Counted from the first letter of the stretch, positions 1 to 64,000 are shown. The stretch is DNA of 64,000 nucleotides from Pyrinomonadaceae bacterium (GCA_030841085.1 JAVEDP010000004.1:124001-188000), one strand, 5' to 3'. The notes: generated by a model from the sequence alone, not told the origin. Numbers and translations are program-made.

Positions 1-2
1 TA

Positions 3-2243
3 CCTTACGTATTGCTTTCAGCGGTGCTGCTGACTGCGATCCTCTTCACACAACAAGCAGGACGGTTTTCCGAACTGGCGGTTTATGCCGACTTGCCCCT
101 GGACCTCGTCGCCGAGATCGCCGCTGCTTTACTTCCCAACGTTTTGATCATGGCAGTACCGGTTGCAGTTCTGGCCGGAATTGTTATCGGCTTTTCGCGG
201 CTCGGCAGCGATAGCGAGATAGTCGCTATGCGCGCGGCGGGAGTTGGTACCTGGACACTACTTTGGCCGGCGTTGCTTATCGGCGTAATTGGAACCGGAG
301 CTGCGGCGTATCTGCATATGAAGGAGGCGCCGCAAGCTGCTCGCGACTTGCGCCGGGTTGCTATTCAGGGAGCGCTGAAGAAACTCGAGTCACCGGTCGA
401 ACCGCGCACCTTCAACACAGAAATTCCCGGCTATGTTATCTACGTTCGAGACGGCGACAAGGCCCAGGGCACGTGGGGACGCGTGTTCATTTACGCGCAG
501 CAGCCTGACGGCTCGACGCGGATTGTGACTGCCCGACAGGGACGAATCGATTCTTCCGCTGACAAATCGGAATTGGTGTTGACCGATGCTGTGGCCTTGA
601 AACTACCGCCGCCGAACAGCACCGACCGCTCCAACGTAGTCGAGCATCTCGAACAGTTAAGGCTCGCGGTGAACACTGGCCGTGCGGAGTTGCTTGAGAC
701 ACTCAGCCAAAAAGAAGTTCAGTCTGAGGAAAAAGATTGGACCGATCTGCAACAACAAATTCATTCAGCCTCGGTTAGCGAAAGAAGGGAAGGGGAAAGG
801 ACTTTGCATCGCCGCCTGGCGCTTTCAGTTTCTCCATTACTCTTCGCTTTTTTTGGCGGCCTGATCGGTTTGCGCATCAGACGTGGCGGGCGCGGTGCCG
901 GCGTTCTGCTGACGCTAAGTATCGTTGTTGTTTACTACCTGATCTCGCTGCTCGGCGAATCGATCGCGAGAAATAGCGCCGGGCACGTGGTGTTTGGCGA
1001 ATGGCTGGCGTCGGCTGTAGTTCTAATTTTCAGTTTGCTTTTATTAATTTTCAACCGTTTGCCGGCGCTCAACTTGAAGAACAGGCTGCGAGGTCGCGGG
1101 CGCGATGTCAGCGCACAGTCTGCGGCAATCAACGATCACACCGTCGGCGCCGGTCGTTCCGGATTCCCAAGCCTGCTGGACACGAGCCTCTTTCGCACTC
1201 TAACGTCCAGCTTTGTGGTCGCCTTTGTCGCTTTGGTTTTCATTTTTCTCATTTTCACGCTCTTTGAACTGTGGCGTTTTATCGGCACCAACCACGTTCC
1301 GGCTGTAGTCATCGCCAGGTATTTACTGTACCTGTTGCCGCTGGTCGCAGTTGAATTGTTTCCCGCTACGATGCTGATTACGGTGTTGATAACTTATGCG
1401 CTGCTGGCTCGCCGCAGCGAAGCCGTCGCCTGGTGGGCGTCGGGACAGAGTGTCTATCGCCTAATGCTTCCCGGGTTGTTGTTTGCGATCGCCGCGGCGG
1501 CCGGGGCCTGGTTGGTCCAGGAACACTTGATGCCGTCAGCTAATGTAAAGCAGGAGGCGCTGCGTGCTCGCATTCGCGGTGGCCAACCACGCGCAATGAC
1601 AGGCACCGGTCGCCAGTGGTTGGCGTCAGTAGAAAGCAGGCGTTTGTATTCTTACGAGTTTGATGAGCAGCGAGAAGTGTTACGGGAGCCGAGCATCTAC
1701 GAGCTGGACGAGGAAGCTGTGCACCTGAATCGCGTCATAATTGGCAAGACAGCCGTTTGGGCCAATAACAAATTGCTGGTGAAGGAAGCGGAAACGGTTA
1801 GCGTGCGCGGTATGATCGTCGAACGACAAGCTCCGACCGACGTCGCCCTTAATCAAATCGAAGCGCCTGCCGTGTTCAGACCTACGGTTGACAAGCCCTC
1901 GCAGCTGAGTGTGACCGCGCTCGCCGGCTATTTGCGCGCCGCGCGGCAGCGGGGTAGCGATACAGCGGCGCTAGCGTTGGCGCTGCAACGCAAGTACGCG
2001 AATCCACTTAGTGTGATTGTAATGGCGTTTATTGGAATGCCGCTGGCGCTGGCGTTTGGCAGAAGGGGAGCAATTGTCGCGTTGGTCGTCGCTGTTGGCG
2101 TAAGCATCGCCTACTGGGGAATGGGCAGCGGCTTCCAACAACTTGGCAACCATGGTCTATTGCCGCCCGAGGTTGCGGCCTGGTCACCGCCAGTCATATT
2201 CGCGGCCGCCGGAACCTATTTTCTTTCTCGCATCCGCACTTAG
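3..2243 (+). CDS. LptF-LptG fusion, lipopolysaccharide export permease (5' truncated by window edge)
   Basis: Inner-membrane permease of the LptB2FG ABC exporter, which moves lipopolysaccharide from the inner membrane toward the periplasmic bridge. The sequence carries two YjgP/YjgQ-type halves in one chain. The first (about residues 1-345) has the typical LptF beginning with 'LFTQQ' and 'AMRAAGVG'. The second (from about residue 385) restarts with a membrane segment, 'RRSEAVAWWASG' and a final membrane block. Each half has N- and C-terminal membrane segments around a periplasmic beta domain. The frame stays open to the left edge (Pro-Tyr-Val precede the first Leu), so the true start lies outside the window. 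LptF and LptG are usually separate genes; the fusion is seen directly. Confidence 0.9.
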   Translation, partial: PYVLLSAVLLTAILFTQQAGRFSELAVYADLPLDLVAEIAAALLPNVLIMAVPVAVLAGIVIGFSRLGSDSEIVAMRAAGVGTWTLLWPALLIGVIGTGAAAYLHMKEAPQAARDLRRVAIQGALKKLESPVEPRTFNTEIPGYVIYVRDGDKAQGTWGRVFIYAQQPDGSTRIVTARQGRIDSSADKSELVLTDAVALKLPPPNSTDRSNVVEHLEQLRLAVNTGRAELLETLSQKEVQSEEKDWTDLQQQIHSASVSERREGERTLHRRLALSVSPLLFAFFGGLIGLRIRRGGRGAGVLLTLSIVVVYYLISLLGESIARNSAGHVVFGEWLASAVVLIFSLLLLIFNRLPALNLKNRLRGRGRDVSAQSAAINDHTVGAGRSGFPSLLDTSLFRTLTSSFVVAFVALVFIFLIFTLFELWRFIGTNHVPAVVIARYLLYLLPLVAVELFPATMLITVLITYALLARRSEAVAWWASGQSVYRLMLPGLLFAIAAAAGAWLVQEHLMPSANVKQEALRARIRGGQPRAMTGTGRQWLASVESRRLYSYEFDEQREVLREPSIYELDEEAVHLNRVIIGKTAVWANNKLLVKEAETVSVRGMIVERQAPTDVALNQIEAPAVFRPTVDKPSQLSVTALAGYLRAARQRGSDTAALALALQRKYANPLSVIVMAFIGMPLALAFGRRGAIVALVVAVGVSIAYWGMGSGFQQLGNHGLLPPEVAAWSPPVIFAAAGTYFLSRIRT

Positions 2244-2633
2244 AAAAATGTCCGATAAACGTTAGGAAGCTCTGAATAAGTTGTTTGCAATGAGCCCGCG
2301 GAGCGCGGCGAGAGCATAAAGCCTGGGGTAGAGCGAAGCGGAACCCCAGGATCGTTTAAGTAAGAAGCCCTAGCCCACGAAGTGGGCGACAGCCGTTTAT
2401 GATAAGTAATTTGAAGGGCTTGCTCTGCCGCACGCTTCGCGCGCTCATGCTTCCTACAAATCGTAGTCCTGGGGTTTCGCTTCGTTCCACCCCAGGCTTT
2501 ATGCCATCGCCGCGCTCCGCGGGCTATGAACAAGTACCCATAAGCCACTTAATCAGAGATTGCTTCGGGTTGTGTTTTTGGGCGGGCACAACCCTAAAGA
2601 ATTGACGCTGAACTTCTTAACGCCGACCAACAC
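2244..2633. repeat. Intergenic region holding a large imperfect inverted repeat
   Basis: No gene is supported here. Two copies of a roughly 60-bp block lie in inverted orientation at 2292-2351 and 2467-2525. Each contains the core AGCCCGCGGAGCGCGGCGA followed by CATAAAGCCTGGGGT and a GCGAAGCG/AACCCCAGGA end. The arms differ at only a few positions. The 115 bp between them holds a further small palindrome, CCCACgaaGTGGG, near 2376-2388. This looks like a dispersed palindromic intergenic element; its role is unknown. Confidence 0.65.
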
Positions 2634-2668
2634 AAAAGCAGTTCAGAGTTGGACTCTGAACTGCTTTT
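2634..2668. terminator. Bidirectional rho-independent terminator between lptFG and ahcY
   Basis: A perfect 16-bp stem (AAAAGCAGTTCAGAGT / ACTCTGAACTGCTTTT) with a 3-nt loop. The flanking ACCAAC and GTTGGT could extend the stem. The A/T ends give U-runs in both directions, so it can end ahcY transcription (minus strand) and readthrough from lptFG. Confidence 0.8.
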
Positions 2669-2690
2669 AAGAGGTTGGTGTTCTTCGGTT

Positions 2691-5179
<2,489 letters not shown>

Positions 5180-5232
5180 GAAGACTCCTTTGCAAACACT
5201 TGGGATAATTCGAGATGGCAAAAAGACCGCGT

Positions 5233-5277
5233 AATGTAACAGCCAGCATAAACAGTGTCAAGGAAGGCTGTTCCTTG
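5233..5277 (-). promoter_or_regulatory. Sigma-70-type promoter of metK-ahcY with overlapping palindrome
   Basis: On the minus strand there is a perfect -35 TTGACA (plus-strand 5256-5261), a 17-nt spacer and a -10 TACATT (5233-5238). A perfect inverted repeat CAAGGAA-ggctg-TTCCTTG (5259-5277) overlaps the -35 and is a candidate operator. I see no convincing SAM or SAH riboswitch fold between promoter and start. Confidence 0.65.
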
Positions 5278-5299
5278 CCGCGCCGAACTGTCGAGTCCG

Positions 5300-5430
5300 G
5301 TTACGTAAATCTCCTGACACGACTGGCTCGTTAACTGTTGCAAATATTAGGAGCGGTCCTGTCCGTTTCAGATCAAGCTCGTTACGTAATTCTCCTGACA
5401 GCGCGCACACGTTACCTAAATCTCCTGACA
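5300..5430 (-). repeat. Left-border cluster of three 20-bp repeats
   Basis: Copies read GTTACGTAAATCTCCTGACA (5300-5319), GTTACGTAATTCTCCTGACA (5381-5400) and GTTACCTAAATCTCCTGACA (5411-5430). All have the same orientation, with the TGT...tip facing right. The last two are exactly 30 bp apart. Several similar sites in one orientation ending in ACA are typical of transposase-binding arrays at the ends of IS21-like or Tn7-like elements. Assignment to a family is inference. Confidence 0.7.
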
Positions 5431-5669
5431 TGGTGTCCAGACCGGGAATCATTTCAAGAGTCCGAGCCTCTGAAAAGAGACCTACACTCAGGGGACCGTT
5501 TTTCATTTCATTGACCTCGCAGTAGCGACTCCAATAAGATCACCTTTTCAGTACGTCGTGGCCTGGCTTTGGCGAATAAGCGACAAGGCAACGGACGCTA
5601 TTCAAAACTGATCGTCATCCTTAACCGAGTGACGGAAATTTTTTCTTCGCACACACTCTGAGGCCCTGA

Positions 5670-6395
5670 TTGGAAAAGAAACTATTTATCGATCCTCCAT
5701 CGTTACTGCGTTGGCTCCCGAAAGAAGGCCGAGACAATGTGCTCTTTCTTGATCTCGAAGCCGATTTTCTTGATGACCGTACAATTCGGTTGGATCTTAA
5801 TATCGTTTTTCGGCCCATACCTATTAGACGAGGCAAGTTACAAACTAAGGATTATTACGTTGGAAGTACTGGCGCACGGATAACTTTTGATGCTTTTCTA
5901 GGAAGAGTTACAAACTACACGTGCGGCGCTCCTCTAAAGGTCGATTATGAACATACGAATACTCACTCACGAAAAGCCTCCGTCAAGATCGCTCCAACGA
6001 TTGAAGTCAGCGATAAGCTTGGGACGAACATAGGCGAGGTTACTTTTGACAAGAATGTCGAACGTGTATTTACGAGCCGATTTTCAGGCGCTGAAAAAAT
6101 ACTTTCCGACGTCAATCTCGGGCATGCAGTCGAATGGGAGATTAAGCTTCCAGACGGCCAAGCTATCAGGGACTACCTATTCGGCAACCTTTACCTTTTT
6201 GTCGAATCGTCGTGGGACGCCGTCGCGAAGAAAGGAAGAATAGAAGTCAGACCTTCCGACCTCCTGTTTTTTGATTCTGATCGGAGAGCCATTGGCGATC
6301 GGAGAAAGGCACTCGCCATGCGGTTTGCTCTTTGGAGACAGGGAATTAGATTGAATCCCGAGAGTCTAATTATAAACTTCCGTGAGGCTGAGTGA
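5670..6395 (+). CDS. Hypothetical protein, first gene of a two-gene unit
   Basis: A 241-aa soluble-looking protein I do not recognise. It is rich in beta-strand-like charged/aromatic alternation and has no signal peptide, membrane segment or catalytic motif that I can see. The start is a TTG at 5670 with a GAGG about 7 nt upstream. It overlaps the next gene by 4 nt (ATGA), so the two are probably translated together. The pair sits between two copies of the island border repeat (5381-5430 and 7691-7729), which suggests they arrived as one unit. Confidence 0.65.
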   Translation: MEKKLFIDPPSLLRWLPKEGRDNVLFLDLEADFLDDRTIRLDLNIVFRPIPIRRGKLQTKDYYVGSTGARITFDAFLGRVTNYTCGAPLKVDYEHTNTHSRKASVKIAPTIEVSDKLGTNIGEVTFDKNVERVFTSRFSGAEKILSDVNLGHAVEWEIKLPDGQAIRDYLFGNLYLFVESSWDAVAKKGRIEVRPSDLLFFDSDRRAIGDRRKALAMRFALWRQGIRLNPESLIINFREAE

Positions 6396-7672
6396 TGAAC
6401 GATCGCGAAATCGATGTCGACGAAGACACTTCAGCACTACTTTCGGCGATTGCGGAGGCCGCAGATGATCCCCTCATGATTGCCGAGGCGGCTCGAGTAG
6501 ACCCGGCTGAGTTTCGTGAATTTCTTTCGGACTACGGTGAGGTCCTGGATGAAGACGCTGTGCAGATCCTCGAGGCAGCTGAGTCCTTCCAAGCTGAATC
6601 GTTCCAACTGAGGAGTAAGAAGCGCAGAAGAGTCATCAGACATTATCACGAGGTCAAGGGAGATGACGGTTTAATGCGATTGACGTATCCAGGAATTTTC
6701 GTTCGGCATATGGCTCCATTTCGCCTCCTACTCCTACTCAACCTTGGACTGGCGTTAAGTGTGGCTTATGGCCTACTGGGTGCTGCACTTGTGTGGTACT
6801 TGGGAGGAAAGACCGAGGCCCAAGTATTTTTTGCCGCCTATGCGGGCTCATTCAAGACGATAATTTCGTTAGGCATTATCCTCGGAACGTCACTTATCGT
6901 GTTTTACACACAAGACGTGATCCCAAACACAATTGAAGGTGCCCTTGGAGAGCAGCTGGCAGGTGACTATTTCCATCATAAACGGAGCTTTTTCAGTCTA
7001 CGGCGATCGCTTACCTTTTCAGTGGAGGCCGTCGTGGTGGCGTTCATGATTTTCTCTTATTGCCGGTTTCCGCTGTCGAAAATAGCAGAACCGGTGATGC
7101 TTGTCGCGGTTTGTTTTGAATATGCACTTTTAGCATATGTCACACGTAAGTTACTGTATACGAGTATGATGCTCCACTCCTTGTTAGGTGCAACTGTCAC
7201 ACGCAACCTGTTTCGGAAGCGCGAGCTTGATGCAATCAACGCTTACGCCAACTTTGCATCTACGCTTGCCGTAATCTTCGTTTGCTTCCATGTAGTAACT
7301 TATTACAGCGGGCCGTTCTTGTATAACCGTCCATTCGGCCAATCCGTTAAGACATTCCTGCTGTTGCCCGCGCTGGTTGCCGCGCCGCTATTAATAGTTT
7401 GCAGTCTCTATCCTCGAGTCGTGTTGAAAAAGTTATATGGGCGGTCCATTGATATTGAAATAAAAAGGCTCAAAAAGCTAATGAAAACTGAAGACTCGAG
7501 TGCCGCTGAGAAGAGATTCTACCTAATCGAGTTTGATAAGATGTCTCGGGACGAATTGCGCGCACATTTACAACTAACGTTGAGCGATTTTCTTTCACCG
7601 ATCGCAATCCTCATCATGCTAATCATCCTTCTTCTTAGAGGGTTATTCCCTAGCTTGGCGGTGCCGGTATGA
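6392..7672 (+). CDS. Multi-pass membrane protein of unknown function
   Basis: A 426-aa protein with an acidic, helical N-terminal cytosolic part (residues 1-100) and about seven hydrophobic segments near 108-130, 148-165, 215-231, 237-250, 285-305, 325-343 and 405-423. A basic charged linker (about 350-395) precedes the last segment. I recognise no family. It is coupled to the upstream gene by a 4-nt ATGA overlap, implying a two-protein system with one soluble and one membrane partner. Its stop lies only a few bases before the internal copy of the border repeat. Confidence 0.65.
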   Translation: MMNDREIDVDEDTSALLSAIAEAADDPLMIAEAARVDPAEFREFLSDYGEVLDEDAVQILEAAESFQAESFQLRSKKRRRVIRHYHEVKGDDGLMRLTYPGIFVRHMAPFRLLLLLNLGLALSVAYGLLGAALVWYLGGKTEAQVFFAAYAGSFKTIISLGIILGTSLIVFYTQDVIPNTIEGALGEQLAGDYFHHKRSFFSLRRSLTFSVEAVVVAFMIFSYCRFPLSKIAEPVMLVAVCFEYALLAYVTRKLLYTSMMLHSLLGATVTRNLFRKRELDAINAYANFASTLAVIFVCFHVVTYYSGPFLYNRPFGQSVKTFLLLPALVAAPLLIVCSLYPRVVLKKLYGRSIDIEIKRLKKLMKTEDSSAAEKRFYLIEFDKMSRDELRAHLQLTLSDFLSPIAILIMLIILLLRGLFPSLAVPV

Positions 7673-7679
7673 TTCAAAC

Positions 7680-7729
7680 ACACTGATAGACTCCTGACAC
7701 AGCGTACACGTTGCGTAAATCCCCTGACG
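7680..7729 (-). repeat. Internal copy of the border repeat pair
   Basis: A degraded copy ending ACTCCTGACA at 7699 and a full copy GTTGCGTAAATCCCCTGACG at 7710-7729, again 30 bp apart. Positions 7691-7729 are a direct repeat of 5392-5430, so the 2.3 kb between them, holding two genes, is flanked by direct repeats. Confidence 0.65.
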
Positions 7730-7739
7730 ACCCGGCCGC

Positions 7740-8427
7740 CTACCGTCCTGGGCGAGCAGTCGCCCTGATCTTGAATGCTTCCTCGACAAAAAAGTGAAAC
7801 AGCCATGCCGGTGAGTAGAAGGGGATTTGTCGGTACGGTGCCGTCAATGGCTGCCAAAACCGTAAACATCACCACTATGAGGTAGATGAAGACGCTGAAA
7901 ACCAAAAACAGAGAGACTAGCGTCAACGCAAGCCCATAAACGAAAGATCTGATGATATAGACTCCTGATTTTTCGCTCAGAATGATCCAGGCAATAGATA
8001 TCTGGTACCAGCGCAGGAAAAAATTGTGAACCCGTTCTCGTAACCCAGTCAGTATTCCTAATCGGAACTTTGGGGTCTCGACTCTAATCAACTCAAAAAA
8101 CATTACTGTCACGTATCTGAAAATCACTAACCATCCTAGAAAGATTACGACTCCGATGATTGTTAAAATGCGGTAGTTGTTCTTAATTCCGTAAGAGACC
8201 AGTCTCCCATCCCAATAAACCACAAATCCCCACCACAAAATCGCATTTCGTCCCCTTTCAGTTTTTACATAGGCCAGCGGTTTCTTTGAATCGAACCATT
8301 TTGAAAGATTGTTGAATCCTGTCTGTACCCACTCCTTCTGATGCTTCCGTAGCAATACTTCTCCACCTTTGAGAATCGCAGCGGCTATTCCCACAAAGAG
8401 TACGTATTTCGATAGCGGATTTTCCAT
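7740..8427 (-). pseudogene. Membrane protein of unknown function with a single-base frameshift near its 3' end
   Basis: The frame starts at 8427 and encodes a membrane protein with hydrophobic segments near residues 8-25, 86-113 and 160-195, with tryptophan-rich loops between them. Near 7828-7831 the natural sequence appears to change frame. Dropping one base gives a continuation containing IPFYSPAWLFHFFVEEAFKI and ending at a TAG at 7740-7742 (about 228 aa). Without the correction the frame runs through the border repeat into the opposite strand of the neighbouring gene and makes a cysteine/arginine-rich tail unlike a membrane protein. It could be a real mutation or a base-call error. It is last in the minus-strand defence-like run; function unknown. 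Confidence 0.55.
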
Positions 8428-8527
8428 TGTGAGCTACTCAAAGGTGACGCTGGTGTGGAAGTCGAGAGCCGACAACCATGATCAATACCCTAGTTTAAGT
8501 GGTGTGCCCAAAAAAAGGGGATCTGAG

Positions 8528-9559
8528 CTAGGGGTTGTACTGGCACTGAGGTTCGCCTTGTCCCACCTTAATTGAAGTAATAAGTCGATCTACTCTTGTA
8601 AACCAGTCGGCGCCGCAATGCTCATTCAATAGCTGTAATATTGATTGTCGATCTAGCAACTCGATCCTCGCGTCTGCCTCGGCCATCTTGAGTGCGCCGG
8701 CTTCGTAGCGCCCGCTTGTTGCGAGTACGCCCTTAGTGGCTTTGTGCAAGTTGATAGTGCCAAGCAACTCGCGGACGTCGCGCTTCCCAACAGGATTGGA
8801 ATCGCGCCACTTCTTTGCTTGAATTACGACAAGGCCTTTGTTGCCCACTGTTTGGTTAGCAGCAAAGACATCTACGCCATCATCATCACTCTGGGACGTC
8901 ACAACTACTTGGAAGCCCATACATTCAAATACAGCGCCACACAGCCATTCCAGTTCGCGCCAGTTCAAGCCCAATAATACCCGTGTAGCGTGGTCGGCTG
9001 TGTGGGAACTTTCGATATACCGGTTGCGGATAATCGCTTGCGCATCGAACAGTCCAGACAAATAGTTGTCGGTAAGTCGATCGTAGTACGCTTGGAAAAA
9101 CGCATCGATTGCGTTGAGTGCAACTCGAGGCTGCTGAGGTAGGAGATCAATAACCCACCCCAATCCTTCCCATACAGGATATTCCCCGCCACTCATAGCG
9201 TAACGGAGTAAGCGGCGATCGTGCTCTCTCAAATCGTCCGCCGATCCTCGCTCACGAATCCTTGAGATCAGGAATTTGGCATCAAGGCGGTCCATAAGAT
9301 TCGAGCCAGTTGACACTAGGAAATGCCTCAACAAGAGCTTTACGTCATTTTCGGGCCGGTTATGCGCGGTCCGCATCCACTCTTGCCTGTGAGCCTTTGT
9401 GGGAAACATATTGCGCACGAAAATCTTCCCGGTTGGAGGACTGCGAACAAGTTCAAGCCACTCATCCAAAGACGTGTCTTTTACTTCGAGAATCTCCTCA
9501 TCAACGACCATATTAGCGATCGCGATCCCTTCATTGCTTCGCAGTTGCTGCTTTCGCAT
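8528..9559 (-). CDS. Mrr-type restriction endonuclease-like protein
   Basis: The C-terminal half (about residues 205-310 of 343) matches the Mrr_cat fold of the PD-(D/E)XK nucleases. It has 'LNWRELEWLCGAVFECMGFQV', then 'DDGVDVFA', then 'VVIQAKKW', then 'VGKRDVRELLG...ATKGVLATSGRY' and 'LLDRQSILQLL'. Asp of GVDV and Gln-Ala-Lys form the D...QxK catalytic variant. The N-terminal half is not recognised. I chose the ATG at 9559, which has AGAGG nine bases upstream; a TTG at 9565 is too close to that site. Such domains cleave modified or foreign DNA. Here it follows the pentapeptide-repeat gene by about 50 nt and probably belongs to the same operon. Confidence 0.8.
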   Translation of the reverse strand: MRKQQLRSNEGIAIANMVVDEEILEVKDTSLDEWLELVRSPPTGKIFVRNMFPTKAHRQEWMRTAHNRPENDVKLLLRHFLVSTGSNLMDRLDAKFLISRIRERGSADDLREHDRRLLRYAMSGGEYPVWEGLGWVIDLLPQQPRVALNAIDAFFQAYYDRLTDNYLSGLFDAQAIIRNRYIESSHTADHATRVLLGLNWRELEWLCGAVFECMGFQVVVTSQSDDDGVDVFAANQTVGNKGLVVIQAKKWRDSNPVGKRDVRELLGTINLHKATKGVLATSGRYEAGALKMAEADARIELLDRQSILQLLNEHCGADWFTRVDRLITSIKVGQGEPQCQYNP

Positions 9560-9612
9560 TTGCAATGTCCTCTGGTGTGTAAGTTCTTATGACGTTCGGA
9601 ACTACTTGCAGG

Positions 9613-11409
9613 TTAACGCATGAATTTCCGCCGAATGGCTAGAGCTAGAACGGCGGCCTGCACGGGCCCGAAAATCGTCTCCATCAATACAAGCAACTTG
9701 GCACGCCTATTTGCGGGCGCCGGTTCTGGTTTTTGAAGAGCCATCACGCCGGCACTATAGAGCAAAGCGTCGCTAGCGGTAAGTTTGATGGGCGTTGCTG
9801 TCGTTGCTTCAGACTTAGTTGAAAGCACGGCGGCGGGTTGTTTCGGTTGCCACCACGATTCGTCAGCGGCTTTCCAGTAAATAAGCCCAAACAGCAACCA
9901 GACTCCTAATAAAACTCCGAAAGCGCGACGGACCCTTTCGCCATAACCACTAAGCAACCAATACCACCAGCTGAGTCGTAACCAATCAACCTTTCGCCAC
10001 CTCATCGACCGTGCAACTTCCATCGCGAGGTATCGAAGGTCTGCGGCTTGTTCGTAGCGGTTATTTTCCTCCGCATTCACCGCCAATTGACGGTAAGCGA
10101 GTTCAAGGATAGGACCGGATGCTGAACGACCAAATCTCTGCATCGCAAGGTTTGCCTCTTTCAATGCAGTCGGTTTGTCGATGAATCCCCAGCGAGTATC
10201 GATCAGATTAAACTTGCGAGGATCAACATTCATGAAGGAGTGGGGCGGCATGCTGACGGAAACGAATCGCACTCGATCGGGCTTTTCGAAAAACGCGTCA
10301 TCGAAGCTCAGTAAGCTTCTGTCCTGATATAGCTGATTGCCTTTGAACGTCAATCCGTCTTTGAATGTTGACCTATCAAACTGGATAACGATGGGCTCGT
10401 CCAGTGCTTCTATTCGGATGTTGCATTCCTGCAGCTTCTGTCTTTCCCATTCCGCAAGATCCTTCTCGAATCTCGTAAGAGTGAAGTCAACGGGACCGTG
10501 AAACGTGACCTCTGAAAAATCCGCACCAGGGATTCGTGCTGTCGCAAAGACTGAATTTCCAAAAAACTGAGCTTGGCCGAATTTGGGAGCGGTTACAAAA
10601 AACGAACCATCAAAGTTGGCCTGCGCCATCTGGCTGCCCCTGAAATCTGCCTTGTTGAAGTCGACTATCGAAAAATCGCTAAACTCACTACTCTGCGAAT
10701 AGAAGAACTCAACAGTTCCGGAGAAGCATGCTTGCTTGAAACTACAGCGGCGGAACGTTGCGCCGTTGAATTGTGCAGTCTTGAATCTGGATCTGTGAGA
10801 CTCAAACCTCGGCTTGTCCATCGACTTGGAATTTTGGTCAGGCAGCGAGATGCGTAATTCACCAAAATCGGCGTCAATGAAGCTAGCCTGATGGAACGAC
10901 GCGTTCCCCTCAATTTCCACCCCTCTAAAGTCGGCGAACCCTTCAAACCGTGTCAGATAGAATCTACCCTCGTTGGAAAACTTAGCGCGACTAAACGAAA
11001 CCTCTTTCTGAAACCGCGCCCCAGAGAAGTCGGCGATTCCTTCGAAGTGCGCTTCCATGAAATTCGCCCGCCCGCCGAATTGGGCATTAACGAAACGTGC
11101 TTCGCGAAATTCTGATTCAGCAAATTCGACGTTCGAATTGAAGCGTGCAGATGAAAAATCCACGAGGGATGGAAAGTCTTGGTTAAGGAAGGAAGGTGAG
11201 TCCGGGAACCAGACCCCTACGAAGTTGAAGTAATTCTCATTCTCCGGATCGAGCCGCTTCGCGAGTGCGGCTTCAAATGGTCCCTTCTTAGCACCGCCAG
11301 GAAAATGTAAGACGCAATACGGCCTGTCATCGTGCTCTTCGTAAAACGGTTCGTGGCATTCTCCTTCCAACCATTCGCATCGACAACCCTTTTCTTCGGT
11401 GTCAGTCAT
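9613..11409 (-). CDS. Pentapeptide-repeat protein with C-terminal channel-like membrane domain
   Basis: A 598-aa protein in three parts. An N-terminal Cys/His cluster (CxC...C-H...C-x-x-H within about residues 9-35) could bind metal. Residues about 75-395 are built of pentapeptide repeats with central Phe (AxF pattern such as 'ADFSGARF'), which form a right-handed beta helix. The C-terminus has two membrane segments (about 493-512 and 570-592). The segment 'ALLYSAGVMALQ...LLVLMETIFGPVQAAVLALAIRRKF' resembles the two-helix ion-channel domain but lacks the GYG filter. It overlaps the upstream gene by 4 nt (ATGA). In this context a membrane-acting effector is plausible; that is inference. Confidence 0.75.
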   Translation of the reverse strand: MTDTEEKGCRCEWLEGECHEPFYEEHDDRPYCVLHFPGGAKKGPFEAALAKRLDPENENYFNFVGVWFPDSPSFLNQDFPSLVDFSSARFNSNVEFAESEFREARFVNAQFGGRANFMEAHFEGIADFSGARFQKEVSFSRAKFSNEGRFYLTRFEGFADFRGVEIEGNASFHQASFIDADFGELRISLPDQNSKSMDKPRFESHRSRFKTAQFNGATFRRCSFKQACFSGTVEFFYSQSSEFSDFSIVDFNKADFRGSQMAQANFDGSFFVTAPKFGQAQFFGNSVFATARIPGADFSEVTFHGPVDFTLTRFEKDLAEWERQKLQECNIRIEALDEPIVIQFDRSTFKDGLTFKGNQLYQDRSLLSFDDAFFEKPDRVRFVSVSMPPHSFMNVDPRKFNLIDTRWGFIDKPTALKEANLAMQRFGRSASGPILELAYRQLAVNAEENNRYEQAADLRYLAMEVARSMRWRKVDWLRLSWWYWLLSGYGERVRRAFGVLLGVWLLFGLIYWKAADESWWQPKQPAAVLSTKSEATTATPIKLTASDALLYSAGVMALQKPEPAPANRRAKLLVLMETIFGPVQAAVLALAIRRKFMR

Positions 11410-12503
11410 AAATCAAAATCTCCTGCCGGCGCGTCCGCTGCGGTCTGTGCGCCACGCACGAGCCGAACTAGATAACGAAATCTCGCAATCGACTGCTCAG
11501 CCCTTGCATAATCGAACAGTCGCTCAAGATACGTTAGGGAGATGTTTGTTGGAACCAAGCGCGTCGTATTTCTGAAAAATTGTCCGATCGTCCATGAAAC
11601 TGTTTCTGAACGACCAACAAACTCGACTCGTAACTTTGAAAATAAAGGATCGGCTCCATCGTGGGCCAAAGCGTTGCGAACCACCGGATTAACCGTATTC
11701 ATCAGGAAATGTAACGCTGGATTCTTTGGCGATTCTATGTTGTCGCACAGATTGCGCAAGCCAAACTTTCTCAACTCAGCATACGGCTTGGGTGAGCCTT
11801 TCGCGATATGGTGAAGAGCTACAATGAGTTGCATGCGTTTCTCAAGCGCGGCAGATCCGTCGCGGTATTCTTCTGTTAATACGGTAATGTTTCGACGAGT
11901 CATCCGGCTGAAGCCAACGTTGCGATTGCTACGTTGGCGCGTCTCAAAACCGTGAAAATACCTCATGTATTGCCGTCGGTGGTGCCGGCCAAACTCCTGA
12001 ATCAATTCATTCGCAGCCTTTTGCTTTTCGGGATCAATCGCCAAGGCGTCCATCAGACGTCGAAGGCCTGCGTACACTCGCTTAAAATGAGTGACGCGCC
12101 TTGCCTCTAGTGGCAGACTGACATATTTCTTGAATGCTCGGAGGTACGTGTCAAACGAATCTTTTCCGGTAACCTTAATTTTCGCACTTTCCATCCACAT
12201 CCGAATCAGTATCTCTGCCTTCTCGTAAGCCTCCGGAATCTTTAGAGGATCGCCATCTAGCGCCTCAAGATCCTTGATCAATGGCACAGTTTTTCGGACG
12301 TACTGGTCCATGCTATTTTCCATCGCGCGCTTGTCTCGATTGGTCAGTCGCGGAGGTCTTTTCTCAAAGATATCCGACATCTCAGTGACGAGTGACGGAA
12401 CGGCCTTGCGCAATCCAGTTCTTAACGCCTGCTCCATCGAATCGGGCGGTCTTGTCGCTGTACGCTTTGATTTAGGCACTTGAGAACTATTTGACTGGTC
12501 CAT
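11406..12503 (-). CDS. Protein with HEPN-like RX4H motif, unknown function
   Basis: A 365-aa, mostly helical, basic protein. Near the C-terminus 'VVRNALAHDGADP' (R276, H281) matches the RX4H motif of HEPN domains, many of which are RNases in abortive-infection and toxin systems; others are non-catalytic. No other domain is recognised. Its ATG directly follows the TGA of the 1714-aa gene with no spacing, and its own stop overlaps the next start by 4 nt. It is therefore tightly coupled in a three-gene core. That argues for a complex or effector/immunity relationship with the large P-loop protein. Confidence 0.65.
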   Translation of the reverse strand: MDQSNSSQVPKSKRTATRPPDSMEQALRTGLRKAVPSLVTEMSDIFEKRPPRLTNRDKRAMENSMDQYVRKTVPLIKDLEALDGDPLKIPEAYEKAEILIRMWMESAKIKVTGKDSFDTYLRAFKKYVSLPLEARRVTHFKRVYAGLRRLMDALAIDPEKQKAANELIQEFGRHHRRQYMRYFHGFETRQRSNRNVGFSRMTRRNITVLTEEYRDGSAALEKRMQLIVALHHIAKGSPKPYAELRKFGLRNLCDNIESPKNPALHFLMNTVNPVVRNALAHDGADPLFSKLRVEFVGRSETVSWTIGQFFRNTTRLVPTNISLTYLERLFDYARAEQSIARFRYLVRLVRGAQTAADAPAGDFDL

Positions 12504-15500
12504 TCACGCAGCCTGGAGGATTCGTCGAGAATGAATCAACTGCTCGCGAAGATAATAAGCTCTTGAAGATGCAGTCTCGACCAGAGCGTCAAGAAGAGTG
12601 AAACATGATTGGTGCATTTCTCTAGTTAGCGGACCTGTCTCATCTATTTGAAGGAATCTTTGAATGGAGCCTTCAAGATAAAATGCGGAATTCACGCCCG
12701 AAAGCAAACGAGTCCCTCCCACCTCCGACTGATGTTTGGCCAAGATATGCACGCCCGATTGAAAGAAAACTCTTGGAAAGTGATACATAAGAGAAGCTAG
12801 CGCTTCAAAAACGTCCACGTTCTTTCCGGAGTTTTCAACGAATTGAAGTATCAAATCTTTTCCAAGCGCAATATCTTGCCTTTCATAGTCGAGTTTTTGC
12901 CAAGGTGCGTCAGCTAGTAACATGCCCCGAATCAATTTCCGACTGTTAGTTTCTCCGTGATACCGAGCGTCTTGATCGGTAGTGCTGATTGCGATGCCCT
13001 GAACCTTCGTCGACAACGCTTCCCAGAAAACCCAATAGAGCTCCTTGTTGTTATTGTTTTCCGTTACGAGCGCGATGTTCAATTGCAGAGAGTCAATAAA
13101 CTCTGGGGCGGACTCGCATCCGCTGATCAACTGATCGGCAAACAGCCTCGAACCCGATGCCCATAACGCGACGAGGTACTCGGCGAACCTCTTTGTAAAG
13201 TTGAGCCTTGGTTCAGAGTGAATCCAAATATCGTCATCAATCCGCTCGCCTCGATGCTTTCGAGTCGACTCCTCAGTTTCGAAGAATAGACTAAGCATTC
13301 GAGAAAGTAGCGCAACGTGAATAGGATCGGTCGAGCCATCGGGAACCATCAAGCACGGAGTTAACATGTACCACGGGCTATGAGTCTGGAATTGCAGGCC
13401 CTCGAGATCACTTTCAGTCAGCGATATACCCTCACTAGCAAGACGCTGACGGAAATCATTTACCCACGACGCGACGTTTGCAGCTCTATCTTCGTCGGCT
13501 TCACTCAGGGGACAGGATGAACGCCGTATGCGATGGCTGTTTTCTAGCTGAAGACACGCGAACTCTACAGCCCCGCACACACAACTTTGTGCGAAATCGC
13601 GATCTTGTTGCCAGAGGTGTTCCCTGATTCCTGTTGCAGTTGAGTCTCGAACGCTAGCATTCTTATGTGTAAGAGCTATCGCGATCAGTTGTTTGGCGAA
13701 GCGTTTCTCTTCATCGGACTTGGCTAAATCGAACAATATTGATAACACTGAAGCAGCGGAGGCCGCCCCATCAAAGTCAGTCTTATCCGCCGCAACAAGG
13801 CTGTCGTCCGAATCCACATTAGAAAGCACTACATCTACAACGGTGTCAGCACACCAAGATGCATCAGCCTCAGTCATCTCACTCGAATGGTCGCGCAAGA
13901 AGATAGCTGCTGCCTTCACAACAGAGCCGATATACAGTTTTGATAAGTCACCCACGGACTTTTGCTTTATTATTTCGGCGAGACTCTTAGCTTCCTCAAG
14001 TGCATCGTTCCAAGTTGAGAAATACTCTTGATCCGGTTTTTCTCGATGGAATGCCTTGCCCGTCCACACGTACATCCGCATAAAGCGTTCATGCAAAGCC
14101 TTAATCTCCTGCGATTCCTGTTGCAACTTTTCCAGGTCAGCTTCGAGCGGTTGTGACTCGAAGATAATCCTCTTGTTTTCGCGATCTTCTGTTGCTTTCC
14201 AATCGCGAGTGTCGATTCGATAAAAACGAAACCGCCAATTCTCAGTTGCGGGTGCTTTAGCGCGGAGCTCATCGACAACTGCGAGTGCTTCCGTTCGTAA
14301 ATCACCAAACTGCAATCGCGTTAAGAGAGTCTCTAAATGCTCCTGGCGCCATGGACGCAAAGCTGCTGTGCGTCGTTCAGCTGTGTATAGCTTTGCAAGA
14401 GGGTCATCCTGAAGTGGAGAGGAAAACCAGTCCGTTTCATTTCCTCCATGCTCCCGCAGAGTGCGAGCCATATCAATCCCATAAAGAGCAGGACATCTAA
14501 GCAGAGGCGACGCGGCTTTTCCAAGGAGCTTAGGAAAACCGGCTGCTAATGATGCTAAGATTCCCGTCGTCATTACAGAATTGCTGTTACGCAGAATATG
14601 ATCAAAGGCCCATTCCACGCTCTCGCGTAAGGAGGGTTGTTCAGCGAGACTTATCAACCAATTCTCAAGGGCCATTAGTGCGGATTGAAGGAGATAGGGC
14701 ACTACCGAAAAGCCGCGGTACGCTACCCACAAACGACCTGAGCAGCACTGCTTTACAGACGTCTGATCATCCAGCACGATCTCTATTTCCTCACCGCTGG
14801 TACTCCGAGGGTTTCGGAGAATTGTAGTGTTCCTGTCTTCAGAGTCTAGATTTGAATGCGCGTATTTGTCCCCGGCCCGATTGAGTAATTCAAGTGTGAA
14901 GTCCAGCCCCTTTTGCGGGTGAAATCGCAGAAGATGTTGGAACGGTCCTTTGGCGCCGCTCGCCGGAAAGAACTCGTGCTTATATGCGTGAAGGCCGAAA
15001 CAATGCTCGACATCCAGATGCCACATTTCGTGCGGGTCATCTTCAGATTCGTCGACAAAGAATTCCTGTAAGGCAAGTTTGACAACGGTATCGGGAACGG
15101 TCTTACATAAGAAAACGGTATCAAATGTCCCTAGTGCCATCTTGCAGAACTTGTCGACGTAATGCGGTCGTCGCGCGCGTTTCGCAAAGACATCACTATT
15201 AAGCAACTCCTCAAATTCATCACGAATAGCTGGCACAGTTTTGATTATTACGCTCAGAAGCTTTGTGAGATGTTTACCTTCGTCGCGATATGAATCTTTC
15301 AAAGGGGTCAGCAGCGAGAGAGCCAAGAGGCCAGCCTCGCGAGCCGCTTCGGGCATGTCTGCTTCAATATGAATCATAGAGGACCACTCTTCGAGTACGG
15401 CGACGGCGTGAGCAGTTAACCCGTCCGGTAAGTGTTCTTTGTTTTCGAAGAGGAAACGAACGATTGCGCTCCAGCCAGATCCAAAGGGTTGGAGGAACAG

Positions 15501-17648
15501 GTAAGCTCCTGGTTTATTCGCCCCTAACTGACGTATTAGATCTTGATTCGGCGTTTTGCAAGATATTCGCAGAACAAAGCAGAATCGTTTTAGCAGTTCC
15601 GCCTCATTGTCAAAAAGCCTATCGCCCAATTCAGTAAGGAAACTATATGGGTCGTCACTGAGCAGTACCGCTGAAATCGTTTCGTCCTGCCAATATCTTT
15701 GAAGATTCGGATTTGTCAGTATGCTGAGAATGAGCGCCTTCACATCATCGCCAAGCCGCAGCTTCTGATAGAGCCACAAACGGAAAGCACGATTCATTGC
15801 TGGCTCGTCGCCTACTGCGGCAAGGAACTTGGGTACGTCATCAAAAGACTGTTGATAAATATCCTCAATGTATTGTTCAAGTGCCCAGTCTTCAAGAACA
15901 TCGTGCGCAGGGCTTACCAGTCCCCTCGAATGTTCTCGTCTCACTAAGTCGTCTTCTTCAAGTTTTAGTACGGCTTCAGAATCGAAATCTCTTTCGGGCA
16001 CTCCATATACCATCCGTCTAGCTCTGGCTACGGCCATGTCCACAAATGTCTGCCTTCGCTTTAATGGCAGGCCGCCTGTTCGGACCTGCTCTTTCGCAAT
16101 GACATCCCTCCAGACGGCGGCGCGAAACTCTTTTTCTCCCTGATCAGCCGAGAATTCGGTTCCCGCTTCAGTGACTCGGTAAGCCAATTCCGCAAAAAAC
16201 GGATTATGAAGTAACGGTTTTAGTGACGGATTTGCGGCGAAGGCCATTAAAGGTCCAAGGCTTTCGCACAGACGTTGGATCTCGCTATCGTTGAAGTTAG
16301 TGATCGGCATCGACGTGTGGCTAAGTCCCGCCGGTTGGAAGTAGTTAAAGACTATTTGTTGGTACGCATAGTCGCGACCCGTTGCGACAACTGTCCAACC
16401 AGGATGCGTTTTGAGGAACTGAAGTAAATCAGTAAAGGCTGACGAATTCTGCAACTCCAACAATTTCTCAATCGATTCGAGCAGTAAATATCTCTTGGGC
16501 ATTAACGCAAAGCCGGCCTCAAGATCGCGAATTGAGCTACCTAAACCGATCGACGAAAAGACGTTGTCGAGGTGTGGCTGATCTAGATCTTCCGTTCTGA
16601 GACAAAATACCGGCGCTCGACCTTGCATATAATCAAAGAACTCGCGCACAAGAGTCGATTTTCCCGCCCCACGGCTTCCATTAATCAAAACAAAGGTAGA
16701 TCGCTCGCTTGCATCTAGTAGTTTGGCAAGAAGTTCGGACCTCGTGACATGAACGCCACCAATCGAAGTTCTGATACCGTTGACGATGTAGTCGCCGTGA
16801 TCTTTAAGCTTTCTTAGGTCTGAATCCCATTGAGAGCGCCTCGGATCGAACGCCTCGCGAATTTCGCGCGGCAATGTTTCCAGAGTAATAGTTCCAGCAC
16901 TCTGATTGGCGGACTGAACGGCATCGACTATTTGCGACCAAACACTCGCTGGGTTTTGGTTGGATGATTGCCCAATTAATGACTGAAGCAGCGATAGCGT
17001 GCCCCCGTTTTCCGTATCCAAGTCATATCCAAGCAGGTGATATGATCTTAGGAACTCCCAGAGTTGTTTATCAGAGACGTTCTGCCCGCCATTTGCGACA
17101 GTTAAATCCTTTCTGAAGATCTCCAGTTTTCCTTTTTTTGTTCTACCGCCTACGCGATTCACCTTATCTAGGAAGTCTCTTTCGTCTTGTGAGCATCTTG
17201 CCCATTCAAAGAGGACGCGCACATGATTGATATCCATCGCGCTTAAGGGCCCTGTGACAAGCGCTATCGCATCAGTGCCGGCCGTGAACACAGTTGGATC
17301 GTTAAAGTCATTCCAAGCGGCCCCTATTGCTTTAGCGAAATTCTCGTCAGTCTCGGTAAAACTGATTTCATGCTTGATTTGAGCGAGAAGTCTTGCTTCG
17401 CGATCCGAGACGGGATCTTTGGCATAAACAATGAAGTCATCCGTTCTGAAGCCCGCATACGCGCCTTGTAGTTTGAGCTTGGTAATCGGCCACGATGGAA
17501 GACATGGTGATACGCGACCCGTAAGCAGAAGGGTCGTGAAGGCAGCTTGAACGCGCGTTTCAAAATTTGCCCCGCCCTGACCGGTAGAGAATGGGTTAGT
17601 CGCTTGTGGTATCGCTTGTGGTGTCGCTTGTGGTGATGTCTTACCCAC
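12504..17648 (-). CDS. Giant STAND-like P-loop NTPase with N-terminal PD-(D/E)XK-like domain
   Basis: A 1714-aa protein starting at a GTG with AGAGGAA upstream. After a short PQAT tandem repeat (residues 6-17), residues 25-150 look like a Cap4/DUF4297-type nuclease: 'GGANFETRV', Asp70-Asp71 in 'TDDFIVYA' and Gln90-Ile-Lys92 in 'LLAQIKHEI'. A P-loop follows ('NGSRGAGKST', about 323-332) with a Walker-B-like 'YLLLESIEKL' (387-396), a sensor-like 'VVATGRDY', and a STAND-type 'SPAHDVLEDWALEQYI' (579-594). The remaining 1100 residues are helical, as expected of a sensor scaffold. The layout of nuclease, NTPase and long sensor recalls Avs proteins, but I cannot assign it to a named Avs type. Confidence 0.8.
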   Translation of the reverse strand: MGKTSPQATPQAIPQATNPFSTGQGGANFETRVQAAFTTLLLTGRVSPCLPSWPITKLKLQGAYAGFRTDDFIVYAKDPVSDREARLLAQIKHEISFTETDENFAKAIGAAWNDFNDPTVFTAGTDAIALVTGPLSAMDINHVRVLFEWARCSQDERDFLDKVNRVGGRTKKGKLEIFRKDLTVANGGQNVSDKQLWEFLRSYHLLGYDLDTENGGTLSLLQSLIGQSSNQNPASVWSQIVDAVQSANQSAGTITLETLPREIREAFDPRRSQWDSDLRKLKDHGDYIVNGIRTSIGGVHVTRSELLAKLLDASERSTFVLINGSRGAGKSTLVREFFDYMQGRAPVFCLRTEDLDQPHLDNVFSSIGLGSSIRDLEAGFALMPKRYLLLESIEKLLELQNSSAFTDLLQFLKTHPGWTVVATGRDYAYQQIVFNYFQPAGLSHTSMPITNFNDSEIQRLCESLGPLMAFAANPSLKPLLHNPFFAELAYRVTEAGTEFSADQGEKEFRAAVWRDVIAKEQVRTGGLPLKRRQTFVDMAVARARRMVYGVPERDFDSEAVLKLEEDDLVRREHSRGLVSPAHDVLEDWALEQYIEDIYQQSFDDVPKFLAAVGDEPAMNRAFRLWLYQKLRLGDDVKALILSILTNPNLQRYWQDETISAVLLSDDPYSFLTELGDRLFDNEAELLKRFCFVLRISCKTPNQDLIRQLGANKPGAYLFLQPFGSGWSAIVRFLFENKEHLPDGLTAHAVAVLEEWSSMIHIEADMPEAAREAGLLALSLLTPLKDSYRDEGKHLTKLLSVIIKTVPAIRDEFEELLNSDVFAKRARRPHYVDKFCKMALGTFDTVFLCKTVPDTVVKLALQEFFVDESEDDPHEMWHLDVEHCFGLHAYKHEFFPASGAKGPFQHLLRFHPQKGLDFTLELLNRAGDKYAHSNLDSEDRNTTILRNPRSTSGEEIEIVLDDQTSVKQCCSGRLWVAYRGFSVVPYLLQSALMALENWLISLAEQPSLRESVEWAFDHILRNSNSVMTTGILASLAAGFPKLLGKAASPLLRCPALYGIDMARTLREHGGNETDWFSSPLQDDPLAKLYTAERRTAALRPWRQEHLETLLTRLQFGDLRTEALAVVDELRAKAPATENWRFRFYRIDTRDWKATEDRENKRIIFESQPLEADLEKLQQESQEIKALHERFMRMYVWTGKAFHREKPDQEYFSTWNDALEEAKSLAEIIKQKSVGDLSKLYIGSVVKAAAIFLRDHSSEMTEADASWCADTVVDVVLSNVDSDDSLVAADKTDFDGAASAASVLSILFDLAKSDEEKRFAKQLIAIALTHKNASVRDSTATGIREHLWQQDRDFAQSCVCGAVEFACLQLENSHRIRRSSCPLSEADEDRAANVASWVNDFRQRLASEGISLTESDLEGLQFQTHSPWYMLTPCLMVPDGSTDPIHVALLSRMLSLFFETEESTRKHRGERIDDDIWIHSEPRLNFTKRFAEYLVALWASGSRLFADQLISGCESAPEFIDSLQLNIALVTENNNNKELYWVFWEALSTKVQGIAISTTDQDARYHGETNSRKLIRGMLLADAPWQKLDYERQDIALGKDLILQFVENSGKNVDVFEALASLMYHFPRVFFQSGVHILAKHQSEVGGTRLLSGVNSAFYLEGSIQRFLQIDETGPLTREMHQSCFTLLDALVETASSRAYYLREQLIHSRRILQAA

Positions 17649-17700
17649 TTACTTTTCCTCTCCCGCCACGACCGTTGAGCATCGCCGGGCCCGCGCTGAA

Positions 17701-18549
17701 CTACCCAATTCCTTGATGGATGAGCAGCAAGCGCTCCGCTAATATTCCCATAGTCTCAACAGCCATCCTGGCTTCCGCCTCTGTTACTGTAGGAAGCCAA
17801 GGGCGACCGTGACCTGTCCCTTGCTTATTTCTGAGTTGATTAATGCCACAAGCGAGTTCGTACATCGCTCGTTCAACCCGCTTGTTAGCAGGTTCCCCTG
17901 GTTGGACTGCCTCTTGCGGCGTTGCGAGGCCCAAATCGATAAAGACCCTGCCAAGCAATGTAGGAAAGTTGGAAGTGCTTGAATATGCGCCGTATCTCTG
18001 CTCGAGAACGTGCGCGGCTACAGCTTCCAATAGATCTTTTCCTGTCCCAGCAAGAAGCGCCGCATCCTGTACGCCGCGCTTGGCACGTTGGACATAAGCC
18101 ATTAATGCCTTCGTGAGTGCCATCCCCGAAAGGTTTTCGAGGACCTTAGAGCTCAGGTGACCATCGCTGGTTAACTCAAAACCTTCGTCATTCATAGCAG
18201 CAGCAAGATTCGCTATTGCCTCACTCCCGACGTAATTGGGCGAGGTCTCGCGAAAGCCACCATGCCCGCGGACAAGCGAGATCAATGAACTCACAAGGTC
18301 CCCTCCGGCTCCGTTATCATTTTCAAGCGCCCAGTTGAGAGTGGCTCTAATTCTTTTTGCTTTTCCTACGGTCTGTCCGTGGCAAATTGGATCGCCTTCC
18401 GTGAGATTCGCGCGTCGGATGTGAAACTCAAGGTCGGAATGACTCGGATCCCTACGAGCACATTGTGCGTCGTCAACCAATTGTGAGACGGCGACAATAA
18501 TCGCGTCAGTCACCGGCGCTGTCGTCTTTTTCATTTCAACTGCAACCAT
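17701..18549 (-). CDS. Abi_C (abortive infection C-terminus) domain protein
   Basis: A 282-aa cytosolic protein preceded by an ideal AGGAGG ribosome site. The C-terminal part carries 'INQLRNKQGTGHGR' (R240 to R249), the signature of the Abi_C family. That domain is HEPN-related and found in phage abortive-infection proteins. The N-terminal 130 residues are not recognised. It stands 30 nt downstream of the LexA-like repressor and 52 nt upstream of the giant P-loop gene, in one direction. It is therefore probably the first effector or sensor gene of the repressor-controlled operon. Confidence 0.8.
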   Translation of the reverse strand: MVAVEMKKTTAPVTDAIIVAVSQLVDDAQCARRDPSHSDLEFHIRRANLTEGDPICHGQTVGKAKRIRATLNWALENDNGAGGDLVSSLISLVRGHGGFRETSPNYVGSEAIANLAAAMNDEGFELTSDGHLSSKVLENLSGMALTKALMAYVQRAKRGVQDAALLAGTGKDLLEAVAAHVLEQRYGAYSSTSNFPTLLGRVFIDLGLATPQEAVQPGEPANKRVERAMYELACGINQLRNKQGTGHGRPWLPTVTEAEARMAVETMGILAERLLLIHQGIG

Positions 18550-18579
18550 GATTTACCTCCTGCAATTTGTCGCCACTGT

Positions 18580-19203
18580 TTAGTCCAAACCGGAAATCGT
18601 CGTAAGCACGAGCCCTTGGATTTGGAACTCCTTTGTAAGAATGATCGGACGGTGACGACTCGAATTCGACCGTGGTTTCAGAACTACCGTATTCTGCGAT
18701 CGATGGAACTCCTTTATGGTGGCTTCATCATCGATCAAAGCCACAACGACCTTTCCGCTATCGGCCGTCGACTGTTGCCTCACCAGTACTAAATCTCCGT
18801 CGGAAATCCCGGCTTGGTCCATCGAGTCGCCTTTGGCTCTTAACAAAAAATATCGATGTCCAGGCTTAGCCAGTTCGGTCGAGACGGGAATCATTGTTTC
18901 GACATTCTCCTCTGCAAGCAGCGGCATGCCGCAGGCTGCAGTACCAACAAGTGGAACCAGAATCGTACGAGCGTAACTATTGGTTTCCGACAACTCTTTG
19001 AGCAGCCGTAAACGCCCGTCGTTCTTGCGCTCAATGCGACCAGCCTTAATTAACTTCTCAACAATTAACGCCGCCGACCGCGGCGAGCTGTACCCAAGAT
19101 CCTTCTGGATATCTCTGATCGATGGAGATTTCGAATGTATTAGAGAGTTACGGATGAAGCGAAGAGCCTGAGTTTCATTGGGAGAAAGCTGGTGTTTTGG
19201 CAT
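18580..19203 (-). CDS. LexA-like self-cleaving transcriptional repressor (S24 family)
   Basis: A 207-aa repressor with an N-terminal winged helix-turn-helix (about 1-70, LexA type: 'SPNETQALRFI', 'PSIRDIQKDLGYSS') and a C-terminal S24 autoprotease. The cleavage site is Cys91-Gly92 in 'LVGTAACGMPLLAEENVE'. The catalytic Ser127 lies in 'AKGDSMDQAGISDGDLVLV' and Lys164 in 'IDDEATIKEF'. A Cys-Gly scissile bond occurs in UmuD; LexA usually has Ala-Gly. It heads the minus-strand defence-like operon, and a palindrome overlaps its start. By family analogy, RecA-stimulated cleavage would relieve repression after DNA damage. It is probably a local regulator, not the host LexA. Confidence 0.9.
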   Translation of the reverse strand: MPKHQLSPNETQALRFIRNSLIHSKSPSIRDIQKDLGYSSPRSAALIVEKLIKAGRIERKNDGRLRLLKELSETNSYARTILVPLVGTAACGMPLLAEENVETMIPVSTELAKPGHRYFLLRAKGDSMDQAGISDGDLVLVRQQSTADSGKVVVALIDDEATIKEFHRSQNTVVLKPRSNSSRHRPIILTKEFQIQGLVLTTISGLD

Positions 19204-19204
19204 C

Positions 19205-19231
19205 GCATACTAAGTGTATGCCTGCGTATAC
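19205..19231 (-). promoter_or_regulatory. Candidate operator of the LexA-like repressor
   Basis: A perfect inverted repeat GCATAC-taagt-GTATGC (19205-19221) lies immediately upstream of the repressor start, followed by a related half-site GCGTATAC (19224-19231). Its position over the ribosome-binding and promoter region fits autoregulation of the repressor and the operon behind it. Confidence 0.55.
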
Positions 19232-19265
19232 ATCCGGTCAAGCCACTGAGAGCCTAGCTAATGTT

Positions 19266-19646
19266 TTATTTCAGCCGATACATCTGCTTGGCACCTTCGC
19301 TATGCATGAACCACCAAGTATATACCCCGATTGGCCAGCATAGGGGCAGCAGTAGCACTGCCGAAATGAGAGCCAAGGTCCGACCCCCAACTTTTCTCTT
19401 GTACAAACTATAGGCAGTAGCAGGGAAAATCAGCGCCAAAAAGAGCACGACACAAAACACGATGATTGCGGTCACAAACTGTTCGGGACTTTTTAGGTTC
19501 TTCGCCACTATCGAGGGCGAAGCAAGCATGATCAACGGCAAGGTGAGCAAGGGTAAGGTGATGAGCCCAGACAACAGCGAATAGATTAGGACAAGGGTTT
19601 TATTGTGATCAGCCGGCGACATATCAAAATCCAAAGCTTCCGCCAA
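19266..19646 (-). CDS. Small membrane protein, unknown function
   Basis: A 126-aa protein with about three hydrophobic segments (about residues 19-45, 58-82 and 88-113) and a short acidic N-terminus. I recognise no family. It precedes the LexA-like repressor by 62 nt on the same strand and is divergent from an XRE-type regulator, with palindromes between them. It may be part of the island's regulated unit or an immunity-type membrane protein; neither is shown by the sequence. Confidence 0.55.
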   Translation of the reverse strand: MAEALDFDMSPADHNKTLVLIYSLLSGLITLPLLTLPLIMLASPSIVAKNLKSPEQFVTAIIVFCVVLFLALIFPATAYSLYKRKVGGRTLALISAVLLLPLCWPIGVYTWWFMHSEGAKQMYRLK

Positions 19647-19699
19647 GAGGACGCCCCTATCGGGAGCTCGCCTGGCGCAAATTCAGGCCGGTAGCAGTA

Positions 19700-19736
19700 T
19701 ATCCCGTTTTGGGATAATCCTAAAAGGGGTTTAGGA
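19700..19736. promoter_or_regulatory. Two palindromes in the divergent promoter region next to the XRE regulator
   Basis: TATCCC-gtttt-GGGATA (19700-19716) and TCCTAAA-agggg-TTTAGGA (19718-19736) are perfect inverted repeats with 5-nt spacers, placed side by side between the divergent genes. Such spacing is typical for dimeric XRE/Cro-type repressors. The adjacent HTH protein (19772-20011) is the obvious candidate ligand. Confidence 0.5.
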
Positions 19737-19771
19737 ATTTCACTAGGGAAGCGAACTCCCCGGGTGAACCC

Positions 19772-20011
19772 TTGACTAAGTCTGTCCACACGAAGAACTA
19801 CGCGCGTTTCTTACAGCTTTTGGTTGAAGCCCGTAAAAACGCCGGCGTAACTCAAGAAGACGTGGCTGAACGGCTAAACCGTCATCAATCTTTCGTGTCG
19901 AAGTATGAGAACGGCGAGAGAAGAGTGGACCTGATTGAATTTCTGGATCTTGCAGAGGCCATAGGGTTCGATCCTGTTGTGTTCATGCGAAAGATTCAGA
20001 AATCTCGGTAA
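19772..20011 (+). CDS. XRE-family helix-turn-helix regulator
   Basis: A 79-aa protein made almost entirely of one HTH_3 domain. 'GVTQEDVAERLNRHQSFVSKYENGER' contains the Q-x3-A-x3-N-x4-V-S-x2-E pattern of Cro/XRE proteins, and 'DLIEFLDLAEAIGFDP' follows. The start is a TTG at 19772 with only a weak GGTG upstream, so the start is uncertain. It diverges from the small membrane gene, and two palindromes lie in the gap. It is likely a repressor of the divergent promoters. Confidence 0.8.
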   Translation: MTKSVHTKNYARFLQLLVEARKNAGVTQEDVAERLNRHQSFVSKYENGERRVDLIEFLDLAEAIGFDPVVFMRKIQKSR

Positions 20012-20342
20012 GCCGGACTAAGTACTTGAGGTCCCCGAAATCGTGACCCTGGAACCGAATCCTGAGCGGATGCACTCAGTACTTCCCTTAAACGCAAGCT
20101 TCAACCTACTCCAAACTCATCCTTGTAGCTGCCACATCTTTTGCTATAGACTCATATAGTGCGCTGACCGTCAGCGTATCGGGCGCAAGTCGCGGCGTAT
20201 CAGCGACGCTATTCCAAAAGTCAAGGTAGGGGCGAAGGCTGCTTCTGAACTGGATCCTTGAGGATGCCGGGAGCCCTAGCAATTAGTGGAAATCGATTTT
20301 TGATTGAAGTGAACTAGCAGCTACAAACCCGCAGCTTTCTAA
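20012..20342. other. Non-coding stretch with a small palindrome
   Basis: No convincing gene on either strand. A perfect 7-bp inverted repeat CGCTGAC-c-GTCAGCG lies at 20162-20176, followed by two CGTATC copies. Two related ACT(A/C)AGTACTT motifs occur near 20019-20030 and 20071-20082. The stretch ends at the terminator at 20343. Confidence 0.4.
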
Positions 20343-20416
20343 GACTCGCTTCCAAGACCAACTATTCCTTTCAACAGGGAATGGTGTGTGTCTTGGGAGC
20401 GGGTCTTTTTTCTTTT
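20343..20416 (+). terminator. Strong rho-independent terminator (or 3' end of a small RNA)
   Basis: A long imperfect stem, GACTCGCTTCCAAGAC near 20343-20358 paired with GTCTTGGGAGCGGGTC ending at 20405, with an inner ATTCC/GGAAT pair, followed by TTTTTTCTTTT. It stands 330 bp after the XRE gene, far for that gene alone, so a separate short transcript could end here. Confidence 0.65.
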
Positions 20417-20633
20417 GCGTAATGAAAAAAAGTAGAGCAACCAGCATTGCAGGAGTCGGAATGACCGGCCGACGACTTCGCATCAACCACCCTACTCGGG
20501 GGCCCTGAAAACTAAAAAGGGCCAGCGATCGCCAAATCGCCAACCCAATTAGTGCATTTAAAAACCGTTGCGGCACTGACCCGGAAAGTTTATCGCCGCT
20601 CAACCAAAATTTACGAGCGCCCTGAGGCGCGAG

Positions 20634-20663
20634 CCGTCATTAGTGTATAAAAAAAGATGACGG
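20634..20663 (+). promoter_or_regulatory. Inverted repeat upstream of the sigma-factor gene
   Basis: CCGTCAT (20634-20640) and ATGACGG (20657-20663) form a perfect 7-bp inverted repeat around an A-rich 16-nt spacer containing GTATAA. It lies 45-75 bp before the proposed start of the sigma factor and may be its promoter/operator. Confidence 0.4.
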
Positions 20664-20708
20664 TTGCGCAAGCCTCGATTCTGGCGCCCAGAAGGTGGAG
20701 AAATCCAG

Positions 20709-21305
20709 ATGTCCGAGGCAACTACCAAAGGCTTTTACAAAGGCCTTCATACAGGCAACCTTCAAACATACGAGCTCATTTGGCAGGAGGGCTCAAGAGT
20801 CATCCCTGCTCTAAAAAGGATGAAATTCGAGGACGCTGAGGATACATGGCACGATTGTTGGCTGAACCTGCTTTACACAAGGTGTGCGGACTACGACCCC
20901 AGGAAGGGCACTTTACCAAAGTGGGTTATGAATAAAGCCATACTCCTAGCTCGCACTCGCCGACGAAAGAAACTGCGTTCGAAAACCGTATCCATTGAAG
21001 AGACTGGAGAGTTATCCAACGAAGATTCCCTCATCGGAGAGAATAAAGGCGGTAACCAAGAGAAGTTGGCTCTGCTCGAGCAGGGAAAAGCAGCGCTCAG
21101 CGAGCGCGACCGGATAGTCATTTCGTTAAAATTCGACGAAGGTCTTGAGTCGCCTGCAATGGCAGAAAGACTTGGAACCACAAGCGTCGCGGTGCGGAAG
21201 CGCCTATCTCGCGCAGTGCGACGACTCTCGGTAGAAATAGGAAGGCTGAATAAGGATGAACTACGAAGACCAACTAAAGAACCTGCAGGAGCAGATTCGT
21301 CGTGA
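20709..21305 (+). CDS. RNA polymerase sigma-70-like (ECF) factor
   Basis: About 198 aa from the ATG at 20709, which has GGTGGAG upstream. An in-frame TTG at 20664 would add 15 residues. Residues about 30-100 resemble sigma region 2 ('FEDAEDTWHDCWLNLLYTRCADYDPRKGTLPKWVMNKA' style, with D-x3-D and the WV segment). Region 4 follows ('LSERDRIVISLKFDEGLESPAMAERLGTTSVAVRKRLSRAVRRL'), a clear helix-turn-helix. It overlaps the next HTH gene by 50 nt and precedes the tns genes. A sigma factor leading a Tn7-like operon is unusual. It may direct transcription of the transposition genes. Confidence 0.8.
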   Translation: MSEATTKGFYKGLHTGNLQTYELIWQEGSRVIPALKRMKFEDAEDTWHDCWLNLLYTRCADYDPRKGTLPKWVMNKAILLARTRRRKKLRSKTVSIEETGELSNEDSLIGENKGGNQEKLALLEQGKAALSERDRIVISLKFDEGLESPAMAERLGTTSVAVRKRLSRAVRRLSVEIGRLNKDELRRPTKEPAGADSS

Positions 21306-21753
21306 GCGTGAAGAAGAGAATTCATTTTCCAAAACCAGACCTCGATCATTTGAGAGCCCCACTGACCTAGTTTCATTTCTTAGAAATATGCCAGTTACTA
21401 AAGTTGCTGAAGTCACAACCATTTCCTCCTTCCTCCGCCGATTCAGAAGTGACTTGGGCCTTAACCAGGATGATGTGGCGACCGCACTTGAGCTAGCCCC
21501 TGATATTCTTAAAAACATAGAATCGAACGATTGCCTACCGTGGACAATACCTCCGCGAGCAATGACACTGATTCTTAGCACCTATCGGGTTCACATGGAC
21601 GCTGTGCTCTTTCTTACTCAGAATTCCTATGAGATCGCTCGCGTTTCCAAGCAGATTTCCGACCTAACTGCAGAAGCCCAAAGGCTGTCAGCTTGGTTAG
21701 CTAACATCAACTCAGAACTCCACGCGTGCGGTGAAATGGCATTGCTAAAGTAA
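21256..21753 (+). CDS. Helix-turn-helix protein overlapping the sigma factor, possible sigma partner
   Basis: A 165-aa protein with a charged coiled N-terminus ('EDQLKNLQEQIRREREEE'), an XRE-like HTH at about residues 55-95 ('ISSFLRRFRSDLGLNQDDVA') and a helical C-terminus with heptad-like spacing. Its start lies inside the sigma gene, a 50-nt overlap in another frame, which couples their translation. It could be a co-regulator or anti-sigma-type partner; no anti-sigma domain is recognised. Confidence 0.6.
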   Translation: MNYEDQLKNLQEQIRREREEENSFSKTRPRSFESPTDLVSFLRNMPVTKVAEVTTISSFLRRFRSDLGLNQDDVATALELAPDILKNIESNDCLPWTIPPRAMTLILSTYRVHMDAVLFLTQNSYEIARVSKQISDLTAEAQRLSAWLANINSELHACGEMALLK

Positions 21754-21810
21754 TACCGGTAAAGTCAACAAAGCCACCACCTTAGGGTATTCCTTCTCTT
21801 CCCACTTACA

Positions 21811-21934
21811 GGTTCCCTGTCACACCCCGCCTATATTAGTAGGGGCATATCTTTGTTAATGTCCCCAAACAGGATTCCCATGACTCTCTTGCCCAACCTC
21901 AAGGTTCCCACTCTATTACTAGGGGAGATATTTG
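21811..21934 (+). repeat. Spaced repeats upstream of the tnsA-like gene
   Basis: Two similar blocks, CTATATTAGTAGGGGCATAT (from 21831) and CTCTATTACTAGGGGAGATA (from 21911), are exactly 80 bp apart. Each has a GGTTCCC upstream (21811-21817 and 21903-21909), and a third GGATTCCC lies at 21872-21879. The second block also supplies the AGGGGAGA ribosome site of the next gene. They could be promoter elements for the neighbouring sigma factor or transposase-binding sites. Confidence 0.45.
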
Positions 21935-22611
21935 ATGAGAGTCGAATCAAACGAACAGATCCTTTGTCAATACAAACCTGTATGGTCACTGCCTTCTAGC
22001 AAATTTGGTAACAATCGCTGGATAGTATTCAGTATCCGTCTGCTGCGGCTCATAATCCTCTATTCCGATTTGGAATACGATCATTGGGTACTAGTCGAGT
22101 CAAATTCTCGAATCGTTTTGTATTGCGAACAGCCGTTGCGGGTGCGCGTAAAGCTTCCATCAGGTTTCGTAACACCGTTTTTGATATGTGGCTGCGGTTT
22201 GATTCAGGTGAAGAGGAATTCCGTGAAATCAAATATCGTGAACAGCTAACCCAACCTAAAACAAAGCGTCAAATCGAAGCTCAAAAGTTGTGGTGTAGCC
22301 TCAAGCCAACACAGCATGAGGTTTTCGATCAGTATCGGATACGCTCAAATCCACGCTACCTCCACAGTTGGAAATTCATACTGCGCTGCCTGGCTGCAAC
22401 TCACAGCAGCAATCTTAGATCGATCAGCGATCGAGTTTCCCAACTGCTGGCTGATGGCCCAAGAACATTGGGTCAAATAGAGGCTGCTTTTTCATCCCCC
22501 GAACAATCGCTCGTTCGACCAGCAGTATTTCGGCTACTCCATAGTGGCGACGCGACTGCCCCACTTGGAACTCACGACCTGACAAATGCGCTGCCCATCG
22601 AGATTAAATAG
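21935..22611 (+). pseudogene. tnsA: TnsA-like transposon endonuclease, interrupted by a frameshift
   Basis: TnsA cuts the 5' ends of Tn7-like elements so that they move by cut-and-paste. From the ATG at 21935 (AGGGGAGA upstream) one frame encodes a TnsA-type N-terminus: 'LPSSKFGNNRW', 'LEYDHWVLVESNSRIVLYCE' and 'QPLRVRVKLPSG'. It then runs out at 22249. The continuation, 'NTVFDMWLRFDSGEEEFREI' with the catalytic D...E-x-K (REIKY) and the C-terminal helices, lies in the -1 frame and reaches the stop at 22611. The change falls near 22160-22170 and equals one missing base. A base-call error, a real mutation or a programmed -1 shift are all possible. Its stop overlaps the start of tnsB. Confidence 0.7.
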
Positions 22612-24542
22612 TGATGACACACTTCAAATTCGACCGTGATAGCCTCGATCCCGAATTGAAGGATCTGGCCTCATGGCCAAGCGTCAAGACGGATGGCTGG
22701 ACTGACAAACAGCGGGAACTCTTCGCGAGACTTGAAGGGGCCATTCGCGCCTACTTCGCCGGCGGCGTCGTAAAACTAATTTGCGAGAAGTACAAGATTA
22801 CGCGCCAGGAATTCCATCGATACCTAAAGCGCTGCCTGGCCACCCATCCGGACGGCCGAATATATGGTTGGCGCGGGATCATGCCGTACGCTCGACAGAA
22901 AACTTACGTGCGAACAAAGCCGGTGCGAATCCAGTCGAGCACACAAGCGGGAGGTCGCTCGGGCGCATTCTCACAACTGCTGGATCTTTATCCCGATCTG
23001 GCAATTGGAATTCAGAAACTTCTCTTGAAGCAAACCGGAGACGAGACAATCCCCGAACCGCGAATTCCCTTGATGGCAATTCTCAAGTGGCTCTTGAGTG
23101 CTTGTAAGAAAAAAGGCCTGACCGCTAAGGACTATCCATTTTGCACCCGGTCTCTCGGTCGCACAGCGTTGTGGAGGTATTTGAAGGCATTAATCAATCT
23201 CAACCCGGGAGCGGCAGCAAAAGGTAGATACGGTAAAGACGCAACGAGAAGATGGCGCGTTAGTGGTCATGGGCCTTCTACGGAAAAGGTCACCATGCCT
23301 TTCCAGCAAGGCCAATTTGACGGCCACCGAATAGACGCGCGCCTTATCATCCTTATCCGACACACCCACGGCGGCTTCATAAAACTCCATCTTCAGCGTC
23401 TATGGTTGCTGGCGATCATTGATGTTTTCACTCGGGCAATTCTTGGTTATCACATCTCTCTCAACGCGGAATACAACGCCGAAGATGTCTTGCAGTGCGT
23501 CAAGAAAGCAATCACTCCATGGAAACCGATGACACTAAAGATCCCCGGTCTTCAGTATGCGCATGGCGCAGGTTTTCCGTCTGGTGTCGTACCTAAGTTG
23601 GCATGGGTCCTCTTTGATGAGTTTTGCTATGACAACGCCAAGTCCAACCTGGCAAAACGAGTTCTTAAAAAACTTGTGTCTGTAGTAGGTTGCGCCATCA
23701 ATCCAGGTCCCGTTGAGACTCCGGAGCGTCGGGGAATCATCGAGCGATGGTTTGCAATACTCGAAGAAGCAGGCTACCACCGATTCCCATCAACCACTGG
23801 CAGCAGTCCCCAAGATCCTCGCCGCGGTGACCCCGAGGCCGCCGCTGAGAGTTTGGAGATATCGCTGGACCACCTATACGAAATTACTGACCTAGTCATC
23901 GCAAAATACAACGCGACGCCCCATTCCGGAATTGGCTACAAGTCACCGTTGGATCTGATGAAACTTTATGCAGATGATGAAAATAGTCTTATGAGAACCA
24001 TTCCCGAAGATCAACGCGCCTCGCTTGGATTACTCAATGTTGAATTTGCTCGAGCGGTAAGAGGAAATATCAAATCCGGCAGACGGCCCTATGTCGATTG
24101 CGAAGGGGCTAGGTACCGGAATGACGTGCTGGCGCGCAGTCCTGAGCTGATCGGTAAAAAACTGCGCCTGGTCATGGATCCAGAAGATCCTCGTTCAGTA
24201 ATTGCGTACCTGCCCGACGGCGCCGAATTCGGCGTGCTTACCGCGAATGGCTTTTGGGGAATACGACCGCACACTCTTGAGATGCGAAGAGCGATCCTTT
24301 CTCTCAAGCGGGAAAGACTCATTTATCTCACCGACAACCAAGATCCGATACCTGTGTATCTGGAATACTTAGCCAACGAGAAAAAAGGCAAGGCAACAGC
24401 TCGAGCGCTGGCGAAAGCGCAAAAAGCGAAATACGAGTACGCGATTCCAACCAAGACCGCAACTTTCGCGAACCACAATGATGTTCTTGAAGCAGATCTT
24501 CCAGTGGATCAGGCCCACCCCACGAGAACGATTACGTACTGA
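22611..24542 (+). CDS. tnsB: TnsB/TniA-like DDE transposase
   Basis: A 643-aa transposase that binds the element ends and joins their 3' strands to target DNA. It has N-terminal helical DNA-binding segments and a retroviral-integrase-type core with Asp237 ('QFDGHR'), Asp341 ('CYDNA') and Glu378 ('RRGIIERW'), a D-D-37-E arrangement. A Mu-type C-terminal beta-barrel follows ('ARYRNDVLA...GKKLRLVMDPEDPRSVIAY'). The GTG at 22611 overlaps the tnsA stop (TAGTG); an ATG follows at 22614. tnsC starts 11 nt downstream. The reading frame is intact. Confidence 0.92.
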   Translation: MMTHFKFDRDSLDPELKDLASWPSVKTDGWTDKQRELFARLEGAIRAYFAGGVVKLICEKYKITRQEFHRYLKRCLATHPDGRIYGWRGIMPYARQKTYVRTKPVRIQSSTQAGGRSGAFSQLLDLYPDLAIGIQKLLLKQTGDETIPEPRIPLMAILKWLLSACKKKGLTAKDYPFCTRSLGRTALWRYLKALINLNPGAAAKGRYGKDATRRWRVSGHGPSTEKVTMPFQQGQFDGHRIDARLIILIRHTHGGFIKLHLQRLWLLAIIDVFTRAILGYHISLNAEYNAEDVLQCVKKAITPWKPMTLKIPGLQYAHGAGFPSGVVPKLAWVLFDEFCYDNAKSNLAKRVLKKLVSVVGCAINPGPVETPERRGIIERWFAILEEAGYHRFPSTTGSSPQDPRRGDPEAAAESLEISLDHLYEITDLVIAKYNATPHSGIGYKSPLDLMKLYADDENSLMRTIPEDQRASLGLLNVEFARAVRGNIKSGRRPYVDCEGARYRNDVLARSPELIGKKLRLVMDPEDPRSVIAYLPDGAEFGVLTANGFWGIRPHTLEMRRAILSLKRERLIYLTDNQDPIPVYLEYLANEKKGKATARALAKAQKAKYEYAIPTKTATFANHNDVLEADLPVDQAHPTRTITY

Positions 24543-24553
24543 GGAGTCCAGAT

Positions 24554-25543
24554 TTGCGCAATCCAAAGACTTCACAACTAAAGCGACCAAGGGTTGAGCC
24601 AGGCGCACATCCAATTCAAACGACTCGGTACCTTATATCCACTCCGACAATTCAAACCCTCTTAGCTGCAGTGTATCTCTGGATCGAGAATCGAGTGCCG
24701 GGAGGAATGGTCTATGGGAAACCACGTTTCGGAAAGACCCACGCCATCAAGTATCTCTCGGTATTGCTGATTGAAAAATTCGGTGTTGCCTTGCCGGTAA
24801 TCACTTTGTTGTGCCTTGACCACACCCGACCCAGTGAAAGCGTCTTCTTTGAAGACCTGCTCCGCGCAGCTGGCCATGCGTTCTGTTCCAGTGGGACGGC
24901 CACCGCAAAGCGTCAACGCCTAAACGAATATCTTATTGAGAGGGTCGAACGTAGCGGCCACGACAAGCTGATACTCTTCATCGACGAGGCGCAGAAATTG
25001 CACGAACAACACTACAAATGGCTAATAGATTTACACAATGAACTCGACCGTAACAGCATAGCCTTAATAGTTCTGCTCGTTGGCCAAGAGGAGCTAGTTC
25101 ATCAGTTCTCAGCTTTTCAGCTAACCAAGAAAACTCAAATCATCGGCCGATTTATGGTCCATCAACTTCGCTTTCAAGGATTACGGTCGGAAAAGGACAT
25201 GAGGCATTGTTTAGCCAACTATGATTCCGGGTCCGAATATCCTCCGGGAAGTGGCTTCGCTTTTACTCGCTATTATTTCCCCGCAGCCTTCGAATCCGGC
25301 CTCAGACTTAAGGATTCCGCAGCCACGTTATGGCAGGCGTTTCGCGTGGTGAGAGAGGAAGCTGAACTCCCAGTTACTCGAGAGATTCCAATGCAATACT
25401 TTTGTCGGACCGTTGAATATGTGTTGACTCGATTCGGAACTCTTGAAGACCTGCCTATTGAATTGTCGTTGGCCCAATGGAAGGAAGCCATACGAAGATC
25501 CGGCTACGCCGATGCTGAGCGTTATGTTGTCGACTCTCAATAG
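24554..25543 (+). CDS. tnsC: TnsC/TniB-like AAA ATPase, transposition regulator
   Basis: A 329-aa AAA+ protein that links the target adaptor to the transposase. Walker A is 'YGKPRFGKT' (54-62) and Walker B is 'LILFIDEAQ' (139-147). 'VLLVGQEEL' and 'QIIGRFMVHQL' follow, as in TniB/TnsC. The start is TTG 24554 with a perfect GAGGAG seven bases upstream that overlaps the tnsB stop region. Its stop is one base before the likely tniQ start. The tight tnsB-tnsC-tniQ order is standard for Tn7/Tn5053-like elements. Confidence 0.92.
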   Translation: MRNPKTSQLKRPRVEPGAHPIQTTRYLISTPTIQTLLAAVYLWIENRVPGGMVYGKPRFGKTHAIKYLSVLLIEKFGVALPVITLLCLDHTRPSESVFFEDLLRAAGHAFCSSGTATAKRQRLNEYLIERVERSGHDKLILFIDEAQKLHEQHYKWLIDLHNELDRNSIALIVLLVGQEELVHQFSAFQLTKKTQIIGRFMVHQLRFQGLRSEKDMRHCLANYDSGSEYPPGSGFAFTRYYFPAAFESGLRLKDSAATLWQAFRVVREEAELPVTREIPMQYFCRTVEYVLTRFGTLEDLPIELSLAQWKEAIRRSGYADAERYVVDSQ

Positions 25544-25544
25544 T

Positions 25545-26885
25545 ATGATCGTGAATCAAAACAATATCTGTTGGCGCCCAGATTGGTATAGACCCTACGA
25601 GTCGCTTTGGTCCTTACTGAAGAAAGTCGCCTATCTTAATGCGGCCTCGTACGCAGACATCCAGCAACTCGTCGGAAGGGTGAAGAGCGAGCGGAATTCG
25701 CCGCGCGGGGAAAAGCTGCGATGCGATCTCAATAGCTTCGCAGCAGTCGACAACGAAAAGCTGAAGAACCTTTTACTTATCGATTCGACAGCACTCCTGC
25801 AAACAACCGCGCTCGCATACATTAAACATGAAGAGTTAATAGTACTGACTAGTAATCAGCTGAGGTACTGCACAGACTGCCTGAAAGTCGGCTTTCATAG
25901 TGCAATTCATCAACTCCTATTTCTTTCCCAGTGTCCTATTCACAACAGCCCACTCGTTACACGTTGTCCTGAATGCGGAACCCTCGCGCCCCGATACACA
26001 GTTGCTTCGGTCACGGCCAGACGTCGGACGAATTGCGATAACTGTTTTGAATCATTCGCTGAAAAGTTTCGACTGAGAATAGCCGCATGCCTTAGCCATG
26101 ACTCTCAGAGCAGGGAATTGGCCGAACTTGGTTCTTGGTTAAACCAGCGATTGTCAGCCGGTTGGACCGAATACTACGCATTTACTGCCACCTTCTTCCG
26201 GAAGCCTTCAAAGTGCCGAAGCACCAAACTGCTCAGGCTACCAGGGTACTGGTCCCGTGCACTTCCTTTTAGTTCCAAGGCACTTGTGCAACTTCCTGAG
26301 CGTGAGAGTCACAACAGCTTATCGATCCCTGGTCAGGTGGGCTTAACTGAGACTCTAGCGAATGAATACGGCCAACTTGATCCGGATTTCGAGAAGGATT
26401 TACAAAGCGATTTCAGATCAATAAAGCGAAATCTTTTTAGGAGAGTTCTTCGACCTCACAAGCAATGTATTCGGAGATTACAAAAACACGTGTGTTGGAT
26501 CATCCCAGGACGATACTGGCGCGGCACGATCTGCGTAGCCGCGAATGCTTACTTGCTGTGGTTGATGAGATGCCAGAACACGAATGATCCCACCAACGTC
26601 TTTCGATCTCAAAAACTCAGGGTCTCTCCAATCGAAACGCACTCTGGTACACAGGGTCCACTTTCCAGATCGGCTGTTCGAAGAATCGTCGCCCTGAATT
26701 GGACCTCCTTGTTCTATGAGGCCCTGTTGGTGGCGTTCGGCCTGAATCGAAAAGGCTTGTACTCACTATGCCCCGCTTTGGTCCAAGGCGTTCGAAGACC
26801 TCACTGGCTAGTAGAACGGTCAAAAGACGAAGTTCAACCCTCCACTGGTGGATGCGCAATCGTTACATCGATCGAATCATTCTAG
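25545..26885 (+). CDS. tniQ: TniQ family target-selection protein
   Basis: Adaptor that recruits TnsC to the target site. The N-terminus 'PDWYRPYESLWSLLKKVAYL' and the zinc-binding block (CTDC, then SQCPIHNSPLV, then CPECG, about residues 108-150) are typical of TniQ/TnsD. From the ATG at 25545, one base after the tnsC stop, it is 446 aa; in-frame ATGs at 25512 and 25524 overlap tnsC. The remaining C-terminal region is Arg-rich and not recognised. Its size lies between short CRISPR-associated TniQ and TnsD, so it may bind a DNA site directly. The site is not identifiable here. Confidence 0.87.
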   Translation: MIVNQNNICWRPDWYRPYESLWSLLKKVAYLNAASYADIQQLVGRVKSERNSPRGEKLRCDLNSFAAVDNEKLKNLLLIDSTALLQTTALAYIKHEELIVLTSNQLRYCTDCLKVGFHSAIHQLLFLSQCPIHNSPLVTRCPECGTLAPRYTVASVTARRRTNCDNCFESFAEKFRLRIAACLSHDSQSRELAELGSWLNQRLSAGWTEYYAFTATFFRKPSKCRSTKLLRLPGYWSRALPFSSKALVQLPERESHNSLSIPGQVGLTETLANEYGQLDPDFEKDLQSDFRSIKRNLFRRVLRPHKQCIRRLQKHVCWIIPGRYWRGTICVAANAYLLWLMRCQNTNDPTNVFRSQKLRVSPIETHSGTQGPLSRSAVRRIVALNWTSLFYEALLVAFGLNRKGLYSLCPALVQGVRRPHWLVERSKDEVQPSTGGCAIVTSIESF

Positions 26886-27178
26886 ATCAAAGATTGTGTC
26901 CGCGGCCCGATACCAGTCCCGTCAATCGTTGGCGAACAACTCAATGCAGTTGCTTCACGTAAGAGTGTTTAGTGCAGTCCTAAACGGCTGCTCACCGAAA
27001 TGGCAATTGTTCATGACACACGAGCGATCATCTTTATAGCTGGAGCGAAGGACTCTAGTATCGAGACGGCTACTTACCACCGTCCAACGATGGGAGCATT
27101 TTCACTAGTCTATTGACAGATTAGGCCAAGCTCTGTAGAATCACTGCGTTCGCCTATACTTAGTGTTGGACTAATTGC
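26886..27178. other. Intergenic region between tniQ and the ietAS module
   Basis: No gene is supported. The only clear signal is the promoter at 27113-27141. No inverted repeat marking a transposon end was found here. Confidence 0.5.
27113..27141 (+). promoter_or_regulatory. Near-consensus sigma-70-type promoter of the ietA gene
   Basis: TTGACA (27113-27118), 17-nt spacer, TAGAAT (27136-27141); expected transcription start about 27148, leaving a leader of about 30 nt before the ATG at 27179. This suggests strong constitutive expression of the module. Confidence 0.7.
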
Positions 27179-28303
27179 ATGGACCCCGTAACAAGTTTCG
27201 TCCACCTAGCCCGAATTGCTCTTTCAGGTCGCCGTAGAGAGTTGGTCATGTTCCTCAGGCGCTCCTTGCCCTCTATTCGCGAAATGAAGCCTGAACTTGC
27301 GGCGGAAATCAATAAACTTCTCGAACTAACGTCGGCCGGGCCACTGCGCGCCAAAGCGGCCATGCCAGAACCGCTGCCGGTGGACCTTGATTCGCGGCTT
27401 GAATTGGTTCGTCATGAAGAACATCCGGAAATGGCGGTTGAGCCAACTTGGCCAAGCGAGATTCGTGACGAACTCAATCAATTCATTCTGGAACGTCAAC
27501 AAGAGGAGCATTTAGCTGCCGTCGGAGTGATGCCAACCCGGTCTTTGCTATTCGTGGGGCCACCGGGTGTTGGTAAAAGCCTAGCGGCACGTTACCTCGC
27601 TGTGCAGCTGCATCGACCCTTGCTCACCCTCGATCTAGCCGCGGTAATGAGCAGTTTTTTGGGTCGTACTGGAAACAACATCCGAGCCGTCCTAGATTAC
27701 GCTCGTCGAAGCTCTTCAATCTTGTTACTAGACGAATTTGATGCTATTGCCAAGCGTCGCGATGACTCTGCTGACGTCGGGGAGTTAAAACGGCTAGTGA
27801 CGGTATTGCTTCAAGCGATCGACGACTGGCCGCGCGAGGGCATACTGTTAGCTGCCACGAATCATCCTGATCTCTTAGATCCTGCGGTCTGGCGACGTTT
27901 TGAGCGGGTCATTCCATTTCCGCTCCCTTCCGCGAATGACATAGCCGCAGCAATACAGGTCGCTCTTCAAGACGATACAAACAGGGTATCTAAAACGACA
28001 ATCGAGATTTTGGCGGCACTCCTAGAGGGTCGATCCTTTGCGGACGTACGAAAAGTGATTCTCGGCGCTCGGCGCGAGGCACTTGTTAGTAAGCTTCCCA
28101 TTGATCAAGTTCTTACCGAGCGTGTGTCAAAATTACTAAATGGTCAGTCTAGGGCTCGACGTATTCAAACCGCGGTTTCGTTGCGACAGACGGGTCTGAC
28201 TGAGCGACATGTCTACGATCTTACAGGCGTTTCAAGAGATACGATCCGTCGTAGGACCAAGGTAGGCGGAAAGAGAATAAATTCTAATGGCAAGAAAGGA
28301 TAA
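27179..28303 (+). CDS. ietA: AAA+ ATPase of an IetAS-like defence pair
   Basis: A 374-aa AAA+ ATPase with an N-terminal helical part (1-90), Walker A 'GPPGVGKS' (127-134), Walker B 'LLLDEFD' (182-188), sensor 'LLAATNHPDLLDPAVWRRFER' region with arginine finger, and a C-terminal HTH-like tail ('TGLTERHVYDLTGVSRDTIR'). It overlaps the subtilisin-like gene by 17 nt. This ATPase-protease pairing is the architecture named IetAS, described as a plasmid-stability toxin/antitoxin-like pair and as an anti-phage system. By that analogy the ATPase controls the protease. No clear ribosome site precedes the ATG. Confidence 0.8.
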   Translation: MDPVTSFVHLARIALSGRRRELVMFLRRSLPSIREMKPELAAEINKLLELTSAGPLRAKAAMPEPLPVDLDSRLELVRHEEHPEMAVEPTWPSEIRDELNQFILERQQEEHLAAVGVMPTRSLLFVGPPGVGKSLAARYLAVQLHRPLLTLDLAAVMSSFLGRTGNNIRAVLDYARRSSSILLLDEFDAIAKRRDDSADVGELKRLVTVLLQAIDDWPREGILLAATNHPDLLDPAVWRRFERVIPFPLPSANDIAAAIQVALQDDTNRVSKTTIEILAALLEGRSFADVRKVILGARREALVSKLPIDQVLTERVSKLLNGQSRARRIQTAVSLRQTGLTERHVYDLTGVSRDTIRRRTKVGGKRINSNGKKG

Positions 28304-30530
28304 TTTTCTTCTAGGCAATGGAGAGCGACTAACCGGTTCCATAGATGTGCCAAAAGGCGGCGGGGATAAAAACCCTCCGTATCCCTTCATAGAAGCCCGC
28401 AACCGTATTAGTAGTCGCGCACTCGCTGTAATCGAACGTGTCACAGAGCTACCAGCGGACGCATGCCCAGGCGATGAAGTCGTGCTCTCGCTCACGATGC
28501 ACCCCCGCTATATTTCAAAATCGGATTTTCCCAACACACTACTCAGATCTCTCGGGCTACGAGCGGTGGGAAGTCGCGCAAAGAGGGTGACGCCAGAGAA
28601 GTGGGGAATTGAAAAACATCCAACGGAGGCAATCGGCGAGGAAATTTTCGCAGCCGGGCCTAAGGACCGTGTTCTGCAACTCCGGAGAATTGTTGGCGCA
28701 TTCTCTTCGACCTCCGCTGCCGCCGACGATCTCTCACACATCGAGGATTTGGCTTATCCTCCGGCGGATGCCAAGCTCAAAAATATTAGTAAGACAAAAC
28801 GGGATGAGGCTAGATGGCTAGAAGTTGTGCTGCACAATCGGAGCGACGTTGATGTGTTTTCGGCCTTTACCAAGTTTGCGGAGCGGTTACGAGCTGGTGT
28901 CAACACTCAGAGACGGCGTGATGTGGGTGGACTGACCTTCGTTCCGGTTTCTGCGACTGTGGGAGCGGCAAACCAACTTGCGAATTTTTCGTTTCTTCGC
29001 GTCGCTCGCTCAATGCCCACCTTGCGTCCTTTGAACCCGACTGTGCTTCGACTAAGTGCAAGCGCGACAGTAAACCTTCCAACGACTGATTCAGTGACAG
29101 ATTCTTGTCGAGCGCTAATTCTTGATGGAGGCCTTCCTTCAAGTGCGCGTACAAGTCTACGCCGCTGGGTTAATCTCATTGATGCGCCTTCGGTAGGTCC
29201 TCGTCATTCTGATCTTGAGGCGCATGGATTAGCGGTTACCAGCGCGTTTCTTTTTGGGCCTATTTCCGATCCAAATGATTTGCAGAGGCCCATATGCGGC
29301 GCAGACCATGTTCGCGTGCTTGACTCCAGCGTCCTTTCATCTGCTGACCCTTACTACTTCGATGTACTCGATAGAATCTTGGCATACTTCGACTCGCATG
29401 GTCACGATTACGCGCTTATCAATATTAGTATCGGGCCCAATCTTCCAACCGATGACGACGATGTAACATTGTGGACCGCGGCCTTGGACTCACGCCTTGC
29501 CTCCGGCGAGTGGGTCGTCACCGTAGCTGCTGGCAATGACGGAGATTTGGACCCGACGGACGGCCTTAATCGAATTCAGCCACCTGCCGATGCGGTAAAC
29601 GTCTTGACGGTAGGCGCGGCCGACAGCTCTTCTGCTATATGGTCACGCGCCTCGTATAGTTGTCCGGGACCCGGCAGAAGTCCCGGTTTTGTGAAGCCGG
29701 ATGGCCTGATCTTCGGTGGTTCTCAACAAGAACCGTTCCCGGTGCTTTCTTCTAACGGCGGCATCAGCAACATTCAGGGTACGAGCGTCGCCTCTCCTTT
29801 TGCCCTACGGTCAAGCTCTACGATCAAGGCTCAACTTGGCGATTCGCTAAACGCCTTGGCTATTCGGTCACTGATGATTCACCGCGCTACCCCTGGCAAC
29901 GGTTTGCCGCTTTCCGAGACGGGGTGGGGGCGCTTTGAAGATGATCCGCAGAAGCTTATTACCTGCGAGGATCACGAAGTGTTAGTGATCTATCAGGGCG
30001 AGCTACCGATCGGCGAGCATCTTAGGGCACCTATACCGTTGCCGAAAACTGTACGAGGAAAAGTTCACATAGAAGCTACCTTGGTGATTTCCACCGACGT
30101 CGATCCGAGTCATGCTTCTGCATATACGAGAAGCGGATTGGAGGTCTTTTTCCGGCCTCATGCTGACAAGTACACAACGAATCCAGACGGTACGATTTCA
30201 TTTCATCCCAAGACGTCCACCTTTTTCTCGCCGTCTAACATGTACGGAGCTTCGGAGTATTTGATGCGAGAGAATGGTCACAAATGGGAGCCCTGTATTC
30301 GCGGAGGCGTAACAAAGATTCCAAAGTCTTTGAAGGCACCGTGCTTCGACATTTACAACCATCGAAGAGCAGATGGCGTTGCTACCGCATCCACGACAAA
30401 AACAAAGTACGCCTTAGTTGTAACGGTGAGCGCAAAGCGGGTCCGCGACTTATACGGACAAGTCGTCCGCGCATATTCGCATGTGCTCATACCGCTGAGA
30501 CCGCGCGTTCGTATAGAAGTACCACGCTGA
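28287..30530 (+). CDS. ietS: Subtilisin-like (S8) serine protease of an IetAS-like defence pair
   Basis: A 747-aa cytosolic protein without signal peptide. Catalytic triad candidates are Asp280 ('LILDGGL'), His313 ('EAHGLAV') and Ser500 ('GTSVASPFA'), with the oxyanion Asn417 in 'VAAGNDG'. About 250 residues precede the protease domain and about 220 beta-rich residues follow it. The start overlaps the ATPase gene by 17 nt. S8 proteases next to AAA ATPases are recognised as defence (IetAS) components. The substrate is unknown. The downstream SEFIR protein could be a partner or a target; that is inference. Confidence 0.87.
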   Translation: MARKDNFLLGNGERLTGSIDVPKGGGDKNPPYPFIEARNRISSRALAVIERVTELPADACPGDEVVLSLTMHPRYISKSDFPNTLLRSLGLRAVGSRAKRVTPEKWGIEKHPTEAIGEEIFAAGPKDRVLQLRRIVGAFSSTSAAADDLSHIEDLAYPPADAKLKNISKTKRDEARWLEVVLHNRSDVDVFSAFTKFAERLRAGVNTQRRRDVGGLTFVPVSATVGAANQLANFSFLRVARSMPTLRPLNPTVLRLSASATVNLPTTDSVTDSCRALILDGGLPSSARTSLRRWVNLIDAPSVGPRHSDLEAHGLAVTSAFLFGPISDPNDLQRPICGADHVRVLDSSVLSSADPYYFDVLDRILAYFDSHGHDYALINISIGPNLPTDDDDVTLWTAALDSRLASGEWVVTVAAGNDGDLDPTDGLNRIQPPADAVNVLTVGAADSSSAIWSRASYSCPGPGRSPGFVKPDGLIFGGSQQEPFPVLSSNGGISNIQGTSVASPFALRSSSTIKAQLGDSLNALAIRSLMIHRATPGNGLPLSETGWGRFEDDPQKLITCEDHEVLVIYQGELPIGEHLRAPIPLPKTVRGKVHIEATLVISTDVDPSHASAYTRSGLEVFFRPHADKYTTNPDGTISFHPKTSTFFSPSNMYGASEYLMRENGHKWEPCIRGGVTKIPKSLKAPCFDIYNHRRADGVATASTTKTKYALVVTVSAKRVRDLYGQVVRAYSHVLIPLRPRVRIEVPR

Positions 30531-30617
30531 CGCTGAGATTTGTGCCCATAGCGCATTGGCTGACTCTTCTTGTTTGACAGTTGGCGGCATTGGACGCCGC
30601 TCTCGAGAGATTTCAAA

Positions 30618-31583
30618 ATGATGAGTGAAATAAAAACACCGAGAGCCTTTATTTCCTATTCGTGGGACAACGACGAACACAGAGACTGGGTGCGCAACCT
30701 GGCGACTAGAATGAGGCAGGATGGCGTAGATTTACTGCTCGACCAGTGGGGCCTGGCACCAGGTGATCAGTTACCAGAATTCATGGAGCATTCGGTCCGA
30801 GATCACGATTTCGTCCTCATCATCTGTACGCCGCGCTACAAACAGAAATCAGATGCGCGCGTTGGCGGTGTAGGTTACGAGGGCCACATCATGACGGCCG
30901 AGCTTATGACAGCACGCAACGACCGGAAGTTTATCCCTATTCTCCGGCACGCCGTTTGGGAAGACGCCGCGCCCTCATGGCTAGCGGGCAAGTACTACAT
31001 TGATCTCTCCGAATCTAATCGTTTCGAAACAAACTATCAGGACTTACTAACCACAGTACACGGGCAGAGATCGCAAGCCCCTCCCGTTGGTAAACCGCCT
31101 AAGATAAACAAGCCGAACCTCTCGGTTAAAAGGGCAACTACGCGGCCACCCGATCAAAATCAAGTAGACTCGTCCGGACCCATCAAAATTAAAGGCATAT
31201 TAACTCACGCCATAACTAAGCCACGCATGGATGGAACACGTGGTTCAGGGCTCTACGCCATTCCTTTTCAACTTTCAAGGCGCCCATCAGCCGACTGGGC
31301 TGCCTGGCTTGTCGAAACATGGAATCACCCCCCACAGTGGACAACTATGCACAGACCCGGCATCGCCCTGGTTGAAGGCGACCGCATTATCCTTGATGGG
31401 ACGACAATAGAAGAAGTCGAGAAGTATCATCATGAGACATTGCTGGCAGTGCTTGACCGAGTCAACCAACTAGCGGCCGAGCACGAGGAGCGGCAACGGC
31501 GTGCGGCCGAGGTAGCACTTCAGCGAAAGCAGCAGCACGAAGCCATCGTCAGCGATGTAGCTAAAAGAATGAAATTCGATTGA
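30618..31583 (+). CDS. SEFIR/TIR-domain protein with C-terminal coiled coil
   Basis: About 321 aa from the ATG at 30618 (GAGAG upstream; an earlier in-frame start at 30570 adds unconserved residues). The N-terminal 140 residues form a SEFIR-type TIR domain: 'RAFISYSWDNDEHRDWVRNL', 'VDLLLDQWGLAPGDQLPEFM', 'VLIICTPRY' and 'GGVGYEGHIMTAEL'. A Pro-rich linker (about 155-200) and a beta-containing middle part follow. The end is a charged coiled coil (about 265-315). Bacterial SEFIR proteins act in anti-phage defence, probably by NAD depletion. It follows the ietS gene by 87 nt on the same strand and may be a third component of that module or an independent system. Confidence 0.82.
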   Translation: MMSEIKTPRAFISYSWDNDEHRDWVRNLATRMRQDGVDLLLDQWGLAPGDQLPEFMEHSVRDHDFVLIICTPRYKQKSDARVGGVGYEGHIMTAELMTARNDRKFIPILRHAVWEDAAPSWLAGKYYIDLSESNRFETNYQDLLTTVHGQRSQAPPVGKPPKINKPNLSVKRATTRPPDQNQVDSSGPIKIKGILTHAITKPRMDGTRGSGLYAIPFQLSRRPSADWAAWLVETWNHPPQWTTMHRPGIALVEGDRIILDGTTIEEVEKYHHETLLAVLDRVNQLAAEHEERQRRAAEVALQRKQQHEAIVSDVAKRMKFD

Positions 31584-31997
31584 AACTCACTAGGTACAAT
31601 TTCAATCTAACCCTGCAGTCCGGCGAGTCAGAAACGCCCACACACCCTCCAACCGACCCGAAGGTCAGTTTAAGCATTGCGTAATTCTCATGACACAACA
31701 ACCAAAGCACCGTGTCATAACTTTTAGGTAACAGTTGTCAGGACTTTTACGTAACCCGACTTGTCGCAAGCCCTTAGCTTACCTCAAAAGCGTAGCCTGT
31801 TCCAACATAATATATATTATCAGACGCAACGAATATGGGCGTTTAGTTGTCCACTACGCGGCTTCAATGCCTTCGATGTTTTGGGATTTGTACAGGCTTC
31901 CCTATGTTTGCCTGGCCACCTTCTCGATTCGGTTCCGGCGTCGGCCTCTGATCGGAGCCGAAGTTTGGGCGGGGTTTGCGAGCGTTGGGCGGGTTGG
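31584..31997. other. Intergenic region at the right border of the island
   Basis: No gene is supported. It contains the right-border repeats (31676-31755). The rest, to 31997, shows no tRNA, known attachment site or terminator that I can recognise, so the chromosomal junction lies somewhere in this stretch. Confidence 0.5.
31676..31755. repeat. Right-border cluster of the 20-bp repeat, in both orientations
   Basis: One copy reads ATTGCGTAATTCTCATGACA (31676-31695), in the same orientation as the left cluster. After 17 bp come two opposite copies in tandem, TGTCATAACTTTTAGGTAAC (31713-31732) and TGTCAGGACTTTTACGTAAC (31736-31755), 23 bp apart. The last matches the reverse complement of the first left copy at 18 of 20 positions. 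Confidence 0.7.
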
Positions 31998-32729
31998 TTA
32001 AGAGCACTCGATGATGCCGTAGTTTAGCAGTCGCTTAAGCGTGACTTGGTCGTGCCGTTGGCTTAGCAAGGTGCTGACCGACTGCGGTATCTCAAGTGTG
32101 GCCCATAGATCAATCTCGGCTGCCGTAGGCGCATAGCAAAACTGCTCAAAGCCGGGACCAAGGAACACTGCAGTAATTTCGGATGACAAAGGCGGTAGCG
32201 GCTCGCGTTTCTGCAGCGACTCTAACAGGCGCTGTGGCTCGGCATAAAACTCTACCAATCCAGCGTAACGGCCACGGCGTAAGCTGCAACCAGGGTTGCT
32301 GAGAGGCGCAGCATCCGGCGGGGTGAAATTGTCTTTTCCCTCACCTACTCGCAAAGTAATTTGCTCAAGCTGACAGATACTAAATTCGTGCGAAGGATTG
32401 ATCAGCCTGCGGCTAATGAATTCGAGGAACGACCCGGCCTCGGCATCGAAGAACGACTGGTTTCCGGCACCCGAGTCAATCCATTCATCGAGCAACTGCT
32501 GCCTCTCCTTCTCCGGGAGAAAAGAAAGAGTTAAATGCGCCCCCTTTGCAGCGCGCCCGATGCACCACGATCGCTGAATGCTCCTGCTGAATAAAAACCC
32601 GGGAGTTGTTTGCACAGCTTGGAGGTATTGGCTCTCGCGCGTGTCGAGATTAAGGCCATCAAGAGGAGCAGTGCCCTGCTGAGCGCCGACCAATCGCGCG
32701 AGCCCGGTTTGGAAATCAACGAGTGCCAT
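31998..32729 (-). CDS. Partner protein of the MNIO (DUF692) enzyme, unknown fold
   Basis: A 243-aa soluble protein. It starts 2 nt after the stop of the DUF692 gene on the same strand. In MNIO clusters this position usually holds a DUF2063/HvfC/BufC-type partner that presents the peptide to the enzyme. The N-terminus 'LVDFQTGLARLVG' and the C-terminal 'PTAAEIDLWATLEI...LKRLLNYGIIE' are compatible with such a role, but I cannot confirm the DUF2063 family by eye. It has no signal peptide and no catalytic motif. Confidence 0.6.
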   Translation of the reverse strand: MALVDFQTGLARLVGAQQGTAPLDGLNLDTRESQYLQAVQTTPGFLFSRSIQRSWCIGRAAKGAHLTLSFLPEKERQQLLDEWIDSGAGNQSFFDAEAGSFLEFISRRLINPSHEFSICQLEQITLRVGEGKDNFTPPDAAPLSNPGCSLRRGRYAGLVEFYAEPQRLLESLQKREPLPPLSSEITAVFLGPGFEQFCYAPTAAEIDLWATLEIPQSVSTLLSQRHDQVTLKRLLNYGIIECS

Positions 32730-32731
32730 AC

Positions 32732-33565
32732 TTAAACATTTCGATGCGAGTTCCAGATATTTCGGGCTCGCGTTAACTCTTCCGTGATGGCTCGCGCCCC
32801 AAGAGTCACCGCGTGTTGCTCAAGTAATTCAAATACGACGCCCGCAAGGTTTGGTACGATTGGCAATGTATATTCCAACATCTCCCAGACGCGTTCAGGC
32901 ACTCGCCCATCGTGAGCATCCATCCAGAAACCATCGCGCGAAGAGCCGCCGGCAACATGTATCTCGATAACACGATCCAAGGGCATTCGATCAATCGCAG
33001 CAAACGGATCAAAGTCGTGGTTGACTGCGTTGCAGTAGAGGTTATGCAAATCGAGCAGCAGCCGACAACCGCTCTTCCTGCTGATGTCATGCATTAGTCC
33101 AATGTCATCCCCTACTTCCGGGTCGGAAAGAAAATTTGAAAAATAGTGTGCCGGATTTTCCAGCAGAAAAGGCACGCCGAAACGAGCAAGGATTGCATCG
33201 CTACGCGAAGCCACGAGATCGACGGCTTCTTTTGTGGCCGGCAGCGGCAGCGGAATTCCTACCGCAACCGTCTCGTTGTCAGCGCCAGAGATTGTTTGAA
33301 ACCCAAGGTGTTCGCTGTGCCAAACAAACGACCACTCTCGCTGAAAACTGTCAAGCATCCTCAGGTAAGCTTCGTTCCAACCATGGGCCGAGCCAATTGA
33401 AAGTTCAACGCCATGGACCACCATCGGCAAACCTGCGCAGGTTTCCTGGGCCAGCGCCATCAGGTCAGGAACGATATCGATCCTGACTTCTTTTCCAGTC
33501 CCACGCTGCCGGCAGAGTGTCTCGGGCGTGACCTCAACAAAATCTATGAGGTCAGACCGGTACAA
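32732..33565 (-). CDS. MNIO / DUF692 family multinuclear iron-dependent oxidative enzyme
   Basis: TIM-barrel enzyme of the DUF692 family (TglB, BufB relatives), which binds two or three irons and oxidatively modifies Cys residues of peptides. Family motifs with metal-binding His, Asp and Glu are present: 'VVHGVELSIGSAHG', 'FVWHSEHLGF', 'LLENPAHYF', 'LLLDLHNLYCNAVNHDFD', 'VIEIHVAGGS' and 'VFELLEQH'. The TTG at 33565 would cut off the conserved start: in-frame codons upstream read PLGIGFPYFAALPAELYRS. No ATG, GTG or TTG precedes that segment. An ATT at 33640, just after the peptide-gene stop, is the best candidate, so the real N-terminus lies upstream of the coordinate given. Confidence 0.87.
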   Translation of the reverse strand: MYRSDLIDFVEVTPETLCRQRGTGKEVRIDIVPDLMALAQETCAGLPMVVHGVELSIGSAHGWNEAYLRMLDSFQREWSFVWHSEHLGFQTISGADNETVAVGIPLPLPATKEAVDLVASRSDAILARFGVPFLLENPAHYFSNFLSDPEVGDDIGLMHDISRKSGCRLLLDLHNLYCNAVNHDFDPFAAIDRMPLDRVIEIHVAGGSSRDGFWMDAHDGRVPERVWEMLEYTLPIVPNLAGVVFELLEQHAVTLGARAITEELTRARNIWNSHRNV

Positions 33566-33642
33566 CTCGGCCGGCAGCGCCGCAAAGTAAGGAAAGCCAA
33601 TGCCAAGGGGCTGGGTTGTGTTTTGCTTAGTCGTTGTAATAC

Positions 33643-33885
33643 CTATCTCATCTGAACGTCGAGAGAAATGCCGCCTACTCTGCTGAGATCGGGGCCCGGA
33701 TCTCCCAGGAAATGAAAATCAAGATAGGCGATGCGGCCACATGCCTCGCAGCCGGCTCGGCCGAGGGCGAGCGCTACCATCTTATTAATGGCGTCTAGCT
33801 TTTGGCCCTGCGGGTTAACTGTGATACCAACTCTGGCAACTTTTCTTGAGGCCGTTGCGTCCATCTTAGCGGTTGAATCGTCCAT
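33643..33885 (-). CDS. Candidate precursor peptide of the MNIO cluster
   Basis: An 80-aa peptide with an ideal AAAGGAG site seven bases before the ATG at 33885. It begins MDDSTAKMDATASRK and has a single CxxC pair in 'GRAGCEACGRIAYLDF' in its second half. It has no signal peptide, unlike bufferins. It lies directly upstream of the DUF692 gene; the reading frames nearly touch. DUF692 enzymes act on Cys-containing ribosomal peptides, so this is the obvious substrate. I recognise no described precursor family. A small metal-binding or accessory protein is the alternative. Confidence 0.65.
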   Translation of the reverse strand: MDDSTAKMDATASRKVARVGITVNPQGQKLDAINKMVALALGRAGCEACGRIAYLDFHFLGDPGPDLSRVGGISLDVQMR

Positions 33886-34190
33886 TACTCTGCTCCTTTG
33901 TGGGTTGTAAGTTGATTGGTTTGACGTAAGGAAAAGCGAGCGAATTCCCCTGGTTCGATCTAGTGAGACAGAATACACAAGCCTGTCGGAGGGCTTGTAA
34001 TTTGCCCGGGTTCGTTTTGGATGAAGAGCAGTCTAGCAGATGGAATAGGAGCGCACCAGACCTAGTCCATTGCGCTTCCTAACTTGTAGTATCTGCATCC
34101 CACCGCCTCACCGCTTGACCACGATTCGCGACGCACTTAGAGTGACAAACCAAATCTAATTCGTAATGTTGGTTAATAAGGGCGGTAGCA
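33886..34190. other. Divergent promoter region upstream of the MNIO cluster
   Basis: No gene is supported. A hairpin ACAAGCC-tgtcggag-GGCTTGT sits at 33977-33998. I could not assign -35/-10 boxes with confidence for either divergent gene. Confidence 0.4.
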
Positions 34191-34742
34191 GTGGCAATAA
34201 AAATTGAGAGCCAGGTAGAGCGCAAGTTACCGGCGGACACGCTGAAAAGCATCGAGAGCGCGTTTGATAGCCTGCCTCGTGAACACACGCGCGGACTCGA
34301 ACGCATACGACTCGTAGAGTTTATTTCTGAGCCGCGCCTGAGAGGAACATTTCAGGCGACGGAGCTGCCCGGTCTCTATCATCCGCGCCAAGGGCCAAAG
34401 GGTGCGTGGCTGGAACTTGCGATCGGGGTGTTGTTACCGGGCAACAAACCTTTTCATAAGAAGATCGTTCCGCGCTTGTCGTTCAAAGGAAACCTGGTCG
34501 CCACGCTATTCTCTCTGGTCGGACAGCACTATCACTTCACGCTGAAGCATTCGCTTAAGAAGGGTCAGCTCGAGCCTGCCGTACGCGCTTACACCGAGAA
34601 ACAACTCAAAGCCTGGAATGAAAAGAAGCACTCGTTCCGCGCTCGACTGTTTAAGCCGATTCAGCCGACGCTCGAGCGCTGGGCCAAGGGACTGCAGAAA
34701 CGCGCTGTCGCGGAAAAGAAAAAGAGTATAGCTTCGAGATAG
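34191..34742 (+). CDS. Hypothetical protein
   Basis: A 183-aa basic protein from a GTG at 34191 with AAGGGCGG upstream. It is soluble with no signal peptide. The middle holds a mixed beta region ('GAWLELAIGVLLPG', 'LVATLFSLVGQHYHFTLKH'), and the C-terminus is Lys/Arg-rich and helical. I recognise no family. It stands alone, divergent from the MNIO cluster and convergent with parB, so context gives no clue. Confidence 0.6.
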   Translation: MAIKIESQVERKLPADTLKSIESAFDSLPREHTRGLERIRLVEFISEPRLRGTFQATELPGLYHPRQGPKGAWLELAIGVLLPGNKPFHKKIVPRLSFKGNLVATLFSLVGQHYHFTLKHSLKKGQLEPAVRAYTEKQLKAWNEKKHSFRARLFKPIQPTLERWAKGLQKRAVAEKKKSIASR

Positions 34743-34780
34743 AGCGTGAGAGTGAATTAGTCGGGATCGTCAGGGTCGAG

Positions 34781-35629
34781 TCAGTCCGGTTGATGGTTGT
34801 CACTGTCAATATTCTTAGCGGCCGAACGCAGAGCCTGTGCGACTTCAGCGCGCTCAACTTTTGAGCGACGAAAACGAATCTCGAGACTGAAGTCCTTATT
34901 GGGCGAGGCATACTTGAAAGTATAGGGCTTCGCTTCCGCCGTTACCCGCGGACCCATTTCCTGTCGTCTTACTTCCCTTGCGTCCTCACGATTTAATCCG
35001 CGCGAAGTTATTTCTTTCGCCAGCCGACGCATTCCCGCTTCATCCGGTTGCCGCACAATTTGCAACAGCACCGACTTTGCAGAAACATCAGCCTGCCGGC
35101 AAATATCGCGGACGTCAGCGGGAATGCCGGCAATTGATAAAGCCTCAGTGACGGTGCTTCTGCTCTTCCCTACTTTCCGCGCGACTTCTTCATGCGTGTA
35201 ACCAAATCTTTCGCTCAACGCCAGCAACCCGTCGGCTTCTTCCCAGACCGTAAGATCCTTGCGTTGCATGTTTTCGATCAACGCGATCTCGGCAACTGTT
35301 CCTTCGTCGACTTCCATTTCGACGCACGGCAATTCCGTCAAGCCGGCAGCGCGCGCCGCACGGTAACGTCGCTCTCCGGCAATGATCATCCAACGACCGG
35401 TTGCCCTTACAGGCCTGACCAGCAACGGCTCAAGCACGCCCTTGTCAGCAATCGATGCTGTTAATTCTGTTAAGTCGCCAAACTCGGAACGCGGTTGTTC
35501 CGGATTTGGATCGATCTTATCGATCGGGATCATCCGGCCCACCGTAGCAGGCTGATGCTGCGACAGCTCCTCGACATAGTGGGCATCGTGGCGCATCTGC
35601 AATCCCGTCGGCAGTCCCCTTTTAGACAC
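34781..35629 (-). CDS. parB: Chromosome-partitioning protein ParB/Spo0J
   Basis: A 282-aa CTP-dependent DNA clamp that loads at parS and works with ParA in chromosome segregation. The ParB/Srx N-terminal domain shows 'NPEQPRSEFGDLTELTASI' and 'AGERRYRAARAAG' (the GERR phosphate-binding motif), then 'ALIENMQRKDLTVWEEA' and an HTH ('GYTHEEVARKVGKSRSTVTEA'). The C-terminal part is short and charged. It overlaps the end of parA by 8 nt. I saw no consensus parS site in the window. Confidence 0.93.
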   Translation of the reverse strand: MSKRGLPTGLQMRHDAHYVEELSQHQPATVGRMIPIDKIDPNPEQPRSEFGDLTELTASIADKGVLEPLLVRPVRATGRWMIIAGERRYRAARAAGLTELPCVEMEVDEGTVAEIALIENMQRKDLTVWEEADGLLALSERFGYTHEEVARKVGKSRSTVTEALSIAGIPADVRDICRQADVSAKSVLLQIVRQPDEAGMRRLAKEITSRGLNREDAREVRRQEMGPRVTAEAKPYTFKYASPNKDFSLEIRFRRSKVERAEVAQALRSAAKNIDSDNHQPD

Positions 35630-36377
35630 GGCTCATTACCTCGTCACATAAATTTCCATACTCGATCGCGCCAGATGAATTAGGAGCGAAACTAAAAATT
35701 GCTTCTTTGTAAGCGGGCGATTCTTCCAGCCGCACGCTTTTTGTTATGACCGTCTCAAAGAGTTTCGGTCCAAACACTTTTTTGATTTGTTCATGAACTT
35801 CCCGAGCCAGCGTGGTGCGCTTGTCGTGCAGCGTTACCAACACACCGAGCAACTCCAGGCTGGGATTTGGCCGGGCCCTAACTTTCTCGATTGTCTCCAG
35901 TAAATCGTCAGTCCCTTCCAGCGCAAAGTACGATGACTGAATCGGCACCAGCACATGAGTGGCAGCGACGAGCGCGTTAACTGTAATGAGTCCAAGTGTC
36001 GGCGGCGTATCGATAACGATGACCGGATACTGTTCGCGGAAAGGCGCTAATCGATCCTTAAGACGAAACGGCGCGTCAAAATCGCCGACCAGTTTCGCTT
36101 CCAACTTCGCCAGATTGATGCGCGCGGGAACTATGTCCAGATTTTCAACCGGCGTGCGGTAAACCGTCTGTTCAACCGGGGCCAAGCCGTCAGTCATTAG
36201 CTCATAAGCGGATCGCTCTATCGAAAGCGGATCAAGAAACGAGATTGAACTGTTCGCTTGTGGATCGAGATCAAGCAGGAGGACACGTTTACCCAGTCTG
36301 GCGAATGCGGCAGCCAAATTGATGGCAGTGGTCGTCTTTCCCACCCCACCTTTTTGATTTGCGATCGCAATTATCAT
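35622..36377 (-). CDS. parA: Chromosome-partitioning ATPase ParA/Soj
   Basis: A Walker-type ATPase that positions ParB-DNA complexes. The deviant Walker A 'KGGVGKTTTA' stands at the very N-terminus when the ATG at 36377 is used (251 aa, reading MIIAIANQKGG), the normal start for the family. The upstream TTG at 36419 adds 14 residues without support. Walker A' 'LLLDLDPQANSS' and 'VIVIDTPPTLGLITVNAL' follow. It is co-oriented with parB and overlaps it by 8 nt. Confidence 0.95.
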   Translation of the reverse strand: MIIAIANQKGGVGKTTTAINLAAAFARLGKRVLLLDLDPQANSSISFLDPLSIERSAYELMTDGLAPVEQTVYRTPVENLDIVPARINLAKLEAKLVGDFDAPFRLKDRLAPFREQYPVIVIDTPPTLGLITVNALVAATHVLVPIQSSYFALEGTDDLLETIEKVRARPNPSLELLGVLVTLHDKRTTLAREVHEQIKKVFGPKLFETVITKSVRLEESPAYKEAIFSFAPNSSGAIEYGNLCDEVMSRV

Positions 36378-36440
36378 TCGCTGTACATCGGGATTCCCAT
36401 CAACTTTTCGCAGCAACAACCGTCAAACTCTTGGAGCACG

Positions 36441-36932
36441 CTACATCGGGAGATCGCCGGCTTCGCCAATCACATCCGGCCATTCTTCTTCACTCAAACT
36501 TGATTCTTCCCCGCCCTCTTCTTCCGAGGGCAGCGTATTGCGCGAGGCCTTAATCACTTCGGCGTCGACATATATCGGACAATCGGCACGAAGCGCGAGC
36601 GCAATTGCATCTGACGGTCTGGAGTCCAGCACCATGCGATTGCCGTCGCTCATGCGCATCTCGATAACTGCAAAGAAAGTGTTGTCACGTAAACTGGTAA
36701 CCACTACGCGCTCGACTTCAATGCCTAATTCAATAATTAGATTGCGCAGCAGGTCATGAGTCATGGGACGCGGCGGCGCAATCTTTTCAATTTCCAGGGC
36801 GATCGCATTCGCCTCATAAGCGCCAACCCAAATCGGCAGCATCGTATCGCTGTCGACGTCCTTAAGAATCACGATAGGAGTGCCGCTATTCGGATCCATC
36901 ATCAGCGCTCGAATTTTTACTTCTATTTCCAT
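36441..36932 (-). CDS. Bifunctional nuclease family (DUF151) protein
   Basis: A 163-aa protein of the BFN/DUF151 family. The core is 'PIVILKDVDSDTMLPIWVGAYEANAIALEIE' in overlapping segments, then 'RPMTHDLLRNLIIELG' and 'LDSRPSDAIALALRADCPIYV'. The acidic C-terminal tail is an extra. Plant relatives have RNase/DNase activity; the bacterial role is uncertain. It lies between miaB and parA on the same strand, a few dozen bases from each. Confidence 0.88.
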   Translation of the reverse strand: MEIEVKIRALMMDPNSGTPIVILKDVDSDTMLPIWVGAYEANAIALEIEKIAPPRPMTHDLLRNLIIELGIEVERVVVTSLRDNTFFAVIEMRMSDGNRMVLDSRPSDAIALALRADCPIYVDAEVIKASRNTLPSEEEGGEESSLSEEEWPDVIGEAGDLPM

Positions 36933-36962
36933 AAAGCCTGCCTAACAAGATGCTACTCAAAG

Positions 36963-38294
36963 TCATCCGCTGATTGCCGTACCATACAAACTGTTTGGCT
37001 TGGCTTCCGAGATCAACACGTCGACGATCGAGCCGCGCTGTGTCGTGTTGCCTTTGAAATTTACTACTTTGTTACACGTCGAATGCCCGCTCACATCTTC
37101 ATTGGATCTGGCACTCTGTTTCTCAACCAGGACGCTCAGCGCGCGACCTACCTGCCGGTTATAGGTTTTGTCCTGCAGCTCAATCTGTAACTCTTCCAGG
37201 GCCAGAAACCGCGCCGTCTTGTCAGATTCAGAAACTGCGTCATCGAAGTTTGCAGCCGGCGTTCGGCTACGTTTTGAATACTTAAATATGAAGAGTCCGT
37301 CAAATTCGCAGTCACGCACCAGTTTCATCGTGTCGGCGAAATCCTGTTCGCTTTCGCCGGGAAAGCCAACGATGATATCGCTCGTTAGGGCCAAACTTCT
37401 GCTCGAGCTTTTGATTATCTCAACTCTGCGCAGGTAGTCCGCCGACGTATGCCCGCGGCGCATTGCTTTCAACATGCGATCGCTTCCCGACTGCACTGGC
37501 AGATGAACCCAATTGCAAAGGTTCGGATACTCTTCGATCGCGGACACTATATCAGGATGAAAGTCTCTGGGAAATGATGTTGTAAATTTGATGCGCTCGA
37601 TTCCCGTCTCAGCGACCGCACGCAGCAGCCGCGAGAACGCTGTGGCGCCCGCATAACCTTCAAGGCCGTCCTCAGTTTTCGGCCGATAGCTATTCACGTT
37701 TTGGCCGATTAGCTGTACCTCTTTATACCCGAGCGAACGCAGCTGCTGAACTTCAGCAACAATCTCGTTCGCGCCGCGGCTTTTCTCGCGGCCACGCGAA
37801 TAAGGCACGATGCAAAACGAGCAGAACTTGTTACAGCCTTCGATGATCGGAACGAACGCAACGTAAGGCGAGCGCCGCTCGGCCGGAGAAACGTCCCAGA
37901 CCTCGCCTTCCTGTCGTTCATCTAAATCAAGTACGGATTCTTCACCGTCGCGTATGCGAGCAAGCAACGAGGGAATTCGATCGGTCGCCTGGGTACCGAT
38001 AACTAAATCTACCGCTGACGCCCGCTGGAAAATCGACGAACCTTCCAACTGAGCTACACAGCCCATAACACCGATCACCGGATGGCGTGGAGATTTTCGC
38101 AGTTCACTGACACGCCGGAAAACTTTTCGTTCGGCGCGCTCTCGAACCGAGCAAGTGTTCAAGAGTACAACGTCAGCTTCGTTTGGCAGCGACGTCATTT
38201 CATAGCCGGCCTTTCGCAGACCAGTGACTGCGCGTTCCGTGTCGGCAACGTTCATTTGGCAGCCAAATGTTTCTATGTAAACCTTGGAATTCAT
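36963..38294 (-). CDS. miaB: tRNA-2-methylthio-N6-dimethylallyladenosine synthase (MiaB)
   Basis: Radical-SAM methylthiotransferase that modifies A37 of tRNAs reading U-starting codons. It has the N-terminal UPF0004 domain ('VYIETFGCQMNVADTE'), the SAM cluster CxxxCxxC in 'CNKFCSFCIVPYSRGRE', and a C-terminal TRAM domain. The N-terminal Cys residues ligate the second 4Fe-4S cluster. I use the ATG at 38294 because the conserved sequence begins right there; an in-frame TTG at 38315 would add seven residues. Confidence 0.95.
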   Translation of the reverse strand: MNSKVYIETFGCQMNVADTERAVTGLRKAGYEMTSLPNEADVVLLNTCSVRERAERKVFRRVSELRKSPRHPVIGVMGCVAQLEGSSIFQRASAVDLVIGTQATDRIPSLLARIRDGEESVLDLDERQEGEVWDVSPAERRSPYVAFVPIIEGCNKFCSFCIVPYSRGREKSRGANEIVAEVQQLRSLGYKEVQLIGQNVNSYRPKTEDGLEGYAGATAFSRLLRAVAETGIERIKFTTSFPRDFHPDIVSAIEEYPNLCNWVHLPVQSGSDRMLKAMRRGHTSADYLRRVEIIKSSSRSLALTSDIIVGFPGESEQDFADTMKLVRDCEFDGLFIFKYSKRSRTPAANFDDAVSESDKTARFLALEELQIELQDKTYNRQVGRALSVLVEKQSARSNEDVSGHSTCNKVVNFKGNTTQRGSIVDVLISEAKPNSLYGTAISG

Positions 38295-38482
38295 CCCGGT
38301 AGCGGCTTTCAGCAAACGCGTTTTCGCGAGTAGTCTACCAGAAGTTGTTGGACAAACGCGATGCTACATTTTTTGCATCACCTGTGAGATCCTTCATTCA
38401 CAAGCGCTACTTGACCGGCACTACTTGCGCCAGTAGGATACGCGCGAGTTTCCTAAATAAATTAATTTTTGCGAGGTCCCCG

Positions 38483-38914
38483 ATGTCCTTCAACAAAGTG
38501 ATTCTTGTTGGCAATCTTGGTCGCGATCCTGAGCTGCGTTATACACCGCAAGGCACGCCTGTCTGCAGTTTCAGCATGGCCACAAATGAACGGCGCAAAG
38601 ATAAAACTGGCGAGATGCAGGACCAGACGACGTGGTTCAAAGTGACTCTCTGGAACCGCCAGGCGGAAACGGCTGCCCAGTATCTGCAAAAGGGCCGGCC
38701 GGTTTACATTGAGGGACGCCTGCGAGTCGAGGAATATACTGACCGCGACGGAAAACAGAGACACAGCCTCGAGGTCAACGCCACCGATATGCAGTTCATA
38801 GGCGGCGGTAGAGGAGAGGGCGAGGCACCGGCGGAGAGGGCCGTAGCGGCTCCGGGTGGCAGCGCTCCCGCCGCCGGACAGCCCGACATGGCAGACGACG
38901 ATATTCCCTTTTAG
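38483..38914 (+). CDS. ssb: Single-stranded DNA-binding protein
   Basis: A 143-aa OB-fold protein, beginning 'MSFNKVILVGNLGRDPELRY' with GAGG about 8 nt upstream. A frame open from 38345 has no support before this ATG. The fold is complete through 'TDMQFIGGG', followed by a short Gly/Ala/Pro linker and the acidic tip 'MADDDIPF', the standard C-terminal docking peptide for replication and repair partners. A clear terminator follows. Confidence 0.97.
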   Translation: MSFNKVILVGNLGRDPELRYTPQGTPVCSFSMATNERRKDKTGEMQDQTTWFKVTLWNRQAETAAQYLQKGRPVYIEGRLRVEEYTDRDGKQRHSLEVNATDMQFIGGGRGEGEAPAERAVAAPGGSAPAAGQPDMADDDIPF

Positions 38915-38945
38915 TTCCAACACAGAATTACGCTTGTCTTTGTCG

Positions 38946-38982
38946 CCCGTAGCTTTCCCTGCTGGAAGGCTGCGGGTTTTCT
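38946..38982 (+). terminator. Rho-independent terminator of ssb
   Basis: The stem CCCGTAGCTTTCC / GGAAGGCTGCGGG with a short loop, followed by TTTTCT, begins about 30 nt after the ssb stop. The 180 bp from here to the next gene contain nothing else recognisable. Confidence 0.85.
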
Positions 38983-39159
38983 ATTGACCATTGAAAGAGA
39001 TCTGGCATATAAACGCCTCCGTCAAGATCAATACTCAGCCTGATTCTTAGCGTGCTGGAAAAGTTTCTTTAGCAGCATCCTTGAAAACCGGCGGTAGCTT
39101 AGCTCACACCTGAGTGTCCCGAAGCGTCAAACCTATTTCCTCAGAAAAGGAGCCGACTC

Positions 39160-40764
39160 ATGGCTCGTCTTTCGTCACCTAAAAAGAAATCGATGGTCGG
39201 CTGGTACGACCCGCGCCAATTGATCAATACCGCGATTCAAGTTCTCGTATCCGATTTGATTGGAACACGGTTTGATGCTCGGCGCGAAGAAGCTCTCGCA
39301 GGCGATAAGCTGGAGCAGCCAATCGATTACAGTACCACCATCTCAAGCGACTTCTGGTTCGACTACATGTCAGATACAGGTGATGGCTGGGATTCGACGT
39401 TTCATATGGCGAGCCTGGTCAGCCAGCCGACTATTCAGATCGCCGGCGAGACGTTGCCACGCGGAAAATTTCTAATACTTGGTGGTGATGAGATCTATCC
39501 CTTTGCCAGCAAGCAGGCGTATCAGGATCGTCTAGTGGGACCATTTGAATCAGCCTCGCCGGTTCCGAATGAAGAACTAGCCAACCCCTGGGATCTATAT
39601 GCGATTCCAGGCAATCACGACTGGTACGACGGCTTAATCAGTTTTCTAAGACAATTCGCGCAGGAGCGTCGGATTGGGAGTTGGAACACAAAACAAAGGC
39701 GAAGTTACTTTGCGCTAAAACTGCCTTATCGGTGGTGGCTATGGGCCGTCGATACGCAACTTGAAAATGATCTCGACCGTCCCCAAGTCGACTACTTCCG
39801 CTCTGTCGTCGAGAAAATGAACGACGGTGATCGTCTAATAGTGTGCATACCGGAGCCCGACTGGCTTTACGGGAAAATGCAAAGCGATCCGACGCTCATG
39901 AACAACCTCGAGTTCTTGCTAGGCAAACGCGTACTGGGCAAGAAAAAGGTAACCGCGCATCTAACGCTCGCCGGTGATCTGCATCATTACCGCCGACACG
40001 AACATGTTAAGGACCGAAACCAGCAGAAGATAGTCTCAGGCGGCGGTGGGGCCTTTCTTCATCCGACGCACTTCAATAATGTTGATGAAGTTACTGTCTA
40101 TGACGACGTTTTCAAGCTACAAAAAGAGACGCAGTTTCCAACACCATCTACGTGTTTCTGGCTCACATTCAAGAATCTTCTCTTCCCTTTCATCAATCCT
40201 TGGTTCGGGATTCTAACCGGATTGCTTTATTTGCTGCTCGGGTGGCGCTTGACTCATGTTGAGTGGGATCCGACTTATCTATTCACGCTTTTCATTCAAT
40301 CCACACCCAGGCTTGCACTTATACTGGCTATTTGGGGTGGATTTTACTACTTCACTGCTGCGTATGGACGTACCTTCGCGTTACTTTGGGGCGCGTTGGT
40401 CCATGGTAGCGCGCACATCGTGGCGGCACTATGGTTGGCGCAGAGAGCAAATGACTGGTGTGATACCACAAATTCCGGGAGCCTTAACAACTGGAAGGTG
40501 GCGCTGTGTCGAGTAGGAATCTTGTTTATAGGAGGACACATCATTGGTTCCTTTATCATGGGAATCTATCTGCTGATTTCGCTCAATCTCTGGCGCCATC
40601 ATCACAACGAAGCGTTTTCAGCCATTCGCATTAAGGACTATAAGAACTTTTTGCGAATTCGCATCAAACCCGATGGTAATCTTGATATCTTTCCAATCGG
40701 CGTACCACATCTAAGCAAACCCCCAATCTTGATCGAAGGGCCGGTTACGATAAATGCGGCCTAA
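39160..40764 (+). CDS. Calcineurin-like metallophosphoesterase with membrane segments
   Basis: A 534-aa protein with GGAG just before the ATG. The phosphoesterase signatures are 'LGGDEIYP', 'IPGNHDWYDG' and 'LTLAGDLHHYRRH', giving the Asp/Asn/His metal ligands of a dinuclear centre. The opening D-x-H motif appears altered, with 'SDTGDGWDS' near residue 70 being the closest match. After residue about 330 there are four to five hydrophobic segments, so the catalytic domain is probably membrane-tethered. The substrate cannot be deduced. It is followed after 41 nt by a GMC-type oxidoreductase on the same strand. Confidence 0.8.
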   Translation: MARLSSPKKKSMVGWYDPRQLINTAIQVLVSDLIGTRFDARREEALAGDKLEQPIDYSTTISSDFWFDYMSDTGDGWDSTFHMASLVSQPTIQIAGETLPRGKFLILGGDEIYPFASKQAYQDRLVGPFESASPVPNEELANPWDLYAIPGNHDWYDGLISFLRQFAQERRIGSWNTKQRRSYFALKLPYRWWLWAVDTQLENDLDRPQVDYFRSVVEKMNDGDRLIVCIPEPDWLYGKMQSDPTLMNNLEFLLGKRVLGKKKVTAHLTLAGDLHHYRRHEHVKDRNQQKIVSGGGGAFLHPTHFNNVDEVTVYDDVFKLQKETQFPTPSTCFWLTFKNLLFPFINPWFGILTGLLYLLLGWRLTHVEWDPTYLFTLFIQSTPRLALILAIWGGFYYFTAAYGRTFALLWGALVHGSAHIVAALWLAQRANDWCDTTNSGSLNNWKVALCRVGILFIGGHIIGSFIMGIYLLISLNLWRHHHNEAFSAIRIKDYKNFLRIRIKPDGNLDIFPIGVPHLSKPPILIEGPVTINAA

Positions 40765-40805
40765 GCTGCCATGCTTTACGATTTCTTCAGTCTGGAGACT
40801 CACCC

Positions 40806-43073
40806 ATGTCACAAACAACCAAGCGCGATCACACAGTGGTAATCATCGGCACCGGTTTCGGCGGCACAATGACCGGCATTCCTCTAGCCCAGGCGTTTAA
40901 GGAACGCAACAAAGGTGAAACGATTCTGATGCTTGAACGCGGTACCTGGTGGACCACGCCGGTGAGCACTGTTCAGGATAAGGAAATTAAGACTGCTGAG
41001 TTCCTTTCCAAGAAAGGCCAACCTGTTCAATATTGGGCTTCGCGGAACGACTTTCGCGGATTGATCGACATCTTTAGCCGTTGCTTTCGTCGCACCAGGG
41101 ACGAAAATATTTTCACGCGTCTGTTTAAGACTTTACGCAATGAAGACGGCTTATACGATCTAACTATTCTGGGGAGGAAGGCAGGATTGTTTCGGCGGCC
41201 AAAGCCCGACGGCATAACAGTGATTCGTGCGAATGGCGTCGGCGGTGGTTCATTGGTCTATTCCAACATAACCATTCAGCCGCCTGATTTCATCTTTAAA
41301 GATCCCCGTTGGCCTATCACGTGGACCGACGCGAAACGTGAGGATTATTTCAATTTCGCCCGCCATGCGATTGGTTATAGCGTACTCTCGGCGCTGAAGG
41401 TGCGCGGTCCTGCGCAAACACCCTTTCAGGGAACGGAGGCGCCGATCAAAGATGTAGCGGCTAACTCCGGCTTGAGCAATATCGCGATGCGTAGCGCTCG
41501 GCTGAAAACGCATTGGACTGTAATCCCTGACAAAAATAATCCAACCAATCCGCGAGGCCTGAAGCAACTCACTATTAACCCACCTGCCACTGTTCCGCCG
41601 ACACCGCCGCCGATTGATGATCGGGCAAATGATCTTTGGTTGGATCGCGCGCGTGTATTTCAAACGGCAGTCAAAGATCTTACGACCGATTACGGCATGG
41701 TCGATCTGGCCATAAATGATCTCACCCCGGAAGATACGCCTCTTGGCCTTCCGGGGCAGACTTTTCCGAAGAACCATCCACAAGAGAAAGAGAGCAATTA
41801 TTGCGAACGACAGAGCCGCTGCAACGTCGGCTGCTTGCCAGGAGCACGACACACTCTAAACAAGCAACTGATGCGCGCTATTTTTGGCAGGCCTAAGAGG
41901 TATGCTGCGCCGGACGCACCGGTTGGCACGGGACCAAATGACGAGGATGCCGATTTCAAAGACATCATGTTTATTAAGGCTCTGGCAGAAGTTGATGTAA
42001 TAGTGCCGCTTCCGGATGGCGGCTATGAGGTGCGTTACATTCAACGTAATCCCGAAAAGACTTGGGAGTACACTCAACAAAAAGTCACCGCCGATAATGT
42101 CATCGTTTCGGCGGGGTGCCTCGGTACTAACGAGATTATGCTGCGCTGCTCAAGCAGCGAACGGGGCACTCTACCCAACCTGAGTGATCGCGTCGGCTAC
42201 GGTTTTTCAACGAACGGGGATTACGTCGCCTTCTTGAATAAGACAGATAAGCGGGCCAGTCTTATTCGCGGGCCAGTAACTACGTCATTTGCGCATTTCA
42301 ATACCGTTGCCGGCACCGGGCCAGACGGACCAAGTTCAACGACACCCCCGAACACGGAGCTGTTCCACACGTTCGAAGATCAGGGTATCCCACCCGCCTT
42401 TGTTTCCCTGTTTGGAGAAGGACTGCCCCTCATCGAAAAACTAATAGGAAGCGGGGATGCTGGGCTCGGATTTCTGTTACTTGCCATATGGAAGTACGTG
42501 AAAAAGCGAATTCTAAAGTTACCGGGAGAGGTGTTCCGGAACAACCTAAAACGCGCCGAGGTCTTCCAGTCAGAAGAGGAACGCATATCAAATTTCATGT
42601 GCATAGCCATAATGGGTCGCGAAAGTTCGGAGGGGCAATTTCGACTCGGTAAGAAAGGTGACACGCCGTTACGAATTAGCAAACCTGGCAACAAGAAGTT
42701 TTGGGACGACCCGATTTACAGAGAGATTGAAAAGTCTCTGGATCGACTCGGCCCTAAGTTTCGCCAGAGTGGCGATCACAAGTTCTACAGCCCCTTTGTT
42801 ACACCGACGGCAAAATCCGCCGGCGTTGACTCAATCGCGCTGAGTCACCCGCTGGGTGGCTGCCGCATGGCGAAGTCGGCAACAGAGGGCGTGGTTGATG
42901 AGTTTGGGCGCGTCTTTGACAAGAGCAAGACGGGGCCAAATCCATTCTATGAAGGACTCTATATAGCTGACGCTTCGATTATCCCAACCGCACTCGGCGT
43001 CAATCCGTCGCTTACGATCTCCGCGCTCTCGTTGCGCATCATTGAGAAGATGATTTCTGGTCTTTCGCCGTAG
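40806..43073 (+). CDS. GMC-type FAD-dependent oxidoreductase (cholesterol-oxidase-like)
   Basis: A 755-aa flavoprotein. The N-terminal Rossmann motif 'VVIIGTGFGGTMTG' binds FAD, and 'RANGVGGGSLVYSNI' is the second GMC signature. 'SHPLGGCRMA' followed by 'YIADASIIPTALGVNPSLTI' is the C-terminal catalytic/FAD block seen in cholesterol oxidases. It has no signal peptide. The region around residue 370 contains a Cys-rich 'SNYCERQSRCNVGCLPGA', also typical of this subgroup. The substrate is unknown. It is paired with the upstream phosphoesterase gene. Confidence 0.87.
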   Translation: MSQTTKRDHTVVIIGTGFGGTMTGIPLAQAFKERNKGETILMLERGTWWTTPVSTVQDKEIKTAEFLSKKGQPVQYWASRNDFRGLIDIFSRCFRRTRDENIFTRLFKTLRNEDGLYDLTILGRKAGLFRRPKPDGITVIRANGVGGGSLVYSNITIQPPDFIFKDPRWPITWTDAKREDYFNFARHAIGYSVLSALKVRGPAQTPFQGTEAPIKDVAANSGLSNIAMRSARLKTHWTVIPDKNNPTNPRGLKQLTINPPATVPPTPPPIDDRANDLWLDRARVFQTAVKDLTTDYGMVDLAINDLTPEDTPLGLPGQTFPKNHPQEKESNYCERQSRCNVGCLPGARHTLNKQLMRAIFGRPKRYAAPDAPVGTGPNDEDADFKDIMFIKALAEVDVIVPLPDGGYEVRYIQRNPEKTWEYTQQKVTADNVIVSAGCLGTNEIMLRCSSSERGTLPNLSDRVGYGFSTNGDYVAFLNKTDKRASLIRGPVTTSFAHFNTVAGTGPDGPSSTTPPNTELFHTFEDQGIPPAFVSLFGEGLPLIEKLIGSGDAGLGFLLLAIWKYVKKRILKLPGEVFRNNLKRAEVFQSEEERISNFMCIAIMGRESSEGQFRLGKKGDTPLRISKPGNKKFWDDPIYREIEKSLDRLGPKFRQSGDHKFYSPFVTPTAKSAGVDSIALSHPLGGCRMAKSATEGVVDEFGRVFDKSKTGPNPFYEGLYIADASIIPTALGVNPSLTISALSLRIIEKMISGLSP

Positions 43074-43405
43074 AGACTATTCAGGTCGACGATTTCTCAG
43101 CACTGTTTATGAGTTCGTTTTGTCCCTAGCCGCATGCCTGCGGGCTTCAATTTCGGGTCTCTCTGCATCTCAGAATGTATTTAGACCTCTGGCCGAGGCT
43201 GGTCGCACGCCAAACCTTGGGTAACAGCCGAATGGACGAAAGGCAAAAGTGATCACCGCGGCTGTTCTTTATGCACTTTTGGGCCGATGACGATGCACAG
43301 AAATTGGCTCGCGGCCTGCGTGCCGCAATCGACCGAGTAAACGTTGTCAAGAACTGACAGTAGCGTGGCTGATTCTATTTGGGTAGGAATAGTTGCTGAG
43401 CAAAA
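43074..43405. other. Intergenic region after the GMC oxidoreductase
   Basis: No gene is supported. A weak hairpin AGCCGCA/TGCGGGCT near 43129-43147 could terminate the oxidoreductase transcript. Nothing else was recognised. Confidence 0.4.
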
Positions 43406-44317
43406 TCAGGCAGTGCCCCAGCGGCCAAACGCGCGCAATTTCTTGTAGCGCCTCGTCAACCTCTCTTCCTGACTATAACTGACGGCTTGCGCCAGGCGCT
43501 CGCTCAGCGCTGCGTCGAGGTAACGCGCTGCCTGATCGTAATCATTATGCGCACCCCCGGGCGGCTCCTTAATAATCTTATCGATGATGTTTTCGGCGAA
43601 TAGATCCTGCGCCGTGAGCCGCAAACCAGTGGCCGCCTGTTCGGCGAGCTTCGCGTCTTTCCAAAGAATTGCAGCGCACCCTTCCGGTGAAATCACGGAG
43701 TAAATTGAATTCTCCAACATCATCACCTGATCGCCAACGCCGATCGCCAACGCTCCGCCCGAGCCACCTTCCCCGATTACGGTGACAATCACGGGTACTT
43801 TCAACTTGGCCATCTCGCGCAGGTTAAAGGCTATGGCCTCGGCCTGGCCTCGTTCCTCAGCATCAATTCCGGGATAGGCGCCCGGCGTATCAATCAAAGA
43901 GAAGATGGGCCGGCCAAATTTTTCGGCGAGCTTCATCACGCGAAGAGCCTTGCGATAGCCTTCAGGCTTGGGCATGCCAAAATTTCGGTAGCTGCGTTGT
44001 TTCGTGTCGCGACCTTTTTGATGACCCACAACTACAATCGGCAAACCATGAAATCGGGCCGAGCCGCAAATGATCGCCGGGTCATCCGCGAATCTTCGGT
44101 CGCCATGTAACTCAACGAATTCATCGAAAAGTCTTTCAATGAAATCAAGCGTGTACGGTCGATCCGGATGCCGCGCCAACTGCACACGCTCAAACGCCGT
44201 GGTGGTTTCGGTCCCTACGGGCACCGATTCCTCTGCCGCTTCTTTTTTTTTGGATTTAGCCACGAGTTTATCGTTCGCTGCAGATGTCCGATAACCTCTA
44301 GCTTGTCGTAGCGCCAC
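43406..44317 (-). CDS. accA: Acetyl-CoA carboxylase carboxyltransferase subunit alpha
   Basis: The alpha half of the carboxyltransferase that makes malonyl-CoA for fatty-acid synthesis. Conserved stretches include '[20 protein letters not shown]', '[19 protein letters not shown]', '[18 protein letters not shown]' and '[14 protein letters not shown]'. The usual N-terminal helical segment of about 55 residues is missing and replaced by a short Lys-rich stretch. The GTG at 44317 lies inside a palindromic repeat just after the dnaE stop. A GTG at 44263 (reading [12 protein letters not shown]) is an equally possible start; neither has a good ribosome site. Confidence 0.93.
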
Positions 44318-44336
44318 GACAAACTAAAGTTTATCG
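44289..44336. repeat. Palindromic repeat at the dnaE-accA junction
   Basis: Nested inverted repeats CGATAA...TTATCG and TTGTCGT-agcgcc-ACGACAA. It contains AAACTAAAGTTT, the core shared with the palindromes at 47908-47965 and 52631-52691. Confidence 0.5.
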
Positions 44337-47300
44337 AACATTTCCACCGTTTGCTGCGAAAGCCATTCTTTCGATCTTGAGCCCGCAACCCATCTGCTTC
44401 AACGCCGTTTCCAGTTTCTCGCTTCGTTCAAGGCGTAACGACGAATTCACTTTAATACGCACCAGCAAACCGTCGTCAAGCGACGCTTCCAGGGCAATGT
44501 CGCAGGTTCCGGGATGAGTGTTAATCAAATGAAGAATGCCGTCAAATACCTGTGCCGGATCGTCTGGGTTAGGAAGTCGCAGGACCATCAGCTCTTTAGC
44601 TTTCAGTATTTCATCGAGACTTTGGATTTGATCGACGATGATCGAAGGGGGACTATCCTCACTGATTTCCAACCGGCCGGTCACTAAGGCCGCCAGATCG
44701 TTTCTGACCACAAGAGAAAACTTCCGAAATGTTTCGGGCCATAATACACATTTCGTACCGCCGCCTTCATCCTCAAGCCGCAGCAGAGCAAACCGGTCGC
44801 CCTTTTTCGTGGTTCGCGGCTGCAACTCACCGATGATGCCTCCGACAGTTACTCGTGAACCACTGGACAACGTAAGCAGGTCGATGGACTTCAGTGCCTT
44901 TGATGCTTGCAGGGCTTCTGCATAACCAGCAAGCGGATGGCTGGTGACGTAAAATCCGAGCGCCGCTTTCTCTGCCAACAAGAGCTGGGAACGAGTCCAG
45001 GGTATTGCTGCCGGCGCTACCTGCTCAACTGGGCCTGAGTCATCCGAAACCGTTGCGAAGAGACCACTCTGCCCGTGGATGCGTTCTCGCTTGGCCCGTT
45101 GTGCACAGGCCAGTGCCGCATCTATGGAACTCGACAGAGCGCCGCGCCAGTCCTGCAGTTCGCGCGTCTCTGGCTTCAGAGAGTCAAAGGCGCCGCCTCC
45201 GACCAAACCTTCCAGGACTCGCTTGTTCATGCTTCCCTGGTCCATGCGTTCGGCGAAATCAAAAAAGGATTTGAATGGGCCGGCGTTGCGCGCCTCGATG
45301 ATTGAGTTCACCGTCGATTGCCCCAGCCCTTTAATTGCGGCCAAGCCGTACCGAATCGCACCGCTAAGCGGCGTAAATCCTGAGAAGCTTTCGTTGACGT
45401 CGGGCGGCAACAGCATGATGCCTTGTGTCTTGAGCTCTTTTGAGTACTTAAAAACTTTCGCTGCGTCCTGGGCTTCACTCGACAACACTGCAGCATAGAA
45501 GTGTTCCGGATAGTGCGCCTTCAGATAAGCAGTTTGAAAAGCCAGGTAGGCGTAGGCGACAGCGTGGCTGCGAGGAAAGCCGTAGTCAGAAAACTTGTCC
45601 ATCAACGAGAATATCTTTTCCGCTTTATCTTTTTTGATACCCCGCTCGACCGCGCCGTTGACGAATTTTTCTTGATGCAGCGCCATCTCCTCGCGCTTCT
45701 TCTTGCCCATCGCCCGGCGCATCAGGTCGGCTTCGCTTAAAGTATAGCCGGCCAACTTCTGCGCGAGCTGCATGATCTGTTCCTGATAAACCAGCACGCC
45801 AAAGGTATTGCTTAAAATCTCCTTCATCTCCGGAACGAGATAGCGCACGGTCTTCTGGCCGCGATGGCGCTGAATAAATTCCTCGACCATGCCGCCGTCC
45901 AGCGGGCCGGGACGATAAAGCGCATTGAGCGCCGAAAGGTCTTCAACATCCTTAGGCTTAAGCTTTCTGCAGATCTCCTGCATCCCCGAAGACTCAAACT
46001 GGAAGACCGCTTCCGTCCGCCCTTCCCCGAACACCGCCATCGTTTTCTCGTCGTTAAGCGCTAAATCTGGCCAGTTAATCTCAACGTCAAGCAATTGCTT
46101 AATGGTCTTTAAGCAATCATTTATGACAGTTAAAGCGGTAAGCGCTAAAAAATCCATCTTAAGCATGCCGGTTTTCTCGAGGTCCGACATGACATATTGA
46201 GTGGTGACTTCTTCCTTCCCCGAGACGGCGATCGGGATTAACTCCTGAAGCGGCACTGGCGAAATAACGACGCCAGCAGCGTGCACCGATGAGTGGCGGG
46301 CACAGCCTTCGAGCCGCTGCGCGATTTCCATCAAGTCCCTAACGTTTGGGTTGGTTTCAATCTCTTTCCGCAGCTCAGGCACCTGCTCGAGCGCCTGAGT
46401 GAGGGTGACGTTGCGGCCCCGCACTGGAGGAGGTATGAGCTTGGCGATGCGGTCCACTTCCGAATACGGCATCTCCAGAGCGCGGCCCACGTCTTTGATT
46501 GCCGCTCTCGACGCCAGGGTTCCAAAGGTTATGATCTGGCAGACGGAATCGCGCCCGTACAAGTTCGCGACGTGATTGATCACGTCCCCTCGCCCTCTTA
46601 CACAAAAGTCGATATCGATGTCGGGCATCGAGACGCGCCCGGGGTTAAGGAATCGCTCGAAGATGAGGTCATAGTGTAAAGGGTCTACATCAGTTATTTC
46701 GAGGCAGTAGGCGACCAGGGATCCGGCTGACGAGCCGCGACCCGGCCCCACTGGAATCGCATGCTCCTTGGCGTAGCGGACAAAGTCCCAAACGATCAGG
46801 AAGTAGCCGGCGAAACCCATCTGCTTAATCATCGCGATCTCGTTTACGAGCCGCGTCTGATAATCGGAGATTGGGTGCTTCAGTTCCCCTCGCGACTGTT
46901 GGCGCTCCCAGACTCGCTGGCGGCGGCGCTCGAAACCGTCCCTCACAACCTGCTCAAAGTATTCATCAGCCGAAGCAGCAGCTCCCTCCGGAATTGGATA
47001 ATTCGGCAAGTGGTTGATGTTCTCAGGAAGCTTTAGATCGCAACGCTCGGCGATTTCCACGGTGCGCAAGAGCGCGTCGGGCAATTCACTGCCAAAGACG
47101 CGCCACATCTCTTCCGGCGAGCGCACATAAAAGTTGGGACTGGCATAACGCAATCGATTCGTTTCGTTGACCGTTTTGCCTGAGCCGATACAGAGCAAGA
47201 TGTCGTGGGCGCGTGCATCCTCGGGCATCAGATAGTGAGCGTCATTGGTCGCCACCAGCGGCACGCCGGTGCGTTTGGACAACTCGACTAAAGATTTCCG

Positions 47301-47870
47301 AATTCTCTGCTGCGGTTCGAGTCCGTGTTCCTGAATTTCGAGGAAGTAGTTTCCCTTCCCCATGATCTCTTCGAACTCAATAGCCGCGGCTGCAGCCTCA
47401 TCGCACTTGTCGCGCGCCAACATTGCCGACGGGACGCCCGACATGCACGCCGAAAGCGCGATGAGTCCCTTCGAATGTTCGGCGAGCAGTTCTTTGTCGA
47501 TTCGCGGCTTGTAATAGAAACCTTCGGTGTACGCCTTGGACGTTAAGCGAACGAGGTTGCGATAGCCTTCAAGATCTTTCGCCAGCAGGATCAAGTGAAA
47601 GTTTGCTTTCTCACCCGGCGCAGCAGCCGTTCGTTCCTGCCGGTTGCCGCGAGTTATGTAAGTCTCGCAGCCGATAATCGGTTTAATACCGCGGCTCTTC
47701 ATCGTGTTGTAAAAAGAGATCGCGCCAAACATGTTGCCGTGATCGGTCATGGCGCACGCAGTCATGCCCAATTCTTCAGTGCGCTTTGCCAGCGGTTTGA
47801 TTTGGATAGCGCCGTCGAGCAGGCTGTAATCGGTGTGCAGATGAAGGTGGGCGAACTGTTGTTCCGGCAT
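44331..47870 (-). CDS. dnaE: DNA polymerase III alpha subunit
   Basis: The 1179-aa replicative polymerase (DnaE1 type by length). It has an N-terminal PHP domain ('HLHLHTDYSLLDGAIQI', 'AMTDHGNMFG'), a catalytic palm with 'GPGRGSSAGSLVAYCLEITD' and 'MPDIDIDFC', and the finger/HhH region ('RAMGKKKREEM', 'GFPRSHAVAYAYLAFQTAYL'). A C-terminal OB fold follows ('VTVGGIIGELQPRTTKKGD'). It reads through without interruption. accA starts within 15 nt of its stop, so the two may be co-transcribed, an order also known elsewhere. Confidence 0.97.
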   Translation of the reverse strand: MPEQQFAHLHLHTDYSLLDGAIQIKPLAKRTEELGMTACAMTDHGNMFGAISFYNTMKSRGIKPIIGCETYITRGNRQERTAAAPGEKANFHLILLAKDLEGYRNLVRLTSKAYTEGFYYKPRIDKELLAEHSKGLIALSACMSGVPSAMLARDKCDEAAAAAIEFEEIMGKGNYFLEIQEHGLEPQQRIRKSLVELSKRTGVPLVATNDAHYLMPEDARAHDILLCIGSGKTVNETNRLRYASPNFYVRSPEEMWRVFGSELPDALLRTVEIAERCDLKLPENINHLPNYPIPEGAAASADEYFEQVVRDGFERRRQRVWERQQSRGELKHPISDYQTRLVNEIAMIKQMGFAGYFLIVWDFVRYAKEHAIPVGPGRGSSAGSLVAYCLEITDVDPLHYDLIFERFLNPGRVSMPDIDIDFCVRGRGDVINHVANLYGRDSVCQIITFGTLASRAAIKDVGRALEMPYSEVDRIAKLIPPPVRGRNVTLTQALEQVPELRKEIETNPNVRDLMEIAQRLEGCARHSSVHAAGVVISPVPLQELIPIAVSGKEEVTTQYVMSDLEKTGMLKMDFLALTALTVINDCLKTIKQLLDVEINWPDLALNDEKTMAVFGEGRTEAVFQFESSGMQEICRKLKPKDVEDLSALNALYRPGPLDGGMVEEFIQRHRGQKTVRYLVPEMKEILSNTFGVLVYQEQIMQLAQKLAGYTLSEADLMRRAMGKKKREEMALHQEKFVNGAVERGIKKDKAEKIFSLMDKFSDYGFPRSHAVAYAYLAFQTAYLKAHYPEHFYAAVLSSEAQDAAKVFKYSKELKTQGIMLLPPDVNESFSGFTPLSGAIRYGLAAIKGLGQSTVNSIIEARNAGPFKSFFDFAERMDQGSMNKRVLEGLVGGGAFDSLKPETRELQDWRGALSSSIDAALACAQRAKRERIHGQSGLFATVSDDSGPVEQVAPAAIPWTRSQLLLAEKAALGFYVTSHPLAGYAEALQASKALKSIDLLTLSSGSRVTVGGIIGELQPRTTKKGDRFALLRLEDEGGGTKCVLWPETFRKFSLVVRNDLAALVTGRLEISEDSPPSIIVDQIQSLDEILKAKELMVLRLPNPDDPAQVFDGILHLINTHPGTCDIALEASLDDGLLVRIKVNSSLRLERSEKLETALKQMGCGLKIERMAFAANGGNVR

Positions 47871-47907
47871 AAAACCTATTTAAAATCTGGGCCTGAATGC
47901 GGCTGAC

Positions 47908-47965
47908 GTGGGACAGAATTTTTAGTCTGTGCCTTTGCGCAACCACAAACTAAAGTCTGTGCCAC
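47908..47965. repeat. Intergenic palindrome of the CACAGACTAAAGTCTGTG type
   Basis: An imperfect inverted repeat with arms 47908-47931 and 47943-47965, sharing TTTAGTCTGTG / CACAAACTAAAGTCTGTGCCAC. Related sequence recurs at 52631-52691. It probably belongs to a dispersed hairpin family of this genome. Confidence 0.6.
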
Positions 47966-48038
47966 TCAAAACAGAATGACGCATAAACGAACGGCTGACA
48001 CTATATCACGGCTGTTCGATTGTGCTGCCGGCTGGGTT

Positions 48039-49595
48039 TTATTCCCACTCGATCGTACTGGGAGGTTTCGAGCTAATGTCGTAAACAACCCGATTTATTC
48101 CACGGACTTCGGAAATTATCCGCGAGGAAATGCGAGCCAGCGCATCATGCGGCAGCCGCGCCCAATCCGCCGTCATGCCATCAACGCTGGTTACGGCGCG
48201 AATGGCCACGACTTTTTCATAAGTACGCTCATCGCCCATCACGCCGACGGTGGAGACCGGCAATAACACCGGAAACGCCTGCCAAACCGAGTCGTATAAA
48301 CTCGCCGCGCGCAGCTCTTCATCCAGAATGCGATCGGCGGCCTGCAACAGCCGCACGCGCTCTGCGGTTACCTCGCCAATGATTCGGACTGCTAAGCCGG
48401 GACCGGGAAAAGGATGTCGCGTGAGGATTTCTTCAGGCACACCCAGCTCCCGTCCGATCAGTCTTACTTCGTCTTTGAACAATTCGCGCAGCGGTTCTAT
48501 CAGTTTCAAATGCATCTTTTCCGGCAGGCCGCCGACGTTGTGATGACTCTTGATAACCGCGGATGGGCCGCGCACGGAAACAGATTCAATAACATCCGGA
48601 TAGAGAGTGCCCTGCACTAAAAACTCAACGTCCCCAAGACGGCGGGCGTTGCTTTCGAAAACGTCAATGAAGATCTTGCCGATTCGTTTCCGCTTTTCCT
48701 CGGGATCGGTTACGCCCTTAAGCTCGTTAAGAAAGAGCTCGCCGGCGCGAACGCCATCAATCTTTAACTTCATACGCTGCTGCAGCAGCGCCAGCGTCGA
48801 ATCAAATTCGCCATCTCGCAGCAGACCGTTATCAACGAAAATGCATGTCTGACGTTCGCCAATAGCCCGATGCACCAGCGCGGCTGCGACTGTGGAATCG
48901 ACTCCTCCGGAAAGTCCGGAAACAACCGCGCCTTTTTCTCCTACAGCTTGCCGAATGTTATTTATTTGTTCTTCGATGACCGCTTGTGGCGACCAATCGC
49001 CGCGGCAATGACAAATCTCAAACAAGAAGTTGCGCAGGAGACTGGCGCCAAGCGGTGTGTGCGCAACTTCCGGATGAAACTGAACGCCGAATATTCCCCG
49101 ACTGGAATCTTCGAACGCATTGAGCGCGTCGTCAGTGAGCGCGGTAACGTGAAATCCGTCCGGCACTGACGTCACCTGATCTCCGTGGCTCATCCACACG
49201 TCCATTTCCGTAGGCAGGCCTCGGAACAAAGCACTCGTGGAATCGACCACGTTTAGGCGCGCGTAACCGAATTCGCGATTCGGCGATGACTGAACTGCGC
49301 CGCCCATATCAAACGCGAGAATCTGCAGGCCATAGCAGATGCCGAGCAAAGGGCATTCAAGCAGCGGTAATAATTTGGCGTCTGGGCGTGGCGCGCCTTC
49401 TGAGTAAACCGAGGATGGACTGCCCGATAGAATCAAGCCCTTAGGCTGTCGCGCAATAATTCTTTCAACCGGCGTGTTGAACGGCAGGATCTCACAATAG
49501 ACGCCGGCCTCACGAACGCGGCGGGCAATTAGCTGAGTATATTGCGATCCGAAGTCAAGGATTATGACAATTTCGTGTTGCGTGGCTGGTAACAA
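48039..49595 (-). CDS. guaA: GMP synthase (glutamine-hydrolysing)
   Basis: A 518-aa enzyme that aminates XMP to GMP. The N-terminal class-I amidotransferase has '[10 protein letters not shown]' (nucleophile Cys) and '[14 protein letters not shown]' (catalytic His/Glu). The ATP-pyrophosphatase domain has '[12 protein letters not shown]', and the C-terminal dimerisation domain ends '[17 protein letters not shown]', the usual terminus. It is complete and intact. Confidence 0.98.
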
Positions 49596-49699
49596 AAAGA
49601 AAACCTCAAGTGGCGCTTAGCGCGTCAAACCGTTAGAGTCGGAAACAATAAACTTTGGATTATACTTTCGGATTTGAATAACTCAAGAAGCGGCGCACG

Positions 49700-50866
49700 A
49701 TGATATCAAGCATTAATAACCGATACAGATTTGCGGCGGGAATGTTTGCTCTCACCCTGAGCGCAGCAACGATTTGCTATTCGCAAAAACATAGCGGCGG
49801 CGACAATGCGGCGAAACGAGATCCGCGCGCTTTTCTTTCACAACCGCTGACCATCGGATGGCGGTATAACTCAGATCTCACGTTAAATCTTACTCCCGCC
49901 TTTGATCAGGATCGCGTTTACTTGCCGCTGGCGGGCGGAATCATAGTTTCGCTCAAAGCCGGAGACGGAACGTTGAATTGGCGTTCGGAGTTTGGGGGTG
50001 AACTCTCGGCATCACCGGTCGCTGACGCACGCAGCGTCTTTGTCGCCTCAGAAACCGGCAAGCCGGAGAGTGGCGCACGTCGGGCAACGGGTGCGTTGCG
50101 CGCGCTTGGCAAGGAAGGCGGCGTGACGCAATGGATGCGCACGCTGGCCATGCCGCTCCAAGGCTCGCTTACGCTTGCAAATGGCAAATTATTTGGTGGT
50201 GGGCGCGACGGAAAGCTCTACGCTTTTGAGAGCAGCAGCGGGGAAGTACGTTGGTCTTTTGCGTACAGCGCGCCCTTTGATTCCCAACCAGTCGTCGCCG
50301 GGACGCGCGTCTACGCCGGCAGTGAAGATGGAAACCTGATTGCGCTGGATGAGCTAACGGGAAAACTACTGTGGCGCTATCGCACGCGCGGCCCTGTCCG
50401 CGGACCGGCTGCGATTAACAACGGCATTGTCTATTTTGGATCCGCTGACAATTATCTTTATGCCGTGAACACGACGAATGGATCGCTGCTTTGGCGCAAG
50501 CGCACTGGCGCCGGTGTGGAGGCGGTGGTTCGCGCCGGCGAAGACTTGCTCGTGGCATCGCTCGACAACTACGTCTACAAATTTTCTCTAAGGGGAAAGC
50601 GTTTGTGGAAACGTCAAATGCCAGGCAGAATTTCCGCGCAGCCGCTCATCACCGAACTTGAGGCACTCTTCACCCCGCTCTCGAGTTCGGCGGGGGTCGT
50701 ATTGGAACTACGCGACGGACGCCAGGTTAATTCCCTTCCCGTGGGAGAAGAGATTACGACTTCAGCATCGCCGATAACAGTCGGCGGCGTAGTCTTGTTG
50801 ACGACTGAACACGGGTTGCTCGCATTCTCACAACCACGCGAACCCGCGCCATTAAAAATGAATTGA
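49700..50866 (+). CDS. Secreted PQQ-like beta-propeller protein (BamB-like)
   Basis: A 388-aa protein with an N-terminal signal sequence (about residues 10-27), then six to eight PQQ-type blades. Repeats include 'GTLNWRSEFGGELSASPV', 'DGKLYAFESSSGEVRWSF', 'DGNLIALDELTGKLLWRY' and 'DNYLYAVNTTNGSLLWRK'. It resembles BamB of the outer-membrane beta-barrel assembly complex, but many other periplasmic propellers look alike. I see no convincing lipobox Cys. It stands alone, divergent from guaA. Confidence 0.8.
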   Translation: MISSINNRYRFAAGMFALTLSAATICYSQKHSGGDNAAKRDPRAFLSQPLTIGWRYNSDLTLNLTPAFDQDRVYLPLAGGIIVSLKAGDGTLNWRSEFGGELSASPVADARSVFVASETGKPESGARRATGALRALGKEGGVTQWMRTLAMPLQGSLTLANGKLFGGGRDGKLYAFESSSGEVRWSFAYSAPFDSQPVVAGTRVYAGSEDGNLIALDELTGKLLWRYRTRGPVRGPAAINNGIVYFGSADNYLYAVNTTNGSLLWRKRTGAGVEAVVRAGEDLLVASLDNYVYKFSLRGKRLWKRQMPGRISAQPLITELEALFTPLSSSAGVVLELRDGRQVNSLPVGEEITTSASPITVGGVVLLTTEHGLLAFSQPREPAPLKMN

Positions 50867-50888
50867 GGTAGGTTGAAGCAATCCGAAA

Positions 50889-51803
50889 CTAAGGCAGGTT
50901 GGCCGCGACGGGAGTGTCGCTCGTCTCTGGACGGCGCCGAAACATTCCCAGCACTCGCGACAGCAGGCCGTGAAGGATGTAGCCGATAACAAGGATGAGG
51001 AGTACGTGACGAGAGTAGAGGAAGATCAACATACCCACAGCAACTGCAAGAAGCATCGTTCGCATGCCGCGGCTGCGGGTGCCGACAGTTTTGAAACTTG
51101 AAAACCTGAGCGTGCTAACCATCAGTACACTCAAGAATCCAACCAACGCCATCAACAGTAATGAATAGAGCTCGCCGCGATCCGGTCCATACTTCACCAG
51201 CGGCGACGGCGCAAAGTGGATGATGGCCGCGATTAACCCGCCCGCAACCGGAATGGGCAAGCCAACGAAGCTCTTCTTATCCATCTTGATTGTGCCTTCG
51301 GCCAAAATTCGCGGTCGCGAAGACTGCACATTGAACCGCGCCAGGCGAAAGCCGCCGCACAACAGGTACATGAACGAGAGAAACCACGCCAGGCTGTGAA
51401 GGTCGCTGCCTTCCTGCAGGGTTCCGCCGTAACCCCAAACATAAGCGAGCACAGCCGGCGCCAGGCCAAACGTGACGACGTCTGCAATTGAATCCAGTTG
51501 AACTCCGATTTCAGTTGTCGTACGCGTCATGCGGGCCAAGCGGCCGTCAAGCATGTCGAACAGGACTGCCCAACCAATCGCCTTGGCGGCGTTATCGAGA
51601 TAGACCGCAGCGTGCGCGAGATCCGCCTCGCTGCCGGCTCCGACAAACTGAAATCCGCGCACCGCCGCCATCACCGCATAAAAGCCCATCCCGATATTCG
51701 CGGCAGTGAAAACGGAAGGAATTAGGTACAGACCTTTACGCAAACCGCGGCGTTCCGGATTCTTCTGCTCGCCGGGGACTGTCGTGCGCGCAACTGTGCT
51801 CAT
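50889..51803 (-). CDS. pssA: CDP-diacylglycerol-serine O-phosphatidyltransferase
   Basis: Inner-membrane enzyme that makes phosphatidylserine from CDP-diacylglycerol and serine. It carries the full CDP-alcohol phosphotransferase motif DGx2ARx8Gx3Dx3D in 'DGRLARMTRTTTEIGVQLDS' plus IAD, within a multi-span protein of 304 aa. Its start overlaps the psd stop by 4 nt (ATGA), so the two steps to phosphatidylethanolamine are translationally coupled. Confidence 0.95.
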   Translation of the reverse strand: MSTVARTTVPGEQKNPERRGLRKGLYLIPSVFTAANIGMGFYAVMAAVRGFQFVGAGSEADLAHAAVYLDNAAKAIGWAVLFDMLDGRLARMTRTTTEIGVQLDSIADVVTFGLAPAVLAYVWGYGGTLQEGSDLHSLAWFLSFMYLLCGGFRLARFNVQSSRPRILAEGTIKMDKKSFVGLPIPVAGGLIAAIIHFAPSPLVKYGPDRGELYSLLLMALVGFLSVLMVSTLRFSSFKTVGTRSRGMRTMLLAVAVGMLIFLYSRHVLLILVIGYILHGLLSRVLGMFRRRPETSDTPVAANLP

Positions 51804-52420
51804 CGAATCCTCCCGATAACTGTGACGCCACCGCGCACCCGCGCGCCTTCGTGGACCAACACTTCAACCCGGGGCGGTAACAATATGTCTGTGCGCGAGC
51901 TGAATTTGATTAAGCCAAACCGTTCTCCCAGCGAAACGCGCTCACCGGCGTGCTTCCAGCAAATGATTCGCCGCGCCAGTATGCCTGCTATTTGCTTGCA
52001 GACGACTGTGATTTGTTCGCCCTTTATCGTCAACGCGTTTTGCTCGTTGACCAGACTGGCGTTTTGATTCGTCGCCATCAGAAATTTTCCGCGCGTGTAA
52101 GCAACATTGGTAATCTCGCCGGCAATTGGCGCGCGGTTAATGTGAACGTCAAGCGGAGACAAGAATATGCTGACCAGCGTTGCGGATTGCTGGTTCCCTT
52201 CTTCAACTTTTTTGACTCGGGTTACGCGACCGTCGGCAGGCGCAACCACCAGTAGCGGATCGTTCGGCGGCTCTCGTCTGGGATCGCGAAAAAAGAAAGC
52301 CATGAAAGCCGTGACGATGGCAAATGGAATCGCAGCCAGCCAGAATCCCAACAGCAGAAACAGAACGGCCACTGCCCCCGGCACCAGAATGTAAATGATT
52401 CCTTCACGAGCTATTCTCAA
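51800..52420 (-). CDS. psd: Phosphatidylserine decarboxylase, short form
   Basis: A 206-aa pyruvoyl enzyme converting phosphatidylserine to phosphatidylethanolamine. It has two N-terminal hydrophobic segments (10-45), then 'FFRDPRREPP', 'APADGRVTRV' and 'SIFLSPLDVHINRAPIAGEI'. The self-cleavage site, usually Gly-Ser ('RFGSRVD'), reads Ser-Ser here: 'FGLIKFSSRTDILLPP'. The second Ser can still form the pyruvoyl group, but the preceding Gly is replaced. It is first in the psd-pssA pair. Confidence 0.93.
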   Translation of the reverse strand: MRIAREGIIYILVPGAVAVLFLLLGFWLAAIPFAIVTAFMAFFFRDPRREPPNDPLLVVAPADGRVTRVKKVEEGNQQSATLVSIFLSPLDVHINRAPIAGEITNVAYTRGKFLMATNQNASLVNEQNALTIKGEQITVVCKQIAGILARRIICWKHAGERVSLGERFGLIKFSSRTDILLPPRVEVLVHEGARVRGGVTVIGRIR

Positions 52421-52712
52421 AATGTTCTTGTCCGCCTATTTTTTTAAACCCAGGATTGAAGAAGTTCAGAGTCCAACCTTCAGGTTGCCGTGCCGCGACA
52501 GAACAAGCTAAAGCTTGAACTCTGAAACCGCTGGCCTTTGTCCGGAATATGTTCGCGAAGAGCCGTCGCTTGAAACTATTGCTCTGGCTTTAGCAAGAAA
52601 GGGGACGCGATACCTCCGCGTCCCCCGACAACTAGTGGCCCAGACTTTAGTCTGTGGCTGCGAGGCTGGCACAGACTAAAGTCTATGCCACTCACTTGCC
52701 TTTCGCTCTGCC
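52421..52712. repeat. Intergenic region with three hairpin-forming repeats
   Basis: No gene is supported. (a) 52463-52527: TTCAGAGT...ACTCTGAA enclosing two small hairpins (CAACCTTCAGGTTG and CAAGCTAAAGCTTG), a cloverleaf-like palindrome. (b) 52596-52618: GGGGACGCG-atacct-CGCGTCCCC-like perfect stem, terminator-like. (c) 52631-52691: AGTGGC...GCCACT enclosing AGACTTTAGTCT and AGACTAAAGTCT. The TTCAGAGT/ACTCTGAA and ACTAAAGT cores recur at 2640-2661 and 47908-47965. Confidence 0.6.
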
Positions 52713-52964
52713 TTAGTGGCTCATAGTTTCAGTTTTCTGATGCTGCATCATTATGGAGTACATCTGATCTTTAAGCGCTAATTTCTTCTTCTTCAGCGTA
52801 ACTTCTTCCAGTTGTTCTTCGTCGCTCGGATAAGCCAGGTTTGATAATTCACTCAACCGTTGCTCGTATCGCGTGTGTTCGCGGGCCAACTCCCGGAATT
52901 CGGGATCTTGATTAATCAGTTCTTCCTTCAGCAAATCCGCAGTTGTAACATCCATTTCGCGCAT
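52713..52964 (-). CDS. YdcH/DUF465 family small protein
   Basis: An 83-aa, highly charged helical protein. The pattern 'DPEFRELAREHTRYEQRLSEL' followed by 'EEVTLKKKKLALKDQMYSIM' is the DUF465 (YdcH) signature of a short helical hairpin/coiled coil. The function is unknown. It is a single gene upstream of the psd-pssA pair, separated from it by the hairpin-rich spacer. Confidence 0.85.
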   Translation of the reverse strand: MREMDVTTADLLKEELINQDPEFRELAREHTRYEQRLSELSNLAYPSDEEQLEEVTLKKKKLALKDQMYSIMMQHQKTETMSH

Positions 52965-53074
52965 GTCTCCTTTCAGACGATGGGACTGGCAAGAATAGTT
53001 TGCGAGAGGTAATCGGAAGGCCTCTCAGAAATGTTTGGGACACGAAAAAATGGTAGCCCAATTACTCGCACGGA

Positions 53075-53590
53075 TCAAGCGTTTCGACCCAGTTGGATTG
53101 TCATTACCAGGGCATCTTCAGTAGGATCGCAGTAATAATTTTTCCGGCGCGCAGTCAGGCTAAACCCGCACTTTTCATAAAGTGACAGCGCCGCAGTATT
53201 TCCCGCCCGCAACTCGAGAAAAGCCGCAGCGACGCCGCGACGTTTGCCCTCTTCCAAAATGCGATCTAGCAAAGTAAGACCGATGCCCTGGCGGCGATAC
53301 CTATCGCGAACGGCGACATTGTTGATATGTAGTTCGTTTGCGCCGACGCGCGCGACGATGTATGCCGCAAGCGTGTGCGAAACGCGGGGCGCCTTGGACT
53401 GCGGTGCGCGCGCGACGAGCATTAAGTCGCGATTACCGCCTTGCAGCTCGGCGTAGTATGCGGCCCAGCCCCATCGGCTCAATCCGGATTGCTCCTCTAT
53501 TTCGACGACTTCAAGCAGATCGTGCTCGGTCATCCGACTTATGGAAAAACCGTTGCCGAGTTTCTCGAAGGCTTGCTCGGTTATTGCCAT
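53075..53590 (-). CDS. rimI: Ribosomal-protein-alanine N-acetyltransferase (RimI-like)
   Basis: A 171-aa GNAT acetyltransferase. The acetyl-CoA loop reads 'VRDRYRRQGIGLTLLDRIL', followed by 'AAFLELRAGNTAALSLYEKC' and 'GFSLTARRKNYY', which match RimI. It overlaps tsaB by 10 nt on the same strand; tsaB-rimI adjacency is common and supports the call. In many bacteria RimI acetylates the N-terminus of ribosomal protein S18, though other protein targets are possible. Confidence 0.9.
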   Translation of the reverse strand: MAITEQAFEKLGNGFSISRMTEHDLLEVVEIEEQSGLSRWGWAAYYAELQGGNRDLMLVARAPQSKAPRVSHTLAAYIVARVGANELHINNVAVRDRYRRQGIGLTLLDRILEEGKRRGVAAAFLELRAGNTAALSLYEKCGFSLTARRKNYYCDPTEDALVMTIQLGRNA

Positions 53591-54327
53591 GCCTGATTTA
53601 TCTCAGCGTCGGAAGGCCGCACGTATTTCGCGCGAAGAGATTCGGCCGTTTCAAACTGCCCCGCTGCAAAGAGTCGCAGCGCCAGGGCAGAAACGCTTTG
53701 GGCCAAAGAGGTTCGCGGCTGCGCGATCTGCCAACCGTTCGAGTCAATGCCAGTTTGCGTCGTTCGCTCGACGAAAGTAATACCATGCTGCACGGCGTAA
53801 TCTTGCAGCAGCGTTCGATGAACCAATGCGCCCGGGCCGGTCCAAACAAGACTCGGAGACTCGTGATAGCGGTCGATAAGTTTGGGCGGCGACAAATGGG
53901 CGGCGGTATCCAGTTCAGTTAGTTCGTCCGCGGAAACAGAAAACATTTGCGCGAAAACTTCGCCGCGGCCCGCAGGCAAGAGGGCAACGGTTGCGTGCGA
54001 CGGACCTGCACTTTGCGCTATCGCATTGAGTGTTGGCACTCCGACGCATGGACGTTCTAACGTGGCTGCTAATGCTTTCAACGTCGCGATTCCTATTCTT
54101 AGACCAGTAAAACTACCTGGCCCGGACGCACACGCAAAGAGATCGATATCCGCGAGCCTTATGCCAGCATCATTCAAACATTCATTGATGTCGGACAAGA
54201 GGCTGTTCGAATGCGAGACTTTAGAATCACCTTCTCTCGTCGCCAGCGCGTCAGCTCCACGGGCAACACAAATGGTTCCACCAATCGTCGCCGTTTCCAA
54301 ACTCAAAATGACAGGTACGCTAGTCAC
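53581..54327 (-). CDS. tsaB: tRNA threonylcarbamoyladenosine biosynthesis protein TsaB
   Basis: A 248-aa ASKHA-fold protein that partners TsaD in forming t6A37 of ANN-decoding tRNAs. It has 'LSLETATIGGTICVA' at the N-terminus and the TsaB hallmark 'ACASGPGSFTGLRIGIATLK', then 'PTLNAIAQSA'. It overlaps rimI by 10 nt and sits 8 nt from the upstream nucleotidyltransferase gene. Confidence 0.95.
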   Translation of the reverse strand: MTSVPVILSLETATIGGTICVARGADALATREGDSKVSHSNSLLSDINECLNDAGIRLADIDLFACASGPGSFTGLRIGIATLKALAATLERPCVGVPTLNAIAQSAGPSHATVALLPAGRGEVFAQMFSVSADELTELDTAAHLSPPKLIDRYHESPSLVWTGPGALVHRTLLQDYAVQHGITFVERTTQTGIDSNGWQIAQPRTSLAQSVSALALRLFAAGQFETAESLRAKYVRPSDAEINQAWQ

Positions 54328-54335
54328 AGCAAAAA

Positions 54336-55409
54336 TCAGTGTTCCTGCAATTCATCGCCGCCGGGCATCGCGAAGCGCACTACGCGCGCAAGACAGTTTG
54401 CGAGTTGATAAGGCAGGCGCGGCAATTCATTCAGTCGTCCGTGGACGCTGATGGTCGCGATGATCGGGTTTGGCCAGCGCTGTCGCAAGCCGTCAATCAG
54501 CCCTGAAGGTCGTCGCCAGACTTCGGCCATCGGAACTGGATGATTCATGGGCGCTTGATACCTGGCGTACGGGTTGGACCACTGCTGTAAGACGTGGCCC
54601 ACCAGCCACTCGGGAACCGGAAGCGCTCGCATCTTTAACGGCAACTTATCTGTACGCGCTCCCAGCAGCCGGTGCGCCAAACCGAACGCGCTCAGAATCC
54701 AACTTGCCCTGATTGTGTCCCGGCCCAGGCATAGCTCCCAGTCAAAGTTTGGCGCCGGAGATTCCATTGCCGCCGCAACATCGCAAAGCCACAACGGTCG
54801 CCAGGCCCCGTGTTTCAAAAGATGAATGCACATAAGAGCGACATGGTCCTCGTCACACAGCACCCGCACTTGTTCCTGTCCAAGCCGATGCACCTTTGAT
54901 CGACTGAAAAGATCCTCAACGGTTCGATTGCCAATTTCTGAGAAGTTTCGATGGAGATCGATCCAGCAGTCGCTGCCCTCAGGACTAGCAAACAATTGTG
55001 AGACGGCCTGGTGATCGCTGGAGCGAACGCAGATGTCGATGTCGCCATAAGGACGTAGCGTTCGGTTTGGATAGAGTCCCGCGGCCGCCCAACCCTTGGC
55101 CAGGATTGCATCCAGCGACGCCTCGCGCAGCAGCCGAAATACCTTCTCAATTTTTTGTTCCTGTATTTCCGCCTGTAACGATTGGAGTCGATAAGCCTGA
55201 TGAAGCAATTCACCGGACGAAGACTTGCGCAGCGGGCTGCGATCGACAACGCGCCAGCCAAGTGACGCCGCTCCGGATCCCATTAGCAACGGCGCGATCT
55301 GATCCAGCTCTGGTTCCGAAAGATCGAATGGCGGTAAATCCTCGGCACGCCAGGATCCCCGCAATGCGCGGGCAACCAGTTCGCCCTGAGCTCTTGAGGT
55401 TCCTCTCAT
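54336..55409 (-). CDS. Nucleotidyltransferase family protein (NTP_transf_5-like)
   Basis: A 357-aa protein. 'LAKGWAAAGLYPNRTLRPYG' followed by DIDICV gives the D-x-D of a nucleotidyltransferase fold. 'WIDLHRNF', 'FSRSKVHRL' and 'DEDHVALMCIHLLKHGAW' fit the uncharacterised NTP_transf_5 family (PF14907). That family often accompanies surface-polysaccharide or PqqD/HprK-like clusters. It lies 18 nt downstream of the HprK-like kinase gene, on the same strand. The natural substrate is unknown. Confidence 0.8.
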   Translation of the reverse strand: MRGTSRAQGELVARALRGSWRAEDLPPFDLSEPELDQIAPLLMGSGAASLGWRVVDRSPLRKSSSGELLHQAYRLQSLQAEIQEQKIEKVFRLLREASLDAILAKGWAAAGLYPNRTLRPYGDIDICVRSSDHQAVSQLFASPEGSDCWIDLHRNFSEIGNRTVEDLFSRSKVHRLGQEQVRVLCDEDHVALMCIHLLKHGAWRPLWLCDVAAAMESPAPNFDWELCLGRDTIRASWILSAFGLAHRLLGARTDKLPLKMRALPVPEWLVGHVLQQWSNPYARYQAPMNHPVPMAEVWRRPSGLIDGLRQRWPNPIIATISVHGRLNELPRLPYQLANCLARVVRFAMPGGDELQEH

Positions 55410-55427
55410 ACGCGAGTGACGCGGCGG

Positions 55428-56330
55428 CTATCCACGGTCCGCAATTCGGTCCATCCTTCTTAGCAGCGCAGCTACAAGGGAGGTCGTATCACCTCTTGTG
55501 CCCTTAAGAACTTCCGCCTGCTTTGTTACGTGGCGCAAAGTCGATAGCGCTTTCTCGGGACTCCGTCGCGCCGACACGGTGTTAAAGAGCATCTCTAAAA
55601 CACCTTTGCCAGGTGACAACTTTCGCGGCCGCCAGCTCGCGCCACGCTTGTAACCGGTCATCAGAACCAAGCCCACCGGCAGCGGTTTCGTTCCTGACTT
55701 GCCACCCAATTCGCCAACCGTCACTCGCGCTTGTTTGAACTCACCCTCTTCGCGAATTTCCAGCGGCTTTGCAAAAGGATGCACGAGCCCTTTAGAGTCG
55801 AACACAGCATACTCGTCGGAATAGTACGTTGCTCCGGCTCGAACAAGCGCGGCAACCAGCGTGGATTTTCCAGTGTAACTACGGCCGGGAATTACAATCG
55901 CTTTCCCTTTCCAACCCACCACGCCCGCATGAACGAAGACGCGAGTAGGAGCGAATTCGCCTACGAATAAACGCAAGTCCGATTCGAAACGATCGAAAAC
56001 ATCGTCGAGGTTCGTTGACCGCGTGATGCGCAAGTGATCGCCATAAAGCAAACTAAATCGCCGCACGTTGGCGCGCGGTCCAGCGCCGCCAACCAGAATT
56101 GAATAGACGCGATCGACCACGGGCTTTGCGCTTTCCTGCCAACCAGCCGGCAAGTATTCGCAGGCGCGATCCAGGGCCGCGGCGTCGTTTGACCGAACGC
56201 CTATCCGCACGCCGTAAGATTTCAGCGCAAAGCCTGCCGCCCATCCAAGGCCGTCGACCTTTTCCATCCCAGCCGAGGTCGTCTTCAGCCTTGGCATTGT
56301 TGACTCGTGCATGACGTTAGTTTGAGACAC
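55428..56330 (-). CDS. HPr-kinase-like (HprK-related) P-loop protein
   Basis: A 300-aa protein with a Walker A 'IPGRSYTGKSTLVAALV' (about residues 142-158) and the 'ATYYSDEYAVFDSKGLVHP' segment typical of HprK-related kinases of polysaccharide clusters. The N-terminal half lacks the canonical HprK domain. The start is probably a GTG at 56330; an ATG at 56312 is also possible. It is paired with the nucleotidyltransferase gene downstream. The role, possibly regulatory phosphorylation, is inferred from family only. Confidence 0.8.
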   Translation of the reverse strand: MSQTNVMHESTMPRLKTTSAGMEKVDGLGWAAGFALKSYGVRIGVRSNDAAALDRACEYLPAGWQESAKPVVDRVYSILVGGAGPRANVRRFSLLYGDHLRITRSTNLDDVFDRFESDLRLFVGEFAPTRVFVHAGVVGWKGKAIVIPGRSYTGKSTLVAALVRAGATYYSDEYAVFDSKGLVHPFAKPLEIREEGEFKQARVTVGELGGKSGTKPLPVGLVLMTGYKRGASWRPRKLSPGKGVLEMLFNTVSARRSPEKALSTLRHVTKQAEVLKGTRGDTTSLVAALLRRMDRIADRG

Positions 56331-56360
56331 TTGTTTTCAAATCTAAAAAAGGCTTGCGAC

Positions 56361-57629
56361 TTACTGCAACTGCTCGATCGAGAAACTGTCGAGTGAGATC
56401 ACGCCAAAGATTGGGCAGGGCGAAGTGCTGCATCCTTCTCGGTGGACGCTAAGCTCAACGGCGTTGGTGGTCGGCTGCGTAGTAAACTCAAAACTGATCA
56501 CGCTCCAACTGGTGGATCCCTTGGACAACGGCGGCGACTGGCCCAGTAGTTTGTTGGCTCCAGCATCAGTCACCGTAACGACTGGCAGACCGCCACTAAC
56601 AATCTCCTGCGAACGCGCTGCGAAATTTAGCTTGTAGTGCCGCGCGGGCTCCACTAAAAGCAATTGCGAAACGAGGTCAGTCCCGGGATTGGAGTCACCC
56701 GCGAATTCAATTCTCAAGTTCTTTAAGCCGGTATGGGGTTGGTTGGAATCCAAAGACACCGTCGTTGCTGGCAAGCGTCGGGGGATGCGCCAGTTAAAGC
56801 CACCTTCATCAAAGCTTAAAGGCGACTCAAAGCCGCCATCAAAAATCTGATATGGCTGATTACCTGGCGCTGTGACGCCGTTGGCGGTACTCCAGAGCTG
56901 GTACGCTTCTGCAAAACTTCTCTTGGCCAGAAGCTGGTTGATGAGATCGCGCCGCGCGTCATCATCGGTTGTGCCGGCAGCTTGAAACTGAACCATCGCC
57001 TCTTGTGCTTGCCCGTGGATCGCAAAAAACTTTGCCATCGTCGTATGTGCAGTCTTGCTGTTGATTCTCACCATCTGCTGCACCACTCTAGGATCGCCGT
57101 GCGATAGATTCCACGCCAGGTCAATAAAGCCTGGCACTAGTTCCGGATTACTTTGGGCGGCCTGGTTCAAATCGTTGAAAGCCGAATCGTATTGCCCAAG
57201 GCGCAAAAGGAGATTTCCGCGCTGCCAGCGCGGCAACCCGTAGAAGGGTGCGCGCTTCACGGCTTCATCAAAGGCGGCCAGCGCGCCGGCGGTGTCGCCC
57301 ATTTGGTCGCGAATAAGGCCAAGGTCGACCCAGAGTGAATAATCCGCCGGGCGAAGAGAAATAGCCCGCTCCATTGCTGCGGCAGATTCCGCCAGCGATT
57401 GCGAAAGCGTCAGCACAGCGGCACGTGCACGATACGCATCCGCATCCTTAGGCGACATCTCAACCGCCTTATCCGCAACCATCAGATTCCCGGTGGCCAT
57501 GGAATATTTCACGAAGATTCGCGACAGACCTAAATGCGCCGCCGAGTCAACGGCCCAGACGCACAAGCCTATGGCAATCAGAAGCAACAGCAGGCGAACA
57601 GGCGCCCGCTTAGAAATTTTCGCGTCCAC
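56361..57629 (-). CDS. Membrane-anchored TPR protein with C-terminal carbohydrate-binding-like domain
   Basis: A 422-aa protein with an N-terminal membrane anchor (about residues 10-30), TPR repeats (about 45-245; 'PADYSLWVDLGLIRDQMGDT', 'YGLPRWQRGNLLLRLGQYDS'), and a beta-rich C-terminus. That C-terminal part opens with 'QIFDGGFESPLSFDEGGFNW' and has the layout of a CBM-type jelly roll. It probably faces the periplasm. It lies within the polysaccharide locus, so glycan binding or assembly scaffolding is a reasonable guess. Confidence 0.72.
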   Translation of the reverse strand: MDAKISKRAPVRLLLLLIAIGLCVWAVDSAAHLGLSRIFVKYSMATGNLMVADKAVEMSPKDADAYRARAAVLTLSQSLAESAAAMERAISLRPADYSLWVDLGLIRDQMGDTAGALAAFDEAVKRAPFYGLPRWQRGNLLLRLGQYDSAFNDLNQAAQSNPELVPGFIDLAWNLSHGDPRVVQQMVRINSKTAHTTMAKFFAIHGQAQEAMVQFQAAGTTDDDARRDLINQLLAKRSFAEAYQLWSTANGVTAPGNQPYQIFDGGFESPLSFDEGGFNWRIPRRLPATTVSLDSNQPHTGLKNLRIEFAGDSNPGTDLVSQLLLVEPARHYKLNFAARSQEIVSGGLPVVTVTDAGANKLLGQSPPLSKGSTSWSVISFEFTTQPTTNAVELSVHREGCSTSPCPIFGVISLDSFSIEQLQ

Positions 57630-57693
57630 AGTTTTAGAAATTGTTAGCCCGTTGTGCCGGGCGTTGAATCAGAATGGAGTGACTAAAGAAAAA

Positions 57694-57721
57694 GCGTGCC
57701 TGCTCCTTGCGGAGGGCACGC
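57694..57721 (-). terminator. Rho-independent terminator downstream of the FecR-like gene
   Basis: The stem GCGTGCC / GGCACGC with a loop containing a nested TCC/GGA pair; on the minus strand it is followed by TTTTTCTTT. It lies about 30 nt after the stop at 57752 and separates that gene from the TPR gene. Confidence 0.8.
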
Positions 57722-57751
57722 CTTTCTTTAGCTTCTACGTTAACCGATTAC

Positions 57752-58420
57752 TTATGGTGTGCCGGGGCTGGGATTGCCACCGCCACTAAACCCAAAAATA
57801 AGCCCACCGGCCAGGAGTCCGCCAGCGATGACGACAGCAGCGATAGTGCCTGCGCCAATGCCACCTGCGGTTGTCGCTGCGGCACCGGCTGCTGCTGAAC
57901 CCGCGCCTGCGCCCGGCGCACAGAAGTTAAGTGGCGCGCCTCCGCCCTGGTTGTTGCTCTCCTGTACTTTCTCTTGTTGTTCGGTATCAATCTGACCTTG
58001 CGTCCCCTTCTTCGTCTTCAGCACTACGCAGCCTGATAACACCTTCACGTTGACCTTACAGGGTTCCACAATGGCTCCCGCAAGCGCGGCGGGCGGGCAA
58101 TCAAATGCCAGCACGACCTTACTGTTCGGCGCTAGATCCAAAGTGCCGAGTGGACCAAGATCAATCGTCGCGCTGGTGCCGTCCGGTGTTTCAATGATGG
58201 CGCCCGTCGCGAGGCTACCGCCACTGGCGGTACTGTTGCCGTTCACCAGGATCGGCCGGTTGCCGCTGGTGCTAACTCTGACGATGAGTTGCTGCTGCAC
58301 AAGCATCGCATAGGAGGGCGAAACCGTGCTGGCAAAACTCAATTGAATGGAAATCTGGGCCACAGCAAATGCCACAAATACGGCGATTGCCTTTATACTT
58401 TTCCGTTGTCTTATACTCAT
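57752..58420 (-). CDS. Secreted FecR-like domain protein with C-terminal membrane anchor
   Basis: From the ATG at 58420 (AAGGGA eight bases upstream) it is 222 aa. It has a signal sequence (about 7-31), a FecR-like beta domain ('GTSATIDLGPLGTLDLAPNS') and a pair-forming Cys region. The C-terminus is Gly/Ala-rich and hydrophobic ('GTIAAVVIAGGLLAGGLIFG'), ending in a Gly/Pro tail. An upstream in-frame start at 58456 lacks support. It is likely exported and membrane-associated in the polysaccharide locus. The function is unknown. Confidence 0.7.
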   Translation of the reverse strand: MSIRQRKSIKAIAVFVAFAVAQISIQLSFASTVSPSYAMLVQQQLIVRVSTSGNRPILVNGNSTASGGSLATGAIIETPDGTSATIDLGPLGTLDLAPNSKVVLAFDCPPAALAGAIVEPCKVNVKVLSGCVVLKTKKGTQGQIDTEQQEKVQESNNQGGGAPLNFCAPGAGAGSAAAGAAATTAGGIGAGTIAAVVIAGGLLAGGLIFGFSGGGNPSPGTP

Positions 58421-58576
58421 AGTTAATTGTCCCTTCACTTGGTGACGCACTGGCAAGAACTGATTTTTCGCCCTGAGAGGCCGCAGTCTACAGCGGTTTA
58501 CCCATACAGGTCAATGCTTTTTGCGTCTGATTGGGCGGACTCGTCAAGATACACTCTATAAAGTGGCAAACTACCC

Positions 58577-60508
58577 CTATTTCTTGACGAACCGCTGGTA
58601 AAACTCGTCCGCTAGCCGCGGATCAAGCGTTTTTAAAGTTCGATATTCCTCCAGAGCCCCCAGCTTATTCCCCGTCGCAGTGTAGGCTACGGCCAAATTG
58701 AAATGGGCCTCTGCATAGCTTGGCTTGAGGGCAGTCGCAGCCTTAAAGGATGTGACTGCCTCCTGATAACGCTTCGTCCTGACGTAAACTTTGCCCAGAT
58801 TGTTTTGGGTTTCAGCACTTTCCGGACGCAAGGAAAGTGTTTTTACATAAGCCGCGATCGCTTGATCAAAGTCGCCAGTCTGATAAGCCGCTGCCCCTAG
58901 ATTATTGTAGGCATCGACGAAGTCCGGCCTGAGCTCGATCGCTTTTTGAAAAGCGGAAATTGCCTCTTTGAATTGCCGCTGGTTGAAGTAAGCAGTCCCC
59001 AGATTGTAGTAAGCTTCGGGAAAGTCAGGTCGCAGCTCCAAAGCCTTTTTGATATCTTCGACAGCGCCCGGGTAATCGCCAAGCTTATTCAAAATCAAGC
59101 CGAGATTATTAAGCGCCTTCGGATAGTTTGGCCGCAGCCGTAACGCCTCTTTATAAGCAGCTACTGCTTTTTGATAATACTGCTGGGCTTCGGCTTTCTC
59201 ACTATGTTCCACAATTTGCGCATAAGCGTAACCAAGATTGTTATGCGCCACGGGATTATCGGATTGCAAACGAATTGCTTCCTGCAGCTCGGTCGCGGCC
59301 TGTCGCGGATCGTTCAACGCGATTAACAGACTTCCCAAATTCGTTCGCGCCTCAGCATAGTCCGGCTTCAGGCGAATCGCCTCGCGGTACGCTTTGGTGG
59401 CTTCAGGAAACTTGCCCAACATGTAATAAGCGTTGCCCAGATTGTATTGAACTTCGGCAGACTCTCGACTAGCGCTCGCAGCTTGTAAAAACTTCTCCAG
59501 CGCGTTGCTGTATTGCTCGGTGATGTAATACGCCGCGCCGAGATTGTTAAGAGCTTCGGCATCACTTGGATTGATGCGAAGCGCATTGCTGAAAGCGTCG
59601 ATGGCTTCTTTATAGCTGCCGCTCTTAAAGAAACTGGCGCCCAGGTTGTTGTAGGCAACCGCGTCGTTTGGTTTCAGCGTGACTGTTTTCTGCAATGCCT
59701 CGATTGATTTCGCCTCAAGATTCAATCGATCGTAAGCAAAACCTAAATTACTGAACGCCCCCGCGTTGTCGGGTTGGAGACGGACAACTTCTTCATAAGC
59801 CTTTACCGCCTCGGCATATTGATTGAGGCCCAGATAAGTATCGCCAAGCGCGTTCAAAGCCTCCGGCCAATCGGGTTTGTGTCGAACGGCTTCCTTGAAT
59901 GCTGCCAACGCGTCTGTTTGTTTTTCACCTGCCGCATAAGCAATGCCGATATTGAAAAGGGCATCCGCGTCGTCAGGCTTGGCTGCGAGTGCTTTCTTGA
60001 ATGCGTCTACGGCTTCGGCGTTTTTGCCCGTGCTGAAGTAGGCAGCGCCCAGGTTGTTGTAAATCGTAGCGTCTTTGGGGATGTGCTTAGCCGCATTCAG
60101 GTAGGCCTCAATCGCATGAGCAAAGTCGCCGAGATCGTAATAAGTGTTGCCCTGCGCTTTGAAAGCCTCGCCCTGATCCGCGTCTGACAATTTAGCATCC
60201 ACTACCTCAGGCTCGCCGGGTTGCGGACGAGGCCGTCTGCGGTCGGGAGTATTTCGCGCAACTTCAGGACGCGCAGGTCTTGGTTGGCGCCTGACCACCA
60301 GCATTGACGCGCCGCCGACAATGTCGCGCACGCGCTGCGGCCGCTTAAACACGATAGCGGCGCCCCCCATAATGTCCTGACCCTGAAACGCACTGGCGCC
60401 GCCGGATTGCGGAACCATCACGTAGGCAAGGGCCGAGCCAAGTGGCAGACAAACTGATAGGGCCAACAGCAGCGCCAGCAAACGATTGAAGGCGGAAGTT
60501 CTAATCAT
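58577..60508 (-). CDS. Secreted/anchored TPR-repeat protein
   Basis: About 643 aa from the ATG at 60508, which overlaps the stop of the O-antigen-ligase gene by 4 nt (ATGA). A longer in-frame start at 60661 lacks a signal sequence. It has an N-terminal signal segment ('FNRLLALLLALSVCLPLGSA'), a basic Pro/Arg-rich linker, then about 13 consecutive TPR units ('AVAYNNLGASFFKSGSYKEA' type). TPR arrays of this kind scaffold envelope polysaccharide or secretion machinery; here the partner is unknown. Confidence 0.85.
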   Translation of the reverse strand: MIRTSAFNRLLALLLALSVCLPLGSALAYVMVPQSGGASAFQGQDIMGGAAIVFKRPQRVRDIVGGASMLVVRRQPRPARPEVARNTPDRRRPRPQPGEPEVVDAKLSDADQGEAFKAQGNTYYDLGDFAHAIEAYLNAAKHIPKDATIYNNLGAAYFSTGKNAEAVDAFKKALAAKPDDADALFNIGIAYAAGEKQTDALAAFKEAVRHKPDWPEALNALGDTYLGLNQYAEAVKAYEEVVRLQPDNAGAFSNLGFAYDRLNLEAKSIEALQKTVTLKPNDAVAYNNLGASFFKSGSYKEAIDAFSNALRINPSDAEALNNLGAAYYITEQYSNALEKFLQAASASRESAEVQYNLGNAYYMLGKFPEATKAYREAIRLKPDYAEARTNLGSLLIALNDPRQAATELQEAIRLQSDNPVAHNNLGYAYAQIVEHSEKAEAQQYYQKAVAAYKEALRLRPNYPKALNNLGLILNKLGDYPGAVEDIKKALELRPDFPEAYYNLGTAYFNQRQFKEAISAFQKAIELRPDFVDAYNNLGAAAYQTGDFDQAIAAYVKTLSLRPESAETQNNLGKVYVRTKRYQEAVTSFKAATALKPSYAEAHFNLAVAYTATGNKLGALEEYRTLKTLDPRLADEFYQRFVKK

Positions 60509-61947
60509 GATTCGCGGATAACTTCTGTGTCCCATGGTTGTTCGGATGTCGCAATTACGATCAGCGTTGTGAACACCAGAGCGTTTACCAGAATATGAAG
60601 CCCAAAATCCACCAGGCTGTGAACGGCGACGCCGGCGATGCCGATGCAGGCCCCTAAACAAGCGGCCCGTCGCAAACGATCTGACGAGGCCAAATTTGCT
60701 TTTGCATTTTTAGCAACCGCAAACAAAAACCAAGCTCCAATCGCAAGTCCCACCAAGCCGCCGCTGGCAAGTAACTCAAGATAATCGTTGTGCGCTTCCT
60801 GCGGCGTTAAGATGCCCGAGCCATCGTGAAACGCGGGCACCGCCACCCAGTAAGCGCCCATGCCGACGCCAAGAATCGGATGGGCCGCAAACATCTTCAA
60901 AGTCATGGCCCACGTTTCGTTTCGCTTCACGCTTTGATGTAGCTCGGTACTGTCACCAGACAATTCAGTGCGCGATTGTTCGATGCGCGAGGCCAACTGA
61001 TCGCCGCCGAGATACAAAGTGCCGAAGACGACACCACAGACCAGGACGAGAAACAAACCAACCCGTACCGGTGAAGACTTAAGAATTTTCAGTACTTTAG
61101 ATCTTGATTCAGCCGTATTTGTTCGCGACGCTGCATGACGACCTCGTAGAAACCCGCTGACAAGAAAGGCCGCCACAATAACCTGCGCCAGCATCGCTAC
61201 AAGCCCGCCTCTGGAACTGCAAAGAACTAAGGCGGTCCAAACGGGAATCAACGCAGCCAGGTACAACAACACCTGGTCCCGCTTTACGCCTCCGCCGAGA
61301 ATGATTCCCAGAGTCAAACCGAACGCCATTTCCATCAAGAAGGCGAAATGGTTTCGATTAATAAACTGACCATAGCCCTGGTCCAGTTGCAGCAGAGGTA
61401 AACCAAATCCCAGGCTGTGTTGCGTCGTTTGCCTGACAACTCCGAATACCGCACTCGCAACCGCAATCACGATTACCACATTGATCACAATCAGCAGCCG
61501 CCGCGCAGACGAGATGTAACGAAATAGAAAAAGACCGCACATTACCAGCGCGGAAAGTTGCAGCGCGAAGAAGCGGGTTTCATATGGATCAGCGCTCAGA
61601 GTGCGCCAGCTTGGCGTTGCGATGCCGCCGACATGCCCATTGCCCAGCGAAATCGTTTCCAGGAAGCAGTACAGCACCAGCGCCGCCGCCGGCATGGTTA
61701 TGGACCAGCCGGCCGTCACCCAGGCGCCACTTAAGTATCCTTCAATCAACCAGAGAATGCCCAAAGAAAACGCAGCGCATATGAAGAAGGCTTTCCACCA
61801 CGCTTCTGCCGTTCCATAAGGGATCGCGCTTATTACGAATAGCGCGAGCAGCCCTGCGAATACAAGAATCCCCAACACTCGAGCAAGACGCAGCTTAAAC
61901 GTTGCCGGAGCGGCTGGCATTCTTTCGGCAGTTATAGAGTGGGACAT
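60505..61947 (-). CDS. O-antigen ligase / Wzy-type polymerase
   Basis: A 480-aa inner-membrane protein with about 11-12 hydrophobic segments and the Wzy_C pattern. 'GQFINRNHFAFLMEMAFGL' and the large periplasmic loop 'HPILGVGMGAYWVAVPAFHD' followed by 'PQEAHNDYLELLASGGLVGL' are visible. These enzymes join or polymerise undecaprenyl-linked glycans. Its start shares a base with the stop of the WecA-like gene (TAATG), and its end overlaps the TPR gene, so three genes are coupled. Confidence 0.87.
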   Translation of the reverse strand: MSHSITAERMPAAPATFKLRLARVLGILVFAGLLALFVISAIPYGTAEAWWKAFFICAAFSLGILWLIEGYLSGAWVTAGWSITMPAAALVLYCFLETISLGNGHVGGIATPSWRTLSADPYETRFFALQLSALVMCGLFLFRYISSARRLLIVINVVIVIAVASAVFGVVRQTTQHSLGFGLPLLQLDQGYGQFINRNHFAFLMEMAFGLTLGIILGGGVKRDQVLLYLAALIPVWTALVLCSSRGGLVAMLAQVIVAAFLVSGFLRGRHAASRTNTAESRSKVLKILKSSPVRVGLFLVLVCGVVFGTLYLGGDQLASRIEQSRTELSGDSTELHQSVKRNETWAMTLKMFAAHPILGVGMGAYWVAVPAFHDGSGILTPQEAHNDYLELLASGGLVGLAIGAWFLFAVAKNAKANLASSDRLRRAACLGACIGIAGVAVHSLVDFGLHILVNALVFTTLIVIATSEQPWDTEVIRES

Positions 61948-63551
61948 TAACCGGCGATTTTTCCTGCGGTAACGGGCAAGGAAAGTTTTTCAAAACCGGA
62001 ATGCTTTGGCTGCATTCCCAGAATTCGTTCGGCGGCCCCTGAAAGTTCTTTCTGCAAAAAGCTGGCGAGATAATTCATGTCCAACATTAACGGTGGACCA
62101 GCGAGCGGACGATACAGATTCATCCAGCCCCACTCGCCGTTTGCTGTAGCCAGCGGCAGGCGAAAGCACCAGTGCTCGCTTGAGCCAATCACATCTGAGA
62201 CGCTGACTCCGGCACCCGCCCACGACCAGGCAATACGTCCATTAACGAATTCGATGCCTTCCGTACCGCCTTTTCTCTTCGCCTGCTGGAACGCCCGCTC
62301 ATTTGCGGCGGCATGGCTCACCTGACCGATTTGCGCGTTGGCATATGCAAACTCTTCGAATGCGAGCATGTTTCCGACCGCTTCGAACAGATCGTTGAGA
62401 CTGTGCGCTTTAGTTAATGCCAAACTCGCACGTCGCACTCGAATGTTGTTGGCAACCCGGAGCCGGCGATCGCCGACCGTTCGTTTCATGCCGGCGCGCA
62501 ATTCGTCGACCTCGTGATAACGCAGATGGCCGACCGCGATGATTACTGCAACCGCGATTACAAACAGCACCAGTCCGGTGACCGGCGAAGATGTCTTTGT
62601 TGAAAGTGCAGCCAGCAGTCCAAACACCGCGCAGACCGCGTAAAGGATCATCACCACACGGCGTTGGGACCAGCCACGCGCCAACAGCATGTGATGAATA
62701 TGTTCGCCGTCACCCTGAAACAGCGGCCGACCACTAATTAATCGTCGTGCCATGGTCATGCCGGTGTCGACAACCGGCAAACCAAACGCGAGTATCGGAG
62801 TGATCACCGCCACAGCCGTTGTTGCTTTTTGCGCGCCCAGGACTGATAACGCCGCCAGCAGGAAGCCGACGAACAGAGCGCCTGAATCGCCCAAAAAGAT
62901 TGATGCGGGATTAAAGTTGTAACGCAAAAATCCGGTCAACGATCCGCAAAGCACAAGGGCCACCACCACCATCAGCGGATTATCGCCAGCCAGCGAAACT
63001 ACCAGAATGACCAGCGATGAAAACAGTGCCGCACCTGGCGCGAGTCCATCGATGCCGTCTATTAAATTGAAAGCGTTTGAGATTCCCACCAGCCAAAAGA
63101 CAGTGATAAAGAATCCGATCGCTGGATGAAAATGGACCGCCCCGACAAAAGGAACGGCCAGAACTTCAATCCGCCCGCCCATCGCAAAAAACAATGACGC
63201 GATTAGTCCCAGCGATACAAACTTGACGACCGCGTTGGTGCCGCGCAAGTCGTCGTAAACTCCAAGCAGGAGTACCAGCGTGGCTGGAATCAGGATTATG
63301 AAGAGCTCGGAAGTGTGCGGTCGCAGCGAGTCCGTCACAAGATTCGAAACGAGTGGCAAGGCCGAGAGCGCCAAAATGAAGGAAGCAAAAATCGCCAGGC
63401 CGCCCAGCCGGGGAATGCCGTACTTGTGAACGCGACGACCATCAATCGGCACGTCCAGCAGTTTGTACCGCTGGCAAAAGCGACGAACGAGCGGCGTAAT
63501 GACGAGTGCCGAAAAAGTGGCGATTAGGAAAAGGCCAAAATAGGTATTCAC
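61947..63551 (-). CDS. WecA/TagO-like undecaprenyl-phosphate sugar-1-phosphate transferase with C-terminal extension
   Basis: A multi-span MraY-superfamily enzyme that starts lipid-linked glycan synthesis by putting a sugar phosphate on undecaprenyl phosphate. Motifs are 'GRRVHKYGIPRLGGLAIF', 'GVYDDLRGTNAVVKF', 'NAFNLIDGIDGLAPG', 'FLGDSGALFVGFLLAA' and 'HIHHMLLARGWSQRR'. Usual members are about 350 aa. This one has about 180 extra residues after the last membrane segment, forming a soluble domain of unknown role. It is first in the coupled trio with the ligase and TPR genes. Confidence 0.9.
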   Translation of the reverse strand: MNTYFGLFLIATFSALVITPLVRRFCQRYKLLDVPIDGRRVHKYGIPRLGGLAIFASFILALSALPLVSNLVTDSLRPHTSELFIILIPATLVLLLGVYDDLRGTNAVVKFVSLGLIASLFFAMGGRIEVLAVPFVGAVHFHPAIGFFITVFWLVGISNAFNLIDGIDGLAPGAALFSSLVILVVSLAGDNPLMVVVALVLCGSLTGFLRYNFNPASIFLGDSGALFVGFLLAALSVLGAQKATTAVAVITPILAFGLPVVDTGMTMARRLISGRPLFQGDGEHIHHMLLARGWSQRRVVMILYAVCAVFGLLAALSTKTSSPVTGLVLFVIAVAVIIAVGHLRYHEVDELRAGMKRTVGDRRLRVANNIRVRRASLALTKAHSLNDLFEAVGNMLAFEEFAYANAQIGQVSHAAANERAFQQAKRKGGTEGIEFVNGRIAWSWAGAGVSVSDVIGSSEHWCFRLPLATANGEWGWMNLYRPLAGPPLMLDMNYLASFLQKELSGAAERILGMQPKHSGFEKLSLPVTAGKIAG

Positions 63552-63590
63552 TGGGGGCGACCTCGTACAGGTTAAATCGGGAGTTTAATA

Positions 63591-64000
63591 CTAACTGGAG
63601 CGGCCGGCGAGAACTCGGCTTTCGCTAATCGGCTTGGCTAAAAGATTCTCCGCCGGCTTACGTGACTCGAGCAAACTGATCATTTGCGGCATCAGCGTTT
63701 GCCTGGAGAAAGTGTTTGCGTCTTCAGGCACGCTGGGGTTCCGTTCCCGGCGGATCGTAAGCTCCGTCAGTATATGATCAATTACCAGCTTACTGTCACC
63801 ATGATGAACTGCATACGCGCGATGACCATTCTCCAGCCTGGCAATTATTTCGCTGATGTGGCTCTCCGCCGGCCCAATGTAAAGGAAAGGACTACCCAAC
63901 CTTAATATATTATAAAGTTTGCATGGGTGCACAATTCCAACAAAAACCTCACCCATGACAACCGTGTGGAGATCCGCCGCTGAAAGAGACGCTGAAAGCT
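63591..64000 (-). CDS. Glycosyltransferase family 4, C-terminal part (5' end beyond window)
   Basis: Only the 3' part is inside the window. The frame is open to the right edge, with in-frame residues 'LSAADLHTVVMGEVFVGIVH' running across the first internal ATG at 63956. The block 'PCKLYNILRLGSPFLYIGP' is typical of the GT-B C-terminal nucleotide-sugar site of WbuB-like GT4 enzymes, which extend surface glycans. It lies 40 nt upstream of the WecA-like gene on the same strand and belongs to the same polysaccharide locus. Confidence 0.82.
   Translation of the reverse strand, partial: LSASLSAADLHTVVMGEVFVGIVHPCKLYNILRLGSPFLYIGPAESHISEIIARLENGHRAYAVHHGDSKLVIDHILTELTIRRERNPSVPEDANTFSRQTLMPQMISLLESRKPAENLLAKPISESRVLAGRSS

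Follow-up and report, generated by a model that had tools for sequence, protein, structure and literature searches.

The window analysed here, a 64,000-nt (64-kb) stretch of DNA from a Pyrinomonadaceae bacterium (GCA_030841085.1, JAVEDP010000004.1:124001-188000), carries a Tn7-like transposon with a gene for an ECF-type sigma factor and an overlapping gene for a helix-turn-helix (HTH) protein upstream of tnsA-B-C-tniQ. In our judgement there is an even chance that the two genes form an uncommon regulatory module which belongs to this defence-carrying Tn7-like transposon and whose target would be the tns genes, the cargo or both. The host genome (4.69 Mb) is assigned to the Blastocatellia (Acidobacteriota) from its relative UBA11740, which falls in the same family. 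The features are as follows (window coordinates, strand).

5289-5293, plus: candidate target duplication TGTCG, left copy
5294-31761, unstranded: Tn7-like transposon, 26,468 bp, with 5-bp duplication, inverted ends and end-site clusters; upstream of metK
5300-5430, unstranded: left end, three near-identical 20-nt sites (GTTACSTAAWTCTCCTGACA) at 5300, 5381 and 5411, presumed TnsB sites
12504-17648, minus: cargo Avs4 (PADLOC E 9e-165)
17701-18549, minus: cargo Abi_C-domain protein (PF14355 E 2e-14)
18580-19203, minus: LexA-like S24 repressor (PF00717 E 4e-28, PF01726)
19772-20011, plus: small XRE regulator gene (PF13560/PF01381), 5' of the sigma gene
20709-21305, plus: ECF-type sigma-70 factor gene, 198 aa (PF08281, TIGR02937)
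21256-21753, plus: XRE-like HTH protein gene, 165 aa (weak HTH_19/HTH_25; homologue in L025/L050)
21754-21934, plus: HTH-tnsA gap with two imperfect direct repeats, candidate operator/promoter of tnsA
21935-22249, plus: tnsA N-terminal part, frame 2 (alignment to the intact UBA11740 TnsA, L014; homology ends at about 22180)
22084-22611, plus: tnsA C-terminal part, frame 1 (PF08722 E 6e-5, under cut-off; homology begins at about 22170 in the L014 alignment)
22611-24542, plus: tnsB, DDE transposase, 643 aa (weak rve and Mu-transpos_C matches; homologues)
24554-25543, plus: tnsC, AAA ATPase, 329 aa (AAA_22 49.9 bits; L014 homologue E 1e-115)
25545-26885, plus: tniQ, 446 aa (L014 homologue E 1e-49; conserved Cys/His pattern)
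27179-30530, plus: cargo defence pair IetA (AAA) and IetS (subtilase) (PADLOC E 7e-84 and E 6e-36)
30570-31583, plus: cargo bSEFIR defence protein (PADLOC E 8e-73)
31713-31755, unstranded: right end, inverted copies of the left-end 20-nt site at 31713 and 31736
31762-31766, plus: candidate target duplication TGTCG, right copy

The element was assigned to the Tn7-like transposons by its TnsB, TnsC and TniQ together, its inverted end sites (three left, two right) and its 5-bp duplication. TGTCG directly abuts the inverted ends, which are identical at 17 of 20 positions. It was picked among several 5-bp matches in the searched range as the only one that coincides with good inverted ends; a TG...CA terminus combined with other duplications was also tried and set aside on the same ground. 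The ends defined by the duplication read AGTC...GACT, the exact terminal base being unproven; TGT...ACA termini are common, not universal, in Tn7-like transposons. Because the ends map to 5294 and 31761, the sigma/HTH pair lies inside the element. Repeats found just 5' of tnsA in plasmid relatives had initially suggested an end between the HTH gene and tnsA, which would place the pair outside, but the end sites lie instead at 5.3 and 31.7 kb. The locus is real beyond chance, since homologues support the gene calls and the element ends were located independently.

In two genomes of the same genus (L040 and L042) metK adjoins the sequence that is found to the right of the element in the window, and no element is present. 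This comparison is consistent with an insertion between metK and that right-hand flank. Two further genes, at 31998-33565, are found in the stretch that separates the element from conserved sequence at 34251 and are absent there in L040 and L042; by eye we take them to be of the DUF692/MNIO and DUF2063 types, and they are probably another gain. The closest same-genus genome (L034, G113:C213, 1-1160; metK 96% identical) has an IS110-like transposase gene upstream of metK. The region upstream of metK is possibly an insertion hotspot.

Besides the cargo given above, the element encodes a Mrr-like nuclease. The gene for the LexA-like S24 repressor (18580-19203) lies upstream of the Abi_C and Avs4 genes on the same strand, and damage-responsive control of the defence cargo by this repressor is possible. 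No genes of a CRISPR system could be recognised around the tns operon of the window.

The first-pass annotation had placed the sigma and HTH genes before tnsA-B-C-tniQ in the same direction and with a 50-nt overlap, and these open reading frames (ORFs) and the overlap proved exact (21256-21305). The sigma ORF matches PF08281 (region 4) with 36.5 bits, above the Pfam cut-off of 25.7, and TIGR02937 (ECF) over residues 38-176 with 41.9 bits, one bit short of the cut-off of 42.9; no match to Pfam region 2 was found in it. No anti-sigma gene was recognised beside the sigma gene, and its HTH partner matches no anti-sigma family. A cognate anti-sigma gene is frequent but not universal for ECF sigma factors, so that its absence is not decisive. 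The HTH ORF matches HTH_19 and HTH_25 at E 3e-4, under the Pfam cut-offs, and its AlphaFold model (pLDDT 58) has helical tails predicted at low confidence.

Homologous operons with the same gene order in other genomes show that tnsB, tnsC and tniQ are real. The Pfam matches of TnsB are under cut-off, and its identification rests on these operons (46-48% identity to UBA11740, 39% to a Klebsiella grimontii plasmid); the Cys/His pattern of TniQ is conserved in an alignment of five TniQ proteins. The earlier description of tnsA-B-C-tniQ thus holds for the last three genes but not for tnsA, which is split over two frames. Relative to the intact UBA11740 TnsA, the assembled gene loses its frame once, between 'LPSGFV' and 'NTVFDMW', at about 22170-22180. 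As the cause we prefer mutation or an error of assembly to programmed frameshifting, because no slippery heptamer was seen at the junction. The short spacing that had been described is likewise true inside tnsA-B-C-tniQ (−1 nt for tnsA/tnsB, 11 nt for tnsB-tnsC and 1 nt for tnsC-tniQ) but not between the HTH stop codon and the tnsA ATG, which are 181 nt apart. Given this gap, a separate transcription unit for the tns genes is likely.

The gap contains two repeats, at about 21796-21855 (about 60 nt) and about 21886-21934 (about 49 nt), the latter ending at the tnsA start. Both contain GGTTCC and the core 12-mer TATTASTAGGGG, which in the 64-kb window is confined to the tnsA leader. The alignment score of the repeats was reached by none of 500 shuffles. 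No sigma-70 consensus promoter was seen in the 181-nt gap, the predicted RNA fold of the tnsA leader was no better than those of shuffles, and no Rfam family or structured RNA was found across 5000-34500.

A survey of tnsB homologues for upstream sigma/HTH pairs, which the first-pass annotation had proposed, went against a general association. UBA11740 (L014), whose tnsABC-tniQ has the nearest TnsB (46-48%), has no pair in the 9 kb upstream, nor do seven plasmid relatives (TnsB 35-44%) from Klebsiella, Paraburkholderia, Janthinobacterium and Paenibacillus. Searches with the TnsA family and TnsB added 20 Tn7-like loci from the class, and in 19 of these no gene for an ECF sigma factor lay in the stretch scanned, the exception being genome G130. 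The ECF profile used on these loci picks up ECF factors that had been withheld from it at E 1e-35 or lower; at L011, L085, L098 and L099 the stretch scanned covered under 3 kb on the upstream side of tnsA, and L012 and L014 extend L011. The absence of the pair from the tns operons of close relatives, named beforehand as evidence against the link, is therefore what was found, and the pair is not a conserved leader of tns operons. Among viral contigs there were no relatives of TnsB, the sigma factor or the HTH protein; plasmids gave no HTH relative and one remote sigma, and phages no sigma relative.

Two candidates were rejected. The sigma gene at L103 is an ordinary ECF gene followed by a gene resembling a zinc-finger anti-sigma factor, and the apparent weak sigma match beside tnsA in G113 (L091) proved to be a small HTH protein. 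At this last locus (G113:C181, 361-4738) another Tn7-like tnsA adjoins glmS, the classical Tn7 attachment gene, and has small HTH genes beside it. On plasmid pNY3A of K. grimontii (L026, 2695-12520), a tnsABC-tniQ of the same subfamily lies directly 3' of a CBASS-like set consisting of a nucleotidyltransferase, a ThiF-family protein, JAB and SAVED.

When the HTH protein was searched reciprocally against 158 genomes of the class, exactly two loci came up at E<=1e-3, one in the window and one in G130, with per-genome E values of 4e-6 and 5e-6. Weaker matches came from 18 other genomes; they represent generic HTH cores that have no ECF gene beside them, and a 316-aa ORF in L121 that matches both profiles weakly is not a pair. 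In G130 an ECF-type gene lies directly 5' of the HTH gene with an 11-nt overlap, within a 16.1-kb Tn7-like element (L050, G130:C5, 522-16671). The ends of this element are TGATTCGGAACAATAAAGTCG and its inverted copy, with the exact 5-bp duplication AGAGG at both sides, and it sits between recF-like sequence and dnaN, both presumed by eye from position and sequence. Its TnsB belongs to a different subfamily from that of the window, and the two elements are only distantly related. In G130 the pair is oriented away from tns and stands 3.2 kb from tnsA, three genes intervening; 630 nt downstream of it, on the same strand, comes an Eco57I-type restriction-modification gene. Because the element covers about 0.2% of the G130 genome, chance co-location of the pair with it is unlikely, on two cases judged after the fact. 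Both occurrences among the 158 genomes are thus inside Tn7-like elements; the annotation had taken a pair found mainly without tns genes as a sign against linkage, and this was not seen. Its interpretation is partly supported, by the place of the pair inside the element and by the recurrence in G130.

The HTH proteins of the two pairs show weak homology (24-27%). The sigma proteins have generic ECF similarity and nothing beyond, so that the case for a common origin of the whole pair is carried by the HTH protein and the gene order; a sigma tree of the pair members was uninformative, with long branches. The shared promoter motif that the annotation had expected upstream was also sought; no shared bipartite motif beyond shuffles was found in eight upstream regions of both elements. 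Because no common promoter motif was detected, a direct link between the sigma factor and tns is unproven.

If the pair is a regulatory module, its sigma factor, identified as ECF-type from the family match, would recruit RNA polymerase to a single promoter, or a small number of promoters, within the element. The HTH protein, whose 50-nt overlap suggests translational coupling, would set the timing as a DNA-binding repressor or co-factor; it may plausibly act on the observed paired repeats of about 50-60 nt directly 5' of tnsA, as their presumed binding protein. The two would act together on element promoters, the tnsA leader among them. Transcription of tnsA-B-C-tniQ would begin on its own within the 181-nt gap; these genes would be subject to such a switch without having to be co-transcribed with the pair. 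The module would be optional for the Tn7-like machinery, because most related elements do not have the pair. That the pair forms, more specifically, an ECF sigma and coupled HTH switch of the transposon's own that toggles its transposase genes seems to us somewhat improbable.

The arrangement may also be read as dedicated control, in which a single operon begins with the sigma and HTH genes and continues into tns, and the sigma factor specifically activates tns under some stress, gating transposition. The pair is on the same strand as tns and directly upstream of it with no intervening gene, and the paired repeats lie in the tnsA leader. However, the tns operons of relatives have no pair, the pair of G130 is not co-oriented with tns, 181 nt separate the HTH gene from tnsA, and no shared promoter motif was found. 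We consider this reading unlikely; no evidence was obtained for the stress gating that had been suggested, and dedicated sigma control of transposition is possible. It is rather doubtful that the pair instead controls the defence cargo, or belongs to a cargo system, and stands beside tnsA by chance. The element of the window is rich in defence genes and the G130 pair precedes the same-strand Eco57I-type gene, but the genes downstream of the window pair are tns and not cargo, and the cargo operons differ between the elements, with no motif found in common with the regions upstream of them.

A decaying element, with the pair as a passenger of no current function, is very improbable: tnsA is frameshifted as assembled and there is a single copy in the genome, but the sigma, HTH, tnsB, tnsC and tniQ frames are all open and the lone tnsA frameshift could be an assembly error. 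The reading as a rare regulatory module of the element draws on the position of the pair inside the mapped ends, the recurrence of the overlapping order in G130, the significant repeats of the tnsA leader, the 181-nt gap that contrasts with the tight tns packing, and the precedent of HTH regulators encoded by CRISPR-associated transposons. Against it stand the lack of a shared motif and of a promoter seen in the gap, the Eco57I-type gene adjoining the G130 pair, the merely generic likeness of the two sigma proteins, the weak HTH similarity and the number of cases (n=2).

Tn7-like elements carry anti-phage defences between bacteria. Like the defence-cargo transposons described by Benler et al. 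2021 (PMC8649781), the window element has TnsA/B/C and TniQ, end sites, a 5-bp duplication and anti-phage cargo; of the two, only the window element has an ECF-type sigma/HTH pair noted. The word 'sigma' is absent from the main text of that large cargo survey, and in a target-selector survey (PMC10293859) the occurrences listed name a reagent supplier. No published report of an ECF sigma factor in a Tn7-like transposon, or of a transposon-borne one controlling tns, was found among the titles and abstracts listed by searches of open-licence papers. Transposase silencing is known mainly for CRISPR-associated Tn7-like elements, via HTH regulators of transposition. A sigma factor encoded by the element would, if true, be a switch of another type, which might act on transposition as well as on cargo genes, and sigma/HTH gating of tns would be a transcriptional layer undescribed for the Tn7-like class in the literature searched.

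CRISPR-associated transposons (CASTs) encode the HTH regulators RtaC/RtbC (Xre, type I-F3) and CvkR (MerR-type, type V-K) (PMC11406308). Like the HTH protein of the window, these are regulators encoded by Tn7-like elements, but no sigma factor accompanies them. A further likeness, by description, is to Tn916, whose Orf7 is sigma-like. In Tn916 orf7 up-regulates xis/int (PMC7288454), and orf7/orf8, like the window pair in its proposed role, are a small element-encoded activator beside a second regulator of mobility genes. Unlike the Tn7-like element of the window, Tn916 is a conjugative element with a tyrosine recombinase. The tnsABC-tniQ operons of UBA11740 and K. grimontii pNY3A share the subfamily and gene order of the window and have no sigma/HTH genes upstream, whereas the G130 element differs in its TnsB subfamily and in the divergent position of its pair, 3.2 kb off, and has, as in the window, overlapping sigma and HTH genes inside it.
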